DNA of 64,000 bases from Pseudoips prasinana (Eukaryota > Arthropoda > Insecta > Lepidoptera > Nolidae), in assembly GCA_951640165.1 (NCBI GenBank), contig OX621257.1, positions 12,597,201 through 12,661,200 of the forward strand. Reading direction: 5' to 3'. The position numbers and the translations under genes were made by a program. Position 1 is the stretch's first letter. The number at the start of each line of letters is the position of its first letter. The notes below the pieces were generated by a model. It made no database searches, had not been told where the DNA came from, and saw only the letters and a program-made list of their open reading frames with translations. Below are positions 1 through 64,000 of the stretch, in pieces.

Positions 1-308
1 ATTACAACTAGGGGTGCGGGTGAACCGCAATACCTATACACCGTGCCAAAAATACCCTGACATTCTTTAGACCCTAGTACCGTAAAAAGTACTACACACA
101 CATAAACACCATTCTACCATACAATAAACACTAGCTAAATAAAATACTAGACGCTCAGTTTGCCTAGAGAGCTTAGATTAAGCCTTAGTACCGTGGGAAC
201 GAAATGTATGGCACCTACACGTACTACCGAGAGCTACAAGAGTGAACAGTTCAGCAGAGAAAAGTGACTCACGCATACTAAGTCTACCTCTTTACATCTC
301 TACTAGAA

Positions 309-783
309 TGTCCTGGTACATTATTCACACAGGACCATCTGATCCCAAACTAAGCAGAGCTTGTACTGTGGAAACCAGATACCTGATATACAACATGCAT
401 ATACTAACTTTCTTTTGTAAATACATATAGATAACTAGCTGTGCCCCGCGGTTTTACCCGCGTTAAACTTTATAAATTATCACAGCTCCTCCCCCGTAAA
501 TTATAGTGTAATAATATGTACTTAGTACTTTTTGAGTTTAGCCCGGACATACATAGAGACAAAAAGACAAAAATTCTAAAAACTATATTTTTGGCTTCGA
601 TATCGAATGTAGATCACGCCCCAAATATCCTTTTAAAAAAAATATTCAATGTACAGTTTTGACTTTCCTACTAGTTTATTATATGTATAGATAGATTAGA
701 CTCAGACCCGGGCAAACAAACATGTTCATGCACACAAATATCTGTACCGGTTGGGAATCGAACTCACGACGTGGCTCTTAAAT
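309..783 (-). repeat. tRNA-derived SINE (family S1), split by a Helitron-like insert
   Basis: On the minus strand the right part (about 690-783) carries the tRNA-like head with a B-box-like GGTTCGATTCCC relative. The left part (309-434) carries the tail that recurs throughout the window (CATCTGATCCCAAACTAAGC on the plus strand). The internal stretch 435-691 is a Helitron-like repeat that separates the two halves. Intact copies elsewhere (49.0 kb, 54.7 kb) show the halves belong together. Confidence 0.7.
435..691 (-). mobile_element. Helitron-like non-autonomous element, family A copy 1
   Basis: Read on the minus strand it begins TCTATACATATAATAAA and ends in a CGCGG-GTAAAA-CCGCG hairpin, then CTAG. 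TC start, 3' hairpin, CTRR end and no target duplication are Helitron hallmarks; the family resembles the Lep1-type elements of Lepidoptera. It is slightly shortened relative to copy 3 (1126-1443). The superfamily assignment is inference from termini only. Confidence 0.65.
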
Positions 784-965
784 TAATACGTAATAGATTT
801 TTAAGAAACAATATTTCAGTTGCATCTCGACATTAGAAATTTTGCGATTATACATCTCTGTGCCTCGGAGATCATGTACAATCGACGGTCCTCTATGTGA
901 ACTTTCTTTGGCCGTGTTGGTGTGAGGTTCGCATTATGAGAGCCTAAAAATAGACTGTGTAGTTG

Positions 966-1082
966 TACATTCGCACACGGCCATCTGATCCCAAACTAAG
1001 CAGAGCTTGTACTATGGAAACCAGATACCTGATATACAACATACACATACTAATTTTCTTTTGTAAATACATATAGATAACT
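966..1082 (-). repeat. SINE S1 tail fragment
   Basis: Near-duplicate of 309-434, with the same break point into the Helitron-like terminus. This indicates a duplicated SINE + Helitron composite rather than two independent insertions. Confidence 0.65.
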
Positions 1083-1125
1083 AGCGGTGCCCCGCGGTTT
1101 TACCCGCGTTAAACTTTATAAATTA
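1081..1125 (-). mobile_element. Helitron-like family A, isolated 3' terminus
   Basis: Only the ~45-bp hairpin + CTAG end is present. It abuts directly the complete 3' terminus of the next copy, giving two consecutive Helitron 3' ends in the same orientation. Confidence 0.6.
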
Positions 1126-1443
1126 CTAGCTGTGCCCCGCGGTTTTACCCGCGTTTAATTTTATAATTATCACAGCTCCTCCCCGTAAGTGATAGCATAA
1201 TAATATGTAGCCTATATGTTGAACCGACCTCTTAGTAATATTCATGCAAAATTTGAAGTAAATCCATGCAGTACTTTTTGAGTTTAGCCCGGACATACAT
1301 ACAGACAAACAGACACACAGACAAAAATTCTAAAAACTATATTTTTGGCTTCGATATGGATTGTAGATCACGCCCCAAGTATCCTTTAAAAAAATATTCA
1401 ATGTACAGTATTAACTTTCCTACGATTTTATTATATGTATAGA
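1126..1443 (-). mobile_element. Helitron-like family A copy 3 (near full length)
   Basis: About 318 bp from the CTAG/hairpin end to the TC...ATACATATAATAAAA end (minus strand). It contains the recurrent internal segments TACTTTTTGAGTTTAGCCCG and a CAGACAAACAGACA tract. No coding capacity. Confidence 0.65.
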
Positions 1444-1788
1444 AGATGGTCCTTGTGATAATAATAATAATATCTATAATAAAATAAAATCAAAATATTT
1501 TTTTCTAAAGTCGAGTTAAAAACGAGCTTGTAAACCGTTAAAACACTTTAAAACATGATTGTGTTGATAGAGTAATTGTAGCTACATGTTGCAAAATTTA
1601 AAACAACTATTCTAATTATAGATATTTGTTTTAATTTTTAGATTTTGTTTTTCCCTGTAGTTAAATTTGGTAATTTGTTTATTGAGGTATTCAAATTGTA
1701 CGCAGTCCTTTTATACAACATGTAACTTAATTAACGCACATCCTGAAAATAGTTTATTCAGAATCGATTACTGAATCGATTTATATAA
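1444..1788. other. AT-rich spacer, no gene seen
   Basis: No ORF or domain. It includes, at about 1715-1780, a short motif (TGTAACTTAATTAACGCACA) that recurs near 9480 and, inverted, near 12850. Confidence 0.5.
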
Positions 1789-2105
1789 TCTATACATATA
1801 ATAAAATCGTAGGGAAGTCAAAACTGTACATTGAATATTTTTTTTAAAGGATACTTGGGGCGTGATCTACAATCGATATCGAAGCCATAAATATAGTTTT
1901 TAGAATTTTTGTCTGTGTATCTGTTTGTCTGTATGTATGTCCGGGCTAAACTCAAAAAGTACTGCATGGATTTACTACAAATTTTGCATGAATATTACTA
2001 ATAGGTCGGTCGGGAAGGCTACATATTATCACGCAATCACCTACGGGGGAGGAGCTGTGATTATTTATATAATTTAACGCGGGTAAAACCACGACGCACA
2101 GCTAG
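1789..2105 (+). mobile_element. Helitron-like family A copy 4
   Basis: Plus-strand copy from TCTATACATATAATAAAATC to ...GCACAGCTAG followed by T. The terminal hairpin is degraded (ACCACGACG instead of ACCGCGGGG). It is in opposite orientation to the copies at 0.4-1.4 kb. Confidence 0.65.
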
Positions 2106-3139
2106 TTCCGAATAAATGAATATCAGGCGCGCCAAGTCGCGGGAAACAACTATTCTTGTGTATAAAATGGTATTTCATTTATCTACTGAATAACACGAAC
2201 TCTCGAAAACTTCTTAATCCATGGAGCTGAACTTTGGTAGGTAGTATTAGGAGACGACAACTAAGAACGGATTTTGCGACAAGGCTGCTAAGCTAAGCTA
2301 AGTGTAATATGCGGTTGAAGCTGTGTATACTAGGTAGTATATTATATAAATGTATGTGGGATTGGGGGACTCGAAGATCTTCTTAAATTAAAAAAAAGAC
2401 GTGTGGCAGTCGGAGACTGCCGCGGTAAAGCTATTGCATAGCATTTTTTATCAACTTATGCAATTATAATTATTTATTTATTTTATAATACTGCATTTGT
2501 GATAATAATAATAAAATGAATGTATATAGAGAACTCATTTTCTTAAACTATTTTTTCGTGACTTTCTTCATTAATAAATGCACTTTGTTTATTCATATTT
2601 AAAACACTTTGTACACAAATTATACGAGTACAGATATTCACTGTTGTACGTAGATAATAAATACCTATACACCTATATACTTTCTCACAAACAGCTGATT
2701 ACGGTAGTTTTCCAATACAACCAATGCCACCTAAAGGCGGGTTGCTGAACTAAAGAGTCAAGCGTGATATTTCAAAAAGTCATTAAAAGTTCTGGTATTT
2801 ATCGATAGATGGCGGTCGGAGTGGGGGGTGTTAGGTTTTTTTCGTTACGGAATTTCTGGATTCGGTCCCCACGCTCAAGGCCCGCGATAGAAGCTATGCA
2901 ATAGCTGAAAAAGTCTTCATATAGGTATTTTTCTATTTTTATTCTTGTTCAACATAGTGTTCAACAGTTCCTTCCATATCGTGAACTTCGTTCAAATCTC
3001 CGTGTCTCCTTCCGTCCCGCGCACACAGTCACTCTTTCCTTATAACACGTAAAACTATTAAACCGGTTTCTCACTACTGTTTACACTTAAACGTGGCACG
3101 AATTATATAAAATCCTACATGTATTTATATAAATCTGCT
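2106..3139. other. Non-coding stretch with a short inverted motif
   Basis: No ORF with recognisable domains. GCTATTGCATAGC at about 2430 and its complement at about 2896 sit in opposite orientation about 470 bp apart. The surrounding blocks (GCAGTCGGAGACTGCCGCGG; GGTCCCCACGCTCAAGGCCC) are GC-richer than the flanks and look like remnants of a repeat. Confidence 0.4.
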
Positions 3140-3355
3140 GTGTGGTGACGGCGTTGAATATCAGAATACCATCACCCCATCTCATCCCGTGGGGGGCGTA
3201 GAAGTGGACCCGTGGGAACATCTACTAGAGGTCAGGCTGCGATCACCAACCCATCTGCCAAGCGTAGCGAATATGGCATATCACCCCATAATTATTCTTG
3301 GGGGAGGCTTGGCCAACAGTGGACTTCTTACGCCTGTAATGATTGATTGATTGAT
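3140..3355 (+). repeat. Non-autonomous repeat with RTE-like tail
   Basis: The body (CATCTCATCCCGTGGGGG...) recurs at 6975, 15984 and, inverted, 46838. The end reads GGGGGAGGCTTGG...GTGGACTTCTTACGCC and then (TGAT)n, like the 3' end of the RTE LINE in this window (GGAGGCCTTTGTCCAGCAGT). This suggests mobilisation by RTE machinery. Confidence 0.55.
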
Positions 3356-3483
3356 ATTAGATAAGGAATTGAGTTAGAACACTACACCATCGACATTTTT
3401 GGTCAAAATCTATCCAACTAGGGATCAGACAAGAGTCTGGTTTGCGTACCCAAGTACTCAATTTGAAAGGTTAAGTTGGCTTC

Positions 3484-3592
3484 ATCATCATATCAGACAA
3501 AAGACGTCCACTCATGGACAAAGGCCCCCCAACGATCTCCACAATAGCCGGTCCTACGCTGCCCGCATCCAGCGGCTTCCTGATGTTGTCTC
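3484..3592 (-). mobile_element. RTE LINE 3' end fragment
   Basis: About 110 bp matching the extreme 3' coding/tail region of the RTE copy at 16.8 kb, beginning on the plus strand with CATCATCATATCAGACAAAA. Too short to code for anything useful. Confidence 0.7.
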
Positions 3593-3593
3593 G

Positions 3594-3842
3594 TCCCAGA
3601 GTTGGCTTGGTTGTAGATACTTGCCTTTCAGGCCGCAGGTCGTGGGTTCAATTCCCTCCCAGGACAGATATTTGTGTGCATGAACATGTCTGTTTGTCCT
3701 GACTCTGGATATAAGTATGTATTTACAAAAGAAAAGTAGTACTCTTATATGTAGAATATCAGTTATCTGGTTTCCATAAAACCAGCTCTGCTTAGTTTTG
3801 AATCAGATGGCAGTGTGTGAAACCAGGGTAATATTATATTAT
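3594..3842 (+). repeat. SINE S1, nearly complete
   Basis: tRNA-like head with A-box-like TTGGTTGTAGATACTTGCC and B-box GTGGGTTCAATTCCC, then the family body and the shared tail ending near GATCAGATGGCAGTGTGTGA. It directly abuts the RTE fragment. Confidence 0.7.
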
Positions 3843-3973
3843 TATAAAAAGATTTTGCACAAATTTTACGTTTTTTTGTTGTGTGGCGTTGTTGTGTAAG
3901 CAGCTAGCTGTGCTTATGTATGCCATTATATTTCTTAGTGAACGAATAAAGTATTCTTTGTCATATTATATTA

Positions 3974-4064
3974 AAAAAACTCAAATTCCTCCGTTAAAAA
4001 CAACTACACTACTAGTAGTAGTAGCAGTAGTGTAGTTGTATTTAACGGAGGAATTTGAGTTTTT
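3974..4064. repeat. ~90-bp foldback (near-perfect palindrome)
   Basis: Arms of about 38 bp (AAACTCAAATTCCTCCGTTA and its complement TAACGGAGGAATTTGAGTTT) flank a short AGTAGTAGTAGC loop. Likely a foldback/MITE remnant. No coding content. Confidence 0.7.
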
Positions 4065-4085
4065 AAAGTTAACAAAAAAATAAAC

Positions 4086-4718
4086 AAAAATACTGGCCAA
4101 GTGCGAGCGGCACATGAAGGGTTCCGTAGCAGCAAGTATTTCAGATGATTAAATTATAGCAAATTGCGGTTTAGACGTATTAAAAAAAAAACTACTTGCT
4201 AGATCTCGTTCAAACTAAGTTTCGTTGTTAGTTTCCATGTAATCATATATTGTATGTAATGTACATCATATATTTTTTTTAGTTTTATCATTCTCATATT
4301 TTAGAAGTTACAGGGGGGGGGGGGTCACTCATCTTACCACTTTGGAAGTGTCTCTCGCGCAAACTATTCAGTTTAGAAAAAAAATATATTAGAAACCTCA
4401 ATATGATTTTTGAAGACTTATCCATAGAGATCCCACATGTATGGGCACGATGAAAATTTTTTTTTTGCGTATCAGTTCTATGTATGGCGATCGCCTAAAT
4501 TATTGTTCTTTTTCTATTTTTGGGTAAAAATCTGAATGCAGTTCACAGAATACATCTACTTACCAAGTTTGCACAAGTTTGCAATAAAATATAAATAAAG
4601 TACGGCTCTTATAGTTTCGGAAAAAAGTGGCTGTGACATACGGACGGACAGTCAGACAGACAGACATGACGAATCTATAAGGGTTCCGTTTTTTGCCATT
4701 TGGCTACGGAACCCTAAA
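4086..4718. repeat. Interspersed repeat bounded by GGGTTCCGTA / TACGGAACCC
   Basis: It starts near CTGGCCAAGTGCGAGCGGCA and ends near GGCTACGGAACCCTAAAAA. Short inverted GGGTTCCGTA boxes occur near both ends, with a (GACAGACA)n tract and an 11-12 nt poly-G run at about 4312. No ORF. Looks like a common lepidopteran non-autonomous repeat; class not determined. Confidence 0.5.
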
Positions 4719-4839
4719 AACTATACAGAGAAGGCTTATTCCCCAACCCAACTCAACTTTATCCCATCGGATTGTGAGGTTGTGAGGGCGAGGGAATATA
4801 TCTGTCTGTGTCATTCGTGCACTATATGATGTCCTACCT

Positions 4840-5060
4840 GTTGGTTTAGTGGTTAGTTACCCTGACTGTTACGCCGGAGGTCGTGGGTTCAATTCCCACC
4901 CGGGACAAATCTTTGTGTGAAGAACACGATTAATTGTTCTTTGTCTGGTTGTAATGTGTATTTAGGAATACATAAGTATGTTTATCAGTTGTTTGGTTGC
5001 CATAGTAAGGCTTTGCCTAGTTTGGGATCAGATGACAGTGTCGGTCAGTAACACTATATA
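4840..5060 (+). repeat. tRNA-derived SINE with a different head (S5)
   Basis: The head shows TTGGTTTAGTGGTTAGTTAC (A box) and GTGGGTTCAATTCCC (B box). The 3' part (GTTTGGTTGCCATAGTAAGG ... TTTGGGATCAGATGACAGTG) matches the tail of S1 and S2 copies. Confidence 0.6.
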
Positions 5061-5144
5061 AAGCCTACTCTTAAGTGTACTGGGATTTGTTGAACTTCCC
5101 AACACTCATTCATTCGTCACACAGAGATTTAGACGGTGGAGTTT

Positions 5145-5395
5145 TAGACGGTCACCGTAGCCTAGTTGGTAGTGCTCCTGCCTTATAAGCTGGTGGTCCT
5201 GGGTTCGAATCCCGGTAAATGCTAATATTTGTGTGATGAGCACGAATATTTGTTTCTGAGTCATGGATGTTTTCTATGTATATAAGTATTTATCGATCTA
5301 TATAAGTATGTATATCGTCGCCTGGTACCCATAGTACAAGCTTTGCTTAGTTTGGGGCTAGGATGATCTGTGTGACATTGTCCCTCGATATTATT
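5145..5395 (+). repeat. tRNA-derived SINE family S2
   Basis: Head CACCGTAGCCTAGTTGGTAG (A box) and GGGTTCGAATCCCGG (B box), a middle body, then the shared tail (CCATAGTACAAGCTTTGC; TTAGTTTGGGGCTAGGATGA; GACATTGTCCCT). Other copies are at 6523-6745 (-) and 13942-14178 (+). Confidence 0.75.
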
Positions 5396-5774
5396 TAAAG
5401 AAATTTCCCTTCTTACTTTGTCATTGAAAGCGCCATTGAACGAAAACCTCAAGAAATCCCTGCACAATGGTTGGGATATCATTTAATACTTCCTGTATTG
5501 AATTCTATTCTGTCCTCAGACTGGGAATCGATTTCGTTTGTAAAGCGACGTAGCTCTCGGGTTTATATAAATCCAGCTGTATTATTACAAAGTTAAACAG
5601 TTCAACAGTATTATTATTATAATTTGCCATCGTGGTTCAACAGTTCTTCATTGGAATGCATTACTTCTCGAAATCAGGATGGCCAATAGTCGCTTCTCAT
5701 TTAAAAGAAAGTTCGAGAGCATAGCCTTCGGAAATTCTAAGCAGAAACCCCTCGGTTATAAATTTATTATTATA
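5396..5774. other. Non-coding spacer
   Basis: No domain, RNA or clear repeat identified. Confidence 0.4.
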
Positions 5775-6097
5775 CTAGCTGTGGCCCGCGGTTTTACTCG
5801 TGTTACATTTTATAAATTATCACAGCTCCTCCCCCGTAGGTGATAGCGTGATAATATGTAGCCTATAATGTTGACCCCATCTGTTAGTAATATTCATGCA
5901 AAATTTGAAGTAAATCCATGCAGTACTTTTTGAGTTTAGCCCGGACATACATATAGATAAACAGACATATAGAACAAAGTTCTAAAAGCTATAATTTTGG
6001 CTTCGATATGCATCGTAAATCATGCCCCAATATATCCTTTTCAAAAAATATTCAATGTACAGTTTTGACTTTCCTACGATTTTATTATATGTATAGA
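5775..6097 (-). mobile_element. Helitron-like family A copy 5
   Basis: A complete-looking element: CTAG + GC hairpin at the left (plus-strand) end and ...TTTTATTATATGTATAGA at the right, ~323 bp, no ORF. Confidence 0.65.
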
Positions 6098-6520
6098 TGA
6101 TCGGATTGAATAGTGTAGTATAGTATTTTATAGTACCTATAGTTTAGTGTTATATAGAATAGTGTCGTATGTATTCCATTGTATAGTATTTTATAGTATT
6201 GTATAATCCAGTTTTTTTACATTTAATGTTTACCTTATGATCTGTGCATCTACCAAGCTCTCTCTGCACCACTCTAAGGTTGACTGGCAGAAAATGCCTA
6301 GGGCATTAAGTCCGCCTTTGTACAATTTTATATACATAAAGTGATAAATAAATAAAACAGTATATGAGCCAGCCAAGTCCTGAAGTTGTTATTTAATTAA
6401 ATCCATTTCTAGTATTTCATGAGACCATTATCTCGTACGTGGTTGAAGCCTTAATGAGCTTGCAGTGTAATAGTTTCTCTTTACAGAATGTTTCCGCAAC
6501 GGCTTGGTATAATAATAATA
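6098..6520. other. AT-rich spacer with TATAGTA-type low-complexity sequence
   Basis: About 6105-6210 is built from degenerate ATAGTGTAGTATAGTATTTT units. Nothing else recognised. Confidence 0.4.
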
Positions 6521-6522
6521 TC

Positions 6523-6745
6523 TAGGGACAATGTCACACAGATCATCCTAGCCCCAAACTAAGCAAAGCTTGTACCATGGGTACCAGGCGACGATATACA
6601 TACTTATATAGATAGAAAACATCCATGACTCAGAAACAAATATTCGTGCTCATCACACAAATATTTGCACTTAACGGGATTCGAACCCAGGACCACAAGC
6701 TTCGTAGGCAGGAGCACTACCAACTAGGCTACGGTGACGGTCAAT
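6523..6745 (-). repeat. SINE S2, near complete
   Basis: Inverted copy of the 5145 SINE. The plus strand reads GGGACAATGTCACACAGATC ... GGATTCGAACCCAGGACCAC ... CCAACTAGGCTACGGTGACG. Confidence 0.75.
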
Positions 6746-6974
6746 TAAAAAAAAAATAAACTTTTTTTTAAATTCGAATTCTATTCTAACTTTAAAACCT
6801 ATGTCCAGCTATTTTATAAGAATGACCAGGGTTTTCTATCTTCGCAAAAGAGGTTAATTTTATAGGAGGGCAAGTACTATTATTACAGTATTATGTACGT
6901 AACATTTGATACTGACAACATTGCATATAATTTAACTTTTTAACTTTGGCTTATAATAGTGTCATGAACTATGT

Positions 6975-7450
6975 TTCGATGCTATGTGGTTGACGGCATA
7001 GAATACCGCCACCTGTTCTCATCACTTTTGGGGCATAGAAGTAGTCCCGAGGGTACATCTATCAGATATCGGGCAGCAGTGTTTCTCTGTATACTATGAC
7101 TATTATACTGCGATCGTCTGTCAAGCGTGGCGATTATGGCATATCCCTCCATTATGATGGACACAACTCTTTTGTTGACGGGTCCGTGGCGTGATTGCCA
7201 AATGCTTGCTTTTCACACCGGAGGTGGTGGGTTCGATTCTCACCCAGGATAGATATTTGTGTCCATGAACATGTCTGTTTGTCCTGAGTCTGGGTGTAAT
7301 TATCTATATAAATATGTATTTACAAAAGCAAAGTAGTATATGTATTATATCAGTTATCTGGTCTCCATAGTACTGGGATCCCAGGATATCCCAGGTAATC
7401 TTTTGGGGAGGCCTTTGTCAAGCGGTGGACGTCATTCGACTGACATGATG
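6975..7450 (+). repeat. RTE-tailed repeat interrupted by SINE S1
   Basis: The body of the 3140-type repeat occupies 6975-7165. A SINE S1 copy (7175-7380) with head GTGGGTTCGATTCTCACCCA intervenes. The RTE-like tail (GGGGAGGCCTTTGTCAAGCG, then GACATGATGA) resumes at about 7392-7450. Confidence 0.55.
7175..7380 (+). repeat. SINE S1 nested in the RTE-tailed repeat
   Basis: Begins GGCGTGATTGCCAAATGCTT, with B-box-like GGTTCGATTCTC and the S1 body (GTCTGTTTGTCCTGAGTCTG). Truncated within the tail after GGTCTCCATAGTACTGGG. Confidence 0.65.
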
Positions 7451-7736
7451 AACTATGTTTCTCTTTTACATTACTTTCGTCCATAGATGGAGGTGTTTAT
7501 TAAATTGGTTAAAAACCTTAAATCAGAAGATAAATACTGTTACTAATTTCTTCCTCGCGCTGGCGCTTCTTTATAACTCATGTTACTCACCCCTCTATAA
7601 AGCTTAGCATTAGTGTAAACGGTGACAGAGTTTCATAGCTTAGCTTTCAAATTCTCGCAGCATAGCTGTATAGGACATCTATGGTAGAAAAGCACCCTTA
7701 TGGTTTGGTCTAGTCTAATAACAATATAATCCTAGC

Positions 7737-8045
7737 TGAATTTCGGCAACGGCGGCCAGTCTCCACTAGCCATCTGCGTGAGACCAACACAGGGGCACTT
7801 TCAATAGAAATACCATCTCTACCATGATCCAATGAGAAGACTACCGACACGACCGAAAAGATAAACGCTTTTCGTGCTGTCTGAGGCACGGGGGTGTAAT
7901 ATCGCCAACTCCCAGACTTAAGCCTGATTCCGTTAAATTATCTTAACAGAAAAATACCAAAATCACTTTTGGCCCGACCCGGAATTTGAACCAGGGCCTC
8001 CTTATCTGCGGTTGAACACGCTACCGCTAGACCAACGAGGCACAT
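7737..8045 (-). repeat. tRNA-derived SINE family S3
   Basis: Inverted copy of the family best seen at 26757-27135. The minus strand starts TGTGCCTCGTTGGTCTAGCG (A box), then a B-box relative (GGTTCAAATTCCGGGTCGGG), and ends in the GGCCGCCGTTGCCGAAATTC-type tail. Confidence 0.75.
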
Positions 8046-8578
8046 AGAATAATAGCTTACCAGATGTAAGACTACGAGTTGAAAGAATTCCCTGAGTCAT
8101 CGTTGACAATTGGATTCGTTCAACGTCTAGTCAAAGAAAAAAGAAAGATCTTAGAACTAAATTACAAACAAATCAATGAAAAACATCAAACAAGATAAAA
8201 ATGCTGAAAATAAAATCACATTAATCTAATTCGGTGGTCTCAGACGAAACGTAACTTCGTTGATAATGGAGACATTTGATATTCAGTGGTATCCGGACCG
8301 GATATTGTGATATCAGTGGCCAGTGTATGTTGAGCCGAGGATAATATCCCTCCACAAATAAACGTATTTCTGTGATATAACATTAAATCGCTTCAACATT
8401 TGGGTACGACTGCCTCATTGTCTGAACAATAGGGTGTTCAAACACAGACGATGACGGTGTTTCTTTCCAAGAGACTTTTCCGCAGCCAGGAGTTAGGGAG
8501 TGAACAATGTCTCGGAGACCATGGTAAGGTGATTCTGTTCCTCATCTATTAATAATAAATTTTTAAAATGTTTGTGTT
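8046..8578. other. Non-coding spacer
   Basis: No gene, RNA or repeat family recognised. Confidence 0.35.
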
Positions 8579-8773
8579 TCTTACACTAATATTATAAAGG
8601 CGAAAGTTTGTGAGTTTGGAACTGTGTCAGTGTGTATGTTTGTTACTTCGTCATATCTAAACGGCTGGAGCGATTTCAATAAAATTTGGCATGGAGTTAG
8701 CTGACACCCTAGATTAACACATAGGCTATAATTTATAAAGTTTAACGCGAGTTAAACCGCGGGGCACAACTAG
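8579..8773 (+). mobile_element. Helitron-like family B copy 1
   Basis: It runs from TCTTACACTAATATTATAAA to GGGGCACAACTAG followed by T. The 3' hairpin (GCGAGTTAAACCGCGGGGC) resembles family A, but the body is different and contains GTTTGTTACTTCGTCATATC. No ORF. Confidence 0.65.
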
Positions 8774-9601
8774 TATTATATGAATTATTAAAAATAACAC
8801 AAAAATTAAATGTACAACAAAGAGTTATTTACTCGCTTAAGCATGTGTATGATTGTTTGTGTTTAGGAATGGAATCATTTGTGTGAGTACGTAAATAAGG
8901 ATGGACAATTATTGTGATGATGAATCTTCCGTCAAAGTTTGTAGAAAATGAACTTCATGGTAATCTAAACATAAATTGTGTTAGTGGCAGGAGCCGGAAG
9001 CGAGTTAAACTGAACTCAGTTAGCGCCTAAGTAAATAATAATTTTCGTTCTTAATTGTTTCCTTAAATTAACCAATTTAATGCGGACTTTTTCTTGATTT
9101 TCGTTCTTGATTTAACCGGTTAATTGGAGTGAATCTAATCGTTCCCATAAGAGCCATCTTTAACTGCCAATACACACCAATACTTAATTTAATTTTAATA
9201 CGAGACAAATATTTAATATGCATTTGACTTACAGGTAAAAAAGAATTAAAATGTACCAGCAACAGTTGGAGCAACAATTAGAAGAACACGAAATTTTTTT
9301 TGCACATATAAGTGTAGAGTCGTCTTTTCGTTTATGAATCAAACGTAGACCTATAAGTATAACTGTTACGACAGTACCACAAAACTTATAAAACCTTTTT
9401 TCATGTAAAAATAGTTGTTTCTTATGGTGTTAGCTATCAACGGTGCGTCGTTGTTAGTGTTTTACAAGTATTATATAACATGTAACTTCATTAACGCATA
9501 TTCTGAAAATAGTTTGTTCAGAATCGTTTACTGAATCGATTTATATCATTTATAATATAATTATTGTTTTATTCTTAAAATATTTAAAACTACGGAAATT
9601 G
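8774..9601. other. AT-rich non-coding stretch
   Basis: No domain seen. A motif at about 9475-9545 (ATGTAACTTCATTAACGCAT ... GAATCGATTTATAT) matches about 1715-1785 and is repeated inverted at about 12838-12870. Confidence 0.4.
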
Positions 9602-9661
9602 TTGTCATCTTTTCGTATAGCTATTTTCCCGTTAATATAAGTTACAATTTTATATCTATAA

Positions 9662-10822
9662 TTACAATTTTATATCTAGATTCAGTAGCCAGTCCCTTGC
9701 CTCGGTTGTAAGCGCAAGCAGGCCCTCAAGTCCCCCTGAGAAATGTCTTATGGGGCACTCTTCGACAATGTGCGCAATGGTCTGGTCTGGTGCTCCACAG
9801 TCACAGGCTGCTGATGGTATGAAACCCCACTTTTGAAGGTTGTGGTTGCATCGACCCACCCCCGTTCGTATTCGATTGAGAGTGACCCATATCTTTCGGC
9901 TTTCTTTAAAACCAGTGGGGGTTTTGGTGGGGTCTATGTTAGAGATGCACCCCTGGTCATGCCAGTATTTTTTCCACTCGGTATCGACATCGAAGGTTTT
10001 GTTACTTTGTAGGTAGGGGTCGGACCAGATAGGTCTGCGAGATTGGAGGCGCATACGTGGGAGGTTATCTAGAGTCTTTCGTATGGGAAGCATCTGAGCT
10101 GCAGCCTTATTCCATTCAAGTGAAGCGGCGAGTGTTCTCCTAATCGGTGGAGGAGCGATGTTTGATAAAACCGGGAGCCATTGTGTTGGTGTTGGTTTCA
10201 AGCTGCCACTTACAGTTCGCATTGCCCGGTTGAGTTGGACGTCAACTCTATCAGTATGTGCACTTCTGTACCATACGGGTGCACAGTATTCTGCTGCGGA
10301 GTACACGAGAGCTATTGATGAAATACGCAGAACGTCAGCACGGGCGCCCCATGTCGTACCCGCGAGCCTGTTGATGAGGTTGACACGTGTCTTAAGTTTT
10401 TGACCCAGATCTTCTAAGTGGCTTTTATAGGTTAGTGAGCGGTCCAGTTTTACTCCTAGATATTTAGGGCTGAAATTATGACGTAGTTTCTGACCGCAAA
10501 ATTCGACATCAATCTCTCTACGTGCAAGGCTGTTTGATAGGTGGAATGCTGCTACTTCGGTTTTGGAAGGATTAGGGCAGAGTCGCCACTTTGTGTAGTA
10601 GTCCTTCAAGGTTTGAAGATCCCGAGTAAGTGCAGCTTCACCGGTTCCAAAGTTCTTCGATTGTGTAGTGAGTGCGAGGTCATCGGCGTACAGAAATTTA
10701 TCGCACTCGGTTGCAGGCATGTCGCAAGTGTAAATGTTAAACAGCAGAGGCGCTAAGACCGATCCCTGGGGTAGGCCGTTTTTTAGAAGTCTAAACTTGC
10801 TTTCTCTATCACCCAGTAACAC
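9662..10822 (-). pseudogene. LINE ORF2 segment: RT catalytic half + C-terminal domain
   Basis: 386 codons open. GLPQGSVLAPLLFNIY is near residue 14 and the active-site FLYADDLAL near residue 45. The thumb region follows, then a C-terminal motif NRIRTGVGRCNHNLQKWG and the cluster CDCG...H..EECP. The N-terminal boundary is the frameshift, not a real start. A second, diverged relative occurs at 15000-15837. Confidence 0.8.
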
Positions 10823-10823
10823 T

Positions 10824-12386
10824 TTAATTTGGCGCGGTCCTAGTATTACTACCCAGTAAACGAAGAATCTTTGCAGATGGTATAATTTTGCCAGCCTTGT
10901 GCAGTAGCCCTTCTATCCATACGGTATCATATGCCGCTCTTAGATCTACGAAAGCGGCAAGAGTTTTCTGCCCACGCTGGAAACCGGCCTCAATGTGGCT
11001 AGTGAGTGCGAGAACTTGGTCTCCGCAACTTCTACCCGCACGGAATCCCGCCTGCTCAGCTGGGATATGTTGGTCAACTGTTGGCTTAAGGCGGTTGTAT
11101 ATAATGCGTTCCAGCAACTTAAATGTGACGCTCAGCAGTGATATCGGTCTGAAGTTGGCTGGGTCATCGGACGCTTTCCCTGGCTTGAGAATAGCTATCA
11201 CTTTGGACTTCATAAACAGGTTGGGTAGTATAGCAGTCTCGAAGATGTTATTATAGAAGTCGGTCAGCCAGCGGAGAGATTTGTTACCAAGGTGGATAAG
11301 AAATTCAGGATATAGGTCGTCAAACCCAGCGGCTTTCCCACACTTTATTTTCTTCAGAGCCAGATGCACCTCATTTTCTGAGAAGGGCTTATCAAGTATG
11401 TCGTTAGGTTGTTGGGAACGAAGTAGAGCCCGGTTTTCATGTCGTATATCTTTAGCGAAAGCTTTGTCAACGGTGGCACTTTTCGAGATGATTTTTAACC
11501 GTTCTGCAATTTGGTCAGGGTGTGTTGTGACTTCTGTTCTAACAGGTGGGGCAGCTCCACCCAATTTCCGCAACAGTGCCCAGCTTTTTCTACTTGAGTG
11601 TGCAAAGTTCATGCTCTCAACACTGTTGGTCCACTTTTGCCTGCGCGATTCGGTGAGTAAAGCCATTAATTCCTCAGCTGAGTTGGAGTCACTGGTAGCA
11701 ACATACCTTTGGTATGCTTCCTCGGTGTCCGGAGACCATCCAGGGATGTATTCTTTCCGGAAACCTCTAGGTATGGATTTCTTAGCTGCACTGATTACCA
11801 TTTTGCAGAACCTCCCGTGATTGGATGCATTAGGTTTCAACCACCTGATATCTGACTCCATTTGATGTTTATATGAATCCCAATTGGCCTTTTGGAAATT
11901 CCACCGAGGTTTCGGTAGTGATTTTATAATGGGCACCTCTAGGCCGATCTTAACAAGTGCAGGTCGGTGTTGACTGCGAGGGAAGTCGCCTAATATTGTG
12001 CGTACGGTAGGCAAGACATTTCCATGAATATCCTCAGTAACAAAACAGAGATCTGGGTTTGAGTCACTCTGCCACCGCGCTGATCGGAAAGAGCCCCGCT
12101 GCTTCGCGTCGAAGACCAGATGGAAATTTTCCTCTACACTCCATTCGTAAAGCGCCTCACCACTAGTGTTGTTAGATGTATAACCCCATGCTCCATGTCG
12201 ACTATTAAAATCCCCTAGATAAACAGCCGGGTGGTTGTGTGTCCTGAGCGGGGGGGTTGGAAAGTCGCTATTGGGTGGTTTATACACAGATGTGAGGGTG
12301 ACATTGGAAACCCTGACGGTTATAGTCTCCAAGTTTTTATCATTGCTGATGTTTAATATATGGACGTTTGAAACAGCAGACTTCAC
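10824..12386 (-). pseudogene. LINE ORF2 segment: endonuclease C-part + RT palm (first half)
   Basis: An open stretch of 520 codons. About residues 55-62 give YLGDFNSR (endonuclease metal site region) and about 140 gives SQHRP. A linker of ~170 residues leads to the RT blocks (KCGKAAGFDDLYPEFL, ANFRPISLL, EQAGFRAGRSCGDQ, LAAFVDLRAAYDTVW). It ends by frameshift before the catalytic YADD, which is found in the following frame. Confidence 0.8.
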
Positions 12387-12608
12387 ATAAACGGCCGAGC
12401 CGATTTATGGCTATGAAAGGGTAAAGGCTACTAGGTCAAAGCCTGCAATTGAAGCGCGGCTGTCAAAATTATTATAATCATTTATGTGGTGTTCCTGGAT
12501 GGCAATCACGTCTACATCCAGTTTGCCAGGAACAGTCGGAATCTTTTGGCCGGATTCGAGATGAAGCCGTTGCCCAGGGTGGACCACGAGGAGGTAGATT
12601 CTGACCAA

Positions 12609-12927
12609 TTACCACCCCAATTGTTGTCATATTAACCCTGTACAGTCAAAACGAATTGAAATGGACCGTAAGTCAAAGTAATGAGACTTTTAAAACCGCA
12701 GGTTTATTTGTATTCATACAAATTCCAACATTCAATACAAAATAAAGAAAGTAAATAACAATGCATATACATGTTATATTCAAAATTCAGTGAATGTATT
12801 ATGATTACAACATAATATTCTAATTGGGGTGTTTGAGGGTGTGCGTTAATTACGTTACACGTTGTATACTAAAAATTCAACACCTGTTCCTGTCAGTAAA
12901 AGTCATGGGTTTTCTTTTGTAAAATGA
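12609..12927. other. LINE 5' flank, non-coding
   Basis: No gene seen. The minus-strand motif GTAACGTAATTAACGCACAC at about 12840-12862 is an inverted relative of the sequence at about 9480 on the other side of the LINE. Confidence 0.4.
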
Positions 12928-13093
12928 ACTTTGTGCCCCGCGGTTTTACCCGCATTAAACTATATAAATTATAGCCAATGTTAATCCAGGGTGTGAGCTA
13001 ACTCCATGCCAAATTTTATTAAAATACCTCCAACCGTTTAGACGTGAAGAAGTTACAAACATACACACTCACACTTTTATAATATTAGTGTGA
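12928..13093 (-). mobile_element. Helitron-like family B copy 2
   Basis: The left end shows the GCCCCGCGGTTTTACCCGC hairpin without a clean CTAG. The right end reads CTTTTATAATATTAGTGTGA. Confidence 0.55.
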
Positions 13094-13300
13094 TTAGAAA
13101 CAACTACAAAAAAAAACGAACTTGTCAAAGGTATGTTATTAAGAGTATTGATTGAAGTGTATAAGTAGGTCGCATAAAAGATTTTCTTATATTTTCCCTT
13201 TTGTGAGCGTAAATCGAAAGTGGTTACCATGTTGACAGAATATAATGTGGTGTTTGCTTTATATTCCGACATTCATCTCTTATGACTATTTTATGTAGGA

Positions 13301-13620
13301 CTAGCTGTGCCCGCGACTTCGTCCGCGTGCTAATTAGTTTATTACGTTTATTTAGTAAAATAAAATACTTTTTCTAAAATAAAAGTGGCCTAAGTTACTC
13401 CTTATTACATCAGCAACCTGCCAATAAAAGTCCCGTCAAAATCGGTCCAGCCATTTCAGAGATTAGCCGGAACAAACAGACAGACAGACAGACAAAAATT
13501 GTAAAAAATGTTTATTTTGTGTATGTACCGCATATATATTCATATTTATGTAGTAAAAACTGATTATTTCAATATTACAAACAGACACTCCAATTTTATT
13601 TATTTGTATAGATGTATAGA
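13301..13620 (-). mobile_element. Helitron-like family C copy 1
   Basis: The left end is CTAGCTGTGCCCGCGACTTC, with the inverted GTCCGCG box forming the hairpin. It has an internal (CAGA)n tract and a right end near TTTGTATAGATGTATAGA. About 320 bp, non-coding. Confidence 0.6.
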
Positions 13621-13639
13621 TTACTGTGGTTCGTGGTAT

Positions 13640-13765
13640 AGATTGAAAATCCTAGGGGACTTTGCAAACATGAAATTTATAGATATAAATCACACCCAGA
13701 CTTAGAACAACTACTTATGTGTCAACTGTGTGTGGAAATCAAACCCGTGACACGACCACATACAG
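13640..13765 (-). repeat. SINE S4 fragment
   Basis: GGGGACTTTGCAAACATGAA ... GGAAATCAAACCCGTGACAC; related to copies at 26374 and 62553, where the tRNA-like head is clearer. Confidence 0.5.
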
Positions 13766-13854
13766 TCAAACGTAGAAGTTTGGAAACACAGAGTTTTTAA
13801 AATGTGAATTATAGTTTTTTTTTACTAATAACGCGGTAAAAATAATAATAATAA

Positions 13855-13938
13855 TATCCTGGGACATTATTCGGCCATCTTAATCCCAAACTAAGCTGAG
13901 CTTGTACTATGGAAATCAGATAACTGGTATACTACCTT
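13855..13938 (-). repeat. SINE S1 tail fragment
   Basis: ATCCTGGGACATTATTCGGC, then the TAATCCCAAACTAAGCTGAG tail. The head is missing. Confidence 0.6.
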
Positions 13939-13941
13939 CGG

Positions 13942-14178
13942 TCACCGTAGCCTAGTTGGTAGTGCTCCTGCCTACGAAGCTGGTGGTCCTGGGTTCGAAT
14001 CCCGGTAAGTGCAAATATTTGTGTAATGAGCACGAATATTTGTTTCCGAGTCATGGATGTTTTCTATGTATTTAAGTATTTATCTATCTATATAAGTATG
14101 TATATCGTCGCCTGGTAGCCATAGTACAAGCTTTGCTTAGTTTGGGGCTAGAATGATCTGTGTGACATTGTCCCTATA
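13942..14178 (+). repeat. SINE S2, near full length
   Basis: Head CACCGTAGCCTAGTTGGTAG with B box GGGTTCGAATCCCGG and tail ending GTGTGACATTGTCCCTATAT. It runs directly into the (TA)n tract. Confidence 0.75.
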
Positions 14179-14179
14179 T

Positions 14180-14185
14180 ATATGT

Positions 14186-14276
<91 letters not shown>
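14180..14276. repeat. (TA)n microsatellite
   Basis: About 90 bp of uninterrupted TA dinucleotides at the 3' end of a SINE. Probably grew from the SINE's simple tail. Confidence 0.95.
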
Positions 14277-14281
<5 letters not shown>

Positions 14282-14343
14282 TGTAAATACATACTTATAT
14301 TGATAAGTACACCCCGGCACAGATGTATACGGTAAGCCTTTAC

Positions 14344-14369
14344 TGTGGTAACCTGAGAGGGTTACCACG
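14344..14369. repeat. Small hairpin
   Basis: GTGGTAACC-TGAGAG-GGTTACCAC, a perfect 9-bp stem. The surrounding GGTAAGCC/CGGTAACCGCTTACCG boxes give further pairing options. Function unknown. Confidence 0.5.
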
Positions 14370-14597
14370 GTAACCGCTTACCGTTACCATCCCGACTCTC
14401 CTTCCATTTGAACACTGGTGACCTTACCCACACTCAGGACCACAACAATAACAAAACAACATCAGGGACCCCCTATAACGAAGACATACTTTGTTCGTAG
14501 AGCTAAATGAACGTTGAGTCTTACCTCAATTAATGCACTATTACATTTTGTACTAAAACTTCTTTATGCAAGCTTGACTTGGGGAGTAACACTAACG

Positions 14598-14962
14598 GTA
14601 GCGTGTTCAACCGCAGATAATGAGGTCCTGGGTTCAAATCTTGGGCCGGGCCAAAAAGTGATTTTGGGAATTTACCGTAAAAAGAAATTTCTCAGTATCA
14701 GACCGAAGTCTGGAATTTGGTGGTATTACACCCCCCGTGCCTCGGAGAGCACGTAAAGCCGTCGGTCCTGTACCTGACCTTTTTCCGGTCGTATCGCCTA
14801 GGTGTCCCATCGGATCATGAGAGTGATGGAATAAAAAGTGCCCCTGTGTTTGCGCACACACTTGTGCACTATAATATGTCCTGCACAATTGGCTGGTCTC
14901 CGTTGCGACTGGTCGCCGTGGCCGCAATTAGGTCGGGAAGACATCAAACTGGTGAATAATAA
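14598..14962 (+). repeat. SINE S3, near full length
   Basis: Head ACGGTAGCGTGTTCAACCGC, B box GGGTTCAAATC, body GGAATTTGGTGGTATTACAC and tail GGCCGCAATTAGGTCGGGAA followed by an AATAATAAT-like end. Confidence 0.7.
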
Positions 14963-15965
14963 TATCCTGGGACATAATTTATAAACTAAGCAGAGCTTCT
15001 TCTTCTTAGCGTGTCGATGCCAATCTAGATTGAGTCTTCCCAGAACTCAGCTACGAGTTTAGAGTTGTCAGTAGCGTCCATTAGTTCCTGTAACGTGCAG
15101 GTGTTAGGGCACGCAGGACATGCGATCAAGTGTCCCATGGTTTGGGGGGTAGCACCGCACCTGCATCCTAGGCTATCCCCGTCAATAAATCTCCACCTGT
15201 ACAGGTTTTCCTTACTTCGACCAACCTGAGTCCGGAGCCTGTTCAGGGACTTCCAGGTTGGCTACGGAATATTGTGTCCAGGTGGAAGATTTTCAGCCGG
15301 AGGAACAAATGGGATGGGTAAGGAAGCACTTTCTCGCCATATCTTTAGCCTCTCACGACTCCGTTCGCCAATAAGTGGGTGGACACACCTTAAAAAACTT
15401 TTGCGGCTTTTCAGCCTATGAGGCACAAGGTTACTGCCATGCATAGGGTGACGTGTGTCGTTGTCCATTGTGGCTCTTTCATTGCAGCTTGCCACCGTTC
15501 TACGAACTTCTGGTGGCGCTATTCCTGCCAGTGGATACAACATTTGCACCGGGGTCGGTTTGAGGCAACCAGTGATTATCCGGCATGTTTCATTCAAAGC
15601 TGTATCCACCAGCTTTGCATGTGCTGAGCGACTCCATACTGGGCACGCAAATTCGCCACAGGAAAAACATAGCGCCAGCCCAGAAGTTCGCACAACGTCA
15701 GGCGAAGCACCCCACTTAGAGGATACAAGTCGCCGTAAGAGACTGTTGCGAGAGTGCACCTTCTGCTTGGTATTCTTGCAGTTTTGGCTAAATGTGAGTG
15801 ATCTGTCCAGAGAACTCCAAGATATTTTGGGAAACAGCTGAGCTTGTAGTATGGAAACCAGATAACTTATATATTACATATACTATTTTTTTTGTAAATA
15901 AATACTTAGATAGATAATTACATCTAGACTCGCGATAATTAGACATGTTCATGCACACAAATATC
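14963..15965 (-). repeat. SINE S1 split by a LINE fragment
   Basis: The tail half lies at 14963-14998 and the rest at 15838-15965. The joined order matches intact S1 copies. Break-point sequences AGCAGAGCTT (left) and AGCTGAGCTT (right) look like a ~10-bp target duplication with one mismatch. Confidence 0.65.
15000..15837 (-). pseudogene. LINE C-terminal fragment related to the 9.7-kb LINE
   Basis: The minus-strand reading gives an RT thumb region (RRLVSSKWGASPDV, YSCGE-like FSCGEFACPVWSRSAH) and, in another frame nearer the end, a C-terminal motif NRLRTQVGRSKENLYRW plus a CRCG...H..ACPAC cluster. These parallel the corresponding parts of the 9662-10822 element, so the families are related but diverged. 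Heavily 5'-truncated and frameshifted near 15260; the tail reads AAGAAGAAG. The insertion interrupts a SINE. Confidence 0.75.
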
Positions 15966-15983
15966 TGTATGTGAATGCGAATC

Positions 15984-16195
15984 ATCCCATCTCATCCCGT
16001 GGGGGCATAGAAATCGTCCGAGGGAATACCTGCCAGAGAACGGGCAGCAGCGTTTTTCTGTGAACTATGACCATCAAACTGCGATCGCCAACCCGTCTGC
16101 CAAACGTGGCAATTATGGCATATCCCCCCATTCTTTGGGGAGGCTTTTATCCAGCTGTGGACGTACTTTGGCTATCACGATGCAGGGGAATATTT
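15984..16195 (+). repeat. RTE-tailed repeat, second copy of the 3140 family
   Basis: CATCTCATCCCGTGGGGGCA ... GGCATATCCCCCCATTCTTT, then GGGGAGGCTTTTATCCAGCT and GTGGACGTACTTTGGC, the RTE-like end. Confidence 0.6.
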
Positions 16196-16800
16196 AAGAA
16201 TGAGTTTATTATAGATTTATAGAACATACATCATATAAATTAAGTAAGTTACTGGTTTCTTATAGATTTTAATAGCAGATGGCAGTTACTCATTTTATGG
16301 AGTAGCTATTCACAATATTTATTTGCCAGAAAGTGTATATTTAGTAAAACGTACCATACAACGTACCATAGGAGGCGGCAGTAAATCTTTTCTTGTTACC
16401 TATACATATCTAGAGGAGAATAAATTTATATCTGAAATGATAAAAATACTTTCTATCACAATACAGTTTATGTACAGTCGTGTTCCTATGAAAATAATAA
16501 AGCGTATCATCATCATATTTTATTTTATTTTATTCATCTAGAAAACTTACAGCTAGAACAGAAATAAAACATTTTACCAATTACAAGTTTTCGCTAATAT
16601 TCATAAATTTAAAATAATAAGAAAATCGGTAGACAAAACATAAAGATAAAGAGAGTAAAAAATGTAGAATATTTGTGGAAATTTACATAATATTCAACAA
16701 AATAACAATAAACACAAAAAAGACTAGCTGAAAAAGTAGGTCAAATAAAACTAATAAATAGCAGTTATTCAAGTATCTTTCCTAAAAAAGTTAATGGCTC
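16196..16800. other. AT-rich spacer
   Basis: Nothing recognisable. It ends in the (ATC)n run that forms the tail of the following RTE element. Confidence 0.4.
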
Positions 16801-16821
16801 ATCATCATCATCATCATCATA

Positions 16822-17568
16822 TCAGCCGAAAGACGTCCACTGCTGGACAAAGGCCTCCCCCAAAGATTTCCACAATTGCCGGTCTTGTGCTATTCGCATC
16901 CAGCATTTTCCAGCGACCCGCACAAGATCATCGGTCCAACTTGTAGGGGGCCTGCCCACGCTGCGTCTTCCGGTTCGTGGTCGCCACTCGAGAACCTTTC
17001 TGCCCCAACGGCTGTCGGCTCTACGAGCTATGTGCCCTGCCCACTGCCACTTCAACTTGGCAATTCTTCGGGCTATGTCGGTGACTTTGGTTCGCCTGCG
17101 GATTTCGACATTTCTGATGCGATCCCGCAGGGAAACTCCGAGCATAGCCCTCTCCATTGCTCTTTGGGTGACCTTGAGCCTTCTAATAAGGCCCATAGTG
17201 AGCGACCACGTCTCTGTTCCGTATGTCATCACTGGCAACACACACTGGTCGAAGACTTTCGACTTGAGACACTGCGGTATTTTGGACGAGAAGATGTTAC
17301 GTAGCTTCCCGAACGCTGCCCAGCCGAGTTGGATTCTACGATTGACCTCCTTCTCGAAGTTGGACCTACCTAGTTGGATGGTCTGTCCTAGGTAAATATA
17401 GTTCTCTACAACTTTGAGTGCAGAGTCACCAACTTTCAATTGAGTGGGTGCAACATGGACGTTTGACATGATTTTCGTCTTATCCATGTTCATTTTCAGA
17501 CCCACTTGTTGAGAGACTCTGCTGAGGTCATCGAGCATTGTACCGAGGTCTTCCATGGTCTCAGCCAT
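16822..17568 (-). pseudogene. RTE RT thumb and C-terminal region
   Basis: 248 open codons beginning right after the FADD catalytic box (which lies in another frame). QVGLKMNMDKTKIMSN and YIYLGQTIQL are typical of RTE RTs after the active site. The C-terminal block with WQWAGHIARR and GRRSVGRPPTSWTDDL is the conserved RTE C-terminus. Short pieces of the same region recur at 3484, 19404, 51914 and 55190. Confidence 0.8.
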
Positions 17569-18488
17569 GACTACGATATCATCGGCAAATCGAAGGTGAG
17601 TGATGTACTCGCCATTGACATTGATGCCAATTCCAGTCCATTCCAGTCCAGAAGCTTGAAGACGTCTTCCAATGCAGCGGTGAACAGTTTCGGAGATATA
17701 ACATCTCCCTGTCTCACGCCTCGCTGCAAGTGGATAGGTTTCGAGATCTGGTCCTGGAGTCGCACTGACATAGTGGCGTTTTCATACAAACACTTTATCA
17801 TCTCGATATACCGGTAGTCAATTTGGCACCTTATGAGAGACCTCAGCACGGCCCATGTTTCGATCAAAGGCTTTCTCATAGTCCACAAACGCTAAGCACA
17901 GTGGCTTGTTATACTCTTCGGCCTTCTGTATAACTTGCCGCAGCGTATGTATGTGGTCTATGGTGCTAAAGCCTTTTCGGAAACCGGCTTGTTCGGGAGG
18001 CTGGAAGTCGTCAAGCCTGCGCGCAAGACGGTTCGTAACGACCCTCGAAAACAACTTGTAAACATGGCTCAGCAGTGTGATGGGTCTTTAATTCTTCAAT
18101 AGGGTCTTGTCGCCCTTTTCGAAGAAGAGCACCACCACACTTCTGTGCCATGCTTGTGGCGTTTGACCATCTAGTATGACGGAGTTAAATAACTTCTGAA
18201 GGGCCCGTAGGATTGGTGTACCACCCGCCTTCAGAAGCTCTGCTGTAACTCCATCATCACCAGGCGCCTTGTTGTTCTTGAATTGTTTGAGAGCCATTCT
18301 AATCTCGTACAGGCTGACGTCCGGGATGTCTTCGGTGTAGTGTCGGGTTAGTCGTGCTCTGGGATCTGAGGCATGACTTTTGACAGGTGGCTGTGTTGTC
18401 GTATATAACTGTCCGTAGAACTTCTCGATCTCTCCCAGCAACTCAGGTTTAGACGTGATGATACTACCATCCTCAGTCTTCAGCTTCG

Positions 18489-19247
18489 TCAGTTGGCTCT
18501 GTCCAACAGACAGAGCTCTTGCGAACACTTTAGAGCCTTTGTTCCGCTCGATAGCCTCTTTAATACTAATTGTATTAATTGCCGCGTGTCGCGAGTCAAA
18601 GACTTTGAGATCTGTCTGTTGAGCTGCCGATATCTGGTAGCATCATCTGAGGATGTCAGAACCATTTTCCGTCTATCTTCCATAAGTTGCAGGGTAAAGT
18701 CAGAGATCTTTTTAGTTCTGTTTGTTCGACGGGCCTTGAAGACCTTAGACCCAGCCGTATGGACAGCTTCTACGAGCCTGTCATAGTATGAGTCCACTTC
18801 CTCGCAGTCTGCTAGGCATTCGAAACGGTTTTGCAGTTCGAGCTGAAATGGTTCGGGGTTTTGGACGTGGATAGGTAAAGGTCGGAGCGTAGACTTTATC
18901 AGTCGGGACCTCTGGAGTTTGACATTAAGGTTCAATGAGCCTCTGACCAGTCTGTGATCACTCCCGGTTTTAACCGCATTGATCACGGAGACATCATTGA
19001 ACGTCTGTCGTCTCGTCGACAAGATAAAGTCTATCTCATTTTTAGTTTTACCATCGGGGCTCACCCAGGTCCATTTGCGGTGATCCGGCTTCCTGAAGAA
19101 GGAATTCATCATAAAGAGTCCCTCCTTCTCCATGAAGTCGGCCAACATTTGGCCCCGGGGGTTCCGGTCTCCAGTTCCAAATTGTCCCACTCTCAGCTCA
19201 TTACCGAATCGTTTGCCCAGCTTCGCGTTAAAGTCCCCCATGACCAC
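18489..19247 (-). pseudogene. RTE endonuclease C-part
   Basis: 252 open codons starting at VMGDFNAKLG, with the conserved KNEIDFIL and SDHRLVRG blocks of AP-like endonucleases near residues 72 and 97, then the linker to RT. It lacks the N-terminal catalytic half, so it cannot be active. The start is simply where the frame opens. Confidence 0.75.
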
Positions 19248-19403
19248 ATGGCTAATTTATTTTTAATTCTGAAGGTGGTATTGCAGAATAGGTCAATATC
19301 AACCTTCTGACAAGTCTTATTGTAAGTTCTGTTCGCTCTCTTCTTCTCCTAGTTTCATGGTGAAACTATTCCGTCGGTAATTGGTGCGAACAGTCGGTAC
19401 GAT

Positions 19404-19680
19404 GAATATCAGCCGAAAGACTTTAACAGGTGGGCAAAGGCCTCCCCCAAAGATCTCCACAATTGCCAGTCTTGCGCTATCCGCATCCAGCGCCTTCCAG
19501 CGAGCGTCAATTATTTATTTATTATTTGGAAAACTAACAGCAACAAATACAAAATAAATAGATGTTATAAGCAACACATAGCCAATTACAGGTCTTCACT
19601 TTTAAAATATACGAACTATGTGCCCTGCCTTCTTCCACTTCAGCTTGGCAATTTTTCGGGCTATGTTCGTTACCTTGGAT
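19404..19680 (-). mobile_element. Second RTE 3' fragment, interrupted
   Basis: 19404-19508 and 19610-19680 match the RTE C-terminal coding region. About 100 bp of unrelated AT-rich sequence separates them, and part of the RTE sequence is missing. Confidence 0.65.
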
Positions 19681-19854
19681 AAAGCTTATACTAGACAAAA
19701 ACACTTGCTATGCCAAATTAATTGAAAGTAGAACACATTTGCAGTTTGATATACTTTTTAGTAAATGTTTGGTTATCGGATACAAAAGCCTATTCTATAA
19801 AAGATAAAACTCTTTCTACGCCAAAATTATTTGTGAATGAATGACACTCGTGCA

Positions 19855-20283
19855 TAAATAAATAAAAAAATAAAATAAAAAAGGTTTTTATTCACGTAGA
19901 CTTTAAAAAAGCGCGTGTAAATAGTCAGAACATGTTTGTAGTAATACAGTTATTATTTCTAGTTACGTATTACAGATATTTAGGTACACGGAATGCTAAA
20001 ACATTTATACAATTTATTTATAATGGTAGTGATATTTAGATGGCTTGTATTAAGTTATTGTCAATGAGATTATGTTTAGTTGAATTCACGTAGACTTTAG
20101 AAAAGCGCGTGTAAATAGTCAGAACATGTTTGTAGTAATACAGTTATTATTTCTAGGTACTTATTACAGATATTTAGGTACACGGAATGTTAAAACATTT
20201 TTACAATTTATTTATAATGGTAGTGATATTTAGCTACCTTGTATTAAGTTATTGTCAAGGAGATTATGTTTAGTTGAAGTTTT
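19855..20283 (-). repeat. LINE-type 3' UTR with 194-bp tandem duplication
   Basis: Two head-to-tail ~194-bp units (19891-20084, 20085-20278), each starting TTCACGTAGACTTTA on the plus strand and differing by a few bases. The minus strand ends in CGTGAATAAAAACC, an AATAAA-bearing retroelement tail. One unit end recurs, in opposite orientation, at 25990-26092. Confidence 0.65.
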
Positions 20284-20620
20284 TAATATTATGTATTGAA
20301 ATTTATATTTTACTACATATTATTGTCTGAATGATTCTGTCTATATTAAGGTATGAATTCAGTATTATTATTATAACGGACCTTGTGTTTAAAACGACGG
20401 TCGCGCTTTAATGCTACCACCGGATCCATTGCGCCCCAACTGAGAAGCATGATAGTTATAGTGTTAAAGTCAATAATTTAGTTACCACAAACAACAAGTT
20501 TAGGTACAGTTGAGTTTCTAGTAGTTCTACAGAACCATTTCTAGACGAAAGTTCGTCTTAAGCCAAATTATTATGTCGGTGTACAGTTGGATATAGTGTG
20601 TATTTAAGTGGATTGCCTTC
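20284..20620. other. Non-coding spacer
   Basis: No gene. About 20490-20575 weakly resembles 22650-22730 (AACAACA...GAATTTCT...ACAGA...AAATTA), suggesting an old repeat. Confidence 0.3.
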
Positions 20621-20624
20621 TTGG

Positions 20625-20892
20625 TCTACCGGTAGCGTGTTCGGGTTTAAATCCCGGGTCGGGCCAAAAAGTCATTTATTAATATATAAGCCGCAGTCTG
20701 CGAGTTGGTGGTATATACACCCTCGTACCTCAGAGAGCACATTAAGCCGTTGCTTCTGTAACTGACCTCTTTCCGGTCGTGCCGCTAGTCATCGCTCACA
20801 CTTGTGCACTATAATAAGTCTCGCGTAGATGGCTAGTCTCCAATGAGACTAGCCACCCCGTGGCCGAAATTCTACCAGGAGGACATTCATAT
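20625..20892 (+). repeat. SINE S3, partly deleted
   Basis: TTGGTCTACCGGTAGCGTGT head, GGGTTTAAATCCCGGGTCGG B box, shortened body and the GGCCGAAATTCTACCAGGAG tail. Confidence 0.7.
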
Positions 20893-21250
20893 ACTACTTA
20901 CTTATCGTATGGGCAGTGGTTACCCTAGTGTGAAAGTTGTTCAAGCCGCCCAGTATGCCTCTTACATGACTTAACGACTGCTGTCTAATGATTACAACTG
21001 GGACCCACAGGTTAACGTGTCCTCCGACGCACGGAGACGTTCAGAAATAAAACCACTTTGGTGGTCACCCATCTATGGACTGACCGCGCGCCCAGTCTTT
21101 AACTACATGGCGCGATGCACATGCGGTGCTAATAGGTACAGTGTAACTATTAGTACCGCAGATCCTATTGTAGATAATAATATCTCTTCCTGTGCCAAAT
21201 TCCTTTGTGAGTGGTTAGAACACAGGCATTGTTTGATATTACGTTAAAAC
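20893..21250. other. Non-coding stretch preceding the LINE RT
   Basis: A GC-richer block (about 20990-21130) contains a short ORF with no recognisable domain. Possibly an unidentified repeat. No other feature. Confidence 0.3.
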
Positions 21251-21253
21251 CTA

Positions 21254-22411
21254 ATGGTTTTTACAGATTATTTATTTAAAAATATGGATGGACAGATTCA
21301 GGTTGACGCTGTGTACACCGATTTTCGGAAGGCTTTCGACAAGGTGGACCATAAATTGCTACTAGATAAAATTGCTTATAATGGTATCCGTGGCAACCTA
21401 TTGCGTTGGTTCATGGCTTACATATTTAATAGATCACAAAAGGTGGTTATTAATGGCTTCCAATCTAACCCAATTATCGTCACATCTGGTGTGCCCCAAG
21501 GCTCAATAATTGGGCCACTATTGTATACTTTATTCGTTAATGACATTAAAACATGTTTCATCCATTCCCAATTTCTAATGTACGCCGACGATATCAAAAT
21601 TTACAAGACATGCAAAACCATACAAGATTGCCTACTTTTACAGGAAGACCTAGATAGACTTTCTCGATACTGTTTACAAAATAAACTTCAGCTCAGCTTA
21701 CCCAAATGCAATATAATTACTTTCACAAAAAACAGAAACATTATAACATTCGATTATAATCTATGTGATATCAGTCTACAAAGAGTCGACCGTATTAGAG
21801 ATCTTGGGGTCTTAATCGACTCAAAATTACACTTTGACTGTCACATAGATAATGTCATTAATAAAGCGTATCGTATGTTTGGATTTATAATGAGATCGTC
21901 ATCTGACTTTAAAAGACCGTCGACATTTTTACTTTTATATAAAACCTTAGTACGTTCTCAATTGGAATACGCAGTCCCGATTTGGAGCCCTATTTTTGAC
22001 GTTTACATAAAAAAACTAGAAATTGTTCAAAAAAAATTTCTACGATCTATGCACTATAGATGCACTAAGTCTAGAATACCATACACAGATTTATTGGAAC
22101 GCTATAAACTTCAGAGCTTACAGTCCAGACGTAGTTTACTGATGGTCATGATGCTTCATGGTCTTTGTAATAACAAGTTTGATTGCACTGACATCACTAA
22201 CAACTTATGTTATATTGTACCTAGAACTGTAATGCGTCGAGAGGCACGCGTCCCCCGGCTGTTCCACACCGCGCGGTGCAGAACTCACGCTGGCGCACGG
22301 GTGCCTCTCCGACGCATTGTGGAAACGTATAACACACACTTCCACGATTTGGACATTTTTGCACTATCGCACTTTAAGTTCAAAAAAATGGCTACTGAAC
22401 TACTAAAATAG
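21254..22411 (+). CDS. Reverse transcriptase of a 5'-truncated Jockey-like LINE
   Basis: An open 385-codon frame, uninterrupted. It starts inside the RT palm: VYTDFRKAFDKVDH (catalytic Asp block A) near residue 20, SGVPQGSIIGPLLYTLFVND near 93 and the catalytic YADD near 125, followed by RDLGVLIDSKL and a thumb/C-terminal region ending MATELLK. Endonuclease, ORF1 and the N-terminal RT blocks are missing, so this is not a functional element despite the open frame; the ATG is incidental. After the stop comes a ~210-bp 3' UTR with CCAATAAAG and an A-rich tail. A related but more decayed copy is at 32505-33420. Confidence 0.85.
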   Translation: MVFTDYLFKNMDGQIQVDAVYTDFRKAFDKVDHKLLLDKIAYNGIRGNLLRWFMAYIFNRSQKVVINGFQSNPIIVTSGVPQGSIIGPLLYTLFVNDIKTCFIHSQFLMYADDIKIYKTCKTIQDCLLLQEDLDRLSRYCLQNKLQLSLPKCNIITFTKNRNIITFDYNLCDISLQRVDRIRDLGVLIDSKLHFDCHIDNVINKAYRMFGFIMRSSSDFKRPSTFLLLYKTLVRSQLEYAVPIWSPIFDVYIKKLEIVQKKFLRSMHYRCTKSRIPYTDLLERYKLQSLQSRRSLLMVMMLHGLCNNKFDCTDITNNLCYIVPRTVMRREARVPRLFHTARCRTHAGARVPLRRIVETYNTHFHDLDIFALSHFKFKKMATELLK

Positions 22412-22632
22412 TTATAGTTAATACCTACTCACTAGTACCTACATAGGTACTTCTCTGCTTAATTAATGCACGCATTTATTACTACCTATTTTTAACATTA
22501 ATTCGCGGACATTGGTGTGGGTTACACGTTTACCTATTCTTAAAATTTATACTTAAATAATTTAACTATACCTAATGTGTAACTGTTTTATGTCCCAATA
22601 AAGTAAAAATAAAAAATAAAATAAAAAAAACA
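22412..22632 (+). terminator. LINE 3' UTR and poly(A)-like tail
   Basis: AT-rich UTR after the RT stop, ending in CCCAATAAAGTAAAAATAA and further A-rich repeats, the expected 3' end of the retrotranscript. Confidence 0.65.
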
Positions 22633-22639
22633 ATGTTTG

Positions 22640-23165
22640 GTTATCCCAAACAACAGATTTATATATAGTCGAATTTCTGTTAGATTTACAGAGTATATAT
22701 CGGACAAAAATACTTCCTACGTGAAATTACTTTGGAGAAGGATACACGTGAATTGTTATTGCTATTGTTAGTTACCAGAACCAAAACAGTTTAGGATTAC
22801 TATGTTTTTATAAGACAACAAAAGGTTGAGCTTCGGTCGGGCTGAGCCTGACCTGCATTTTTGTTAAGGCAGGGGGTACAGGCAGGGGGGCCTACGAATG
22901 CCACCCGCAAAAAGTGTCTGAGGGTGGGTATGTTGGACTCCCACAGACTAAACCTAACCTGCCGTGGACTTCTATTGGCGTCTGATAGGGAGAGACCCGG
23001 GAACGCGGGAACTGCTGCTCCAGTGTCCCCCTTTTGCGGTTTGCAGACACCTGCTAGTCAGGCTCAGCCACTGTGTCACGAACAGATCGCTATCTAATTG
23101 GAGTTGCTTACAAGTGGCGGCAGTAAACGACACTGTTTTCCTGCCACCGCATGTCGAGGTGGAGT
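22640..23165. other. Unassigned stretch with a GC-rich core
   Basis: About 22820-23165 is markedly GC-richer than its surroundings (GGGGTACAGGCAGGGGGGCC; GACCCGGGAACGCGGGAACT) and holds two short overlapping ORFs without recognisable domains. Could be the end of an unidentified transposon. Confidence 0.3.
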
Positions 23166-23326
23166 TGGGCTAATGTATGTGTATAAATCATATTTGTGAT
23201 ATTTTATCGGTCGAGTAGATTTCGATAAATTAAGCTATAAAGAGCGAGCAGAGTACCCACAAGCACCGTACTGTATTCATTTCCTCCCAGTCTTAAGTGT
23301 ATGCCACATATTGCAAGTGAATATAA

Positions 23327-23460
23327 TATAATATCTTGGGTCATTATTCACACACGGCCATCTGATCCCAAACTAAACAGAGATTGTACTATAGAAACCA
23401 GATAACTGATATACTACACATACTACTTTCTTTTTATGAATACATACTTTTCAATACCTA
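23327..23460 (-). repeat. SINE S1 tail fragment
   Basis: TCATTATTCACACACGGCCA, then ATCTGATCCCAAACTAAACA and the body up to GAATACATACTTTTC. The head is missing. Confidence 0.65.
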
Positions 23461-23922
23461 CTCAATACTCAATGTTATATTTGCATTCCACAATGTTGAT
23501 TATGTATTATAATTATATATGGCATCATTATGGAGCCTGTCGGGCAAAGCAAATGTAGAAGAGAGGAAGAGGGCTTTAGTTAAACATACTAAATTCTATT
23601 ATTACTTAGGTATGTTTGCTATATATATATAATTATATATTTATGTATATCAACCATAAATATTAGGCATCTATTGTTAATTACTTACAAATATAGTATC
23701 TACTTATTATTATTTTTTATATACTACATTTAGATATTATTAATATTATTGCCTATATTACTATAATTTACCAGTCAAGTATTAATTTAAATTTAAATTT
23801 TTATACATTCTATATTAATTTAAATATTATTAATGTAATTACATATTATTACTATTATTTTTCTGTCAAATATTAATTTAAATTATCTATTTTTATTTAT
23901 TATTCTATTTTATCTACATAAA
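23461..23922. other. Very AT-rich spacer
   Basis: Degenerate TATTAATTTAAATT-type repeats, no coding content. Confidence 0.4.
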
Positions 23923-25798
23923 TAAAAAGAGAAGTCCTGACTGACTGACTGACTCATCAACGCCCAGCCCAAACCCTTGGCCCTAGAAAGCTGAAATTTT
24001 GCACAGATGTTTTCTTTATAATGTAGACAAGGAATAAGGAAGGATTTTTCGAAATTCAACCCCTAAGGGGGTAAAACGGGGGTGCGAAGTTAGTATGAAA
24101 CTTTGCCGTTTTTGAAGTTAGAGGCATGAAAGTTGGTATTTGGCCTTGCAGTTAAAAATAAAAAATATATGTTTCAGGATTTTTGGAAATTTCACCCCCA
24201 AGGGCAAAAATAGGGGATGTAAGTTTGTACGAAAAAAGTCCCAATTTTTAAGTTAAACGCATGAAAATTAGCATTTGGCTTTTTAATTAAAAATAAAAAA
24301 TATATATTTCAGCATTTTTGAAAATTCCACCCCGAAGGTCATAAAATAGGGGATGTAAGTGTGTATGAAAAATGCGATATTTTTGAAGTTAAACGCATGA
24401 AAATGAGTATTTGGCCTTTCTGTTAAAAATATATAGCATTTATTTCAGGATTTTTGGAAATTACACCCCCAAGGGCGGAAAATAGGGGATATAATTTTAT
24501 ACTGCCTGACTGACATATCAACGCACAGTCGGCTGCAGTTAGGACTTGAATTTTGATAGTAGATACCTTTTATGACGTAGGCATCCACTGAAGAAGGGTT
24601 TTTGAAAATACCACCCCCGCGGGACTAAAATAAGGGATGAAATATTTTATGAAAGTGCTTAATTTTGATGTAAAAGGCTGACATTTTTAAGGTAAACGCA
24701 TGAAAATTAGTATTTCGCCTTTCATTTAAACATTATAAATATATCATCAGGACTTTTGGAAATTCCACCCCTAAAGACGACTAAAATAGGGATGTAAGTT
24801 TGTATGAAAAACTGTTTTTTTTTTTGGAGTTAAAAGCATGTAAATTGATATTTCAGTTAAAAATAAAGCAATCAAGGGAATAATTTGTTGTTAAAAAAGG
24901 TAATCCATAACTGATTCAATAGGTCAACACCAAAAATGTACGCCAACTTAAATTATAGAGAAATTCGTTTCTTATTGCTTAAAATGTTGTGTTTGTTGTC
25001 GTCTAAGTAAAGATTTAGCGTTTTATAAGATTTGTAACTTCTTTTTTTTTGGTATTTTTCATAACATATTAAAAAACGTCAATTTAATAAAATTGGGATA
25101 AAAAAGTCATTGACCCAAAATTCGAGTTAGCGTAGTATAAATAATTGTTCGTGTCGAGATAATCGCACCCAAAAAATATCATCTTAATTTTACTGATCTA
25201 CAAGTTCACAATTTTGTAACTCGATGGCTTTTATATCGTTTCAGATCGCAGAACTCATTTGACATATCGGTTAAATAAATAAATGCTTGAAGTAAAAGGT
25301 AGTCCAAAACTGAATCAAAAGATGATCGCCTAAATCTCACCCAAAATATATGCCCACATTTTACCGCTTTAAAAGGTTATATTTTTGTTAGTAGATGGTG
25401 TAATCATCGTTTTAGATCGCGCTATGGTTTCGTTCACAAAATGTGATATTAGACCTATCAATGCCGTGGTCGCAACCTAAGTTAATGGGAGTTACCTTGG
25501 TGATTAATGCATCGTTGATTATTATATTACTTTGTTTGACTTACTGACTTTACTTAAGGACAATTGATATGTATTCTTTGATATTTTTGGGTTTATGATA
25601 TCGGGTCTTTTTTTTAAATAACAGTAGCAAAGTAGTCTTTAGTTTATTTCTTAACTAGGTTATTTATAGGTTAGGTTTTCTTAAATTTATATTGCTTATT
25701 TCTTTTAAAAGTATTTTTTTTTAGATTAAGCTAGAAGTAAGTAGTTACATTGGTAATCATTCAAAATTGTCGCGGACGAAGTCGCGGGCACCAGCTAG
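23923..25798 (+). mobile_element. Long Helitron-like element, family C copy 2
   Basis: About 1.88 kb. It starts TCTACATAAATAAAAAGAGA, followed by (CTGA)n, and ends with the hairpin-forming CGCGGACGAAGTCGCGGGCA then CAGCTAG/T. TC...CTAG and the terminal hairpin fit Helitrons. It has no ORF above 60 codons and so is non-autonomous. The first third is built of ~135-bp tandem repeats. Confidence 0.65.
24044..24449. repeat. ~135-bp tandem repeats inside the Helitron-like element
   Basis: Three consecutive diverged units (24044-24178, 24179-24313, 24314-24449), each with TTTTTGGAAATTCCACCCC-like, ATAGGGGATGTAAGTTTGTA-like and AAGTTAAACGCATGAAAATT-like blocks. Further partial units follow at about 24450-24860. 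Confidence 0.8.
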
Positions 25799-25989
25799 TT
25801 ACATTATGTATTCATAATATTATTACTTGTACAATTAAAATTTGTCAGTCAAGTATTCATTTAAATTGTAATAGCATTTGCTTAATAGGAGCGATTTTAT
25901 TAATTTATGAATAGGTTTGGTTTCCTTTTTTATTATTTCAGGAAGTTTATTATAAATTTATAAATTACTTATATGATAATTACACAATT

Positions 25990-26092
25990 AAATTATACAA
26001 CTATATTACTACAAACATGTTCTGACTATTTACAAGCGCTTTTTTAAAGTCCACGTGAATAAAAACCGTATTTATTTTATTTATTTTATTTA
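25990..26092 (+). repeat. LINE-type 3' tail fragment
   Basis: ACAAACATGTTCTGACTATT ... CGTGAATAAAAACCGTATTT then (TTTTA)n; inverted relative of the 19855-20283 tail. Confidence 0.6.
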
Positions 26093-26094
26093 CA

Positions 26095-26195
26095 CCCATG
26101 ACAAACAGCCATGTTCATGCACACAAATATCTGTCCTGAATTGAAACCACAACCTGCGCCATGAAAGGCAAGTATTTACCAAACACACCAACCGT
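26095..26195 (-). repeat. SINE S1 head fragment
   Basis: CATGTTCATGCACACAAATA, TCTGTCCTGAATTGAAACCA and CATGAAAGGCAAGTATTTAC match the head of intact S1 copies. Confidence 0.6.
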
Positions 26196-26204
26196 TATTA
26201 TTAT

Positions 26205-26325
26205 AGACTCACGCCTGTTTACCAGAGGGGTAGGCAGAGACAATGGACTTCCATTTGTCATGATCCTAGCACACCTCGTTCGCCTCATTTACTGGCATTA
26301 TATTCTTCATACGTTATGTTATCTT
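26205..26325 (-). pseudogene. Terminal fragment of a LINE-type protein
   Basis: The minus strand reads a C-terminal block with NEANEVC, then WKSIVSAYPSGKQA and a stop, also found at 50330-50600 (+) and 62286-62520 (+). It looks like the last ~40 codons of a retroelement polyprotein; the element class is inferred only. Confidence 0.45.
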
Positions 26326-26373
26326 TTTAAAAGACAACGCCCGCACTAGGTAATTTAATCCCTGTGTCGTCGC

Positions 26374-26495
26374 GGGGTACTTTACAAACATAATAGACGG
26401 ACACAAATTACATCTAGACTCAGAACAACTATTTATGGGTCAGCGCGGGACTCGAACCCGCGACACGTCTTAGCCACTGCGCCACACGTGCAGTT
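26374..26495 (-). repeat. SINE S4
   Basis: The minus strand has a tRNA-like head (CACGTGTGGCGCAGTGGCTA) and B box GGGTTCGAGTCCC, then a short body ending at GTCGCGGGGTACTTTACAAA on the plus strand. Related to 13640 and 62553. Confidence 0.6.
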
Positions 26496-26756
26496 ATTTT
26501 AGTTTATAAAAGGTGCATTGTATATTTTAATAGTCGGATTCCGAACTATTATTGCCAAACCCATTTAAATATCCTTGATCGAAATAATTCGATCATAATG
26601 GGTGTGTGTTCGTATCGGAATTTGATATTCTGCAATTTCAATATTTGCTCATATCAGTACTGTAAGCAGCGGCATTTATTGTCGAAAATATTTGTTTGAT
26701 ATCGAATTTAATATAAGTATGAGTATGTGTATAATCATAACCATTTTATCACATGA

Positions 26757-27135
26757 TGCCTCGTTGGTCTAGCGGTAGCCTGTTCACCCGCAGAGAACGA
26801 GGTCCTGGGTTCAAATCCCGGGTCGGGCCAAAAGTGATTTTGGGACTTTTCTGTAAACAGAAAAAATTCTCATCATCAGCCCGAAGCCTGGGAGTTGGCG
26901 GTATTATACCCCCGTATCTCGGAGAGCACGTAAAGCCGTCGGTCCTGTACCTGACCTCTTTCCGGTCGTGTCCGTAGGATTTCCATCGGATCATAAGAGT
27001 GATGGAATAGAAAATACTCCTGTGTTTGCGCACGCACTTGTGCACTATAATATGCATGTCCCGCGCAGATGGCTAATCTCTATTGAGACTGGCCGCCGTG
27101 GCCGAAATTCGGCTAGGAGGACATTATTATTATTA
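26757..27135 (+). repeat. SINE S3, best-preserved copy
   Basis: tRNA-like head GCCTCGTTGGTCTAGCGGTA (A box) and GGTTCAAATCCCGGGTCGGG (B box), a body of ~250 bp including GGAGTTGGCGGTATTATACC, and a 3' end GGCCGAAATTCGGCTAGGAG followed by (ATT)n. The Pol III boxes support a SINE. The head is not a functional tRNA gene because no cloverleaf continues after the B box. Confidence 0.8.
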
Positions 27136-27945
27136 TTACCACATGAAGATTACATATTTGTTTTATGCAATAACTCCTCACACTAGGCTGAGCCTTTCGT
27201 GAGAAAATTTTCTATACGAGGAAGCTTTGTGTCAGTGACTTGTGTATTTATAGTTAAATGTTTGCCTTTTTAACAGTCTTTGAAAGAGGGAGGTTATTAA
27301 TACGGCAGTATTATGTTTTTGTATGTGTGCATGAAGACCAATTATTGAAATGATTCTTGCACTTCAGGCTTAGCAATCATGGACAGTAACTACAAGACCA
27401 AAAGGCTAGTCAAAAAAAAGAATTAGAAATGGAGAACAGATTTGTTCACTCTGTATGTTTGTTACGGAGACACTACTAAACTGAATTAGAAAATAAATCA
27501 TTGTTAACAGGTGTTAACGCGACTAATTTTTTTTATTATTTTCCCGGCGACATTCCGACCATGTTGCATTGATCGTGGTCACGGGCTGACTGGCGCAGCG
27601 CGAGCGGTGTTGCTCCGCTACTGAGGGCGTCGAGCTTTTTAACTACCCTCACTGAGTCTGCTACACTACTAAGGCCGGATACACGCTGCGCTAACTGATA
27701 ATGATTTAAGTAAGTGTCAGTTTAGTATATGAATTCGAAAATTCTTCTACTTATATAAAGCTACATTTAAAAGAAGTAACATGGGCTGTATATTATTAAA
27801 AAAATGAGAAAACTACTTAAATTGCAAATATGTAACCCAAGGTATCAAAAACCTGCCTCTAAAAGTCATTATTAGGCGTAAAGTAGGTAGTGTTCCAAAA
27901 TACTCATTTCTATTTCTATTCATCTATCCATGCGGAGCCGGGGTG
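27136..27945. other. Non-coding stretch
   Basis: No recognisable gene. A GC-richer patch at about 27540-27700 (GGTCACGGGCTGACTGGCGC) is unassigned. Confidence 0.35.
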
Positions 27946-28206
27946 AATATCTAGGTTAGTAGATACTTGCCTTTCATGCCGCTGGACGTGGGTTCAATTC
28001 CCACCCAGGACAGATATTTGTGTGCATGAACATGTCTCTTTGTCCCGAGTCTGGGGGTAATCACCCTTCACTCTAATATTATAAAGGCGAAAGTTTGTGT
28101 GTGTCTGTGTAAGTGTGTGAGTGTGTATGTTTGTTACTTCTTCACGGCTAAACGGTTGGAGTGATTTTAATAGTATAGAGTTAGCTGACAACCTGGCTAT
28201 AATTTA

Positions 28207-28634
28207 GGGCCGTCGCTGCGTTAGGCGGATGCCCGTCGCGGGTGCCCGACGCGGACGTCGCGCCGTTCGACCGCCTGCTCCGTCGCGGGCGCCCGCGACG
28301 GGCAGTGACGCCAGTATAATTTCGATTGCGTAGGTGTACAGACGATAACTATGGATCATTTATTGTTATATTACTTAGCCAAAAGACTACGACGTCAACA
28401 AAGGCGGCCAATCAGCCCATATGTCACGTCTAGATTGTTGTGTGGAGAATTTGTAACCAAGTTTTCGTTGTTAAGAAAAAATGGGAAACTTTTTTTTATT
28501 TATTTTAAAATGTCACTTTTTACATTTTTAGAAACTTGAAACATATTTAAAACGTAGTTCTCAATGATTTTACAGCGCTCAATGATTTTATAGAAACGCA
28601 CGCGCCGTGCGCCCGTTCAACGCAGCGAAGGTCC
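28207..28634. mobile_element. Non-autonomous PIF/Harbinger element (428 bp)
   Basis: Terminal inverted repeats GGGCCGTCGCTGCGTT... and ...AACGCAGCGAAGGTCC are flanked on both sides by TTA (28204-28206, 28635-28637), the typical PIF/Harbinger target duplication. It contains an 18-bp internal inverted repeat (GCCCGTCGCGGG.GCCCG at about 28229 and 28287) and a short transposase N-terminal remnant. Most of the transposase is deleted, so it is non-autonomous. Confidence 0.75.
28351..28539 (+). pseudogene. PIF/Harbinger transposase N-terminal remnant
   Basis: 62 codons. The pattern KRLRRQQRRPISPYV, then GEFVTKFSLLRKNGKLFFIYFKMS, follows the N-terminus of Harbinger DDE transposases (Arg-rich start; a D/NGE/K.FF.YFRMS block). 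The catalytic DDE domain is absent. Position inside an element with TTA duplications and matching TIRs supports the call; identity of the short ORF alone would be weak. Confidence 0.6.
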
Positions 28635-28869
28635 TTATAAAGTTAAACGCACAGTTATCTATATAATATATATATGTATGTATTTACAAAAAAGTTGTGT
28701 ATGTAGTATATCAGTTACCTGGTTTCCATAGTACAAACGCTCTGGTTAGTTTGGGATCAGATGGCCGTGTGTGATTAATATCTTTGGATATATTATACTA
28801 GCTATATTTTCAGAATATTTATAATATTTTATATAACTTATAAATCATTCACAAAAACCTTACATATTT

Positions 28870-29206
28870 CGATACAAAGTTTCATCCCCTAATGTTATTT
28901 TACACCAACATTTTTGAGGGTAAAACTTTTACAAACTTTGAATGTCATAGTTATTTGTATCAAAACAAAAGCCTATAAAATAAGTTTCCAGCTCTAAACA
29001 TGACGATACATCTATACAACTATTCATCCCCCCATACAACCCCTTACAACCCTATTTTGACATTAAAAATTAGCCATTGTCCTTTTTGAGGTTCTAGACT
29101 ATCTGTGTACCAAATTTAATTTAATCGGATCAGTAGTTTTGGCGTGAAAGCACGACAAAACAGACAGACAGAGTTACTTTCTCATTTATAACATTAGCAA
29201 GGATTA
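28870..29206 (+). repeat. Interspersed repeat with CAGACAGACAGAG end
   Basis: TTCATCCCCTAATGTTATTT ... ATCGGATCAGTAGTTTTGGC ... ACAGACAGACAGAGTTACTT then ATAACATTAGCAAGGAT. Resembles widely dispersed non-autonomous insect repeats; termini uncertain. Confidence 0.5.
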
Positions 29207-30107
29207 TTATTATATAAATATTCAGAATTGCGATGTTTCTAATACAATTTTAAAGAGAAATGGAGTTGGTTATTACCTATTCAAGAACGTAAAGGCGGTT
29301 TTGCCGAGTGAAAACTTTTGTATTAGTTACTGACCTGGTACTTTGCGTGTTTGAGACACCTAAACTTTGGGTAAACAAGAAATAAGTTAAGGGTTTACTT
29401 AAGAATTTTACCGAGGTTATTGTACGTGGACTCGTTAAAAGTTGACCTAGTGGGCAATGAATGGCTTACTGTGTTATTGAAATTTTGTTAAATTAAATGA
29501 ATTACTTTCTATAACATGCCAGCCGTGTTATGTTTTGTGTTACCTATATTCTTTTATTCGTCGAACAAAGGTCCTTTGATGAAATTTTGTTGAATATTTT
29601 TTGTTGAAGAAGTGGGACGATATGAACTAGTTAAATACTAAATTAGAAATAGGGGTTAAGTCAGAAATTAGGGTTTCATTTAATACTTATGACTATCACT
29701 CAAATGGCTACTCAAATAGATTCTAGAAATAATGATAATAATAATTTCGCTTTACCAAATCTCTTATTGCATACATTTCCCCCGTTGTAAGCTTGTCATG
29801 TTCCCATTATATGTTACCATTTGGGGTGGCGATGTGGATCGGGTCATTACCTTCCCTATAATATGGCGAAGGAGACAATGGCTGGCCCACACATCACACA
29901 TGTGAACGGTATCTGGTAAACACGATTTCGGAAACTTGTTATCTTCTTAAGTTGTCACCTCTGGTAGACTTCATTTATTTCATTAATTTTGTAAATCAGC
30001 ATCCACATCTTGCGTTTATTTGTCTTTCAGGAAGTATTCTATTTGCTTGAACTGAATTGAATGTCTTATTTATCATATATATTATCATCTATTTATCATA
30101 TATGTAG
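29207..30107. other. Non-coding stretch
   Basis: No gene or repeat recognised. Confidence 0.35.
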
Positions 30108-30173
30108 TATTTTCATAAACTAAATCATAAAGGTCCTGTGCGTGCATAAATCCACATAATCGTAAATGATAAT
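30108..30173 (+). repeat. 62-bp duplicated segment, copy 1
   Basis: ATTTTCATAAACTAAATCAT ... CCACATAATCGTAAATGA; one mismatch from copy 2 at 32541-32606. Nature unknown. Confidence 0.75.
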
Positions 30174-32504
30174 GATAATTACAAGGAGATAAAGTAAAAA
30201 GTAGCCTTTATTCTCCGGTACATTTACCTTAATAACTAGAGAAAGATGCAGGTTAGCTGAATTAGCATCATTGCGGCACGCGGGATGGCCACCACAATAA
30301 ACAATCTGGATGACAAGAAAGTCCAGCCTTGCTTTTTTCTGATGAATAGAAGATGTACTCTTACTTTTTGAAAAATATGTTTGAAAGCTCTAGAAACCCC
30401 ATAGCTCTAGAGGACCGGTAAGAGCATCTAGCTATGATATGTGAGCATTAGGTCTATCACTATGCTATTTTCTAAGGTTTTAGCGTTTTCTACATTATTT
30501 TGAATAGTCTAAGAGTGCTTCGTAGAAAAGTTATAATTTAAGATTTCATTATAAGTTTTCTACTCTTTGATACTTAAAACAAAATTTTAAAGCAAATTGA
30601 GTGCGAAATAAAATGACTAAATAACTAATACTGTTAGTGTTAATAACTTCTAAATAAACTGGCTGTCCTTCATATAAGTTTTGAGTACATGCAATAAATA
30701 TTTAAGAAGATTTGAACATGAATGAATTGGAGATTAATTGGTTGTCAGAAGGACTTCATTAAATGTGAATGGCAAAAATCGTACCGCATACTTCTTTTGG
30801 TGTTCAGCTACATAATTTGTACCACTTATTAAGACAACTAAGGCATTTATTTTCATGTATGTATAATATTTTTAGAACTAGGGATTAATTAATAAAATCA
30901 AAAATAATATTTCAATCATTTTCAATGAATAACCGTAATTAAATGGTAAACTAAACGCAGTTACGTTTTCAGAAATTGCCATGTGTAAAATAATATAAAT
31001 ATCGAAATTATAATTAATTATTTTTAAATGGGAACAACATTGCATATAAATGATATAATTATATACTTATTTATTATACCTTTGAAAGCACAATAGTTGC
31101 ATTAAATCGTAATAATTAATGATTTAGAATAGGAACGATTTTCTTCGTCAATATTTTTTTGTTCATGGCAATTATTTATGACAGGCAAAGACAATCTGTC
31201 AGGTATTTATTGTTGTTGTTTTGATACATGTCATCAATTTAGCAAATTATCTTGCAATTTTTACGTTGAGTTATCCTCCGTACTATAATATATATCTGTT
31301 GACAGTGGATTCACAAAATGGACTCTTTATCATTTAATTAAACTGACGAGTTTGCGATGTGTTAATTGCTACATTCGCTTGCCCCGACTAAGAAGACGTG
31401 CTTTATCCGATGAGAGTGAGTGAAGTTCTCAATAAACCCAATGTTGCTTTGTGCTACGTGATAATTATTGTTTGGTACTTATATGAAGATGTTCTTAGAT
31501 GAAGTAATACTAAGGATGAATTAATAATAATACTAATAAAATAAATGTAGTTGCAAAAAACAAAGAACCTATTGTTTTATTTACCTCCACTCAAAACCTC
31601 GTATAAAACCCCTCGCAACCTCACACAAATGTACACTGGGGTATGAACTTTGTAATTAATGGAAATAAAGAACTTTTCATTATTTCAACAAATAATAGTT
31701 TTTTGCATATTCCTAACTTAACTTGCGACCCGGTTAGGGTTTTCGGGGCAGGTTCGGAATAAATCCATGTAAATACTACTAAATGAGCGACAACATATTT
31801 TACTTTATCACCATAACAATGTTTATGTAAATATAATATGTAACAATCTTCATTAGTACACAAGTTAACACTAGCATTTCATTACCACATCAGTCGACAC
31901 ACTTTGATATTTACAGTATCTTTATTACTTAGGCAGTAAGAGTGATTTTCGAACTGCAATGTATCCTCGGTCATGGCGTTGACCCACAGATTACCAAACG
32001 TAACCTTAAAATAAAACTGGCTATAACTTTTATATCCCAGCTTCTAAAAATCTAAGAAATTAAAAATGCCTTTTCTATCACATTAACTACCAATTAAAAC
32101 ATAAAATATCCCGAAACACGAAATTTTACTAGCGGTACAAAAATCCCATACAGACCTGCCGTTTACCTTTGTTACTGTTGATAATAAGTTGGATGTTTTA
32201 TTTTTGTTTAATATTAAAAGTTGCCAAAGCCTCTTTAAGAGTATGTTTAGAAATATTTTTCCAAAAGTTTAATCATAAACACTTAGTGGATGTCTAAATA
32301 TTAAATTAATGTTTGAAATACTTCAGATTTTTTTGAATATCTGAAAATCGTAGTGGATTTAATGAGGTTGTTGTCTAATGTAGTTGTCGATTTCATTGCC
32401 ATTTCTTTAACTTTCTCGTTACCATATTAATAATAGAGCAATATTTATTTGATTGTTTGGCACCAGTCCATTCGACCAGTGATAAATGACTAATGTAATT
32501 GTAA
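30174..32504. other. AT-rich non-coding stretch
   Basis: No coding domain. Short ORFs such as 31621-31863 (-) have no recognisable motif and the composition of background. Confidence 0.4.
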
Positions 32505-33420
32505 ATTGTTACAAGCTGATGTGGATAGTCTAAATCAAAGGTATATTTTCATAAACTAAATCATAAAGGTCCTGTGCGTGCATAAATCCACATAATCGCA
32601 AATGAGGTGGTAAAGGTGCATAAAAAATAAAATGCTCCTGAACTGTGATGAGTGTTATCACATCAAATTCACTAGGAAGCGGAATAAATTTCCATCTTTT
32701 TACGTAATACAGGGTAAACAGTTAGCTGAAGTTGAAGTCATACGCGATTTAGGTATACATCTGGACAGTCGCTTGCGCTTTTCTCAACAATATAATACAA
32801 TAATCAGTGAGGTTTACAAGTCCTTAGGTTATATTCGTACTTCGCTGTTCAAAAGAATTTAAAAAGCCCTCGACTACCTTGCTATTGTATAACAGCTACG
32901 TCAGGAACAAATTAGAATACTGCTGCACTGCTTGGAACCCGATGTATCAAGTCCATGCCGAGAGAATAGAGAAAATTCAAAAGTAATTAACCCATAACCT
33001 AGCATTCCGGGCTGTGACAGCAAAAACCGTTCGGTCTTACGATGAACGACGAAACCATTTCAATCTGCTTTCTCTAAAATCTCGTCGCTTGGTTGTCGAC
33101 ATGTGTTTTCTTTACAAGCTGCTAAACAATAAGATAGAATGTCCGGATTTACTTAACATGATCAGTATCAATGTACCAAATAAACTTCCGCATCATCCTC
33201 GGGCATTGCTTAGAGTCCCTCGTTATAGAACCAACCTTGGCCAACACTCTCCGATTGTGAGACTGTCCGTCGAATACAATCAAGTGTCAACATCAGTGGA
33301 AGGTATAGATATATTTTTAACTCGCTTAGCCGATTTAAAAGCTTTTTGGTAACTCAACTGTGCACGTAATGTCTCAATCAGTTTTATATTTATTTGTAGA
33401 TATATATGTAATTTTATTGA
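32505..33420 (+). pseudogene. Jockey-like LINE RT C-terminal remnant
   Basis: Plus-strand remains: LQADVDSLN near 32510, then after an ~90-bp insertion NCDECYHIKFTRK (32640), RDLGIHLDSRLRF, and in later frames the thumb and C-terminal region (LKSRRLVVDMCFLYKLLNN; stop at 33352). It parallels residues ~130-385 of the 21254 RT. At least one frameshift/stop (near 32862-33010) and the insertion make it dead. The 3' UTR runs to the Helitron end at about 33424. Confidence 0.75.
32541..32606 (+). repeat. 62-bp duplicated segment, copy 2
   Basis: Lies inside the LINE remnant between LQADVDSLN and the MLLNCDECYHI block, i.e. it is an insertion relative to the RT. Same orientation as copy 1. Confidence 0.75.
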
Positions 33421-33668
33421 ATACTAGCTGCTCTACAGCACCAAAAATACCTAAGATACCAGTGTTTTTACTTATAAAGCTATATTTGTAAGTAAACAAC
33501 TTTTAAAATAGCATTATAATATAAGTTTTTTTGCAAACGAAGCAAGTGCAGAGAGTTATATGGGAATCCTGCTGAGTTCAGTCATAAGATGTGACTGAAG
33601 GAAATACAGAAAATAATGCAGGAATACATTCCAGGATACAAGGGAGTAAAACTACGTACAAAGATACC

Positions 33669-34274
33669 TTACGTCACTTCCCTATAAACTACGTTGGTAG
33701 TTATGCTGTTAGGAGCCAAAATGTAAAGATAGAAATGACTGGTGACGCGGGAGCAAGCAGCGTAATGTTGCCCGTATGAGAAGCAACTCGTCCTGAGGTC
33801 GACACCCGCTGCCCTCAGTGTCTGCCCCTGCGACTTATTGATGGTCATCGCGAAGCAAACACTCACGGGAAATTGTACGCGCTTGAACTGGAACGGGAAG
33901 TTATGAGGTATTAGGGGAATGCGTAGTATATACACTGCCTCGCCGTCATCACAACCCGTAAGAATTTCCGCCTCAATGGCGGGTCTGTGAAGCGAGATGA
34001 CTTTAAGGCGGGTCCCGTTACACAACTTCGGAGGAGATAAGTTCCGAAGAAGCATAATCGGGACACCGACCTTCAGCTTGATGGTATGCGCTGGAAGTCC
34101 ACTTGCTGACAGGGAGTTCCAAAATTCCACGGGATAATGTGTGGCGTCATCTTGTTCAACAACAGTGTTTATTGAGGTGTAGACCACTACATTCCCCTCA
34201 ATTTTCGAGAGAATGCATTTGTTGATTGCGGCAATCTGATAATTTTTGGGTGTCAAAATGGCCCGCTCACACAC
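33669..34274 (-). pseudogene. Helitron helicase C-terminal domain
   Basis: 201 open codons. ERAILTPKN near the start, the LSPPKLCNGTRL block, and helicase motifs V/VI: FAMTINKSQGQTL and GQHYAACSRVT. These are characteristic of PIF1-like helicases of Helitrons. Normal stop at 33669, leaving ~245 bp to the presumed terminus. Its start is just the upstream stop, not a true initiation site. Confidence 0.85.
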
Positions 34275-34286
34275 CCAAGAATTCTG

Positions 34287-35062
34287 CTAGTGCGGTATAC
34301 GACTAATGTCCCCGTACACACAGCGAATGAGTTCTTCTAAGCTGGATACCACTCTACCGAGAGACTCTGGAAGCACCACCTGTCCACCTCTCTCTTCTGG
34401 TAGAGTGCCTTCGCCAAGACTTAGAAGGACATCGGAGAATTCTTGAGCACGTGCATTGCCTCCGAGCCGAGCTCTTATATTAATGGTCAAGCGCAGCGTA
34501 CGAACTCGTTACCACAACAAAGATCGTTTCAACAAAGCATTCACCTCGTCAGTCTTCGATCCCCACGACATCAAGGGAAGTTTGCCGGATTAACCACTGA
34601 ACAGAACTGTGACACAACCCATCAAATGTTCGTTCCTGCAGATGTCCTGCAGGGTTCCGTCCACGGCCTCTACTGCCTTCCTATTGGCCATAGTACACTC
34701 ATCCCATACGATCAAAGAGCAATCCTTGAGCACGTGCCCCTTATCGCTGTTAGGTGACACACCACAAGCAGGCGTTTCGGCGCTCTCTAAATCGATGGGA
34801 ATTTTACACATGAAATGTGCTGTCTGACCACCTGGAAGCAGTGTAGCAGCGATTCCCGACGACGCTACAGCAATAGCAATTTTGCCTTGCCTCCTGATCT
34901 CTGCAAGTATGCCAGTGGTAACAAATGTTTATCCTGTTCCACCAGGAGCATCCAAGAGAAACATTTTACCCTGGTCTGTCCAATGCTTTCAATGACGGTG
35001 ACATAAATTCGTTTTTGCTCTGAAGAGAACAAAGCGACATGGTCATTTCGTATGGTGGTCAT
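34287..35062 (-). pseudogene. Helitron helicase N-terminal motor domain, broken
   Basis: Spread over several frames. The Walker A region near 34925-34965 reads LLDAPGGTG-stop-TFV: the invariant Lys codon of GKT is a TAA (34929-34931). Walker B appears as SLIVWDECTM (in 34590-34811). TINIRARLGG with EFSDVLLSLGEG (34287-34490) is the conserved block before the C-terminal domain. The stop in the P-loop plus frameshifts rule out helicase activity. Confidence 0.8.
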
Positions 35063-35090
35063 TTGACCCGGATCGTAATTTGTCTCAGCG

Positions 35091-35602
35091 TTATACTCCC
35101 GATTTCCACGGTCTCGATGCGGTGATGATTGGGGAGCTGATAACCCATATTCGATCAGTGGATTGCCGCAGACAGGGGTTTAGCACGCGTTTATCAGTTA
35201 CTTCGACTTCGTCTCCAGTAGCAAGCCTCAAAGCTTGTAGAAAATCTTCAGACAGATGATGACGATATTTCTCCCCCAAAGCTACCGTGACGGCAAACAG
35301 ATGAAGCATGCGGTTGGGATCCCAATTTTGGTCACCGTCGAGAAGGTGACGTGCTACGCAGTCTGCGCGGTACGTGGGATACTCCACGCTATCAAATGTC
35401 CTCAAAAAGGTGAAAGACGTTGAGCCTTGGGCAGTGTGAAGTAACAACCGCAGAAAATAGCATTCGCCATTATTGGGATGCACAGTACGCAATCCGGTGT
35501 CCTTGAAAATTCCCGGAAAACCTTCCACAGCACCTCCTCATCGACGTCGGTTAAATACACCCCTTTGCTTGTCGTACGTGTAATATGAAGGCACCTCGTC
35601 AT
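35091..35602 (-). pseudogene. Helitron Rep-helicase linker region
   Basis: Two overlapping frames. NNGECYFLRLLLHTAQGSTS followed by FTFLRTFDSVEYPTYRADCV is the conserved block between Rep and helicase in Helitron proteins. The other frame supplies the preceding residues (RTTSKGVYLTDVDEEV), implying a frameshift near 35500. Confidence 0.7.
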
Positions 35603-35620
35603 ACGTAAAGATTTCGCAAA

Positions 35621-35945
35621 CTAGTCGACTTCACAGAGCCTGAAAAATGCCACGAGAGTCGTTTGATGCGGATTTTCCAAGCGCTCAGCAACGTTGTCGG
35701 GATCAAAATATATGCGCTGGCCGTTCTCTTGGTGGACTTCTAAATGCATGACGGTAGGATGCCTGTCATGTATAGAGAACGCCAGTAACCGCCAAACCGC
35801 TTCAGAAATGCTGATGTAGCGACCAGACTGGTACTTGGTCACCTCGTCTTTATCAATGCTTAGTAAAGCAAACGTCGCCTGATCTTTCCCTTTGTTGACG
35901 TATTTGCAGATGTATCTGATCGACTCGACGCTGGTGCATGACTCG
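35621..35945 (-). pseudogene. Helitron Rep, tyrosine region
   Basis: The minus strand reads RYICKYVNKGKD around 35885-35925, matching the two-tyrosine segment of the Helitron Rep nuclease. It is followed by GRYISISEAVWRLLAFSIH, a block typical just downstream. The upstream boundary is a frameshift. Confidence 0.7.
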
Positions 35946-36216
35946 ACGTATATGTGCGTTTCGGAGGTCCTGGACAGTACTGATGGTTAAGGAACAATCC
36001 ATCTGTTATCGAACGTTTGCGCCCGGCCACGCACGATCAGCTCAGTGAAATGTCCACCCTCTACTGGTGATCGGCGCCGGTATGAAGGATATCCACCCTC
36101 ACCAGTAATGGTTTCGTTGGTAAATTTTTTTGGGAATCTTTTCGTACATCATCCATCTTTCATGCACGGGGAACTTGGATTCAACGTGCCACAGGGACCA
36201 TGCACCATGTGACTTT

Positions 36217-36800
36217 TCACAATCTGATGCAGAAAGGATCGACGTCAGAGTCCGGAAGCTCAGCACTTATGACTTGATCAATCTGGATGGGCCTGATCTT
36301 CTCTTTCAACCACAAAAGCAGGTGCGCGTGGGGCAAGCCGCGTTTTTTCCATTCCATGGAGTTCATATGACATCGGACTGCACCAAACACTTTTGCCTTT
36401 GTTAGAAGATCCATTAGGCACTTCAACTTCAGGTGGAATACGCGAGAGATCAAGTCATGCCCATCGTACGAGGCCTGTCCTGCAAGGAGTTGAGCTGTTA
36501 TTTCAGGCCACTTTGGGTTGGTAGTGATAGTAATGAAGAGGTCCGGGCGACCAAACTTTCGCACGTAACAAAATGCATCTTGGGTCCTTTCGTGCATGTA
36601 CCGTGGACCTCCTGTGAAGGTGGAGGGGAGAATGACCATCCTTCCTACATCTTGAGCATTTGCATCATTCTGCATGGCATCTCTGAGTTGGACGTAGTTC
36701 TCAGCTCTCAGCTCTCTTTGGTTGGACCTTATAAATACCAAACGCTCTGTCTCAATTTTGGCTGTCCACCAGAAACTGACTAAAGAGCGTACGGTAAGCT
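36217..36800 (-). pseudogene. Helitron Rep (HUH) nuclease domain
   Basis: 174 open codons in 36217-36741, extended by a frame to about 36800 (LFSQFLVD). PDLFITITTNPKWPEI and the HUH motif GLPHAHLLLW are diagnostic of Helitron rolling-circle nucleases. The N-terminal continuation (normally ~100 residues joining QYPLMF to LFSQFLVD) is missing or replaced at the interruption. Confidence 0.85.
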
Positions 36801-37087
36801 AGAGAAAGCCGCAGGTTAGCTAGGGTAGGCTCCTCAGCGGCGAGGATCGCTTTGGTACCTTAACGCGTCATCGGTGATCCCGTGCAACTGATCACACCTT
36901 AGAATTCTGTCCTTTTGCTTTAGCGGCCCCCTGAGCTGTGGGCCGAACCCTCGGGCCTGTGTGGCCTCGGGTATTAGTCGTTTAATTTAAGCTACTGGTT
37001 AAGAGCCTTCTGCGCTAGCCAAATGCTCATTGCCTTCAATTCTTTAATTTTAATATTGTACAACTAATTTCAAAATAATAGATTAGT
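36801..37087. other. Unassigned insert, left part
   Basis: Sequence between the Helitron Rep remnant and the PLE array, GC-rich at first (GGCCCCCTGAGCTGTGGGCC) then AT-rich. With 42990-43170 it probably forms one insertion that received the PLE. No domain recognised. Confidence 0.4.
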
Positions 37088-37099
37088 TACTTTTTATTT
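37088..37099. repeat. PLE target-site duplication, left
   Basis: TACTTTTTATTT, identical to 42978-42989 at the other end of the array. Confidence 0.8.
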
Positions 37100-37243
37100 C
37101 AAAATACAAAATCAATATTTAGTGTTAATTCCGCTAATTGTCAGTTTAATCATGCTGGGATGCAATTTGCACCGCCCTCCCGCCCGCAAAAATGTGCACA
37201 TGCAAGAAGGACAATATAAAAAGCAAATTACATGCGCCAGTAC

Positions 37244-37291
37244 GATACCCAACACGTGTTTCGGTCCTCCACGGACCATTCTCAAGGGCTG
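37244..37291 (-). ncRNA. Hammerhead-ribozyme-like motif, unit 2
   Basis: The minus strand has GCCC-TTGAGAA-T, stem GGTCC/GGACC with loop GTGGA, then GAAA, short stem ACAC/GTGT, T, GGGT. GCCC can pair with GGGT (stem I). Compared with the hammerhead core (CTGANGA...GAAA) two core bases deviate, so activity is doubtful. PLEs are known to carry minimal hammerheads in this region. Confidence 0.5.
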
Positions 37292-37376
37292 CTAACTCGT
37301 CGAGTGCTCGAAGGAGACTAAAAGCCAACGAGGCGAGCGCTCTTTTATATACTACCAACCGCATGGACAATTATTT

Positions 37377-39806
37377 CTAACTACCCCCAAATATTCGTAG
37401 TAAAGGAGATGAAACTAAATTTGTTTGGTCATTCAACAATGCAAAACTATTAATGCTATGTTTTAATATTTCTAATTGTTCCAACACACATAACCGGAAA
37501 CTTTTATCACAACTATGTAAAATATTATACGTATTATTGTCGCCCAAGGAATGGCCAGTTTCAATTAAATGTTTGGTGTAATGAGATTTATCAGGATGGC
37601 CATTCCTATAAGCAGCTACATGCTCTTTATACCTTATTTCAAAGTTTCGGCCTGTCTGACCTATATATACCGCGTCACAATCATCGCAGACCAACCTATA
37701 CACGCCGGATTTCTTGCAATTTTCCAAATTATCTTTTCCATTACAAAGACGTCGTATAGTTTGGTCCGTCCGAAATGCAACGTGAATATTATTTTTACGC
37801 AGTAAATTGGCAATTCTATCTGAAATTGGGCCCATATAGGTCAGACTACCAACATATTTGTTAATACGGTCAGGGGGGCATGCATACAGTAAAGAGCGAA
37901 CCCTACATCTCTGATTATTTTTAATCAAATTATCAATAATAGATTTTGGATAACCGTTTGATAACGCGATTTCATAAAGAATATTAAGTTCTTTTATGTA
38001 ATTCTCATTAGACAAGGGGACCGACATTAACCTATGAACATAGCTGCGGAAGGCAGCTAGTTTATGTTGATTGGGGTGACATGATGAAGCTGGAATAGCC
38101 ATATCGGTATGTGTTGGTTTCCGATATATTTGAAATTCTAATTTATTATGAACATTAGTTATGGTGAGGTCAAGAAAATTAAGGGATTTTTGTGATTCTA
38201 ATTCCAATTTAAATTTTATTTTAGGGTGGAGATTATTTAATTTAGTAACAAATGAATCAATTTGACGTTTGGTACCAAACCAACAGATTATTATGTCATC
38301 AACGTATCTATAATAAAAGAAAATGTTGGGTTCGCCCACTATATATCTACGTTCAAAATTATCCATAAATATCTCTGCCATTAGTGGACTTAACGGTGAA
38401 CCCATGGCCAACCCTTCCTTTTGGCGGTAATATTGATTGTTAAAACGAAAATAATTTTGTTGCATGCATATTTTTGTGAGTTTAAGTAGATCATACATCT
38501 CTCCAGGATGTAACCGTTGTCTCTCAAAGAGTTCACCCAGAATATGTAAACATTCCTCATGAGGGATATTGGTAAATAGACTATCAACATCTAGGGACAG
38601 TAACTTAGCGGAAGATGGAATTTGAGTATCTTTAATTTTTGAAATTAAGTCTAAACTATTTTTTAAACTGAATTGAGGTTGAAAGAATGCTTTTTTACTT
38701 AAAAGGACGTTAAGATGTTTGGCTAAATTATACGAGGGGGCACCAATATGAGAGACAACAGGGCGAATAGGAACGTTTTCTTTATGAGTTTTTGGCAACC
38801 CATACAAAACAGGTGATCGTGGGTTCATGGGGATAATATTTTTTAATTGATCTGGAGAGATGTAAGACGTACCCTTAATAGCATCTTTTAACTCAATCGT
38901 AAACTTTTTGGTGGGATCAGAATCAAGGCATTCAAAATCGTCACCCTGGATGACATCATTAACCTTCAGATTATAATCAATTCTATCCAGAATTACGACT
39001 GAGTTACCCTTATCAGCTTTTGAAATTACTAGGTTATTCTGGTTTATTTTGTCATTTAAAGAACGAAAAAGAATATTTTCTGACCTACTGTGGATAACCG
39101 GTGTCTTTAAAGCTTTTTTGATTTGAACTGCTATCTGATGCTTAATGATGCCATCCTGTTTACTTCTAAAGCAAGCAATTTCCGAGTTAACCGCCAAAGT
39201 TTCAAGGGATTTCTGGGAAGGCCTAGGTTGAATATTATATTTCAAACCTTTTTCTAACAAAGAAATTTCATTTGGTGAAAACTGAGTATTAGAATAATTT
39301 TTGACGCGGGGATAAAATGTATGCGTTGAAATCGGCAAATTATCAGAATGGTTGAAATTATCATTGCGGCTCTCCCGAGACAATCGCTCCAACTTCCGCG
39401 ATTGTATTACATATTTTTCATGCACCTCTTTCGAAGCCAGATCCCTAGCCTTGTTATCTAAAATATCAAACTCCACGTTATGTAATTTGAAACTCAATTC
39501 GGTATATAATACTTTGAGGTGGAGCTTGATACCATCTCTAACAGAAAACCAATACTTGCATTCCTCATTCAACCATATCTGCTTAGCCTTCCTCAACGCT
39601 ATACTACTAGCTCGGTTATGTGTGTTGGTACGCAAATTAATATAATGAGGTATTACATTCAATTTCTTACATTGTTGATTGAACCATACGTTTTGTGCTG
39701 CCAAACGGTGGAGTTTGGTTAGCTTGATGTAAAGTTTTGCCTGCTCAGCTATACTTGCTGACTGTAGATAAGTAATGGAATCAGGCGTTACTTTGCGGAA
39801 ATCCAT
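37377..39806 (-). CDS. Penelope-like RT with GIY-YIG endonuclease (unit 2)
   Basis: Intact ~809-codon frame (ATG at 39806; an upstream TTG at 39815 is in frame). The N-terminal region is basic. RT blocks: KADKGNSVVILD (~265), YGLPKTHK (~340), LSLDVDSLFTNIP (~415), GLAMGSPLSPLMAEIFM (~475), catalytic YVDD (~503). The C-terminal GIY-YIG nuclease starts near residue 703: GVYRLVC, DDCDAVYIGQTGRNFEIRYKEH, with Cys pairs before it. This domain order and length fit Penelope/Poseidon-type PLEs. It presumably primes reverse transcription at nicked target DNA. No stop or frameshift. It differs from the other unit at one residue (Thr versus Ala in the DKSHY.KHL segment). Confidence 0.92.
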   Translation of the reverse strand: MDFRKVTPDSITYLQSASIAEQAKLYIKLTKLHRLAAQNVWFNQQCKKLNVIPHYINLRTNTHNRASSIALRKAKQIWLNEECKYWFSVRDGIKLHLKVLYTELSFKLHNVEFDILDNKARDLASKEVHEKYVIQSRKLERLSRESRNDNFNHSDNLPISTHTFYPRVKNYSNTQFSPNEISLLEKGLKYNIQPRPSQKSLETLAVNSEIACFRSKQDGIIKHQIAVQIKKALKTPVIHSRSENILFRSLNDKINQNNLVISKADKGNSVVILDRIDYNLKVNDVIQGDDFECLDSDPTKKFTIELKDAIKGTSYISPDQLKNIIPMNPRSPVLYGLPKTHKENVPIRPVVSHIGAPSYNLAKHLNVLLSKKAFFQPQFSLKNSLDLISKIKDTQIPSSAKLLSLDVDSLFTNIPHEECLHILGELFERQRLHPGEMYDLLKLTKICMQQNYFRFNNQYYRQKEGLAMGSPLSPLMAEIFMDNFERRYIVGEPNIFFYYRYVDDIIICWFGTKRQIDSFVTKLNNLHPKIKFKLELESQKSLNFLDLTITNVHNKLEFQIYRKPTHTDMAIPASSCHPNQHKLAAFRSYVHRLMSVPLSNENYIKELNILYEIALSNGYPKSIIDNLIKNNQRCRVRSLLYACPPDRINKYVGSLTYMGPISDRIANLLRKNNIHVAFRTDQTIRRLCNGKDNLENCKKSGVYRLVCDDCDAVYIGQTGRNFEIRYKEHVAAYRNGHPDKSHYTKHLIETGHSLGDNNTYNILHSCDKSFRLCVLEQLEILKHSINSFALLNDQTNLVSSPLLRIFGGS

Positions 39807-39956
39807 AACAATCAAAATACAAAATCAATATTTAGTGTTAATTCCGCTAATTGTCAGTTTAATCATGCTGGGATGCAATTTGCACCGCCCTCCCGCCCGC
39901 AAAAATGTGCACATGCAAGAAGGACAATATAAAAAGCAAATTACATGCGCCAGTAC

Positions 39957-40004
39957 GATACCCAACACGTGTTTCGGTCCTCCACGGACCATTCTCAAGG
40001 GCTG
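39957..40004 (-). ncRNA. Hammerhead-ribozyme-like motif, unit 1
   Basis: Identical to the motif at 37244-37291, 2713 bp away; same caveats. Confidence 0.5.
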
Positions 40005-40089
40005 CTAACTCGTCGAGTGCTCGAAGGAGACTAAAAGCCAACGAGGCGAGCGCTCTTTTATATACTACCAACCGCATGGACAATTATTT

Positions 40090-42519
40090 CTAACTACCCC
40101 CAAATATTCGTAGTAAAGGAGATGAAACTAAATTTGTTTGGTCATTCAACAATGCAAAACTATTAATGCTATGTTTTAATATTTCTAATTGTTCCAACAC
40201 ACATAACCGGAAACTTTTATCACAACTATGTAAAATATTATACGTATTATTGTCGCCCAAGGAATGGCCAGTTTCAATTAAATGTTTGGCGTAATGAGAT
40301 TTATCAGGATGGCCATTCCTATAAGCAGCTACATGCTCTTTATACCTTATTTCAAAGTTTCGGCCTGTCTGACCTATATATACCGCGTCACAATCATCGC
40401 AGACCAACCTATACACGCCGGATTTCTTGCAATTTTCCAAATTATCTTTTCCATTACAAAGACGTCGTATAGTTTGGTCCGTCCGAAATGCAACGTGAAT
40501 ATTATTTTTACGCAGTAAATTGGCAATTCTATCTGAAATTGGGCCCATATAGGTCAGACTACCAACATATTTGTTAATACGGTCAGGGGGGCATGCATAC
40601 AGTAAAGAGCGAACCCTACATCTCTGATTATTTTTAATCAAATTATCAATAATAGATTTTGGATAACCGTTTGATAACGCGATTTCATAAAGAATATTAA
40701 GTTCTTTTATGTAATTCTCATTAGACAAGGGGACCGACATTAACCTATGAACATAGCTGCGGAAGGCAGCTAGTTTATGTTGATTGGGGTGACATGATGA
40801 AGCTGGAATAGCCATATCGGTATGTGTTGGTTTCCGATATATTTGAAATTCTAATTTATTATGAACATTAGTTATGGTGAGGTCAAGAAAATTAAGGGAT
40901 TTTTGTGATTCTAATTCCAATTTAAATTTTATTTTAGGGTGGAGATTATTTAATTTAGTAACAAATGAATCAATTTGACGTTTGGTACCAAACCAACAGA
41001 TTATTATGTCATCAACGTATCTATAATAAAAGAAAATGTTGGGTTCGCCCACTATATATCTACGTTCAAAATTATCCATAAATATCTCTGCCATTAGTGG
41101 ACTTAACGGTGAACCCATGGCCAACCCTTCCTTTTGGCGGTAATATTGATTGTTAAAACGAAAATAATTTTGTTGCATGCATATTTTTGTGAGTTTAAGT
41201 AGATCATACATCTCTCCAGGATGTAACCGTTGTCTCTCAAAGAGTTCACCCAGAATATGTAAACATTCCTCATGAGGGATATTGGTAAATAGACTATCAA
41301 CATCTAGGGACAGTAACTTAGCGGAAGATGGAATTTGAGTATCTTTAATTTTTGAAATTAAGTCTAAACTATTTTTTAAACTGAATTGAGGTTGAAAGAA
41401 TGCTTTTTTACTTAAAAGGACGTTAAGATGTTTGGCTAAATTATACGAGGGGGCACCAATATGAGAGACAACAGGGCGAATAGGAACGTTTTCTTTATGA
41501 GTTTTTGGCAACCCATACAAAACAGGTGATCGTGGGTTCATGGGGATAATATTTTTTAATTGATCTGGAGAGATGTAAGACGTACCCTTAATAGCATCTT
41601 TTAACTCAATCGTAAACTTTTTGGTGGGATCAGAATCAAGGCATTCAAAATCGTCACCCTGGATGACATCATTAACCTTCAGATTATAATCAATTCTATC
41701 CAGAATTACGACTGAGTTACCCTTATCAGCTTTTGAAATTACTAGGTTATTCTGGTTTATTTTGTCATTTAAAGAACGAAAAAGAATATTTTCTGACCTA
41801 CTGTGGATAACCGGTGTCTTTAAAGCTTTTTTGATTTGAACTGCTATCTGATGCTTAATGATGCCATCCTGTTTACTTCTAAAGCAAGCAATTTCCGAGT
41901 TAACCGCCAAAGTTTCAAGGGATTTCTGGGAAGGCCTAGGTTGAATATTATATTTCAAACCTTTTTCTAACAAAGAAATTTCATTTGGTGAAAACTGAGT
42001 ATTAGAATAATTTTTGACGCGGGGATAAAATGTATGCGTTGAAATCGGCAAATTATCAGAATGGTTGAAATTATCATTGCGGCTCTCCCGAGACAATCGC
42101 TCCAACTTCCGCGATTGTATTACATATTTTTCATGCACCTCTTTCGAAGCCAGATCCCTAGCCTTGTTATCTAAAATATCAAACTCCACGTTATGTAATT
42201 TGAAACTCAATTCGGTATATAATACTTTGAGGTGGAGCTTGATACCATCTCTAACAGAAAACCAATACTTGCATTCCTCATTCAACCATATCTGCTTAGC
42301 CTTCCTCAACGCTATACTACTAGCTCGGTTATGTGTGTTGGTACGCAAATTAATATAATGAGGTATTACATTCAATTTCTTACATTGTTGATTGAACCAT
42401 ACGTTTTGTGCTGCCAAACGGTGGAGTTTGGTTAGCTTGATGTAAAGTTTTGCCTGCTCAGCTATACTTGCTGACTGTAGATAAGTAATGGAATCAGGCG
42501 TTACTTTGCGGAAATCCAT
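40090..42519 (-). CDS. Penelope-like RT with GIY-YIG endonuclease (unit 1)
   Basis: Second intact copy of the same ~809-codon protein (ATG at 42519; in-frame TTG at 42528; TGA seven codons upstream of that TTG). All motifs listed for the other unit are present, including YVDD and the GIY-YIG residues. The upstream truncated copy supplies the sequence immediately 5' (3' UTR-like region with the ribozyme-like motif), which in PLEs may serve as promoter-bearing leader. Near-identity to unit 2 implies very recent amplification, or alternatively an assembly duplication. Confidence 0.92.
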   Translation of the reverse strand: MDFRKVTPDSITYLQSASIAEQAKLYIKLTKLHRLAAQNVWFNQQCKKLNVIPHYINLRTNTHNRASSIALRKAKQIWLNEECKYWFSVRDGIKLHLKVLYTELSFKLHNVEFDILDNKARDLASKEVHEKYVIQSRKLERLSRESRNDNFNHSDNLPISTHTFYPRVKNYSNTQFSPNEISLLEKGLKYNIQPRPSQKSLETLAVNSEIACFRSKQDGIIKHQIAVQIKKALKTPVIHSRSENILFRSLNDKINQNNLVISKADKGNSVVILDRIDYNLKVNDVIQGDDFECLDSDPTKKFTIELKDAIKGTSYISPDQLKNIIPMNPRSPVLYGLPKTHKENVPIRPVVSHIGAPSYNLAKHLNVLLSKKAFFQPQFSLKNSLDLISKIKDTQIPSSAKLLSLDVDSLFTNIPHEECLHILGELFERQRLHPGEMYDLLKLTKICMQQNYFRFNNQYYRQKEGLAMGSPLSPLMAEIFMDNFERRYIVGEPNIFFYYRYVDDIIICWFGTKRQIDSFVTKLNNLHPKIKFKLELESQKSLNFLDLTITNVHNKLEFQIYRKPTHTDMAIPASSCHPNQHKLAAFRSYVHRLMSVPLSNENYIKELNILYEIALSNGYPKSIIDNLIKNNQRCRVRSLLYACPPDRINKYVGSLTYMGPISDRIANLLRKNNIHVAFRTDQTIRRLCNGKDNLENCKKSGVYRLVCDDCDAVYIGQTGRNFEIRYKEHVAAYRNGHPDKSHYAKHLIETGHSLGDNNTYNILHSCDKSFRLCVLEQLEILKHSINSFALLNDQTNLVSSPLLRIFGGS

Positions 42520-42529
42520 AACAATCAAA

Positions 42530-42977
42530 ATACAAAATCAATATTTAGTGTTAATTCCGCTAATTGTCAGTTTAATCATGCTGGGATGCAATTTGCACCG
42601 CCCTCCCGCCCGCAAAAATGTGCACATGCAAGAAGGACAATATAAAAAGCAAATTACATGCGCCAGTACGATACCCAACACGTGTTTCGGTCCTCCACGG
42701 ACCATTCTCAAGGGCTGCTAACTCGTCGAGTGCTCGAAGGAGACTAAAAGCCAACGAGGCGAGCGCTCTTTTATATACTACCAACCGCATGGACAATTAT
42801 TTCTAACTACCCCCAAATATTCGTAGTAAAGGAGATGAAACTAAATTTGTTTGGTCATTCAACAATGCAAAACTATTACTGCTATGTTTTAATATTTCTA
42901 ATTGTTCCAACACACATAACCGGAAACTTTTATCACAACTATGTAAAATATTATACGTATTATTGTCGCCCAAGGAC
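42530..42977 (-). mobile_element. 5'-truncated PLE copy at the head of the array
   Basis: It contains only the last ~60 codons of the ORF (stop at about 42803) and the 3' region, then joins unit 1. Homology stops abruptly after CAAGGA at 42976, followed by the target duplication. It has private differences (e.g. ATTACTGCTATG versus ATTAATGCTATG in the full units). Confidence 0.85.
42670..42717 (-). ncRNA. Hammerhead-ribozyme-like motif, truncated leading copy
   Basis: Third identical copy, retained in the 5'-truncated unit, so each full unit is bracketed by two motifs. Confidence 0.5.
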
Positions 42978-42989
42978 TACTTTTTATTT
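42978..42989. repeat. PLE target-site duplication, right
   Basis: TACTTTTTATTT, separated by a single C from the end of PLE homology. Confidence 0.8.
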
Positions 42990-43170
42990 ATTTTAGGATT
43001 TAAGAAAATATATCTGATAAAACAGACCGCACGGACGGACTAATTAATTTTTGTAATTTTTATACTGTATTCGACTATGTTTATGTACTGCATTGTGAAC
43101 TTGACAAGTACAAGTTTATGTTAATACCCAAGTGCTGAATAAATTTCATTATTTCATCATTATTTCATTT
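42990..43170 (+). other. Unassigned insert, right part (retroelement-like 3' end)
   Basis: On the plus strand it ends GCTGAATAAATTTCATTATTTC followed by more TTTCATT repeats, like an AATAAA-bearing retroelement tail, directly before Helitron coding sequence. Likely the 3' end of the insertion whose left part is 36801-37087. Confidence 0.45.
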
Positions 43171-43172
43171 CA

Positions 43173-43586
43173 TTATTCCACCCTTACGCGACAGAACATG
43201 AGCGGATATTGAAGAGAATCGTACGCGCGGTGAGTCTCGCTGATCCTTTGAAGCCGGCCATCATGCGTGCGAAAAACGATGTCTCTTTTATCATACTCCT
43301 GATCGACCAAGAGAACGGCTACTTCATTCGTCGTTGGCGCATTATACTGCCCCGGATGGGCTGCGATCGGCCTTCTATCTGCGCTGATGACAAACTTAAA
43401 GCAGTTGCGCTCGTTCTCAGGCACCGACGCCAGGGCGGCTTTGAAGTTGCTAATGTGCGGATCAACGTTATACAACATACTTTGCAATCTTCTGACCAGA
43501 CCAGAGTCCAAATTGGGGATGTGTCTACTTCGCTTGTCGCTTCGGTTTGCTTGTTCTTCAAAATTCGTTACAAAATAAATTTGCAA
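43173..43586 (-). pseudogene. Helitron N-domain, part 2
   Basis: 137 open codons. NLDSGLVRRLQSMLYNVDPH, then FKFVISADRRP and NEVAVLLVD, to AYDSLQYPLMF, the classic Helitron N-terminal ('helitron helicase-like') sequence. It is cut off right after QYPLMF where the insert begins. A frameshift near 43575 separates it from the preceding segment. Confidence 0.85.
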
Positions 43587-44152
43587 AATTTTGGAATGTC
43601 TGTAGGTAGAAGCGTACCGATTTGATGGTAAACTTGCCCCTGGACCTTGAATGTCGGCATGAACCCTGCCTCAACGATTTGATTTGCACCAAAGGAAGTC
43701 ATCTGGAAGGCGCGGTTATAAGCTCGGATGCTTTTCAAAAAATGGCTGGACTTCGGATGCTCGCCATTTAGTAAGACTCTTAACAGATCTGGCGGGTCGG
43801 GCATAGACTCCAAGCTTACTTTACCAGATGCACAACACGTCCCTTTGGGCTCCCCGTTCCATTTCCGGGCTTGGCAGTGGGCACACACTTCTTCAAAGGC
43901 ACCAATATCTCCGTGGTCGGCGTAGTTAGTCGCGACATTGTAGATAAACCCACTTCCTTCTTTATTTAGCCACGGTTGCTTTTCAATATTGTAAACCGTG
44001 GATTCATCATCAGATGTCGAAAGGTGATTTATTACACGACGCAGGCGATCTTGTTCTACTTGTGACGCACGCTGTACGCCCGACCAAGTTCCCCGAATCT
44101 CTTGGATTCTGTCACGTTCTTGTGATAAATGACCTTCAATGTCACTACGCAT
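43568..44152 (-). pseudogene. Helitron N-domain, part 1
   Basis: 194 open codons. A zinc-binding-like stretch CAHCQARKWNGEPKGTCC, then GKVSLE, FLKSIRAYNRAFQMTSFGA and FKVQGQVYHQIGTLLP, all conserved in Helitron Rep-helicase proteins. Separated from the upstream Arg-rich region by one in-frame TGA (near 44157). Confidence 0.85.
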
Positions 44153-44158
44153 TTCATG

Positions 44159-44766
44159 TCACCGCTGCCGAGCAGCTGCTCGACGTTCTTCACGCTGCTC
44201 GTCTGTCTCCAACAAAAGTGACAGAGCATGCTGAGAGCGATCTGCCCTCAAGCGAGTCTCGTGGTCTTCTTGATCTTCGAGTGACCGAGCAAGAGAAGTA
44301 TGACTCTGCTGCGAACATAACCTCGCCTCTCGCTGTGTGTAAGTCTCAGACGCACGAGACTCAGCATGGCGCTGCCGATCGCTTTCAAGTCGAGCTTCTC
44401 GCGCTTCAGCACTCTCGCACGATCGAGCGGCATCAGTGCGGCTCCGCTGCGTACTCAGTCTTGTCTCTCGTTGCGTGTACGTCTCTGATGTGCGAGACTC
44501 AGCATGGCGCTCCCGGTCATTTAATAGCCGCATCTCGTATGCTACTACACTTTCATGCGACCGCGAAAATGCATTTTGAGTGCGCATAGTATCTAATCGA
44601 CTGGCGCGACGTACTACTTTCTCCACGTCGAGTTTGCGCATTGTGATCTTGCAGAACAGCCAGCCAACCTTGCCTCACGCTCAACGGTGGTTTCAAGAGA
44701 TCGAGCTAACCTTTTCCTTCGGGAATCATTTGAGGATTGAGATAGGTTAGACCGTTCTCTAAGCAT
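44159..44766 (-). pseudogene. Helitron N-terminal Arg/Glu-rich repeat region with probable start
   Basis: The likely original ATG is at 44766 (MLRERSNLSQSS), followed by REARL-containing repeats. A frameshift near 44640 leads into 160 codons with repeated RHAESR.SET..QRE.RL units (twice nearly identical). Such Arg/Glu heptad-like repeats are common at Helitron N-termini and may bind nucleic acid (inference). Confidence 0.7.
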
Positions 44767-45573
44767 TTTGATTCTTTTTAATTTGGAAGACTAAACAACC
44801 AAGGATAACATAAAAATAAATTGCACACCCAGAATGATGCAAAGTATACCTAAATACAAATAATTTAATGAGATGATTATAATTAATCAGTAGTTCGATT
44901 GAATAGCGACGTAAGTAATAATTATTTATTGAATAAAGTTTATATATCCACGTAACCACGTTAAATTCGACCAAGCACACAACAACTAACAGACAACGCA
45001 GGTAATCCCAATTTCCACAAGTGGAGCCGGCGCGACATCAGTACCCATAACATTACATTTTGTGAACGTAACCATAGCGCGATCCGATTCGACCCCAACA
45101 CCATCTAGTTAGGAAAAAGGAATCATTATTATACGGTGAAAAAAAATATTGTGTCTTTACACTATTTTAACTTAAAATAAATGGCTGTGAGTGAGTAAAA
45201 ATTGATCCAGCTACTTTTACAACATATTTAAGTTTATAATTAGGTATACGACATGAAAATATATTATTACCAAGCAATGATCACACAGATAAATACCGAA
45301 CAAAAGTATTAACACTCAATGGTTATTTTGTACTAACAACATGAAATTGATTAAGAAATGATCATCATCAATGAACATTACTTTTTTGTAATACTTAACA
45401 CCGCAATTTTTTTTAATTGTCTTCCTCAACTCTGCTTAGGATTTTGAGGGTTTTGTTGGAACTTGAATTTGTCAAAACGAACTATACGATACAACTTTTA
45501 TGAAGAAAATGCACATTACCATCATCATTAATTTTTAGAATAAGTAACGACTAACCTCGTCAACATGATCAAA
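44767..45573. other. Non-coding stretch, probably including the Helitron 5' end
   Basis: No ORF of note. The Helitron TC terminus should lie here but cannot be placed without an empty-site comparison. Confidence 0.35.
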
Positions 45574-45675
45574 TTTAATTTATTAATTTCCAAAAAGTGT
45601 TAACATACATGCTAACACTTTTTGGAAATTAATAAATTAAAAATCAACTCGGGTTACAACCGGAGTTGACTTTTA
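45574..45675. repeat. Two adjacent hairpins
   Basis: 45574-45641: arms TTAATTTATTAATTTCCAAA / TTTGGAAATTAATAAATTAA around AAGTGTTAACATACATGCTAACACTT, near perfect. 45641-45675: TCAACTC..GTT..AAC..GAGTTGA. Likely a foldback or MITE remnant. Confidence 0.65.
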
Positions 45676-45857
45676 TGAAATCTCATAGATGGCGCTGTTT
45701 CAAAATTGTCTTTATACTACTAACATTCATTAAACTATGTTACTTAAATGGCGTAGTTTTTATAGTGTTAAGCTAGATAATAGAATGGCTTAATCAAATT
45801 TAAATATGCATCGTTAGATTACACGCTGTCACAGAATGCGTAAGAAAAATAAAGATT

Positions 45858-46100
45858 CACAGCTCCTCCTGTAGTATGCATGTTGACCCGATCACTTAGC
45901 AAATATGCATACAAAATTTGAAGTAAATCCATGCAGTACTTTTTGAGTTTAGCCCGGACATACATACAGACAAACAAACAAAAATTCTAAAAACTATATT
46001 TTTAGCTTCGATATCTATTCTAAATCACGCCCCAAGTATCCTTTTTAAAAATATTCAATGTACAGTTTTGACTTTCCTACGATTTTATTATATTTATAGA
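45858..46100 (-). mobile_element. Helitron-like family A copy 6 (3' end lost)
   Basis: From CACAGCTCCTCC to TTATATTTATAGA. The hairpin/CTAG part is missing. Lies head-to-tail with copy 7. Confidence 0.6.
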
Positions 46101-46107
46101 TATAGAT

Positions 46108-46359
46108 TCACAGCTCCTCCCCCGTAGGTGATAGCGTGATAATATGTAGCCTATATGTTGACCCGACCTCTTAGTAATATGCATGCAAAATTTGAAGTAA
46201 ATCCATGCAGTACTTTTTGAGTTTAGCCCGGACATACAAAAATTCTAAAATCTTTATTTTAGGCTTCGATATCGATTGTAAATCACGACCTAAGTATCCT
46301 TTTTTAAAAATATTCAAAGTACAGTTTTGACTTTCCTACGATTTTATTATATGTATAGA
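46108..46359 (-). mobile_element. Helitron-like family A copy 7 (3' end lost)
   Basis: Same truncation point as copy 6, which suggests a tandem duplication or a rolling-circle dimer rather than independent insertions. Confidence 0.6.
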
Positions 46360-46835
46360 TTTTATTGTATTCCGTTTCTTTATTTTTTGTTTCTTAGTTT
46401 TTCAGTGTGTGAATGCTGCATGCTTTAGATTAATATTTAGGTTATTTTTTGTATTCATTTAATTTAATTACCTTTATTTATTGCGTTTTACAAATGTATT
46501 TTACATTACTTAAATTATATCTGTTCAAAATAATGTTTATGCTGTGATCTCCTATAATTAAAGATGCATAGGAACTGAGTACCTATAGTTATAAGCTAAT
46601 TTAAGCCTTTTGTAATCTTTGTTGGTTGATCCTAATAAATAAATAAAATAATCAAGAGTCGGTGCAGAATAGATTGTAAGTAAGTATAGGTAGAAAAGTA
46701 GTGAGCTCAGCAAATTTTTAGTTATCTACGAGTATAATCATAAACTTTTATTATTACCATTATTCGGATATTGTTTTCAATTTATATTGCTACTCTAGGC
46801 ATTCTAAGCATTGTCCAAAATGAACAATACCTAGA
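46360..46835. other. AT-rich spacer
   Basis: Nothing recognised. Confidence 0.35.
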
Positions 46836-46837
46836 AT

Positions 46838-47062
46838 TATCATCATGTCAGCCAAATTACATCCACTGCTGGTCAAAAGCCTCACCAAATTATGGGGCAC
46901 ATGCCATGCACATACATGACGGTCGTGGTTCACGGAAAAAAGTTCCGTTGCCGTTGCCGTTCCGTGCCCGTTCTCTGGTACGTTTTCCCTCGGGACGATT
47001 TCTATGGTCCCACGGGATGAGATGGGGTGATGAAAATCTGCGCCGTCATCACACAGCGTATG
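46838..47062 (-). repeat. RTE-tailed repeat, inverted copy
   Basis: Starts with ATCATCATGTCAGCCAAATT (RTE-like tail) and ends with CCCACGGGATGAGATGGGGT, the inverse of the 3140 family. A (GTTGCC)n-like short repeat sits at about 46949. Confidence 0.55.
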
Positions 47063-47251
47063 CCCAGAATACCTTTCTCTAATTATAATAATTGTACACG
47101 TAAAGTTAGAAAAAAAATACCTTTAAAATAGGACATAGTACATTTTATAATCAATCTGTGAACAATATCCTCATTATATATTTTTGCATAATATGTCTAT
47201 CTTTATTTTTATTTTTCTTCAATAAAATATTTTATTTGGAAATATTTTATA

Positions 47252-47412
47252 CTAGCTGTGTCCCGCGGTTTCACCCCCGTTAAAGTTTATAAATTAAAGA
47301 ATATGTATTAATCAAGGGTGTCAGCTAACTCCATACCAAATTTTATTAAAATCGCTTCAGCCGTTTAGGCGTGAAGAAGTAACAAACTTTCAGCTTTATA
47401 ATATTAGTGTGA
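47252..47412 (-). mobile_element. Helitron-like family B copy 4
   Basis: CTAGCTGTGTCCCGCGGTTT at the left, CTTTATAATATTAGTGTGA at the right; ~160 bp. Confidence 0.6.
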
Positions 47413-48318
47413 TGTGATTTTTGTTACATCAACAATATTTTTTTATTATTTCTAGACACTAAATTTTCACAGAGCTACGAGCCACTTCGCAGAAGCGTAG
47501 AATCGTAGTACAAAAGCGCTATGCAATACTTCCGCTTTAGTGCTACGTGCGTCTACGTTGCACCGTAGTACTACACCAGTGCTACCGTAAGAATTCACTA
47601 ATTTATAACTACGTAGAATATGAATTGAATGTACTTTACTCGTGGAAAAGTTATGTTTTAGATGCGATATTGATATAGAGCATAAAATAGATTCATACAT
47701 TATATTTTTCCCCTTTTTCACACATTGTTTGCTTTACGATAGATACATACGAGAACAATGCATGGAAACCGTTTTATTTTATTTTAATATAAAGTACCCT
47801 TTAAGTAAGGGTACTTTTTATCAGTCGTAAATCACATGGATTGAGTACTTTAGAAGATACAAGTACACCAATGAATTCAAACATTGTATACAACGCTTGT
47901 TAACGTGTAATAATTTTTATGGGTGCCTTTTTTAAAGTACCCTTTAAGTTAACTCTTTGCAGTTGTAAGTATCGTTTAGCGAGCTCATCATGTTAACACC
48001 TTTTTTGATTCACACAAACTGGCCATACTATAATCGACTCAAAGTAGGTGTAGGTGATAAAAATTCGCACTATTAGCCGTTGAGTGAAGCAAACTTTCAA
48101 GGTTTTTTTAGGGTCCGATTTGCATCATTAGCGTAATGCTTAATATATATTTACATTGCTTTCAAAATTATGGACTTAATGTTTTAATACATTATTCATT
48201 AATCGTTAAAACTTTGGTGTATACTATATCTTTATTTTCCCATTTTTATTATTATGATAATGTAAACGTCATTCAGGTTTGTATACACTCATAAATGTAA
48301 GTTGCTCCTAGAAACTAT
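47413..48318. other. Non-coding stretch
   Basis: Includes a small palindrome AAAGTACCC-TTTAAGTAA-GGGTACTTT (about 47791-47818), half of which recurs at about 47936. No gene seen. Confidence 0.4.
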
Positions 48319-48350
48319 ATGCAATCGCCAAAAAAATTTGGCGATTGCAT
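48319..48350. repeat. Perfect short hairpin
   Basis: ATGCAATCGCCAAA-AAAA-TTTGGCGATTGCAT, 14-bp stem. Unknown function. Confidence 0.6.
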
Positions 48351-48477
48351 GTATTGGCTTGGATCAGCACACAATGGGGTTCATTAAAAAATATCAACTT
48401 TGAAAAAAAAATCAGGCACTTAATTTCTTAGCGAGCGATTTTTGCAATTTTCATCTGCTATGGACAACTCTAATGTA

Positions 48478-48611
48478 CAGACGCCAGTACATCAAGCTAC
48501 CTCAATCTGTCAAATTTATTTTATAGATTTTCAACTTTATCACAAAAGCATAAGGTTCACTTTCATTGGGGAAATTTGTCAGATTGGGTTAGCTTGATGT
48601 GGCGGCGTCTG
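48478..48611. mobile_element. Palindromic TA-flanked MITE (family M) copy 1
   Basis: CAGACGCCAGTACATCAAGC ... GCTTGATGTGGCGGCGTCTG, long inverted arms around a core with TTCAACTTTATCACAAAAGC. Flanked by TA on both sides, as for Tc1/mariner-type MITEs. Non-coding. Confidence 0.75.
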
Positions 48612-48837
48612 TACATTGAAATTGAAGGCACATAGCATTTTAAATAGCAAATAGAGTGAGCGATAAAAAGTTTCTTGCGAAACGCACGGTAGACGGCCAT
48701 TCATCAAGGTGATATGGATGAAATTTCCACTACTCACTACTAGCGAGAGGATCTATGGTGGAACGAGGCGGCTGGTATAAATTTGAACAATTACTGAGAA
48801 CACTTTAAGTGATACATGCGGTAAATGACACATACCT

Positions 48838-48938
48838 TTGCAGGACAAGACGATTAGCAGAAAAGAATCGAACCCACGACCTGCGGCTTGATAGGCAAGT
48901 AGCAATCACGCCAACGTTACGGCACGCCAACGCCAAAT
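48838..48938 (-). repeat. SINE head fragment (S1-like)
   Basis: AAAGAATCGAACCCACGACC and TGCGGCTTGATAGGCAAGTA match the B-box half of S1. Confidence 0.5.
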
Positions 48939-48974
48939 TATATTGAAAACGGGCGTCTTCAATATACTAAAAAT

Positions 48975-49253
48975 AATAATATCCTGGGGCATTAGTTACA
49001 CACGGCCATCTGATCCCAAACTAAGCATAGCTTGTAATATGGAAACCAGATAACTGATATACTACATATACTATGGACATGGACACTATTTTTTTGTAAT
49101 TACACCCATTTTCATGCTTATATAGATAATTACACCCAGACTCGGGACAAACAGACATGTTCATGCACACAAATATCTGTCCTGGGTGGGAATCGAACCC
49201 ACGACCTGCGGCGTGAAAGGCAAGTGTCTACCAATCACGCTAACCTGCCCGTC
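48975..49253 (-). repeat. SINE S1, complete copy
   Basis: Tail (CCTGGGGCATTAGTTACACA; CATCTGATCCCAAACTAAGC), body, and tRNA-like head with GGGAATCGAACCCACGACCT (B box complement), ending ACGCTAACCTGCCCGTC. Useful as the family reference in this window. Confidence 0.75.
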
Positions 49254-49298
49254 AGTATTCCAATTCAATGAAAATATTTCAATTTATAATAACAGTAA

Positions 49299-50001
49299 GA
49301 GAAAGGAGAAGGAAATGACTCCATACATTCCTGGGCCCAGGTGTTAACTGAATCAAACTAGCCTTATTCGTGAGAGGACATAATAACAAGACCTCACTGA
49401 AATTTTCGTGAAAGTTGGCTATCCAGGAATCAAGTTATATGAACTATTAGTAAAAGTGAGGTTATATTATAACATTGTAGTTTTTACAAAATATTTTTGA
49501 ATGGCTTCGGTTGTGTTATGGTTTTATGCATGGAGAGTGTGACATGTCGAAGATCTGGCACGTTTGGATCCCCCACGCCCCGGGCAGTCACTACAGTCGA
49601 ATAAAACCGCAAATAAAACATGGAAAATACGTGCGCAATTAAAATGAAAGACAACGAACGAGTGACAGTCAAAGAGCATGTAAAGGTTGTCAGCCAGAGA
49701 AGTGCTGCCCGAAGAAAAATAAAAGGAATACGATTCGCTATGAATCGATTCCACGAAAAAACACTTGTCACTCGATTTTCAAACATATTATGAGATTTTA
49801 CCGATTTTTTCTTAATCGATTGCTAGCAATTCATCATTATTTTATCGATTATTTCGTTTCATAACTTAATTTAAGTTTTCTCGCTTACTAGATAGAAACA
49901 TGATACCATATTTTGTGATTTCCTTTCGAAAAATATAACGGTTTTTTTAATCCACATCTCAAGTAGTTAACTGCTGGGCCCAGAAGTTTCCTTCTCCTTT
50001 T
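49299..50001. mobile_element. ~700-bp element with imperfect terminal inverted repeats
   Basis: Left GAGAAAGGAGAAGGAAATGA ... CCTGGGCCCAGGTGTTAACT; right AGTTAACTGCTGGGCCCAGA ... TTCCTTCTCCTTTTC, in inverted relation. The interior holds a 100-codon minus-strand ORF (49484-49786) without recognisable domain. Class unknown. Confidence 0.5.
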
Positions 50002-50329
50002 CAAACATGTAAGATATCACTCATAAATAAAACGTCAAATTTTTCAATATAATTTATTTCCTGACTAGGAATCCTTAATAATATCAAATACCGTCTTTGG
50101 CTAGAATCCCTTTAAGGAAATACCTAAACAAGCCGCCAGAACACTGAGATCATAGAAAATATTATTTACAATATTGGATGAAAACTAACATTGCTTTCCT
50201 AGATTACTTATTAACTAATTGATTATAGTAATAAAAGAAATTTTATTTACATAGTTACTTTGATAAGCTCTTAATATGTATACTAGGTTAAATTAAATAT
50301 ATGAGTGGAATAATATTATAAAATTAGAA
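50002..50329. other. AT-rich spacer
   Basis: Nothing recognised. Confidence 0.35.
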
Positions 50330-50600
50330 AAAGGTATGCTGAGATGGTTTTGGCATTAAGAAAGGATGAATGAAAGAAGATTGTGTGAATGGGACAACCG
50401 GAAGGGAAAGACATCGTAGAACGTTCTCTGACCAAATCGGAGACGTTCTCAAGAAAGGCCAGGTTAGAAGTAACCGGCGAGCATTATGAAGCATATAATG
50501 ACAGTGAACGAATCAAAACAGGTGTGCAAAGATCGTGACAAACGAAAATCCGTTGTCTCTGTCTACCCCGTTGGGAAACAGGTGTGAGCCTATCTATGTA
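50330..50600 (+). pseudogene. Terminal fragment of a LINE-type protein
   Basis: Pieces in shifting frames: [17 protein letters not shown], then NRRA, then NESKQVCKDRDKRKSVVSVYP...GKQV-stop. The same C-terminus is at 62286-62520 and, inverted, at 26205-26325. Probably the end of a retroelement protein; class not fixed. Confidence 0.5.
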
Positions 50601-50624
50601 ATATTATAATATTTTTTACTGTCA

Positions 50625-50800
50625 TAGATGTCCACGAAAGTTGCCTTCAGAGACTTTCAGACTGAATATGTCTCATCTGTATGCAGTTCTGACGTGCCAA
50701 ATATGCTGGCAGACTGCACGCAGGCGTGATGAGTATTTAGTGATTTACGACTGCATACAGTTGAGACACGGCTCGTCTGATGGCAACTTTAGAGTGACAA
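50625..50800. repeat. Imperfect foldback element
   Basis: AAGTTGCCTTCAGA...TGTCTCATCTGTATGCAGT and, inverted, ACTGCATACAGTTGAGACA...TCTGATGGCAACTT, about 170 bp overall. Explains the 62-codon ORF here as incidental. Confidence 0.55.
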
Positions 50801-51912
50801 AATTATTTTGGTTTAAAAAAAGCACTTGATTTTATCCGAGAAAGAATAATTTGAGATGAACAATTACTCCCATACATTGTTTTAAAGAAATCGATACACA
50901 TTGTTTTTGGGACATCTTCCTGTGGATTTTGATGGGTTCACATACAGGAGGTGATAGCGATCTTGAAACTAGGTGGTCATAATAACTCACTTCTTAACAT
51001 CATTTCATCAGTTCTTATCATAACAACTTCATGGAGAGTGAACAAAACGCAGCTTACAAACTAAAGTAAAGTCAGTCATAAGACTGATTTTACTGACGTC
51101 ATTAAATATCATTTCAATTTATTTGTTATTGTGTTGTATACATATTATCGTTATCAGATATTTGGCTTACTTCACTCAAATTTAATTTAACCCAATATAT
51201 GAGTTATAAAGATAATTCTTTGAAAATACTGAAATGAAGCTACTATATTAAATAATTTTATAATTAGTCTTCTCTTTTTTGTTAAAATTATATAAAGTAA
51301 ACAATAAGCTATAATTATATAATTTATTTTTTTGATCACTACTGTTATTTTATTATTGCTATTTTTAAGAACAATTGGATCAAATATCTTAATTAATAAA
51401 ATACCTACGTAGAATAATTAGCAAGTGACTGTACTTTGCCGAAAGTCTTACAAATAGTTATTACAAATTATTTTACACGGTATATTTTTGTTATGTGATT
51501 ATTTTTATTCAAAGCAAATAAATTATATTCATCTTTTGATACATCTACAGGTTCATTAGAAACTTTAATTTGCACCACTACGTGATAAGAAATATTTGAT
51601 ATCAATCACATAGTATCTAAACTTATTATAATTTATATTTACATTCGCGTTTTTAATATTAAAAAGTGATATAATACATTTATAAATAGCATCTTAATAT
51701 AAATTCGTATGTTAAAAACACATTTTATTACTGTATACATACCATAATATTTACAAAAATAAAACAGACTTAATAATTAATTATTAAAGGACCACATTTT
51801 AGCGCGCAGTTTTATCGCTCAATAATAATTAAATGTATTTTCCTAAATAACGTTAAATAGTTAGGTTAATTTTGCAAAATATTTAAAACATGTTTTCATT
51901 ATGATATTCATT
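50801..51912. other. Very AT-rich non-coding stretch
   Basis: No gene, RNA or repeat identified. Confidence 0.4.
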
Positions 51913-51913
51913 A

Positions 51914-52066
51914 TCATCATATCTGCCGAAATTCACCCACTGTTGGACAAATGTTCCCCCAAAGATCTCCGCAATTGCCGGTCTTGCGCAACCCACATCA
52001 AGCGGCATTCAGCTACCCTCAAATGACCATCGATACATCTTTTAGGGGACCTGCCCACGCTGCATC
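51914..52066 (-). mobile_element. RTE LINE 3' end fragment
   Basis: ATCATCATATCTGCCGAAAT ... GGGGACCTGCCCACGCTGCA, diverged copy of the RTE C-terminus. At 52103-52145 an inverted RTE tail (CCTTTGTCCTGCAGTGGGCG) follows, making a head-to-head pair. Confidence 0.65.
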
Positions 52067-52145
52067 TTCATTTTTTTATATTACTTTTAATTTAATAATA
52101 AACCTTTGTCCTGCAGTGGGCGTCCTTTGGCCGATTTTTGGTGAA

Positions 52146-53339
52146 TAAAAAACATGGATAAGTTTAAATTTGTTCTCAATATTTTGGAATATCAAAAAAA
52201 AAATGTACGATAGTGACCCTATCAACCTTTTAAAATTGACGTTTTTTAAATGAAAATTTAATTTAAAGAAGATAGCTGTGCGCTAAAGTGTTGGCCTGAA
52301 TGTAACAACAAAGGTACATATTGAAAACTCCACCTCTATTTGGATCCGTTTAAACATCAAGCTTGGGGAGCTAAATAATCAATCATATTTAAGTTTCAAC
52401 ATCTCAAACATGAACTTAAACACGACTCTATCAAGTTTGCATCATAAATACGAAACTTAGTTTTAAACTCCGAATTAGTTGCTCAGGATTGTTATTAGAA
52501 CACGGAAAAACCACAAAATGAAAATGTAAGAATTTCGTTTGATCGTAATTACGTTGTACGCGCCTTTGTTTCTTGTTGTTAATCTTGTTTACTGTGATGA
52601 ACTAATTTAGAGAATAAATACTAATTATAAAAAATATTGTTAAACAATTAACTTAAGAAAACTATTTGACACAACATTAATTAATTTTACTCTGACTGTA
52701 CACGCTACACAATACTATTAATTACACAATTAACAAATATCATTAAATGACATATTAATATTTTTACACAATACATTTTACTAATATTTACAATAGACAT
52801 AGTGACAAAATGTGATATGTACTACGATATAATACTGCTTTTGCTTTACAATATACACAATTAAAACTAATAAATTTCATTAGCGCTTTTCCCCATTCAA
52901 ATAGTATACAAGTATAACTCTATTCATAAATAAGCTTAAGTACACAAAGATTACATGGTTCATTAAACCTTAATTACGATAAAAACAAATAACAATTTAC
53001 GAACATGAATGATATGAGTCTCTCATCGAAAATAAATATTTCATTATAGTTAAAACACACCATGTATATAATCTATATCTGAATGTGCATCAATCAACTT
53101 GAGATTGAAATAGAATTTATAGTGTTAAGGCGTGTGTAAAATTTTACAGAATTCAAAAATAATTGCGGATAATTTATATCAGTTTTAACGTAATCTCGTG
53201 GTTTTGTAAAATGACTTTGTTGTAGGTACATTTTATTGCTTTATTCAATTTTATTATTATTAGGTATTGTTTACCTTGAGTTTTTGTAACTTAAGGGTTG
53301 AAATAGCATCCGTCAATGCGTGACATGGGATAATATTGT
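52146..53339. other. AT-rich non-coding stretch
   Basis: No gene or repeat recognised. Confidence 0.4.
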
Positions 53340-53580
53340 GTAATATAGTGTGATATATCTTGCAATATCGCTCTGTGGAATCAATTTACTGCAGAGGTAT
53401 TTCCGTTCTGGTATGACATGACAACCTTCAAGAAGCGAGCCTATTCTTTTCTTAAAAGCCGGCAACGCACTTGCCGGCATTCTGGTGTTGTGAGTGTCCA
53501 TAGGCGGCGGTGACCACTTACCATTACCTAGGTGATCCACTTACTCGTTTGCCATCCCATTTTATATATAAAAAGAACTA
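53340..53580 (+). pseudogene. LINE C-terminal and 3' end fragment
   Basis: From 53370 the plus strand reads ALWNQFTAEVFPFWYD, then TFKKRAYSFLKSRQRTC, the common C-terminus of a lepidopteran LINE family. The 3' tail (GGCGGCGGTGACCACTTACC; CACTTACTCGTTTGCCATCC) is also typical. Only the last ~50 codons remain. Confidence 0.6.
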
Positions 53581-54018
53581 TTTATCACACTATTCTACAC
53601 AAAGCAATTTCTTAAGAACTTTTTCTGGTATTTATTCAAATGACTAGTGCATTTTGGTTTGACTGGATGATTCTTTTAGTCATTCTCATTTTATTACAGG
53701 TTTATGGCTCACCGTAGTACCTGATACCGTAAAAAAGAGGCTTTTGAACCTCGAATGTAGCGGCACGAAAATATATAATCCAATAAAAAAATGCGGTATA
53801 CCTGAAGTTTATTCTGCCTACCAACGAGGATGTTGGAATTTTTTGCCGATGCCGGATAGAAGAAATGTTTGGTACTCCGTAACTCAATTATGATAATACG
53901 ATTTTCTATTTGATATCGATGGCTCGGAATAGCTCGCATTTTCGATACGTTTGTCTTTGATAGATATATTGGTACACGTTACTGCACATTACGAACTATG
54001 AACTTTTAATTTTATGTA
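53581..54018. other. Non-coding stretch
   Basis: Two overlapping minus-strand ORFs of 61-76 codons (53702-53939) show no recognisable domain. Confidence 0.35.
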
Positions 54019-54183
54019 CAGACGCCAGCACATCAAGGTTCCCCAATCTGTAAAATTTCCGCAACTGAAAGTGAACCTTATGATTTTCTGATAAAGTTGA
54101 AAATCTGTAAAAGAAATTTGTCAGGTAGGGTACCAAATGATAAGATGGTATGTAGGTAGGGTAGCTGGATGAGCTGGCGTCTG
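54019..54183. mobile_element. MITE M copy 2
   Basis: CAGACGCCAGCACATCAAGG ... GAGCTGGCGTCTG, flanked by TA. It carries an ~30-bp internal insertion/duplication (GGTAGGGTACCAAATGATAA) relative to copy 6. Confidence 0.7.
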
Positions 54184-54715
54184 TACAATTGGCGGTGTTA
54201 TCGTATAACAGCTATTTATTCCAGACTTAATAGCACTTTGACCTATCATTTGCGGTTAAAGAGTATTTCTTTATGCTTTTCTAACATTAAATATAAGATA
54301 TAAATGTTGATATTGATATTAGGTTATTCATTTCACACACTCATCATTTTTTTATTAAATTTTTTTGATATATTAATCTTAAAGAAGTATAAAGAAACTC
54401 TGTTTAACCGCAAATTGTAGATCCAATAATAATATATTTTAATATCTAGAAAAATTCATTTAATTTAGCATCAACACTAACAGCATCATTACACTTTTCA
54501 AAATGACATTTTATGTCATAAAATGACCGAATTAATTGTCATTCGATGTCATAGCCGTTCGCTGATGCAGGGATTGGGGTTGTAGAACACGTCAACTGTC
54601 ACCGGGGCAGTCGGGACTGTGATTTTGTTCAATTGTCGTTTCAATGAATATTGTCGTTGTTCATTGAAATATTACATAAAGCGTTTAGAAAGCCTCAAAT
54701 GCGCTACTCCTATTA
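54184..54715. other. Non-coding stretch
   Basis: No gene seen; small ATGACATTTTATGTCATAAAA-type inverted repeats at about 54503-54530. Confidence 0.35.
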
Positions 54716-54955
54716 ATGGGACATTATTCACACACGGCCACCTGATCGCTAAGCAGAGCTTGTATTATGATAACCAGATAAATATATGTTAGTTTCTTTT
54801 GTAAATACATACTGATATAGATAATTTCACCCAGACTCAGGACAAGCAGACATGTTCATGAACACAAATATCTGTCCTAGGTGAGAATCGAACCCACGAC
54901 CTGCGGCTTGAAAGGCAATCATTTACTTACAACGCCAACTGGCCCGTCATCAATA
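54716..54955 (-). repeat. SINE S1, near complete
   Basis: GGGACATTATTCACACACGG, S1 body with CAGACATGTTCATGAACACA, B-box complement GAGAATCGAACCCACGACCT and head end CGCCAACTGGCCCGTC. Confidence 0.75.
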
Positions 54956-55033
54956 TTGTGAGGGATTTAATTGAAAATGACGTAAGTCATTACAAGATTG
55001 TGTCTATAGAAGTTTTCATGATGATATTAGGTA

Positions 55034-55106
55034 CAGACGCCAGCACATCAAGCTACCCCAATCTGTCAAATTTCCCCAATTGAGTGTCCCCAAGAGAGTG
55101 AACCTT
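55034..55106. mobile_element. MITE M copy 3 (half)
   Basis: Left arm CAGACGCCAGCACATCAAGC and part of the core only; preceded by TA. Confidence 0.65.
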
Positions 55107-55189
55107 ATGCTTTTTCTATGCAGTCAGCCATTTCGTTAGTTTAGTTTAAGTTTAGTTCAACAGTTAGTTTTAGTAATCGATATGTCCAC

Positions 55190-55430
55190 TATCATCATCA
55201 TCATCATCATATCAGCCGAAAGACGTCCACTGCTGGACAAAGGCCTCCCCCAAAGATCTCCACAATTGCCGGTCTTGCGCTATTCGCATCCAGTTGTTTC
55301 CAGCGACCCGCACAAGATAATCGATCCATCTTGTAGGGGGCCTGCCCACGCTGCGTCTTCCGGTTCGAGGTCGCCGCTCAAGAACCTTTCTGCCCCAACG
55401 GCCATCGGTTCTACGAGCTATGTGCACTAT
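55190..55430 (-). mobile_element. RTE LINE 3' fragment
   Basis: (ATC)n tail, then ~225 bp very similar to 16803-17040. The minus strand encodes RTDGRWGRKVLERRPRTGRR and GRPPTRWIDYLVRVAG. Less diverged than the other short RTE pieces. Confidence 0.75.
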
Positions 55431-55827
55431 CACACTGACCCATATTATTCCCATAAATACATTAAAAATATGTATCACCCAATTGTTATGCATTGCTTGA
55501 ACCACGGGATCTTAACTTCATATTCGTTGGGGTTTCTCGTAACACATTAAGAGGATTTCCCATAACGTGTGGCTCCATATGTTATACTCGACAAAAATAG
55601 GTCAGATTAAAATAACCTTATTGGGATTTATAAAAGGACTGTTAGAATAAAAAGGTTGGCCCTTCAACTTTGCGGGCCGTTTTCCACTTCATAACGATAT
55701 ATTTATGAATAATGTCAGAGCCACATTTCATTTTCCAGCGCTTTGTTATCTTTATTTTTCGAATAGCAGACTCTTTGACACAAAAAGTTGTTCAAATACT
55801 GGGTTATTCAATCATTCCTATTAAATA

Positions 55828-55952
55828 CATTTAAGATATGTAAAACCTACAAAAACATTATGAAAAACTTTGCTTTTAAGGAAAAGCAAAGGTTTTCCTT
55901 AAAATTTCCAAAATACGTAAGAACGTATTTTGTAGATTCTACATATCTTAAG
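55828..55952. repeat. Foldback element (~125 bp)
   Basis: TTAAGATATGTAAAACCTAC ... GTAGATTCTACATATCTTAA ends pair. Internal hairpins AAGGAAAAGCAAAGGTTTTCCTT and AATACGTAAGAACGTATT add secondary structure. Confidence 0.6.
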
Positions 55953-55961
55953 TAGTACGTA

Positions 55962-56092
55962 CAGACGCCAGCAAACCCAGCTACCCCAATCTGTCAATTT
56001 TCTTTTATAGATTTTCAACTTTATCAGAAAAGCATAAAATTCACTTTCAATTGGCGAAATTTATCAAATTGGGGTAGATGTGCTGGCGTCTG
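55962..56092. mobile_element. MITE M copy 4
   Basis: CAGACGCCAGCAAACCCAGC ... GATGTGCTGGCGTCTG, TA on both sides. Confidence 0.75.
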
Positions 56093-56365
56093 TAGATTAT
56101 TATTGTCAAACGGTAGAACCAATTTACATGTGTTTTTCTAGTTGTCCTTCGATTTGAGCGGTCATAAAATAAGCTTTTATTGTTTAATCTTCATTCGAGT
56201 CAATAGTTTTTGATAAATTGAGGTAGCTTGATGTGCTGGGGTCTGTAGATTATTATTTTCAAACGGTAGAACCAATTTAAATGTGTTTTCTAGTTGTCCT
56301 ACGATTTTAGCGGTCATAAAATAAGCTTTTATTGTTTAATCTTCATTAGAGTGAATAGTTTTATG
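56093..56365. repeat. Tandem duplication including a MITE end
   Basis: About 56091-56212 and 56247-56364 are ~93% alike by eye (AAACGGTAGAACCAATTTA...; AATAAGCTTTTATTGTTTAA). Between them lies the MITE M right end (GAGGTAGCTTGATGTGCTGG), so the duplicated unit was [MITE end + flank]. Confidence 0.7.
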
Positions 56366-56519
56366 TCACTCTGTGAGAAGGGTTCGCGTGTCTCATAGTA
56401 TTATTATACATAGGTTAAATAAATTACTATGTCTGTGATTTTATGTCATTATAACGCAAATATATGTATGTTCTCTGAGAGATTTCGCATAGAAATAAAA
56501 AAAAACATTTAATATTATA

Positions 56520-56560
56520 CTAGCTGTGCGCGTTACTGCGGCTATATATGAAATTCATTG
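56520..56560 (-). repeat. Helitron-like 3' terminus fragment
   Basis: CTAGCTGTGCGCGTTACTGC, a decayed CTAG/hairpin end directly adjoining the LINE below. Confidence 0.4.
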
Positions 56561-56578
56561 GAACGATAGTGGCGCCAT

Positions 56579-58385
56579 TTGTCGAATCGTCTATGTCGAG
56601 ATGCCAAAAGGCGCCACTTTTACAAAGCTCTCAATAATCGCGATTCCTCCGTAGTATGGAAATTCCTCAAATCGAATGGAATTGGTAAATCTCCGTCTTT
56701 AGTCTGTAAAGATGTTGATCTTTCTGCACTCAATAATCAATTTTCATGTCCCCCCATTTCTCTCGAACCCCACGTTAAATCTATCACAATGAGCTCTCAC
56801 AAGTACCTTTGCCTGAATATTTTCCTTTTACTCTATCTCCAGTAACCTTGGAGGATGTCAAAAACTCTATTTTCGCAATATCTTCTACTGTTGCTGGTCA
56901 CGACAATGTATGTTCTAGGATGATCACTCCCATTCTATCTTTCCTGCTCCCAGTGCTTACTCATATATTTAATTATTCGTTATTTTCTTCCTGTTTCCCT
57001 GCTGCTTGGATACAAGCTCATATAATTCCTTTACCTAAAGTCTCAAATCCTACTTCTCTATCTCAGTTTCGACCCATCTCCATTCTACCTTTTCTCTCCA
57101 AAGTCCTGGAACATATCGTACACCGACAATTATCAGCTTTTCTGGCCAGCAACAACCTTCTTTACCCTCTCCAATCTGGATTTCGCACTGGGCATAGCAC
57201 AGTTACTGCGTTGCTTAAAGTCACCGATGACATCCGCGGGGCCTTGAAAAACCAAAACCTAAGCATTCTGGTACTACTTGACTTTACTAACGCTTTTAAC
57301 TCCGTTGACTTTGACGTCCTCCTTGGTACCCTTTCATCACTTAATTGTTCCCAAACCAGTTTATCCTGGTTTGATTCTTATCTTCGTGGCCGCTCGCAAT
57401 GTGTTCGCCTTGACGAGTCTTACTCGGATTGGTGTAGTCTCAGTGCGGGCGTGCCCCAGGGTGGCGTTCTTTCTCCCTTGCTTTTCTCCATTTTCATTAA
57501 CTCTATTTCAACAGCCATTTTCTCTAATTTTCATCTCTATGCAGACGATTTTCAACTTTACCGAGCATTTTCCCGTGAAAACGCCGCGTCCGCTATTGCT
57601 GCTGTAAATCACGACCTGAACTTGATCAATGGATGGGCAAGATCTCGTGGCTTACTTATTAATCCAACTAAGTCCCAGGCCGTGATCATAGGAAGTAGGC
57701 AGATGCGAAACGGAATCGATTTCATAAACTTTCCACGGGTGTATCTGGACGGAGCTCCTAATGCATATACAGATACTGCCAAAAACTTAGGAGTTACTAT
57801 TGACTGCAACCTGTCCTGGAAATCACACGTCTCAGATGTCAGCAAGAAGGAACATTATACATTTCATTCTCTGAAGCGCCTCCAAAACTTTTTGCCATTG
57901 AAGACGAAAATATCTCTTGCTCAAACACTCATTCAACCCATTTTGGACTATGCCGACAGCTGCTATTTAGATGTCACAGAGGAGCTATTAGACAAACTTG
58001 AGCGTTTGCAAAATTTAAGCATTCGGTTTGAAGAAATATGATCACGTTTCCAATTTCCGCAAGGATCTCAATTGGCTCCCGATTCGTCTTCGCAGGAATA
58101 CCCGTCTATTGTGTATCCTCTTTAATATACTTACTACATTATCCTTCATCTCCATCCTACTTACGGGGGCGTTTTTCCTACTCTCGTGTTCCTAATGCCC
58201 CCTGTAGGTCACACCTTAAACACCTTCATAAATTCCCATTGCATAAAACAGATTTCTATTCTCATTCCTTCACAGTTCAGGCAGTCAGATTGTGGAATTC
58301 TCTCCCTCCTAACATCCGTAATTCCAAAACACTACCTCTTTTTAAGAAGCAAGTGAAAAATTACTATCTCTCCTCTTCATCCTAG
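56579..58385 (+). pseudogene. LINE reverse transcriptase, 5'-truncated, two frameshifts
   Basis: Three consecutive frames. 56579-56845 covers the pre-RT linker (RHFYKALNNRDSSVVWKFLK). 56809-58041 is the main RT (410 codons): SQFRPISILPFLSKVLE, SGFRTGHST, LLDFTNAFNSVDF, AGVPQGGVLSPLLFSIFIN and catalytic YADD (~240), then KNLGVTIDCNLSWK. 58038-58385 is the C-terminus (FTVQAVRLWNSLPPNIRN...FKKQVKNYYL). Frameshifts near 56815 and 58030 inactivate it. Endonuclease and ORF1 are missing. The 3' UTR runs to about 58608 with AATAAAAATAAAATAAG. Jockey/CR1-group-like. Confidence 0.85.
56809..58041 (+). pseudogene. LINE RT core (longest open segment)
   Basis: 410 open codons containing all RT palm blocks, the catalytic YADD and the thumb up to LERLQNLSIRF. 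The real protein continues in the +1/-1 frame after about 58030. Different family from the 21254, 9662 and RTE elements, judging by block sequences. Confidence 0.8.
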
Positions 58386-58608
58386 TTATGTATATATTTA
58401 TGTATATGTAGTTTATGCATATAGTTGCCCCATTATAAGTATCTGTGCCTACGCACATGCCTATTATACTTTAATATCTCTTCTCGCGGGTCTGCTGGAA
58501 GAAATTTCTTTTGAAATAAGCAGCACCCATGTACTACCTGTCTCTTCTTCATTTATTTTACTTTTGTTATTTCTGTGTGTACAAAATCTATTAAATAAAA
58601 ATAAAATA

Positions 58609-60465
58609 AGGATTGGTCGTACTAACTCAGAAACCTTCGTGGGCTCACGCACAACACTTTGCTGAAGATCATCACATGTAATGGTCAAATGCATAGTTTA
58701 CGATTCTATAAAGGACATACAGACAAACATTCGTTTTTATATATATGGATGAGACATAAAGTAAATAAAAAAATGAAATAAAATTACGAAAACCTAATAC
58801 GCTATTTTGGAATTTTTCATTAGAGAGAAACAAGGGAGAAACGCAGTTAAGAATAAATGAAAAATAAAATATTTTGTTATAAATCTCACAGCTTTTAGAG
58901 GGAAGTAGACTGTACTTTAAATATATACATGGGTTTAAACGGAATACACATATCATAAAATAATAATTATAATAACATATATGTCCAATAAAAACTTATT
59001 CTCTGCTTATTTATAATTGTTATAATAATATTCTACAAAATATTGTTTACATTAAGAGTTTTTATTCTATCATTTATTTACAAAAGTATCACAGGAGTTT
59101 GAAGATAATAAATAAGGAACCGGTTAATTTTTGACAGTTGACAGATGATGACTGTTTTGTACGAACACCTTTCGTCCTTTCAATTTTCTGGTAGCCACAT
59201 AAATAGGTTTGATTTCCAATTAAAATAATGTGTAAGTCAACCCCAATAGAAATGAGAGATTTAATCATTATTGAGTGTAAAACAGAATCAGAGTAGTTAA
59301 TTAATTGTATACAATTTTGTAACATTTTAAGTAACTTCTGAAAATTATAATTGTTGTAAATAAAATAATTATGTCGTGTGAAACTTAATTAAATATCTAG
59401 CTTTTGCAAATTTAATGAAATAGGTATTATACGTATACCTCAATATTTTAAATGGTAGATTCTGAGTAAGTTCTTTTGAAGAATCTTTTTCTAAAAAAAA
59501 TCTTGTAATTAATTAAAATTTTCTGATGTATTTAAATTTGCTATTAAACATATTTACCGAATATATTTTAAGTCAGTTAATATTTACTATTGTTACTTAT
59601 ATCATAATTATGTCTCAATTAAACGTTTTGTCGATACTTAGGTAAGCTGTTTTATAAACAAATAGTATAGTTATTCCTTTTGTACAAAACTTATTAAAAT
59701 ATGTTCATATATTTTGTTTTGAAATATATTTGAATATTTAAAATACATTTATTCATGGTTACTAGTAAAACACCAACAACCTCGCAGGACAAGATAGCTA
59801 ACACCATATGCAACAACTTTGGTTCTACAACTTTTGATATTTAGTTAAATTTAACTTTCATACAGAAATAAGTATTAATTTAATTTCCCGCTAGAATATT
59901 TATAACTCTACGCGCATCGCAAAGATTAAGTAAGCATACGGTATCCAAAATCAAGCCGTGAAATTAACTAGAATCTTCAGGAGACTACAAGTATCTACCC
60001 CTAACAAGCGCATTAAATAAAGTGCAAACTTCATTCAGGGCTTTAGGGATAGAGTAAAAACCAATGGGGGCTGTTACAAAATATCCTGAAGGGTCGAAGT
60101 GCACTAGATTCTATAAATATATGGCGAAGAAAGTGTTATTATTAGCAGCGCGAGACATGCGTCGTATGAATGAAATATAGAACTACGAATGTCTTGACAG
60201 AACAACAAAGACTTATAAAATATTTATTTTTTTATGTACTTATTGAGTTATGTCCTAACTCGTAGAATAAAATATCTAGTCCTGCGAGGTTTTTGGTGTT
60301 TTTCAAGTAATTCTATATATTCTGATATTATGATATGAGACATTTGAACGGGTTTCTTGTTACAACGAGATATTAGGTAGAATCCTGTAGGTATATAATA
60401 TGTTTTTTTTATAATAGACTTGAATTTGATTCTAATCCAACATAAAATATATACATTTGTGTGTA
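58609..60465. other. AT-rich non-coding stretch
   Basis: Several 70-95-codon minus-strand ORFs (58672-58956, 59089-59325, 60248-60478) lack recognisable domains. No repeat family recognised. Confidence 0.4.
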
Positions 60466-60600
60466 CAGACGCCAGCACATCCAGCTACCCCAATCTGTCA
60501 AATTTCTTATATAGGTTTTCAACTTTATCACAAAAGCATAAGGTTCACTTTCATTTGGGGAAATTTGACAGATTCGGGTAGCTTAATGTGCTGGCGTCAG
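60466..60600. mobile_element. MITE M copy 6 (best palindrome)
   Basis: CAGACGCCAGCACATCCAGC ... AATGTGCTGGCGTC with arms of ~40 bp (GCTACCCCAATCTGTCAAAT complement present). TA on the left; a 2-bp disturbance (CAGGTA) at the right. Confidence 0.75.
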
Positions 60601-61178
60601 GTACAAATACTACCTACAATATTACTACTATGACATGTATAATTTTAAATTCATCTTTCAAGCATTTTGTAAGCATTGATTTTTGCCTAAAAATACATTA
60701 AAATTTATTAGAATTTTTTCACAAATTGTTTGTATGTATTTTACCCATCGTTCTTATCTAATACTGAGATTAATAGACTTAAAACGTATACACTTTTCAG
60801 ATGATTGTATCATAATTCGTGTTAATGCAATCTCATATTAATTAATATCATCTCATACTTAAGAGTACGCTTTCCAAACGTATTTCGAAACAGATTTGAT
60901 TGGACTATGGCAAGTACTACCAGGACACCGTATTACTTCCTCGGTGAAACTTAGTTTTTTCTGTGGGAAATTTAAGTTCATTCTAACTTCCGCTGGTGGC
61001 ACTGTTAGCGAATGTTCGGAAAAATCTGAATGACCGAGGAAGGAAACTATACGAACTTGCTGTTGATTATATAATTTGACATTTATATGATTAAAAACTT
61101 TATTATCTAAACTTCTATAGAAGTATCATAGAACCAACAATTTTCAATCCCATTCCACTACAATTGAAATTTCCATTT
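60601..61178. other. Intergenic / 3'-flank of the GPCR gene
   Basis: No gene recognised. A second AATAAA (minus) at 61099-61104 could also serve the GPCR transcript. Confidence 0.35.
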
Positions 61179-61184
61179 TTTATT
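61179..61184 (-). terminator. Candidate poly(A) signal of the GPCR gene
   Basis: AATAAA on the minus strand, ~150 bp past the stop codon. Choice between this and 61099-61104 is open. Confidence 0.45.
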
Positions 61185-61330
61185 AAAGTATAGCTTTAAA
61201 TCTCAAGAATAAAATTAAATGCATTTTACACAAAATACACGGAGCAAGCGTACTGTTAACTATAGATTTTGGACGTTCAAACCACATCACTTCTTTCAAG
61301 TAGCCCATTGTTACTATGCCCGTCTTCGTG

Positions 61331-61638
61331 TCAAATGTGGTACTCACGGAGTGGCCGCACGGATTCCGCAGACGACCTCGGAGTGGGATCCACTCCAGAA
61401 AGGCCTAACGATCCGCTGCGGCGCACAACTAAAGTCTTTGTTCCATAATCAGTAACAAAGTTGTCATTCCTCGTTGGCGTATTAGCTCTTACACTCTGAT
61501 ATCCGCAGCACAGAGGATATCTCGATGTCAGTATCTTCTTGAATGCCTCACGAAACTCCGTGTTGAATATTGAGTAAATTATCGGGTTGAAAGCCGAGTT
61601 CGAATACCCGAGCCACGTCAGAATCTTGAATGCGAGGT
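61331..61638 (-). CDS. Dop1R1: Last exon of an aminergic GPCR, probably D1-like dopamine receptor
   Basis: Minus-strand exon of 101 codons plus 2 nt, starting after an acceptor TTTGTTGCAG (61639/61638) and ending in TGA (61331-61333). It encodes TM7 with the class-A signature [18 protein letters not shown] (NPxxY = NPIIY), helix 8 ([11 protein letters not shown]), two adjacent Cys suitable for palmitoylation, and a tail with RNDNFVTDY and later RSSAES. Insect Dop1R1 tails share the pattern RN..F.TDY..K..VV and a late RSSAE. Octopamine or other biogenic-amine receptors share the TM7 motif but not this tail. The receptor would sit in the neuronal plasma membrane and couple dopamine to cAMP via Gs (family knowledge). 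Upstream exons are not visible. No stop or frameshift. Confidence 0.75.
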
Positions 61639-62285
61639 CTGCAACAAATTGATTTCGTTAACATGTAAAACTTCCAATATCTACAACCTACACAGATCGA
61701 CTTTGATTTGACTTATCAGAACGTGTTTAAAATGTTTTGAAAATCATAATGTTAAACTTGTTTCAAAGTTATTAACTGTTTGGTTGATATTAAAGGGCTT
61801 AAAACGAGTTATTGTGAAATACACAAAAAGTATTTTAAACGCGTTTGAAATATTAGTTTTATAACGTTTTGTAGACGAGCGATTTTAATGAGTACCTACA
61901 ACAAAATACGACCAAGAATCGCTCGATATCCTATACTATGTATATGAGCAAATACTACTTACAGATTAGATCAGATCAATGAAAGTTGGCATACGATTTT
62001 TGCAAAAGAAATGAGATTATCGGGTATAAAATTTCGCCGGAATAAGTCAGCTATATAACCGTAGGGTGCAAAACGTTCGTCTGGGGAGGACCTAAATATT
62101 TGTGTATAGAACTCTGAGGGCTAATTACTTGGCTTAACAACTTGATATTTTGATTACTACTATAATGTTCTAGAATGTTCCACAATATTATTATAAATTA
62201 TACCTATTCATTTCTTGATTCTGAACACGACTCGTTAAGATGTATCCTCAATATAATGTTGACGTTGATTAATTAAACACTTAAT

Positions 62286-62520
62286 TTATATAATGTATGA
62301 ATGAATGGTGAATGGTACAACCGCAAGGGGAAGACCTCGAAGAACATTCTCCGACCAAATCGGAGAAGTTTTCAAGAAAGTCCATGTCAGAAAACTTAAA
62401 CCGGCGAGCATGTGTGAAGAATATAATGACACTAAACGAGGCAAAAGAGGTGTGCTAAGATCGTGACACATGGAAATCCGTTATCTCTGCCTAACCCTCT
62501 GAGAAACAGGCGTGAGTATA
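62286..62520 (+). pseudogene. Terminal fragment of a LINE-type protein (intronic)
   Basis: FSDQIGEVFKKVHVR-like then NEAKEVC-like pieces ending in a GKQA-stop-like stretch; same family as 50330 and 26205. Confidence 0.45.
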
Positions 62521-62552
62521 TGTATGTCAATTTTATATACATATTTTTTTTA

Positions 62553-62700
62553 ATACTTTACAAACATGAAATTCATGGACACAAATACAACCAGATTCAA
62601 AACAACTATAAATAGTTAGCCTGTCCGGGGGTGGAAATCGAAACACGAGGGCATGGAGGTAGTGACGGCTTCTTTAACCACTGAGCCACACGTGCAGATT
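62553..62700 (-). repeat. SINE S4 (intronic)
   Basis: TTTACAAACATGAAATTCAT at the tail and CTTTAACCACTGAGCCACAC at the head (minus: GTGTGGCTCAGTGGTTAAAG, A-box-like), with a degenerate B box GTGGAAATCGAAACACGAG. Confidence 0.6.
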
Positions 62701-63540
62701 TTGTTAGTAGATTAAGATCTATTTGATACAACGGCACGTTCGTTGGTAAGCCTTTACCGTTGTCTATAGACGTTTGAAATATACGGAGTGTATCTCAATG
62801 CTTACTGCCCCATCTCCTTCCCCACGAGCAACCTCTAATCTAACTCATATACAGAAGACAATATAAAGTTAATATTATTGCATGTATTCTGAAAAGTAGA
62901 AGCAAGTACCTAGTTGAAGAGTCGGTCTGCTGTTTGAACGAAAATATGCTATACTGTACCATCGTGTACGATTTCATATATGTATTTTTTATAAAGACAA
63001 CAAGCGGTTACCCAAATATTTATTTTGAGGAGAAATTCTATACTGAAATGACTAAAAACCTAAGTTTTATATTGTGTTCGTTTTAACGTTATCATTATAA
63101 ACACATCTCATTATTGCGGCAATAAATTATACCTACATCTACTTAGCAAGTAATTTTGCTGCTTTTGTATTCAAAATTAATGTCTTAGGTGCCTTAACCG
63201 CATTTTAAATAAATTAAGATCATTAAGCTTTTAGAACAAACACTCTATTATAGTAGTAATTAAGTAAGTCTTTATGTTACACGAGTGACATGAATAAATT
63301 TAAATAAATTTAGGCTTCACAATATACTAATGTTTTCGGCATTATCGCTAAGGCATTGTTCACACTAAAGGTACCAAGCGAGAGGTAGCGACGACAAGCG
63401 ACCAGCGATCTGGGTGACCACTCATTAAATATTACTTTCATCCCGATCACGGAAAACTTAAGACGTTTCGTCCCATTGCAAAATGAATTTTAATGTTATA
63501 ATACTCTTATATTTTATTATTATATATTATTATAATTCAC

Positions 63541-63690
63541 TCTTTTTTGTAAATACTTGCTTATATAGGTAACTACATCCAGACTCAGGCAAAAATACAT
63601 GTTCATGCATATAAATATCTGTCCCGGGTGGGAATTGAACCAACGACCTGCCGCGTGAATCCAACCTCGCCAACCGGCCCGTCAAATTGT
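63541..63690 (-). repeat. SINE S1 head/body fragment (intronic)
   Basis: TTTTTTGTAAATACTTGCTT, CATGTTCATGCATATAAATA and GGGTGGGAATTGAACCAACG then CGCCAACCGGCCCGTC. The tail half is absent. Confidence 0.65.
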
Positions 63691-64000
63691 TATTGAAGTA
63701 TACTTCACAAAAAAATCAATAAAACATCAGCGGAAAGGAAAAATTTGAAACTCATACCCTCATATTAGTAGAGGGTATGAGTTTGTATAAAATTAATAGA
63801 ATTGTACGGTGTTCGATCTAAAGAGGTGAGACTATTCGGTATTTTACTGTTGTGTGCATTAATCGTATAGTGTTCAACAACTATAACAACTATCAAAATA
63901 TTTGCAGTGTGAAAAAATACTTTTGTAAATTACCCTTTTTGGAGAGCGTTATTTTACAGCAAAGTAGTGTTACTACAATTTTTAATATATTTTAAAAATA

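Follow-up and report, generated by a model that had tools for sequence, protein, structure and literature searches.

The Poseidon element PAc of Anolis, a Penelope-like element (PLE), carries one ORF with an RT and a C-terminal GIY-YIG domain, forms tandem units with pLTRs, inserts at AT-rich targets and has two adjacent internal RT start sites that set an optional tail, all of which it shares with the element described here (PMC11167929). In vitro, both target strands were cut and extended by the PAc protein, and what happens after internal RT initiation was described as awaiting validation (PMC11167929). Pen1–Pen6 of Adineta vaga likewise resemble our element in their partial tandems, their head-to-head inverted pLTRs and the TATA/Inr within the pLTR; they show duplications of 8–10 bp and an optional 31-bp tail on one of the inverted pLTRs, and self-priming on an antisense template has been hypothesised for their insertion (PMC3846280). 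Metazoan retrozymes, which have been linked to PLEs in print, are also organised as tandem units; as outlined in PMC7229834, they are non-coding short repeats with active hammerheads and circular RNA, neither of which was found here.

In this study, we analysed a PLE array in a 64-kb stretch of the Pseudoips prasinana genome (hereafter, the window) and compared it with other insertions of the same family in the assembly.

Results

The array (37100–42977, minus strand) consists of two full 2713-bp units behind a 5'-truncated leader of 451 bp (Table 1). Base-by-base comparison of the window verified the 2713-bp period and, together with the RT/GIY-YIG ORFs, bears out the original prediction of a head-to-tail PLE array with two intact 809-aa frames behind a truncated leading copy. 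A single base (37577/40290) distinguishes unit B from unit C and accounts for the one residue by which the two frames had been said to differ; the leader differs from both at one further base (42879; Ser785 versus Ile785). Because the Ala744 column is among the nearly invariant (at least 90%) columns of the 26-row alignment A1, Thr744 of unit C is probably the derived state. The predicted 12-bp duplication was recovered as well: TACTTTTTATTT is present twice in the 64-kb window, precisely at both outer array edges, and an abutting match of at least 12 nt was obtained for 30 of 200,000 random position pairs from the same, repeat-rich window. No other pieces of the element were detected elsewhere in the 64-kb window by tblastn. 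With one private change in 5,877 bp, the array is young, in agreement with the recent insertion that had been proposed.

Table 1. Coordinates of the array and its features within the window
Feature	Position	Strand	Remark
Unit C, full 2713-bp PLE unit	37100-39812	minus	no-tail 3' end at the outer (left) edge
Unit B, full 2713-bp PLE unit	39813-42525	minus	
5'-truncated leader	42526-42976	minus	unit nt 2263-2713, ORF end and pLTR
Single base at 5' joint	42977	none	matches neither unit nor duplication
Intact ORF of unit C	37377-39806	minus	809 aa, RT and GIY-YIG, Thr744
Intact ORF of unit B	40090-42519	minus	809 aa, RT and GIY-YIG, Ala744
pLTR of unit C	37100-37376	minus	stop codon to unit end, 277 bp
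pLTR of unit B	39813-40089	minus	upstream of unit C ORF
pLTR of leader	42526-42802	minus	upstream of unit B ORF
Target site duplication TACTTTTTATTT, left copy	37088-37099	none	
Target site duplication TACTTTTTATTT, right copy	42978-42989	none	
No-tail RT start	42523-42525	minus	unit nt 1-3, just upstream of ATG; predicted from sister insertions
Second RT start	42482	minus	unit nt 44, commonest tail end; predicted from sister insertions
TATA-type box TATATAAAAG in leader pLTR	42768-42777	minus	unit nt 2462-2471; repeated at 40055-40064 and 37342-37351
Inr-like A of TTTTAGTCTCC, leader	42745	minus	unit nt 2494; repeated at 40032 and 37319; recurring 5' terminus among sister copies
Degenerate stem-loop	37233-37288	minus	unit nt 2525-2580, without CUGANGA core

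Judged from its sequence, the element is an EN-containing PLE with a single ORF that encodes an RT and a C-terminal GIY-YIG domain. RVT_1 was matched in the ORF with an E value of 4e-14. The GIY-YIG match in the query (E 0.0066, 17.2 bits) lies below the cut-off of 22.6; the domain was matched at E ≤1 by 25 of the 26 members of A1, the best at 4e-06, and G701, Y703, Y714 and G716 are invariant throughout A1, as are the YVDD residues. The AlphaFold2 model of the protein (pLDDT 88.5) retrieved TERT 3du5 as the top Foldseek match in the PDB (E 5e-10, TM 0.31/0.41, rmsd 13.9), with bacterial RTs close behind in the ranking; as modelled, the RT is telomerase-like, as expected of PLEs. RT and GIY-YIG in one ORF, tandem units with pLTRs, a short target site duplication and a 3' tail on some copies are further features by which PLEs are recognised, and all are present. 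Five cysteines are scattered over residues 575–699 of the translation and, by eye, form no CxxC cluster. No relatives were confirmed among viral contigs in a single-protein search, and a search of such contigs by alignment yielded distant RTs only (11 loci, 22–42% identity). None were confirmed in prokaryote genomes, none were found in phages, and a PDB sequence search returned one marginal RT. Many protein relatives lie on contigs of about 2.7 kb, which is compatible with unit-length tandems and was given no weight as evidence.

A TATA/Inr-like promoter follows every stop codon in the array. Among 75 listed 5' ends of sister arms, the Inr base 2494 and the positions just past it are used repeatedly and 2445–2493 not once; the minus end of L060 in this list was an identity-filter artefact and the minus arm of L050 was listed too short, and both arms were remeasured. 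Ends that coincide with the Inr base in several sister copies suggest that the predicted pLTR promoter is in use within the family. As the promoter is located behind each unit's own stop codon, each ORF would be driven by the promoter of the unit upstream, with the leader promoter serving the first full ORF. Hammerhead ribozymes in the pLTR have been reported for PLEs and were not taken as a defining trait here. An intact hammerhead ribozyme in the unit was considered and dropped: Rfam gave no match up to E 1 in 36500–43600, a pattern search for the core CTGANGA...GAAA found it absent from the unit, and only a degenerate stem-loop is present, which we take to be hammerhead-like in look. The RNA fold near the RT start sites was not convincing (z −1.4).

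Within its genome, the array is no exception: a search of the 1.13-Gb assembly, for which protein relatives indicate a lepidopteran host, with the 35-bp end of the unit gave 3,916 hits (≤2 mismatches). As the genome holds about 3,900 of the element's 3' ends, the array is one of many copies; it is in itself an ordinary insertion of a known kind, and the interest lies in the rules of the family. The sister loci are not a random sample, since the first 18 insertions were obtained via an ORF query and 14 were chosen as short head-to-head pairs; head-to-head pairs account for 39 of the 45 other insertions read. A structure-blind list of 100 exact 3' ends in 60 clusters contained 30 simple pairs, in all of which (30/30) the 3' ends point outward. 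Twenty-nine of these pairs combine a tail with a no-tail end by pattern and L064 does so by sequence, while tail/tail pairs number zero. Same-strand multi-unit arrays are also present at L040 and L3233, and L034 is internally irregular (unit nt 2603 joined to 1092).

The tail extends about 44 nt into the next unit (22–50 nt by exact match, mode 44), and the opposite end halts just upstream of the ATG. Exactly one tail end per two-sided insertion was observed in 35 of 35 cases with both ends read (34 and L064). The truncated or decayed pairs L061, L063 and L066, judged by eye, follow the same rule and are not among the 35; L044, listed by pattern with a tail on the left and none on the right, is outside the end counts as its right end lies beyond the fetched stretch, and L062 was left unscored as it extends past its own. 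The flanks have 10–15 nt in common in 33 of 34 sister pairs; among 1,122 mismatched flank pairs, 3 reach 10 nt or more. The duplication of the family is mostly 12–13 nt (12 nt at L051), and a weak one of 10 or 6 nt, depending on the measurement, was obtained for L3839. One-sided sisters carry duplications of 11–12 nt at L034, L035, L040 and L065 (the last by eye), and none was found at the one-sided L046. On the no-tail side, T occupies −1 in 33/34 and A occupies −2 in 29/34, with a priming complementarity of 2.53 nt versus 0.48 by chance.

The two arms of head-to-head pairs showed no discordance at non-private variants over 19,810 bp (16 insertions), and none of 10,000 re-pairings gave arms as similar as the true pairs. 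In the raw comparison, 31 differences were counted across pairwise overlaps totalling 27,261 bp, and many of these differences are one gap placed differently at nt 2447/2448; this gap was counted as a single variant in the final comparisons. When all right arms were ranked as matches in the 14 insertions with at least 200 bp of overlap, the own arm came first in only nine and second in four; in L023, one arm carries three changes, which placed its partner 13th of 15. The lengths of the two arms are correlated (rho 0.71, n = 33; 0.80, n = 16 where each arm exceeds 300 nt; nested locus L049 excluded), and the no-tail arm exceeds its partner in 23 insertions, equals it in 3 and falls short of it in 7. 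The equality in L048, L053 and L058 is partly a matter of alignment, as the arm ends overlap by 10–12 nt. Central fillers of at least 10 nt match the element above single-base shuffles in 9 of 14 cases, with no excess in the other five.

Head-to-head pairs probably arise by two-sided target-primed reverse transcription, in which a cut staggered by 12 nt provides two 3' ends that are extended from different start sites on one RNA. The similarity of the arms could also stem from gene conversion between palindrome arms rather than from one source, and their equal lengths from simultaneous arrest rather than from one shared RNA. The snap-back self-priming put forward for Adineta Penelope elements (PMC3846280), in place of priming from both target ends, would likewise produce near-identical arms of similar length; however, the copied arm should then end at the start of the first, whereas in all 35 insertions with both ends read the outer ends lie at separate fixed sites, and the fillers are element-templated in 9 of 14. 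We consider this origin of the inverted pairs very unlikely, disfavoured as it is by the two different outer ends.

The earlier proposal that the array inserted as a unit stands in part. The outer 12-bp duplication, for which other family loci offer counterparts of similar length, suggests that a single event brought in the leader and at least one unit; for the second full unit, this is uncertain. T at unit nt 2360 occurs, as an exact 36-mer, only in B and C within the whole assembly, and this base is G in 38 of the 40 copies covering it, leader included, the remaining two being B and C. Given T2360 in B and C and G in the leader, one unit may be the product of duplication in situ, or a multi-unit RNA of mixed composition may have served as template. 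If one full unit and the leader inserted, the second unit could have arisen later by unequal exchange of the leader pLTR with the terminal pLTR, for which the 451 bp common to leader and unit end would provide the substrate and which the T2360 pattern favours. Against this, the same-strand arrays at L040 and L3233 imply that multi-unit templates exist, and under either model the source of the window unit is missing: no sister or source array closer than 99% was found among the 40 of 784 candidates scored, where the nearest other copies reached 2311 versus 2347 bits over 1,301 bp. We regard such an exchange as a serious possibility, although somewhat short of an even chance.

Rolling-circle reverse transcription of a circular unit-length RNA would explain the near-identity of the units, and hammerhead-made circular RNAs are reported for retrozymes, with their link to PLEs, in PMC7229834. 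From one circle, however, a leader with the common base followed by two units with the private base would need a copy error that reverses, and the unit is without a hammerhead core; a circular template is thus disfavoured by the nt 2360 pattern and extremely improbable. The single-base difference between B and C would also fit an assembly duplication, such as two alleles placed in tandem, but the assembly is in 56 contigs and other multi-unit arrays have the same period with varying copy number, so that we deem this explanation very improbable.

Discussion

It is likely that the array represents one insertion of a young, abundant PLE under a two-start-site, target-primed model. From the boundaries, the duplication and the one-tail rule, which are read from the sequence, we infer the overhang, the shared RNA and the joining in the following hypothetical scheme: (i) the endonuclease would cut the target with a stagger, leaving 3' overhangs of about 12 nt, a length proposed because the duplication is near-constant; (ii) a 3'-OH would prime at one of two fixed RNA sites, either just upstream of the ATG or about 44 nt on inside the ORF; (iii) in most sisters, both 3'-OH ends would be used, one per site and probably on one RNA; (iv) the two antisense cDNAs would be united centrally by end joining, giving a head-to-head pair within the ~12 bp duplication. 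The window array is the one-sided form, which is rarer among the loci read. Here, reverse transcription would have started from one end only, at the no-tail site, and run through about 5.9 kb of multi-unit RNA to a halt within the ORF of the third unit, now the leader, and the free cDNA end would then have been joined to the opposite side of the cut.

A more specific reading, to which we give even odds, is that a dimer sits on one pLTR–ORF junction with its active sites about 44 nt apart, each RT extending a different 3' end of the 12-nt cut on a single RNA, and that one-sided tandem arrays result when one end is extended. Such a dimer would explain why two-sided insertions have one tail, why their arms come from the same source and match in length, and why the no-tail arm, as the leading one, is usually the longer.

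In L1 twin priming, both target strands prime and an inverted insertion forms within a duplication, as a minority by-product that starts at arbitrary internal RNA sites. In contrast, the two-sided product is the commoner one among the loci read here, and its start sites are fixed. Compared with PAc, where RT starts at +111–118 (PMC11167929), the two start sites of our element map immediately before the ATG and about 38 nt inside the ORF, and no intact hammerhead was found. Each start site is used once per two-sided insertion here, whereas start sites did not differ between strands in the PAc assay (PMC11167929); because that assay was bulk, a pairing of sites per insertion would have been invisible in it. 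Relative to Pen1–Pen6 of Adineta vaga, which are present in very few copies, our family has thousands of 3' ends and a longer duplication, mostly 12–13 nt, and the tail, optional in Adineta (PMC3846280), marks one end and one only of each of the 35 two-sided insertions read at both ends.

The insertion mode of PLEs is an open question in print, and, with 3' ends of the family in the thousands, a single assembled genome constitutes a natural insertion library for these elements. The rule that emerges from it, by which two-sided insertions carry a single tail, a duplication close to 12 nt and same-source arms of matched length, separates the models of PLE insertion and can be checked in other PLE-bearing genomes.

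Array structure and element class

Base-by-base comparison confirmed that the array stands in the assembly as a tandem with a period of 2713 bp, in agreement with the original prediction for this Penelope-like element (PLE), and that a 5'-truncated leader precedes two full units, B and C (Table). Each full unit carries an 809-codon frame, and the predicted single differing residue, the product of a single base difference, is residue 744, which is Ala in B and Thr in C; Ala744 is nearly invariant in A1, a 26-row alignment of the element protein. The 12-bp duplication expected at the outer edges, TACTTTTTATTT, lies at both flanks and nowhere else in the window. Since the start codon is located at unit nt 7, nearly the whole 5' leader of the mRNA would have to be supplied by the upstream unit.

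Table. Features of the window.
Feature	Position	Strand	Remark
Leader	42526-42976	minus	451 bp
Unit B	39813-42525	minus	full unit
Unit C	37100-39812	minus	full unit
Single base	42977		foreign to element and duplication
Target duplication	37088-37099; 42978-42989		flanks of the array
Decayed Helitron	33672-36798; 44162-44674	minus	either side of the array
RT frame	9662-11861	minus	RVT_1; match at 9662-10720 under its cut-off
RT frame	21254-22411	plus	RVT_1
RT frame	56920-58041	plus	RVT_1; named relatives lepidopteran

The array element is a PLE containing a GIY-YIG endonuclease (EN), which was matched in 25 of the 26 A1 members (E up to 1; best 4e-06), and the AlphaFold2 model of its protein (mean pLDDT 88.5) has telomerase reverse transcriptase as its top PDB match. 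Among the best 120 of 341 protein relatives, the closest stand at 77%, and the nearest with species names come from Lepidoptera (Parnassius mnemosyne, 63%; Euphydryas editha, 59%). Together with the lepidopteran named relatives of the RT frame at 56920-58041, this makes a moth or butterfly the probable host. Unlike Neptune elements, it lacks, by eye, a cysteine-rich stretch between RT and EN, and no hammerhead ribozyme was recognisable in it. As a PLE, the array is ordinary.

The left part of the decayed Helitron retains Helitron_like_N (E 1e-48) with PIF1 helicase and Pif1 2B pieces, the right part an STPR-like match under its cut-off, and the array's insertion site may have been in this element or next to it. 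The three further RT frames (345-385 aa) are apparently pieces of other retroelements; the closest named relatives of the frame at 56920-58041 are from Tuta absoluta and Parnassius. Dispersed repeat families (about 300-2100, 5700-6100, 45880-46360 and elsewhere) recur within the window in both directions, with many copies at roughly 80-95%, among the first 80 matches listed.

The family in the genome

Across the assembly (1.126 Gb, 56 contigs; the window sits in G000:C23), the 36-bp unit-end/ATG junction occurs exactly 609 times (314 + 295); for the 35-bp unit end there are 3,916 occurrences at up to two mismatches, and none at that tolerance for its reversed control. Our survey comprised 47 stretches picked by place (L020-L066), containing 45 insertions: 39 head-to-head, five one-sided (L034, L035, L040, L046 and L065) and one unscored (L062). 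The first 20 stretches (18 insertions) were the top matches to a 201-bp ORF query, which biases the sample to copies retaining that part of the ORF; L040 came from the same list, of which clusters C1:39.05M and C1:33.4M were left out. L041-L046 were the first six clusters of contig C1 in the list of exact 36-bp junction matches, L047-L060 were 14 pairs selected for shortness, and L061-L066 represented single ends in five cases and an odd pair in the sixth.

Head-to-head pairs carry one tail

In head-to-head pairs the 5' ends meet centrally and the 3' ends face outwards. Both ends were read in 34 pairs, and in every one of them one outer end carries a tail of 22-50 nt (mode 44, exact match) that continues beyond the unit end into the beginning of the following unit; the opposite end finishes at the unit end, with 0-8 extra matching bases. 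A structure-blind list of 100 exact 3' ends on contigs C1, C2 and part of C3, forming 60 clusters, gave 15 pairs with the tail on the left, 14 with it on the right and one without an exact tail, the remaining clusters being 25 single ends and five complex ones; no pair with two tails was present in the 60 clusters. Under independent end choice at one half, 30 of 30 pairs would have P near 1e-9. In L064, the pair lacking an exact tail, the tail is present with a substitution, and at the sequence level the rule is obeyed in 35/35 pairs with both ends read. Because the list holds exact ends only, decayed ends show as singles: among five fetched (L061, L062, L063, L065 and L066), three are pairs in which the second arm is truncated or decayed, one is one-sided and one runs off its stretch.

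Several insertions (L059, L055, L052, L049, L047, L048 and similar) are tiny head-to-head pairs of about 120-490 bp consisting only of the pLTR, the 277 bp from stop codon to unit end; their flanks have 11-15 nt in common, and they would resemble palindromic MITEs in repeat annotation. In another pair (L3839, spanning L038 and L039), about 6.2 kb of other sequence separates the arms.

Both flanks have 10-15 nt in common in 33/34 pairs (12 in 14 pairs, 13 in 11), a length that counts bases also found in the element ends, as against 3 of 1,122 mismatched flank pairs sharing at least 10 nt; the exception, L3839, shares 10 nt under a looser measure. The last target base on the no-tail side is T in 33/34 and the preceding one A in 29/34, and the primer end is complementary to unit nt 1-3 over a mean of 2.53 nt (0.48 by chance). 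The target cut would leave 3' overhangs, as these are needed if both sides are extended and a duplication results. At the right end of L035 and the left end of L037, additional unit-end-like bases (ATTTT, CAAAAAT) separate the element from its duplication, such as a polymerase stuttering at its start might leave.

Probable common source of the two arms

Arm-to-arm overlaps of 19,810 bp in 16 insertions contain 0 discordant variants known from another locus, and 21 private variants are in both arms and 16 in a single arm. Arms differ by 0.081% within insertions, below all 10,000 re-pairings (mean 0.44%, minimum 0.19%); an insertion's own arm ranks closest in 9 of the 14 with enough overlap; it comes second in four more, and in L023 it is 13th of 15. 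Gene conversion may also produce such identity. Arm lengths correlate (rho 0.71, 33 insertions, L049 dropped), also in the 16 with both arms longer than 300 nt (rho 0.80), a subset immune to inflation by the choice of short pairs. Lengths agree within 30 nt in 12/33 pairs (2.5 expected) and in 3/16 of the long-arm subset (0.3 expected), and matched arms may alternatively come from simultaneous arrest on two RNAs of one locus. Of the 33 insertions, 23 have the longer arm on the no-tail side, three have equal arms and seven show the reverse (p 0.005). The arm data are consistent with a pair of polymerases copying a single RNA, the no-tail polymerase leading.

Of 14 central fillers of at least 10 nt, nine match the element better than single-base shuffles do; such fillers resemble polymerase-theta-type joining. 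In L031:2519-7564 the same segment (about unit nt 1406-1439) is missing from both arms, whose common template was therefore probably a deletion derivative.

Downstream of each stop codon lies TATATAAAAG, followed about 30 nt further by an Inr-like TTAGTC, a pairing recorded before arm ends were looked at. Of 75 listed arm 5' ends (one an artefact), four coincide with the Inr A at unit nt 2494 and a further ten lie at 2495-2512, where the four at 2502 are in overlapping arms and less certain, and none at 2445-2493; in a later measurement, no-tail arms of 220 nt (L047, L050, L054, L056 and L060) ended at the same base. From these ends, nearly all of them in short pairs, some cDNAs appear to reach the 5' end of an RNA produced by a promoter in the pLTR.

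History of the window array

The window array is one of the one-sided insertions, ending like L034, L035 and L065 in a no-tail end (L040 and L046 have the tail end); 11-12 nt duplications accompany all of these except L046 (L065 by eye). The array's units are a lineage of their own: at each of 12 positions they depart from at least half of the sampled copies, and the nearest other copy among those scored obtains 2311 bits, compared with 2347, over 1,301 bp. Unit nt 2360 is T in B and C and G in the leader and the other 37 copies covering it, and a 36-mer with T2360 is found only in B and C in the whole assembly. A single circular template cannot easily have made this tandem, given T2360 in both full units and G in the leader, a combination that either a mixed multi-unit RNA template or the later in-place duplication of one unit can yield. 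The 5,877 bp of the array contain a single private change, a rate of at most 9.5e-4 per site (95% upper bound), which indicates that the array is young, and the very recent origin originally predicted holds in this respect.

Implications for PLE insertion

PMC11167929 describes both target strands as cut and extended, relates the tail to two internal RT start sites and gives the start site as equal on both strands in vitro; PMC3846280 describes inverted, head-to-head pLTRs with duplications of 8-10 bp and an optional tail on one of them, and hypothesises self-priming. In the portions of the PLE literature covered, an incomplete set that includes these two papers, PMC7229834 and PMC12910113, neither a strict one-tail rule nor two-sided priming on one RNA is stated, and we claim priority for neither. 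It is the family, rather than the array, that carries the value of these observations, as through it the mechanism of PLE insertion becomes testable from sequence alone.
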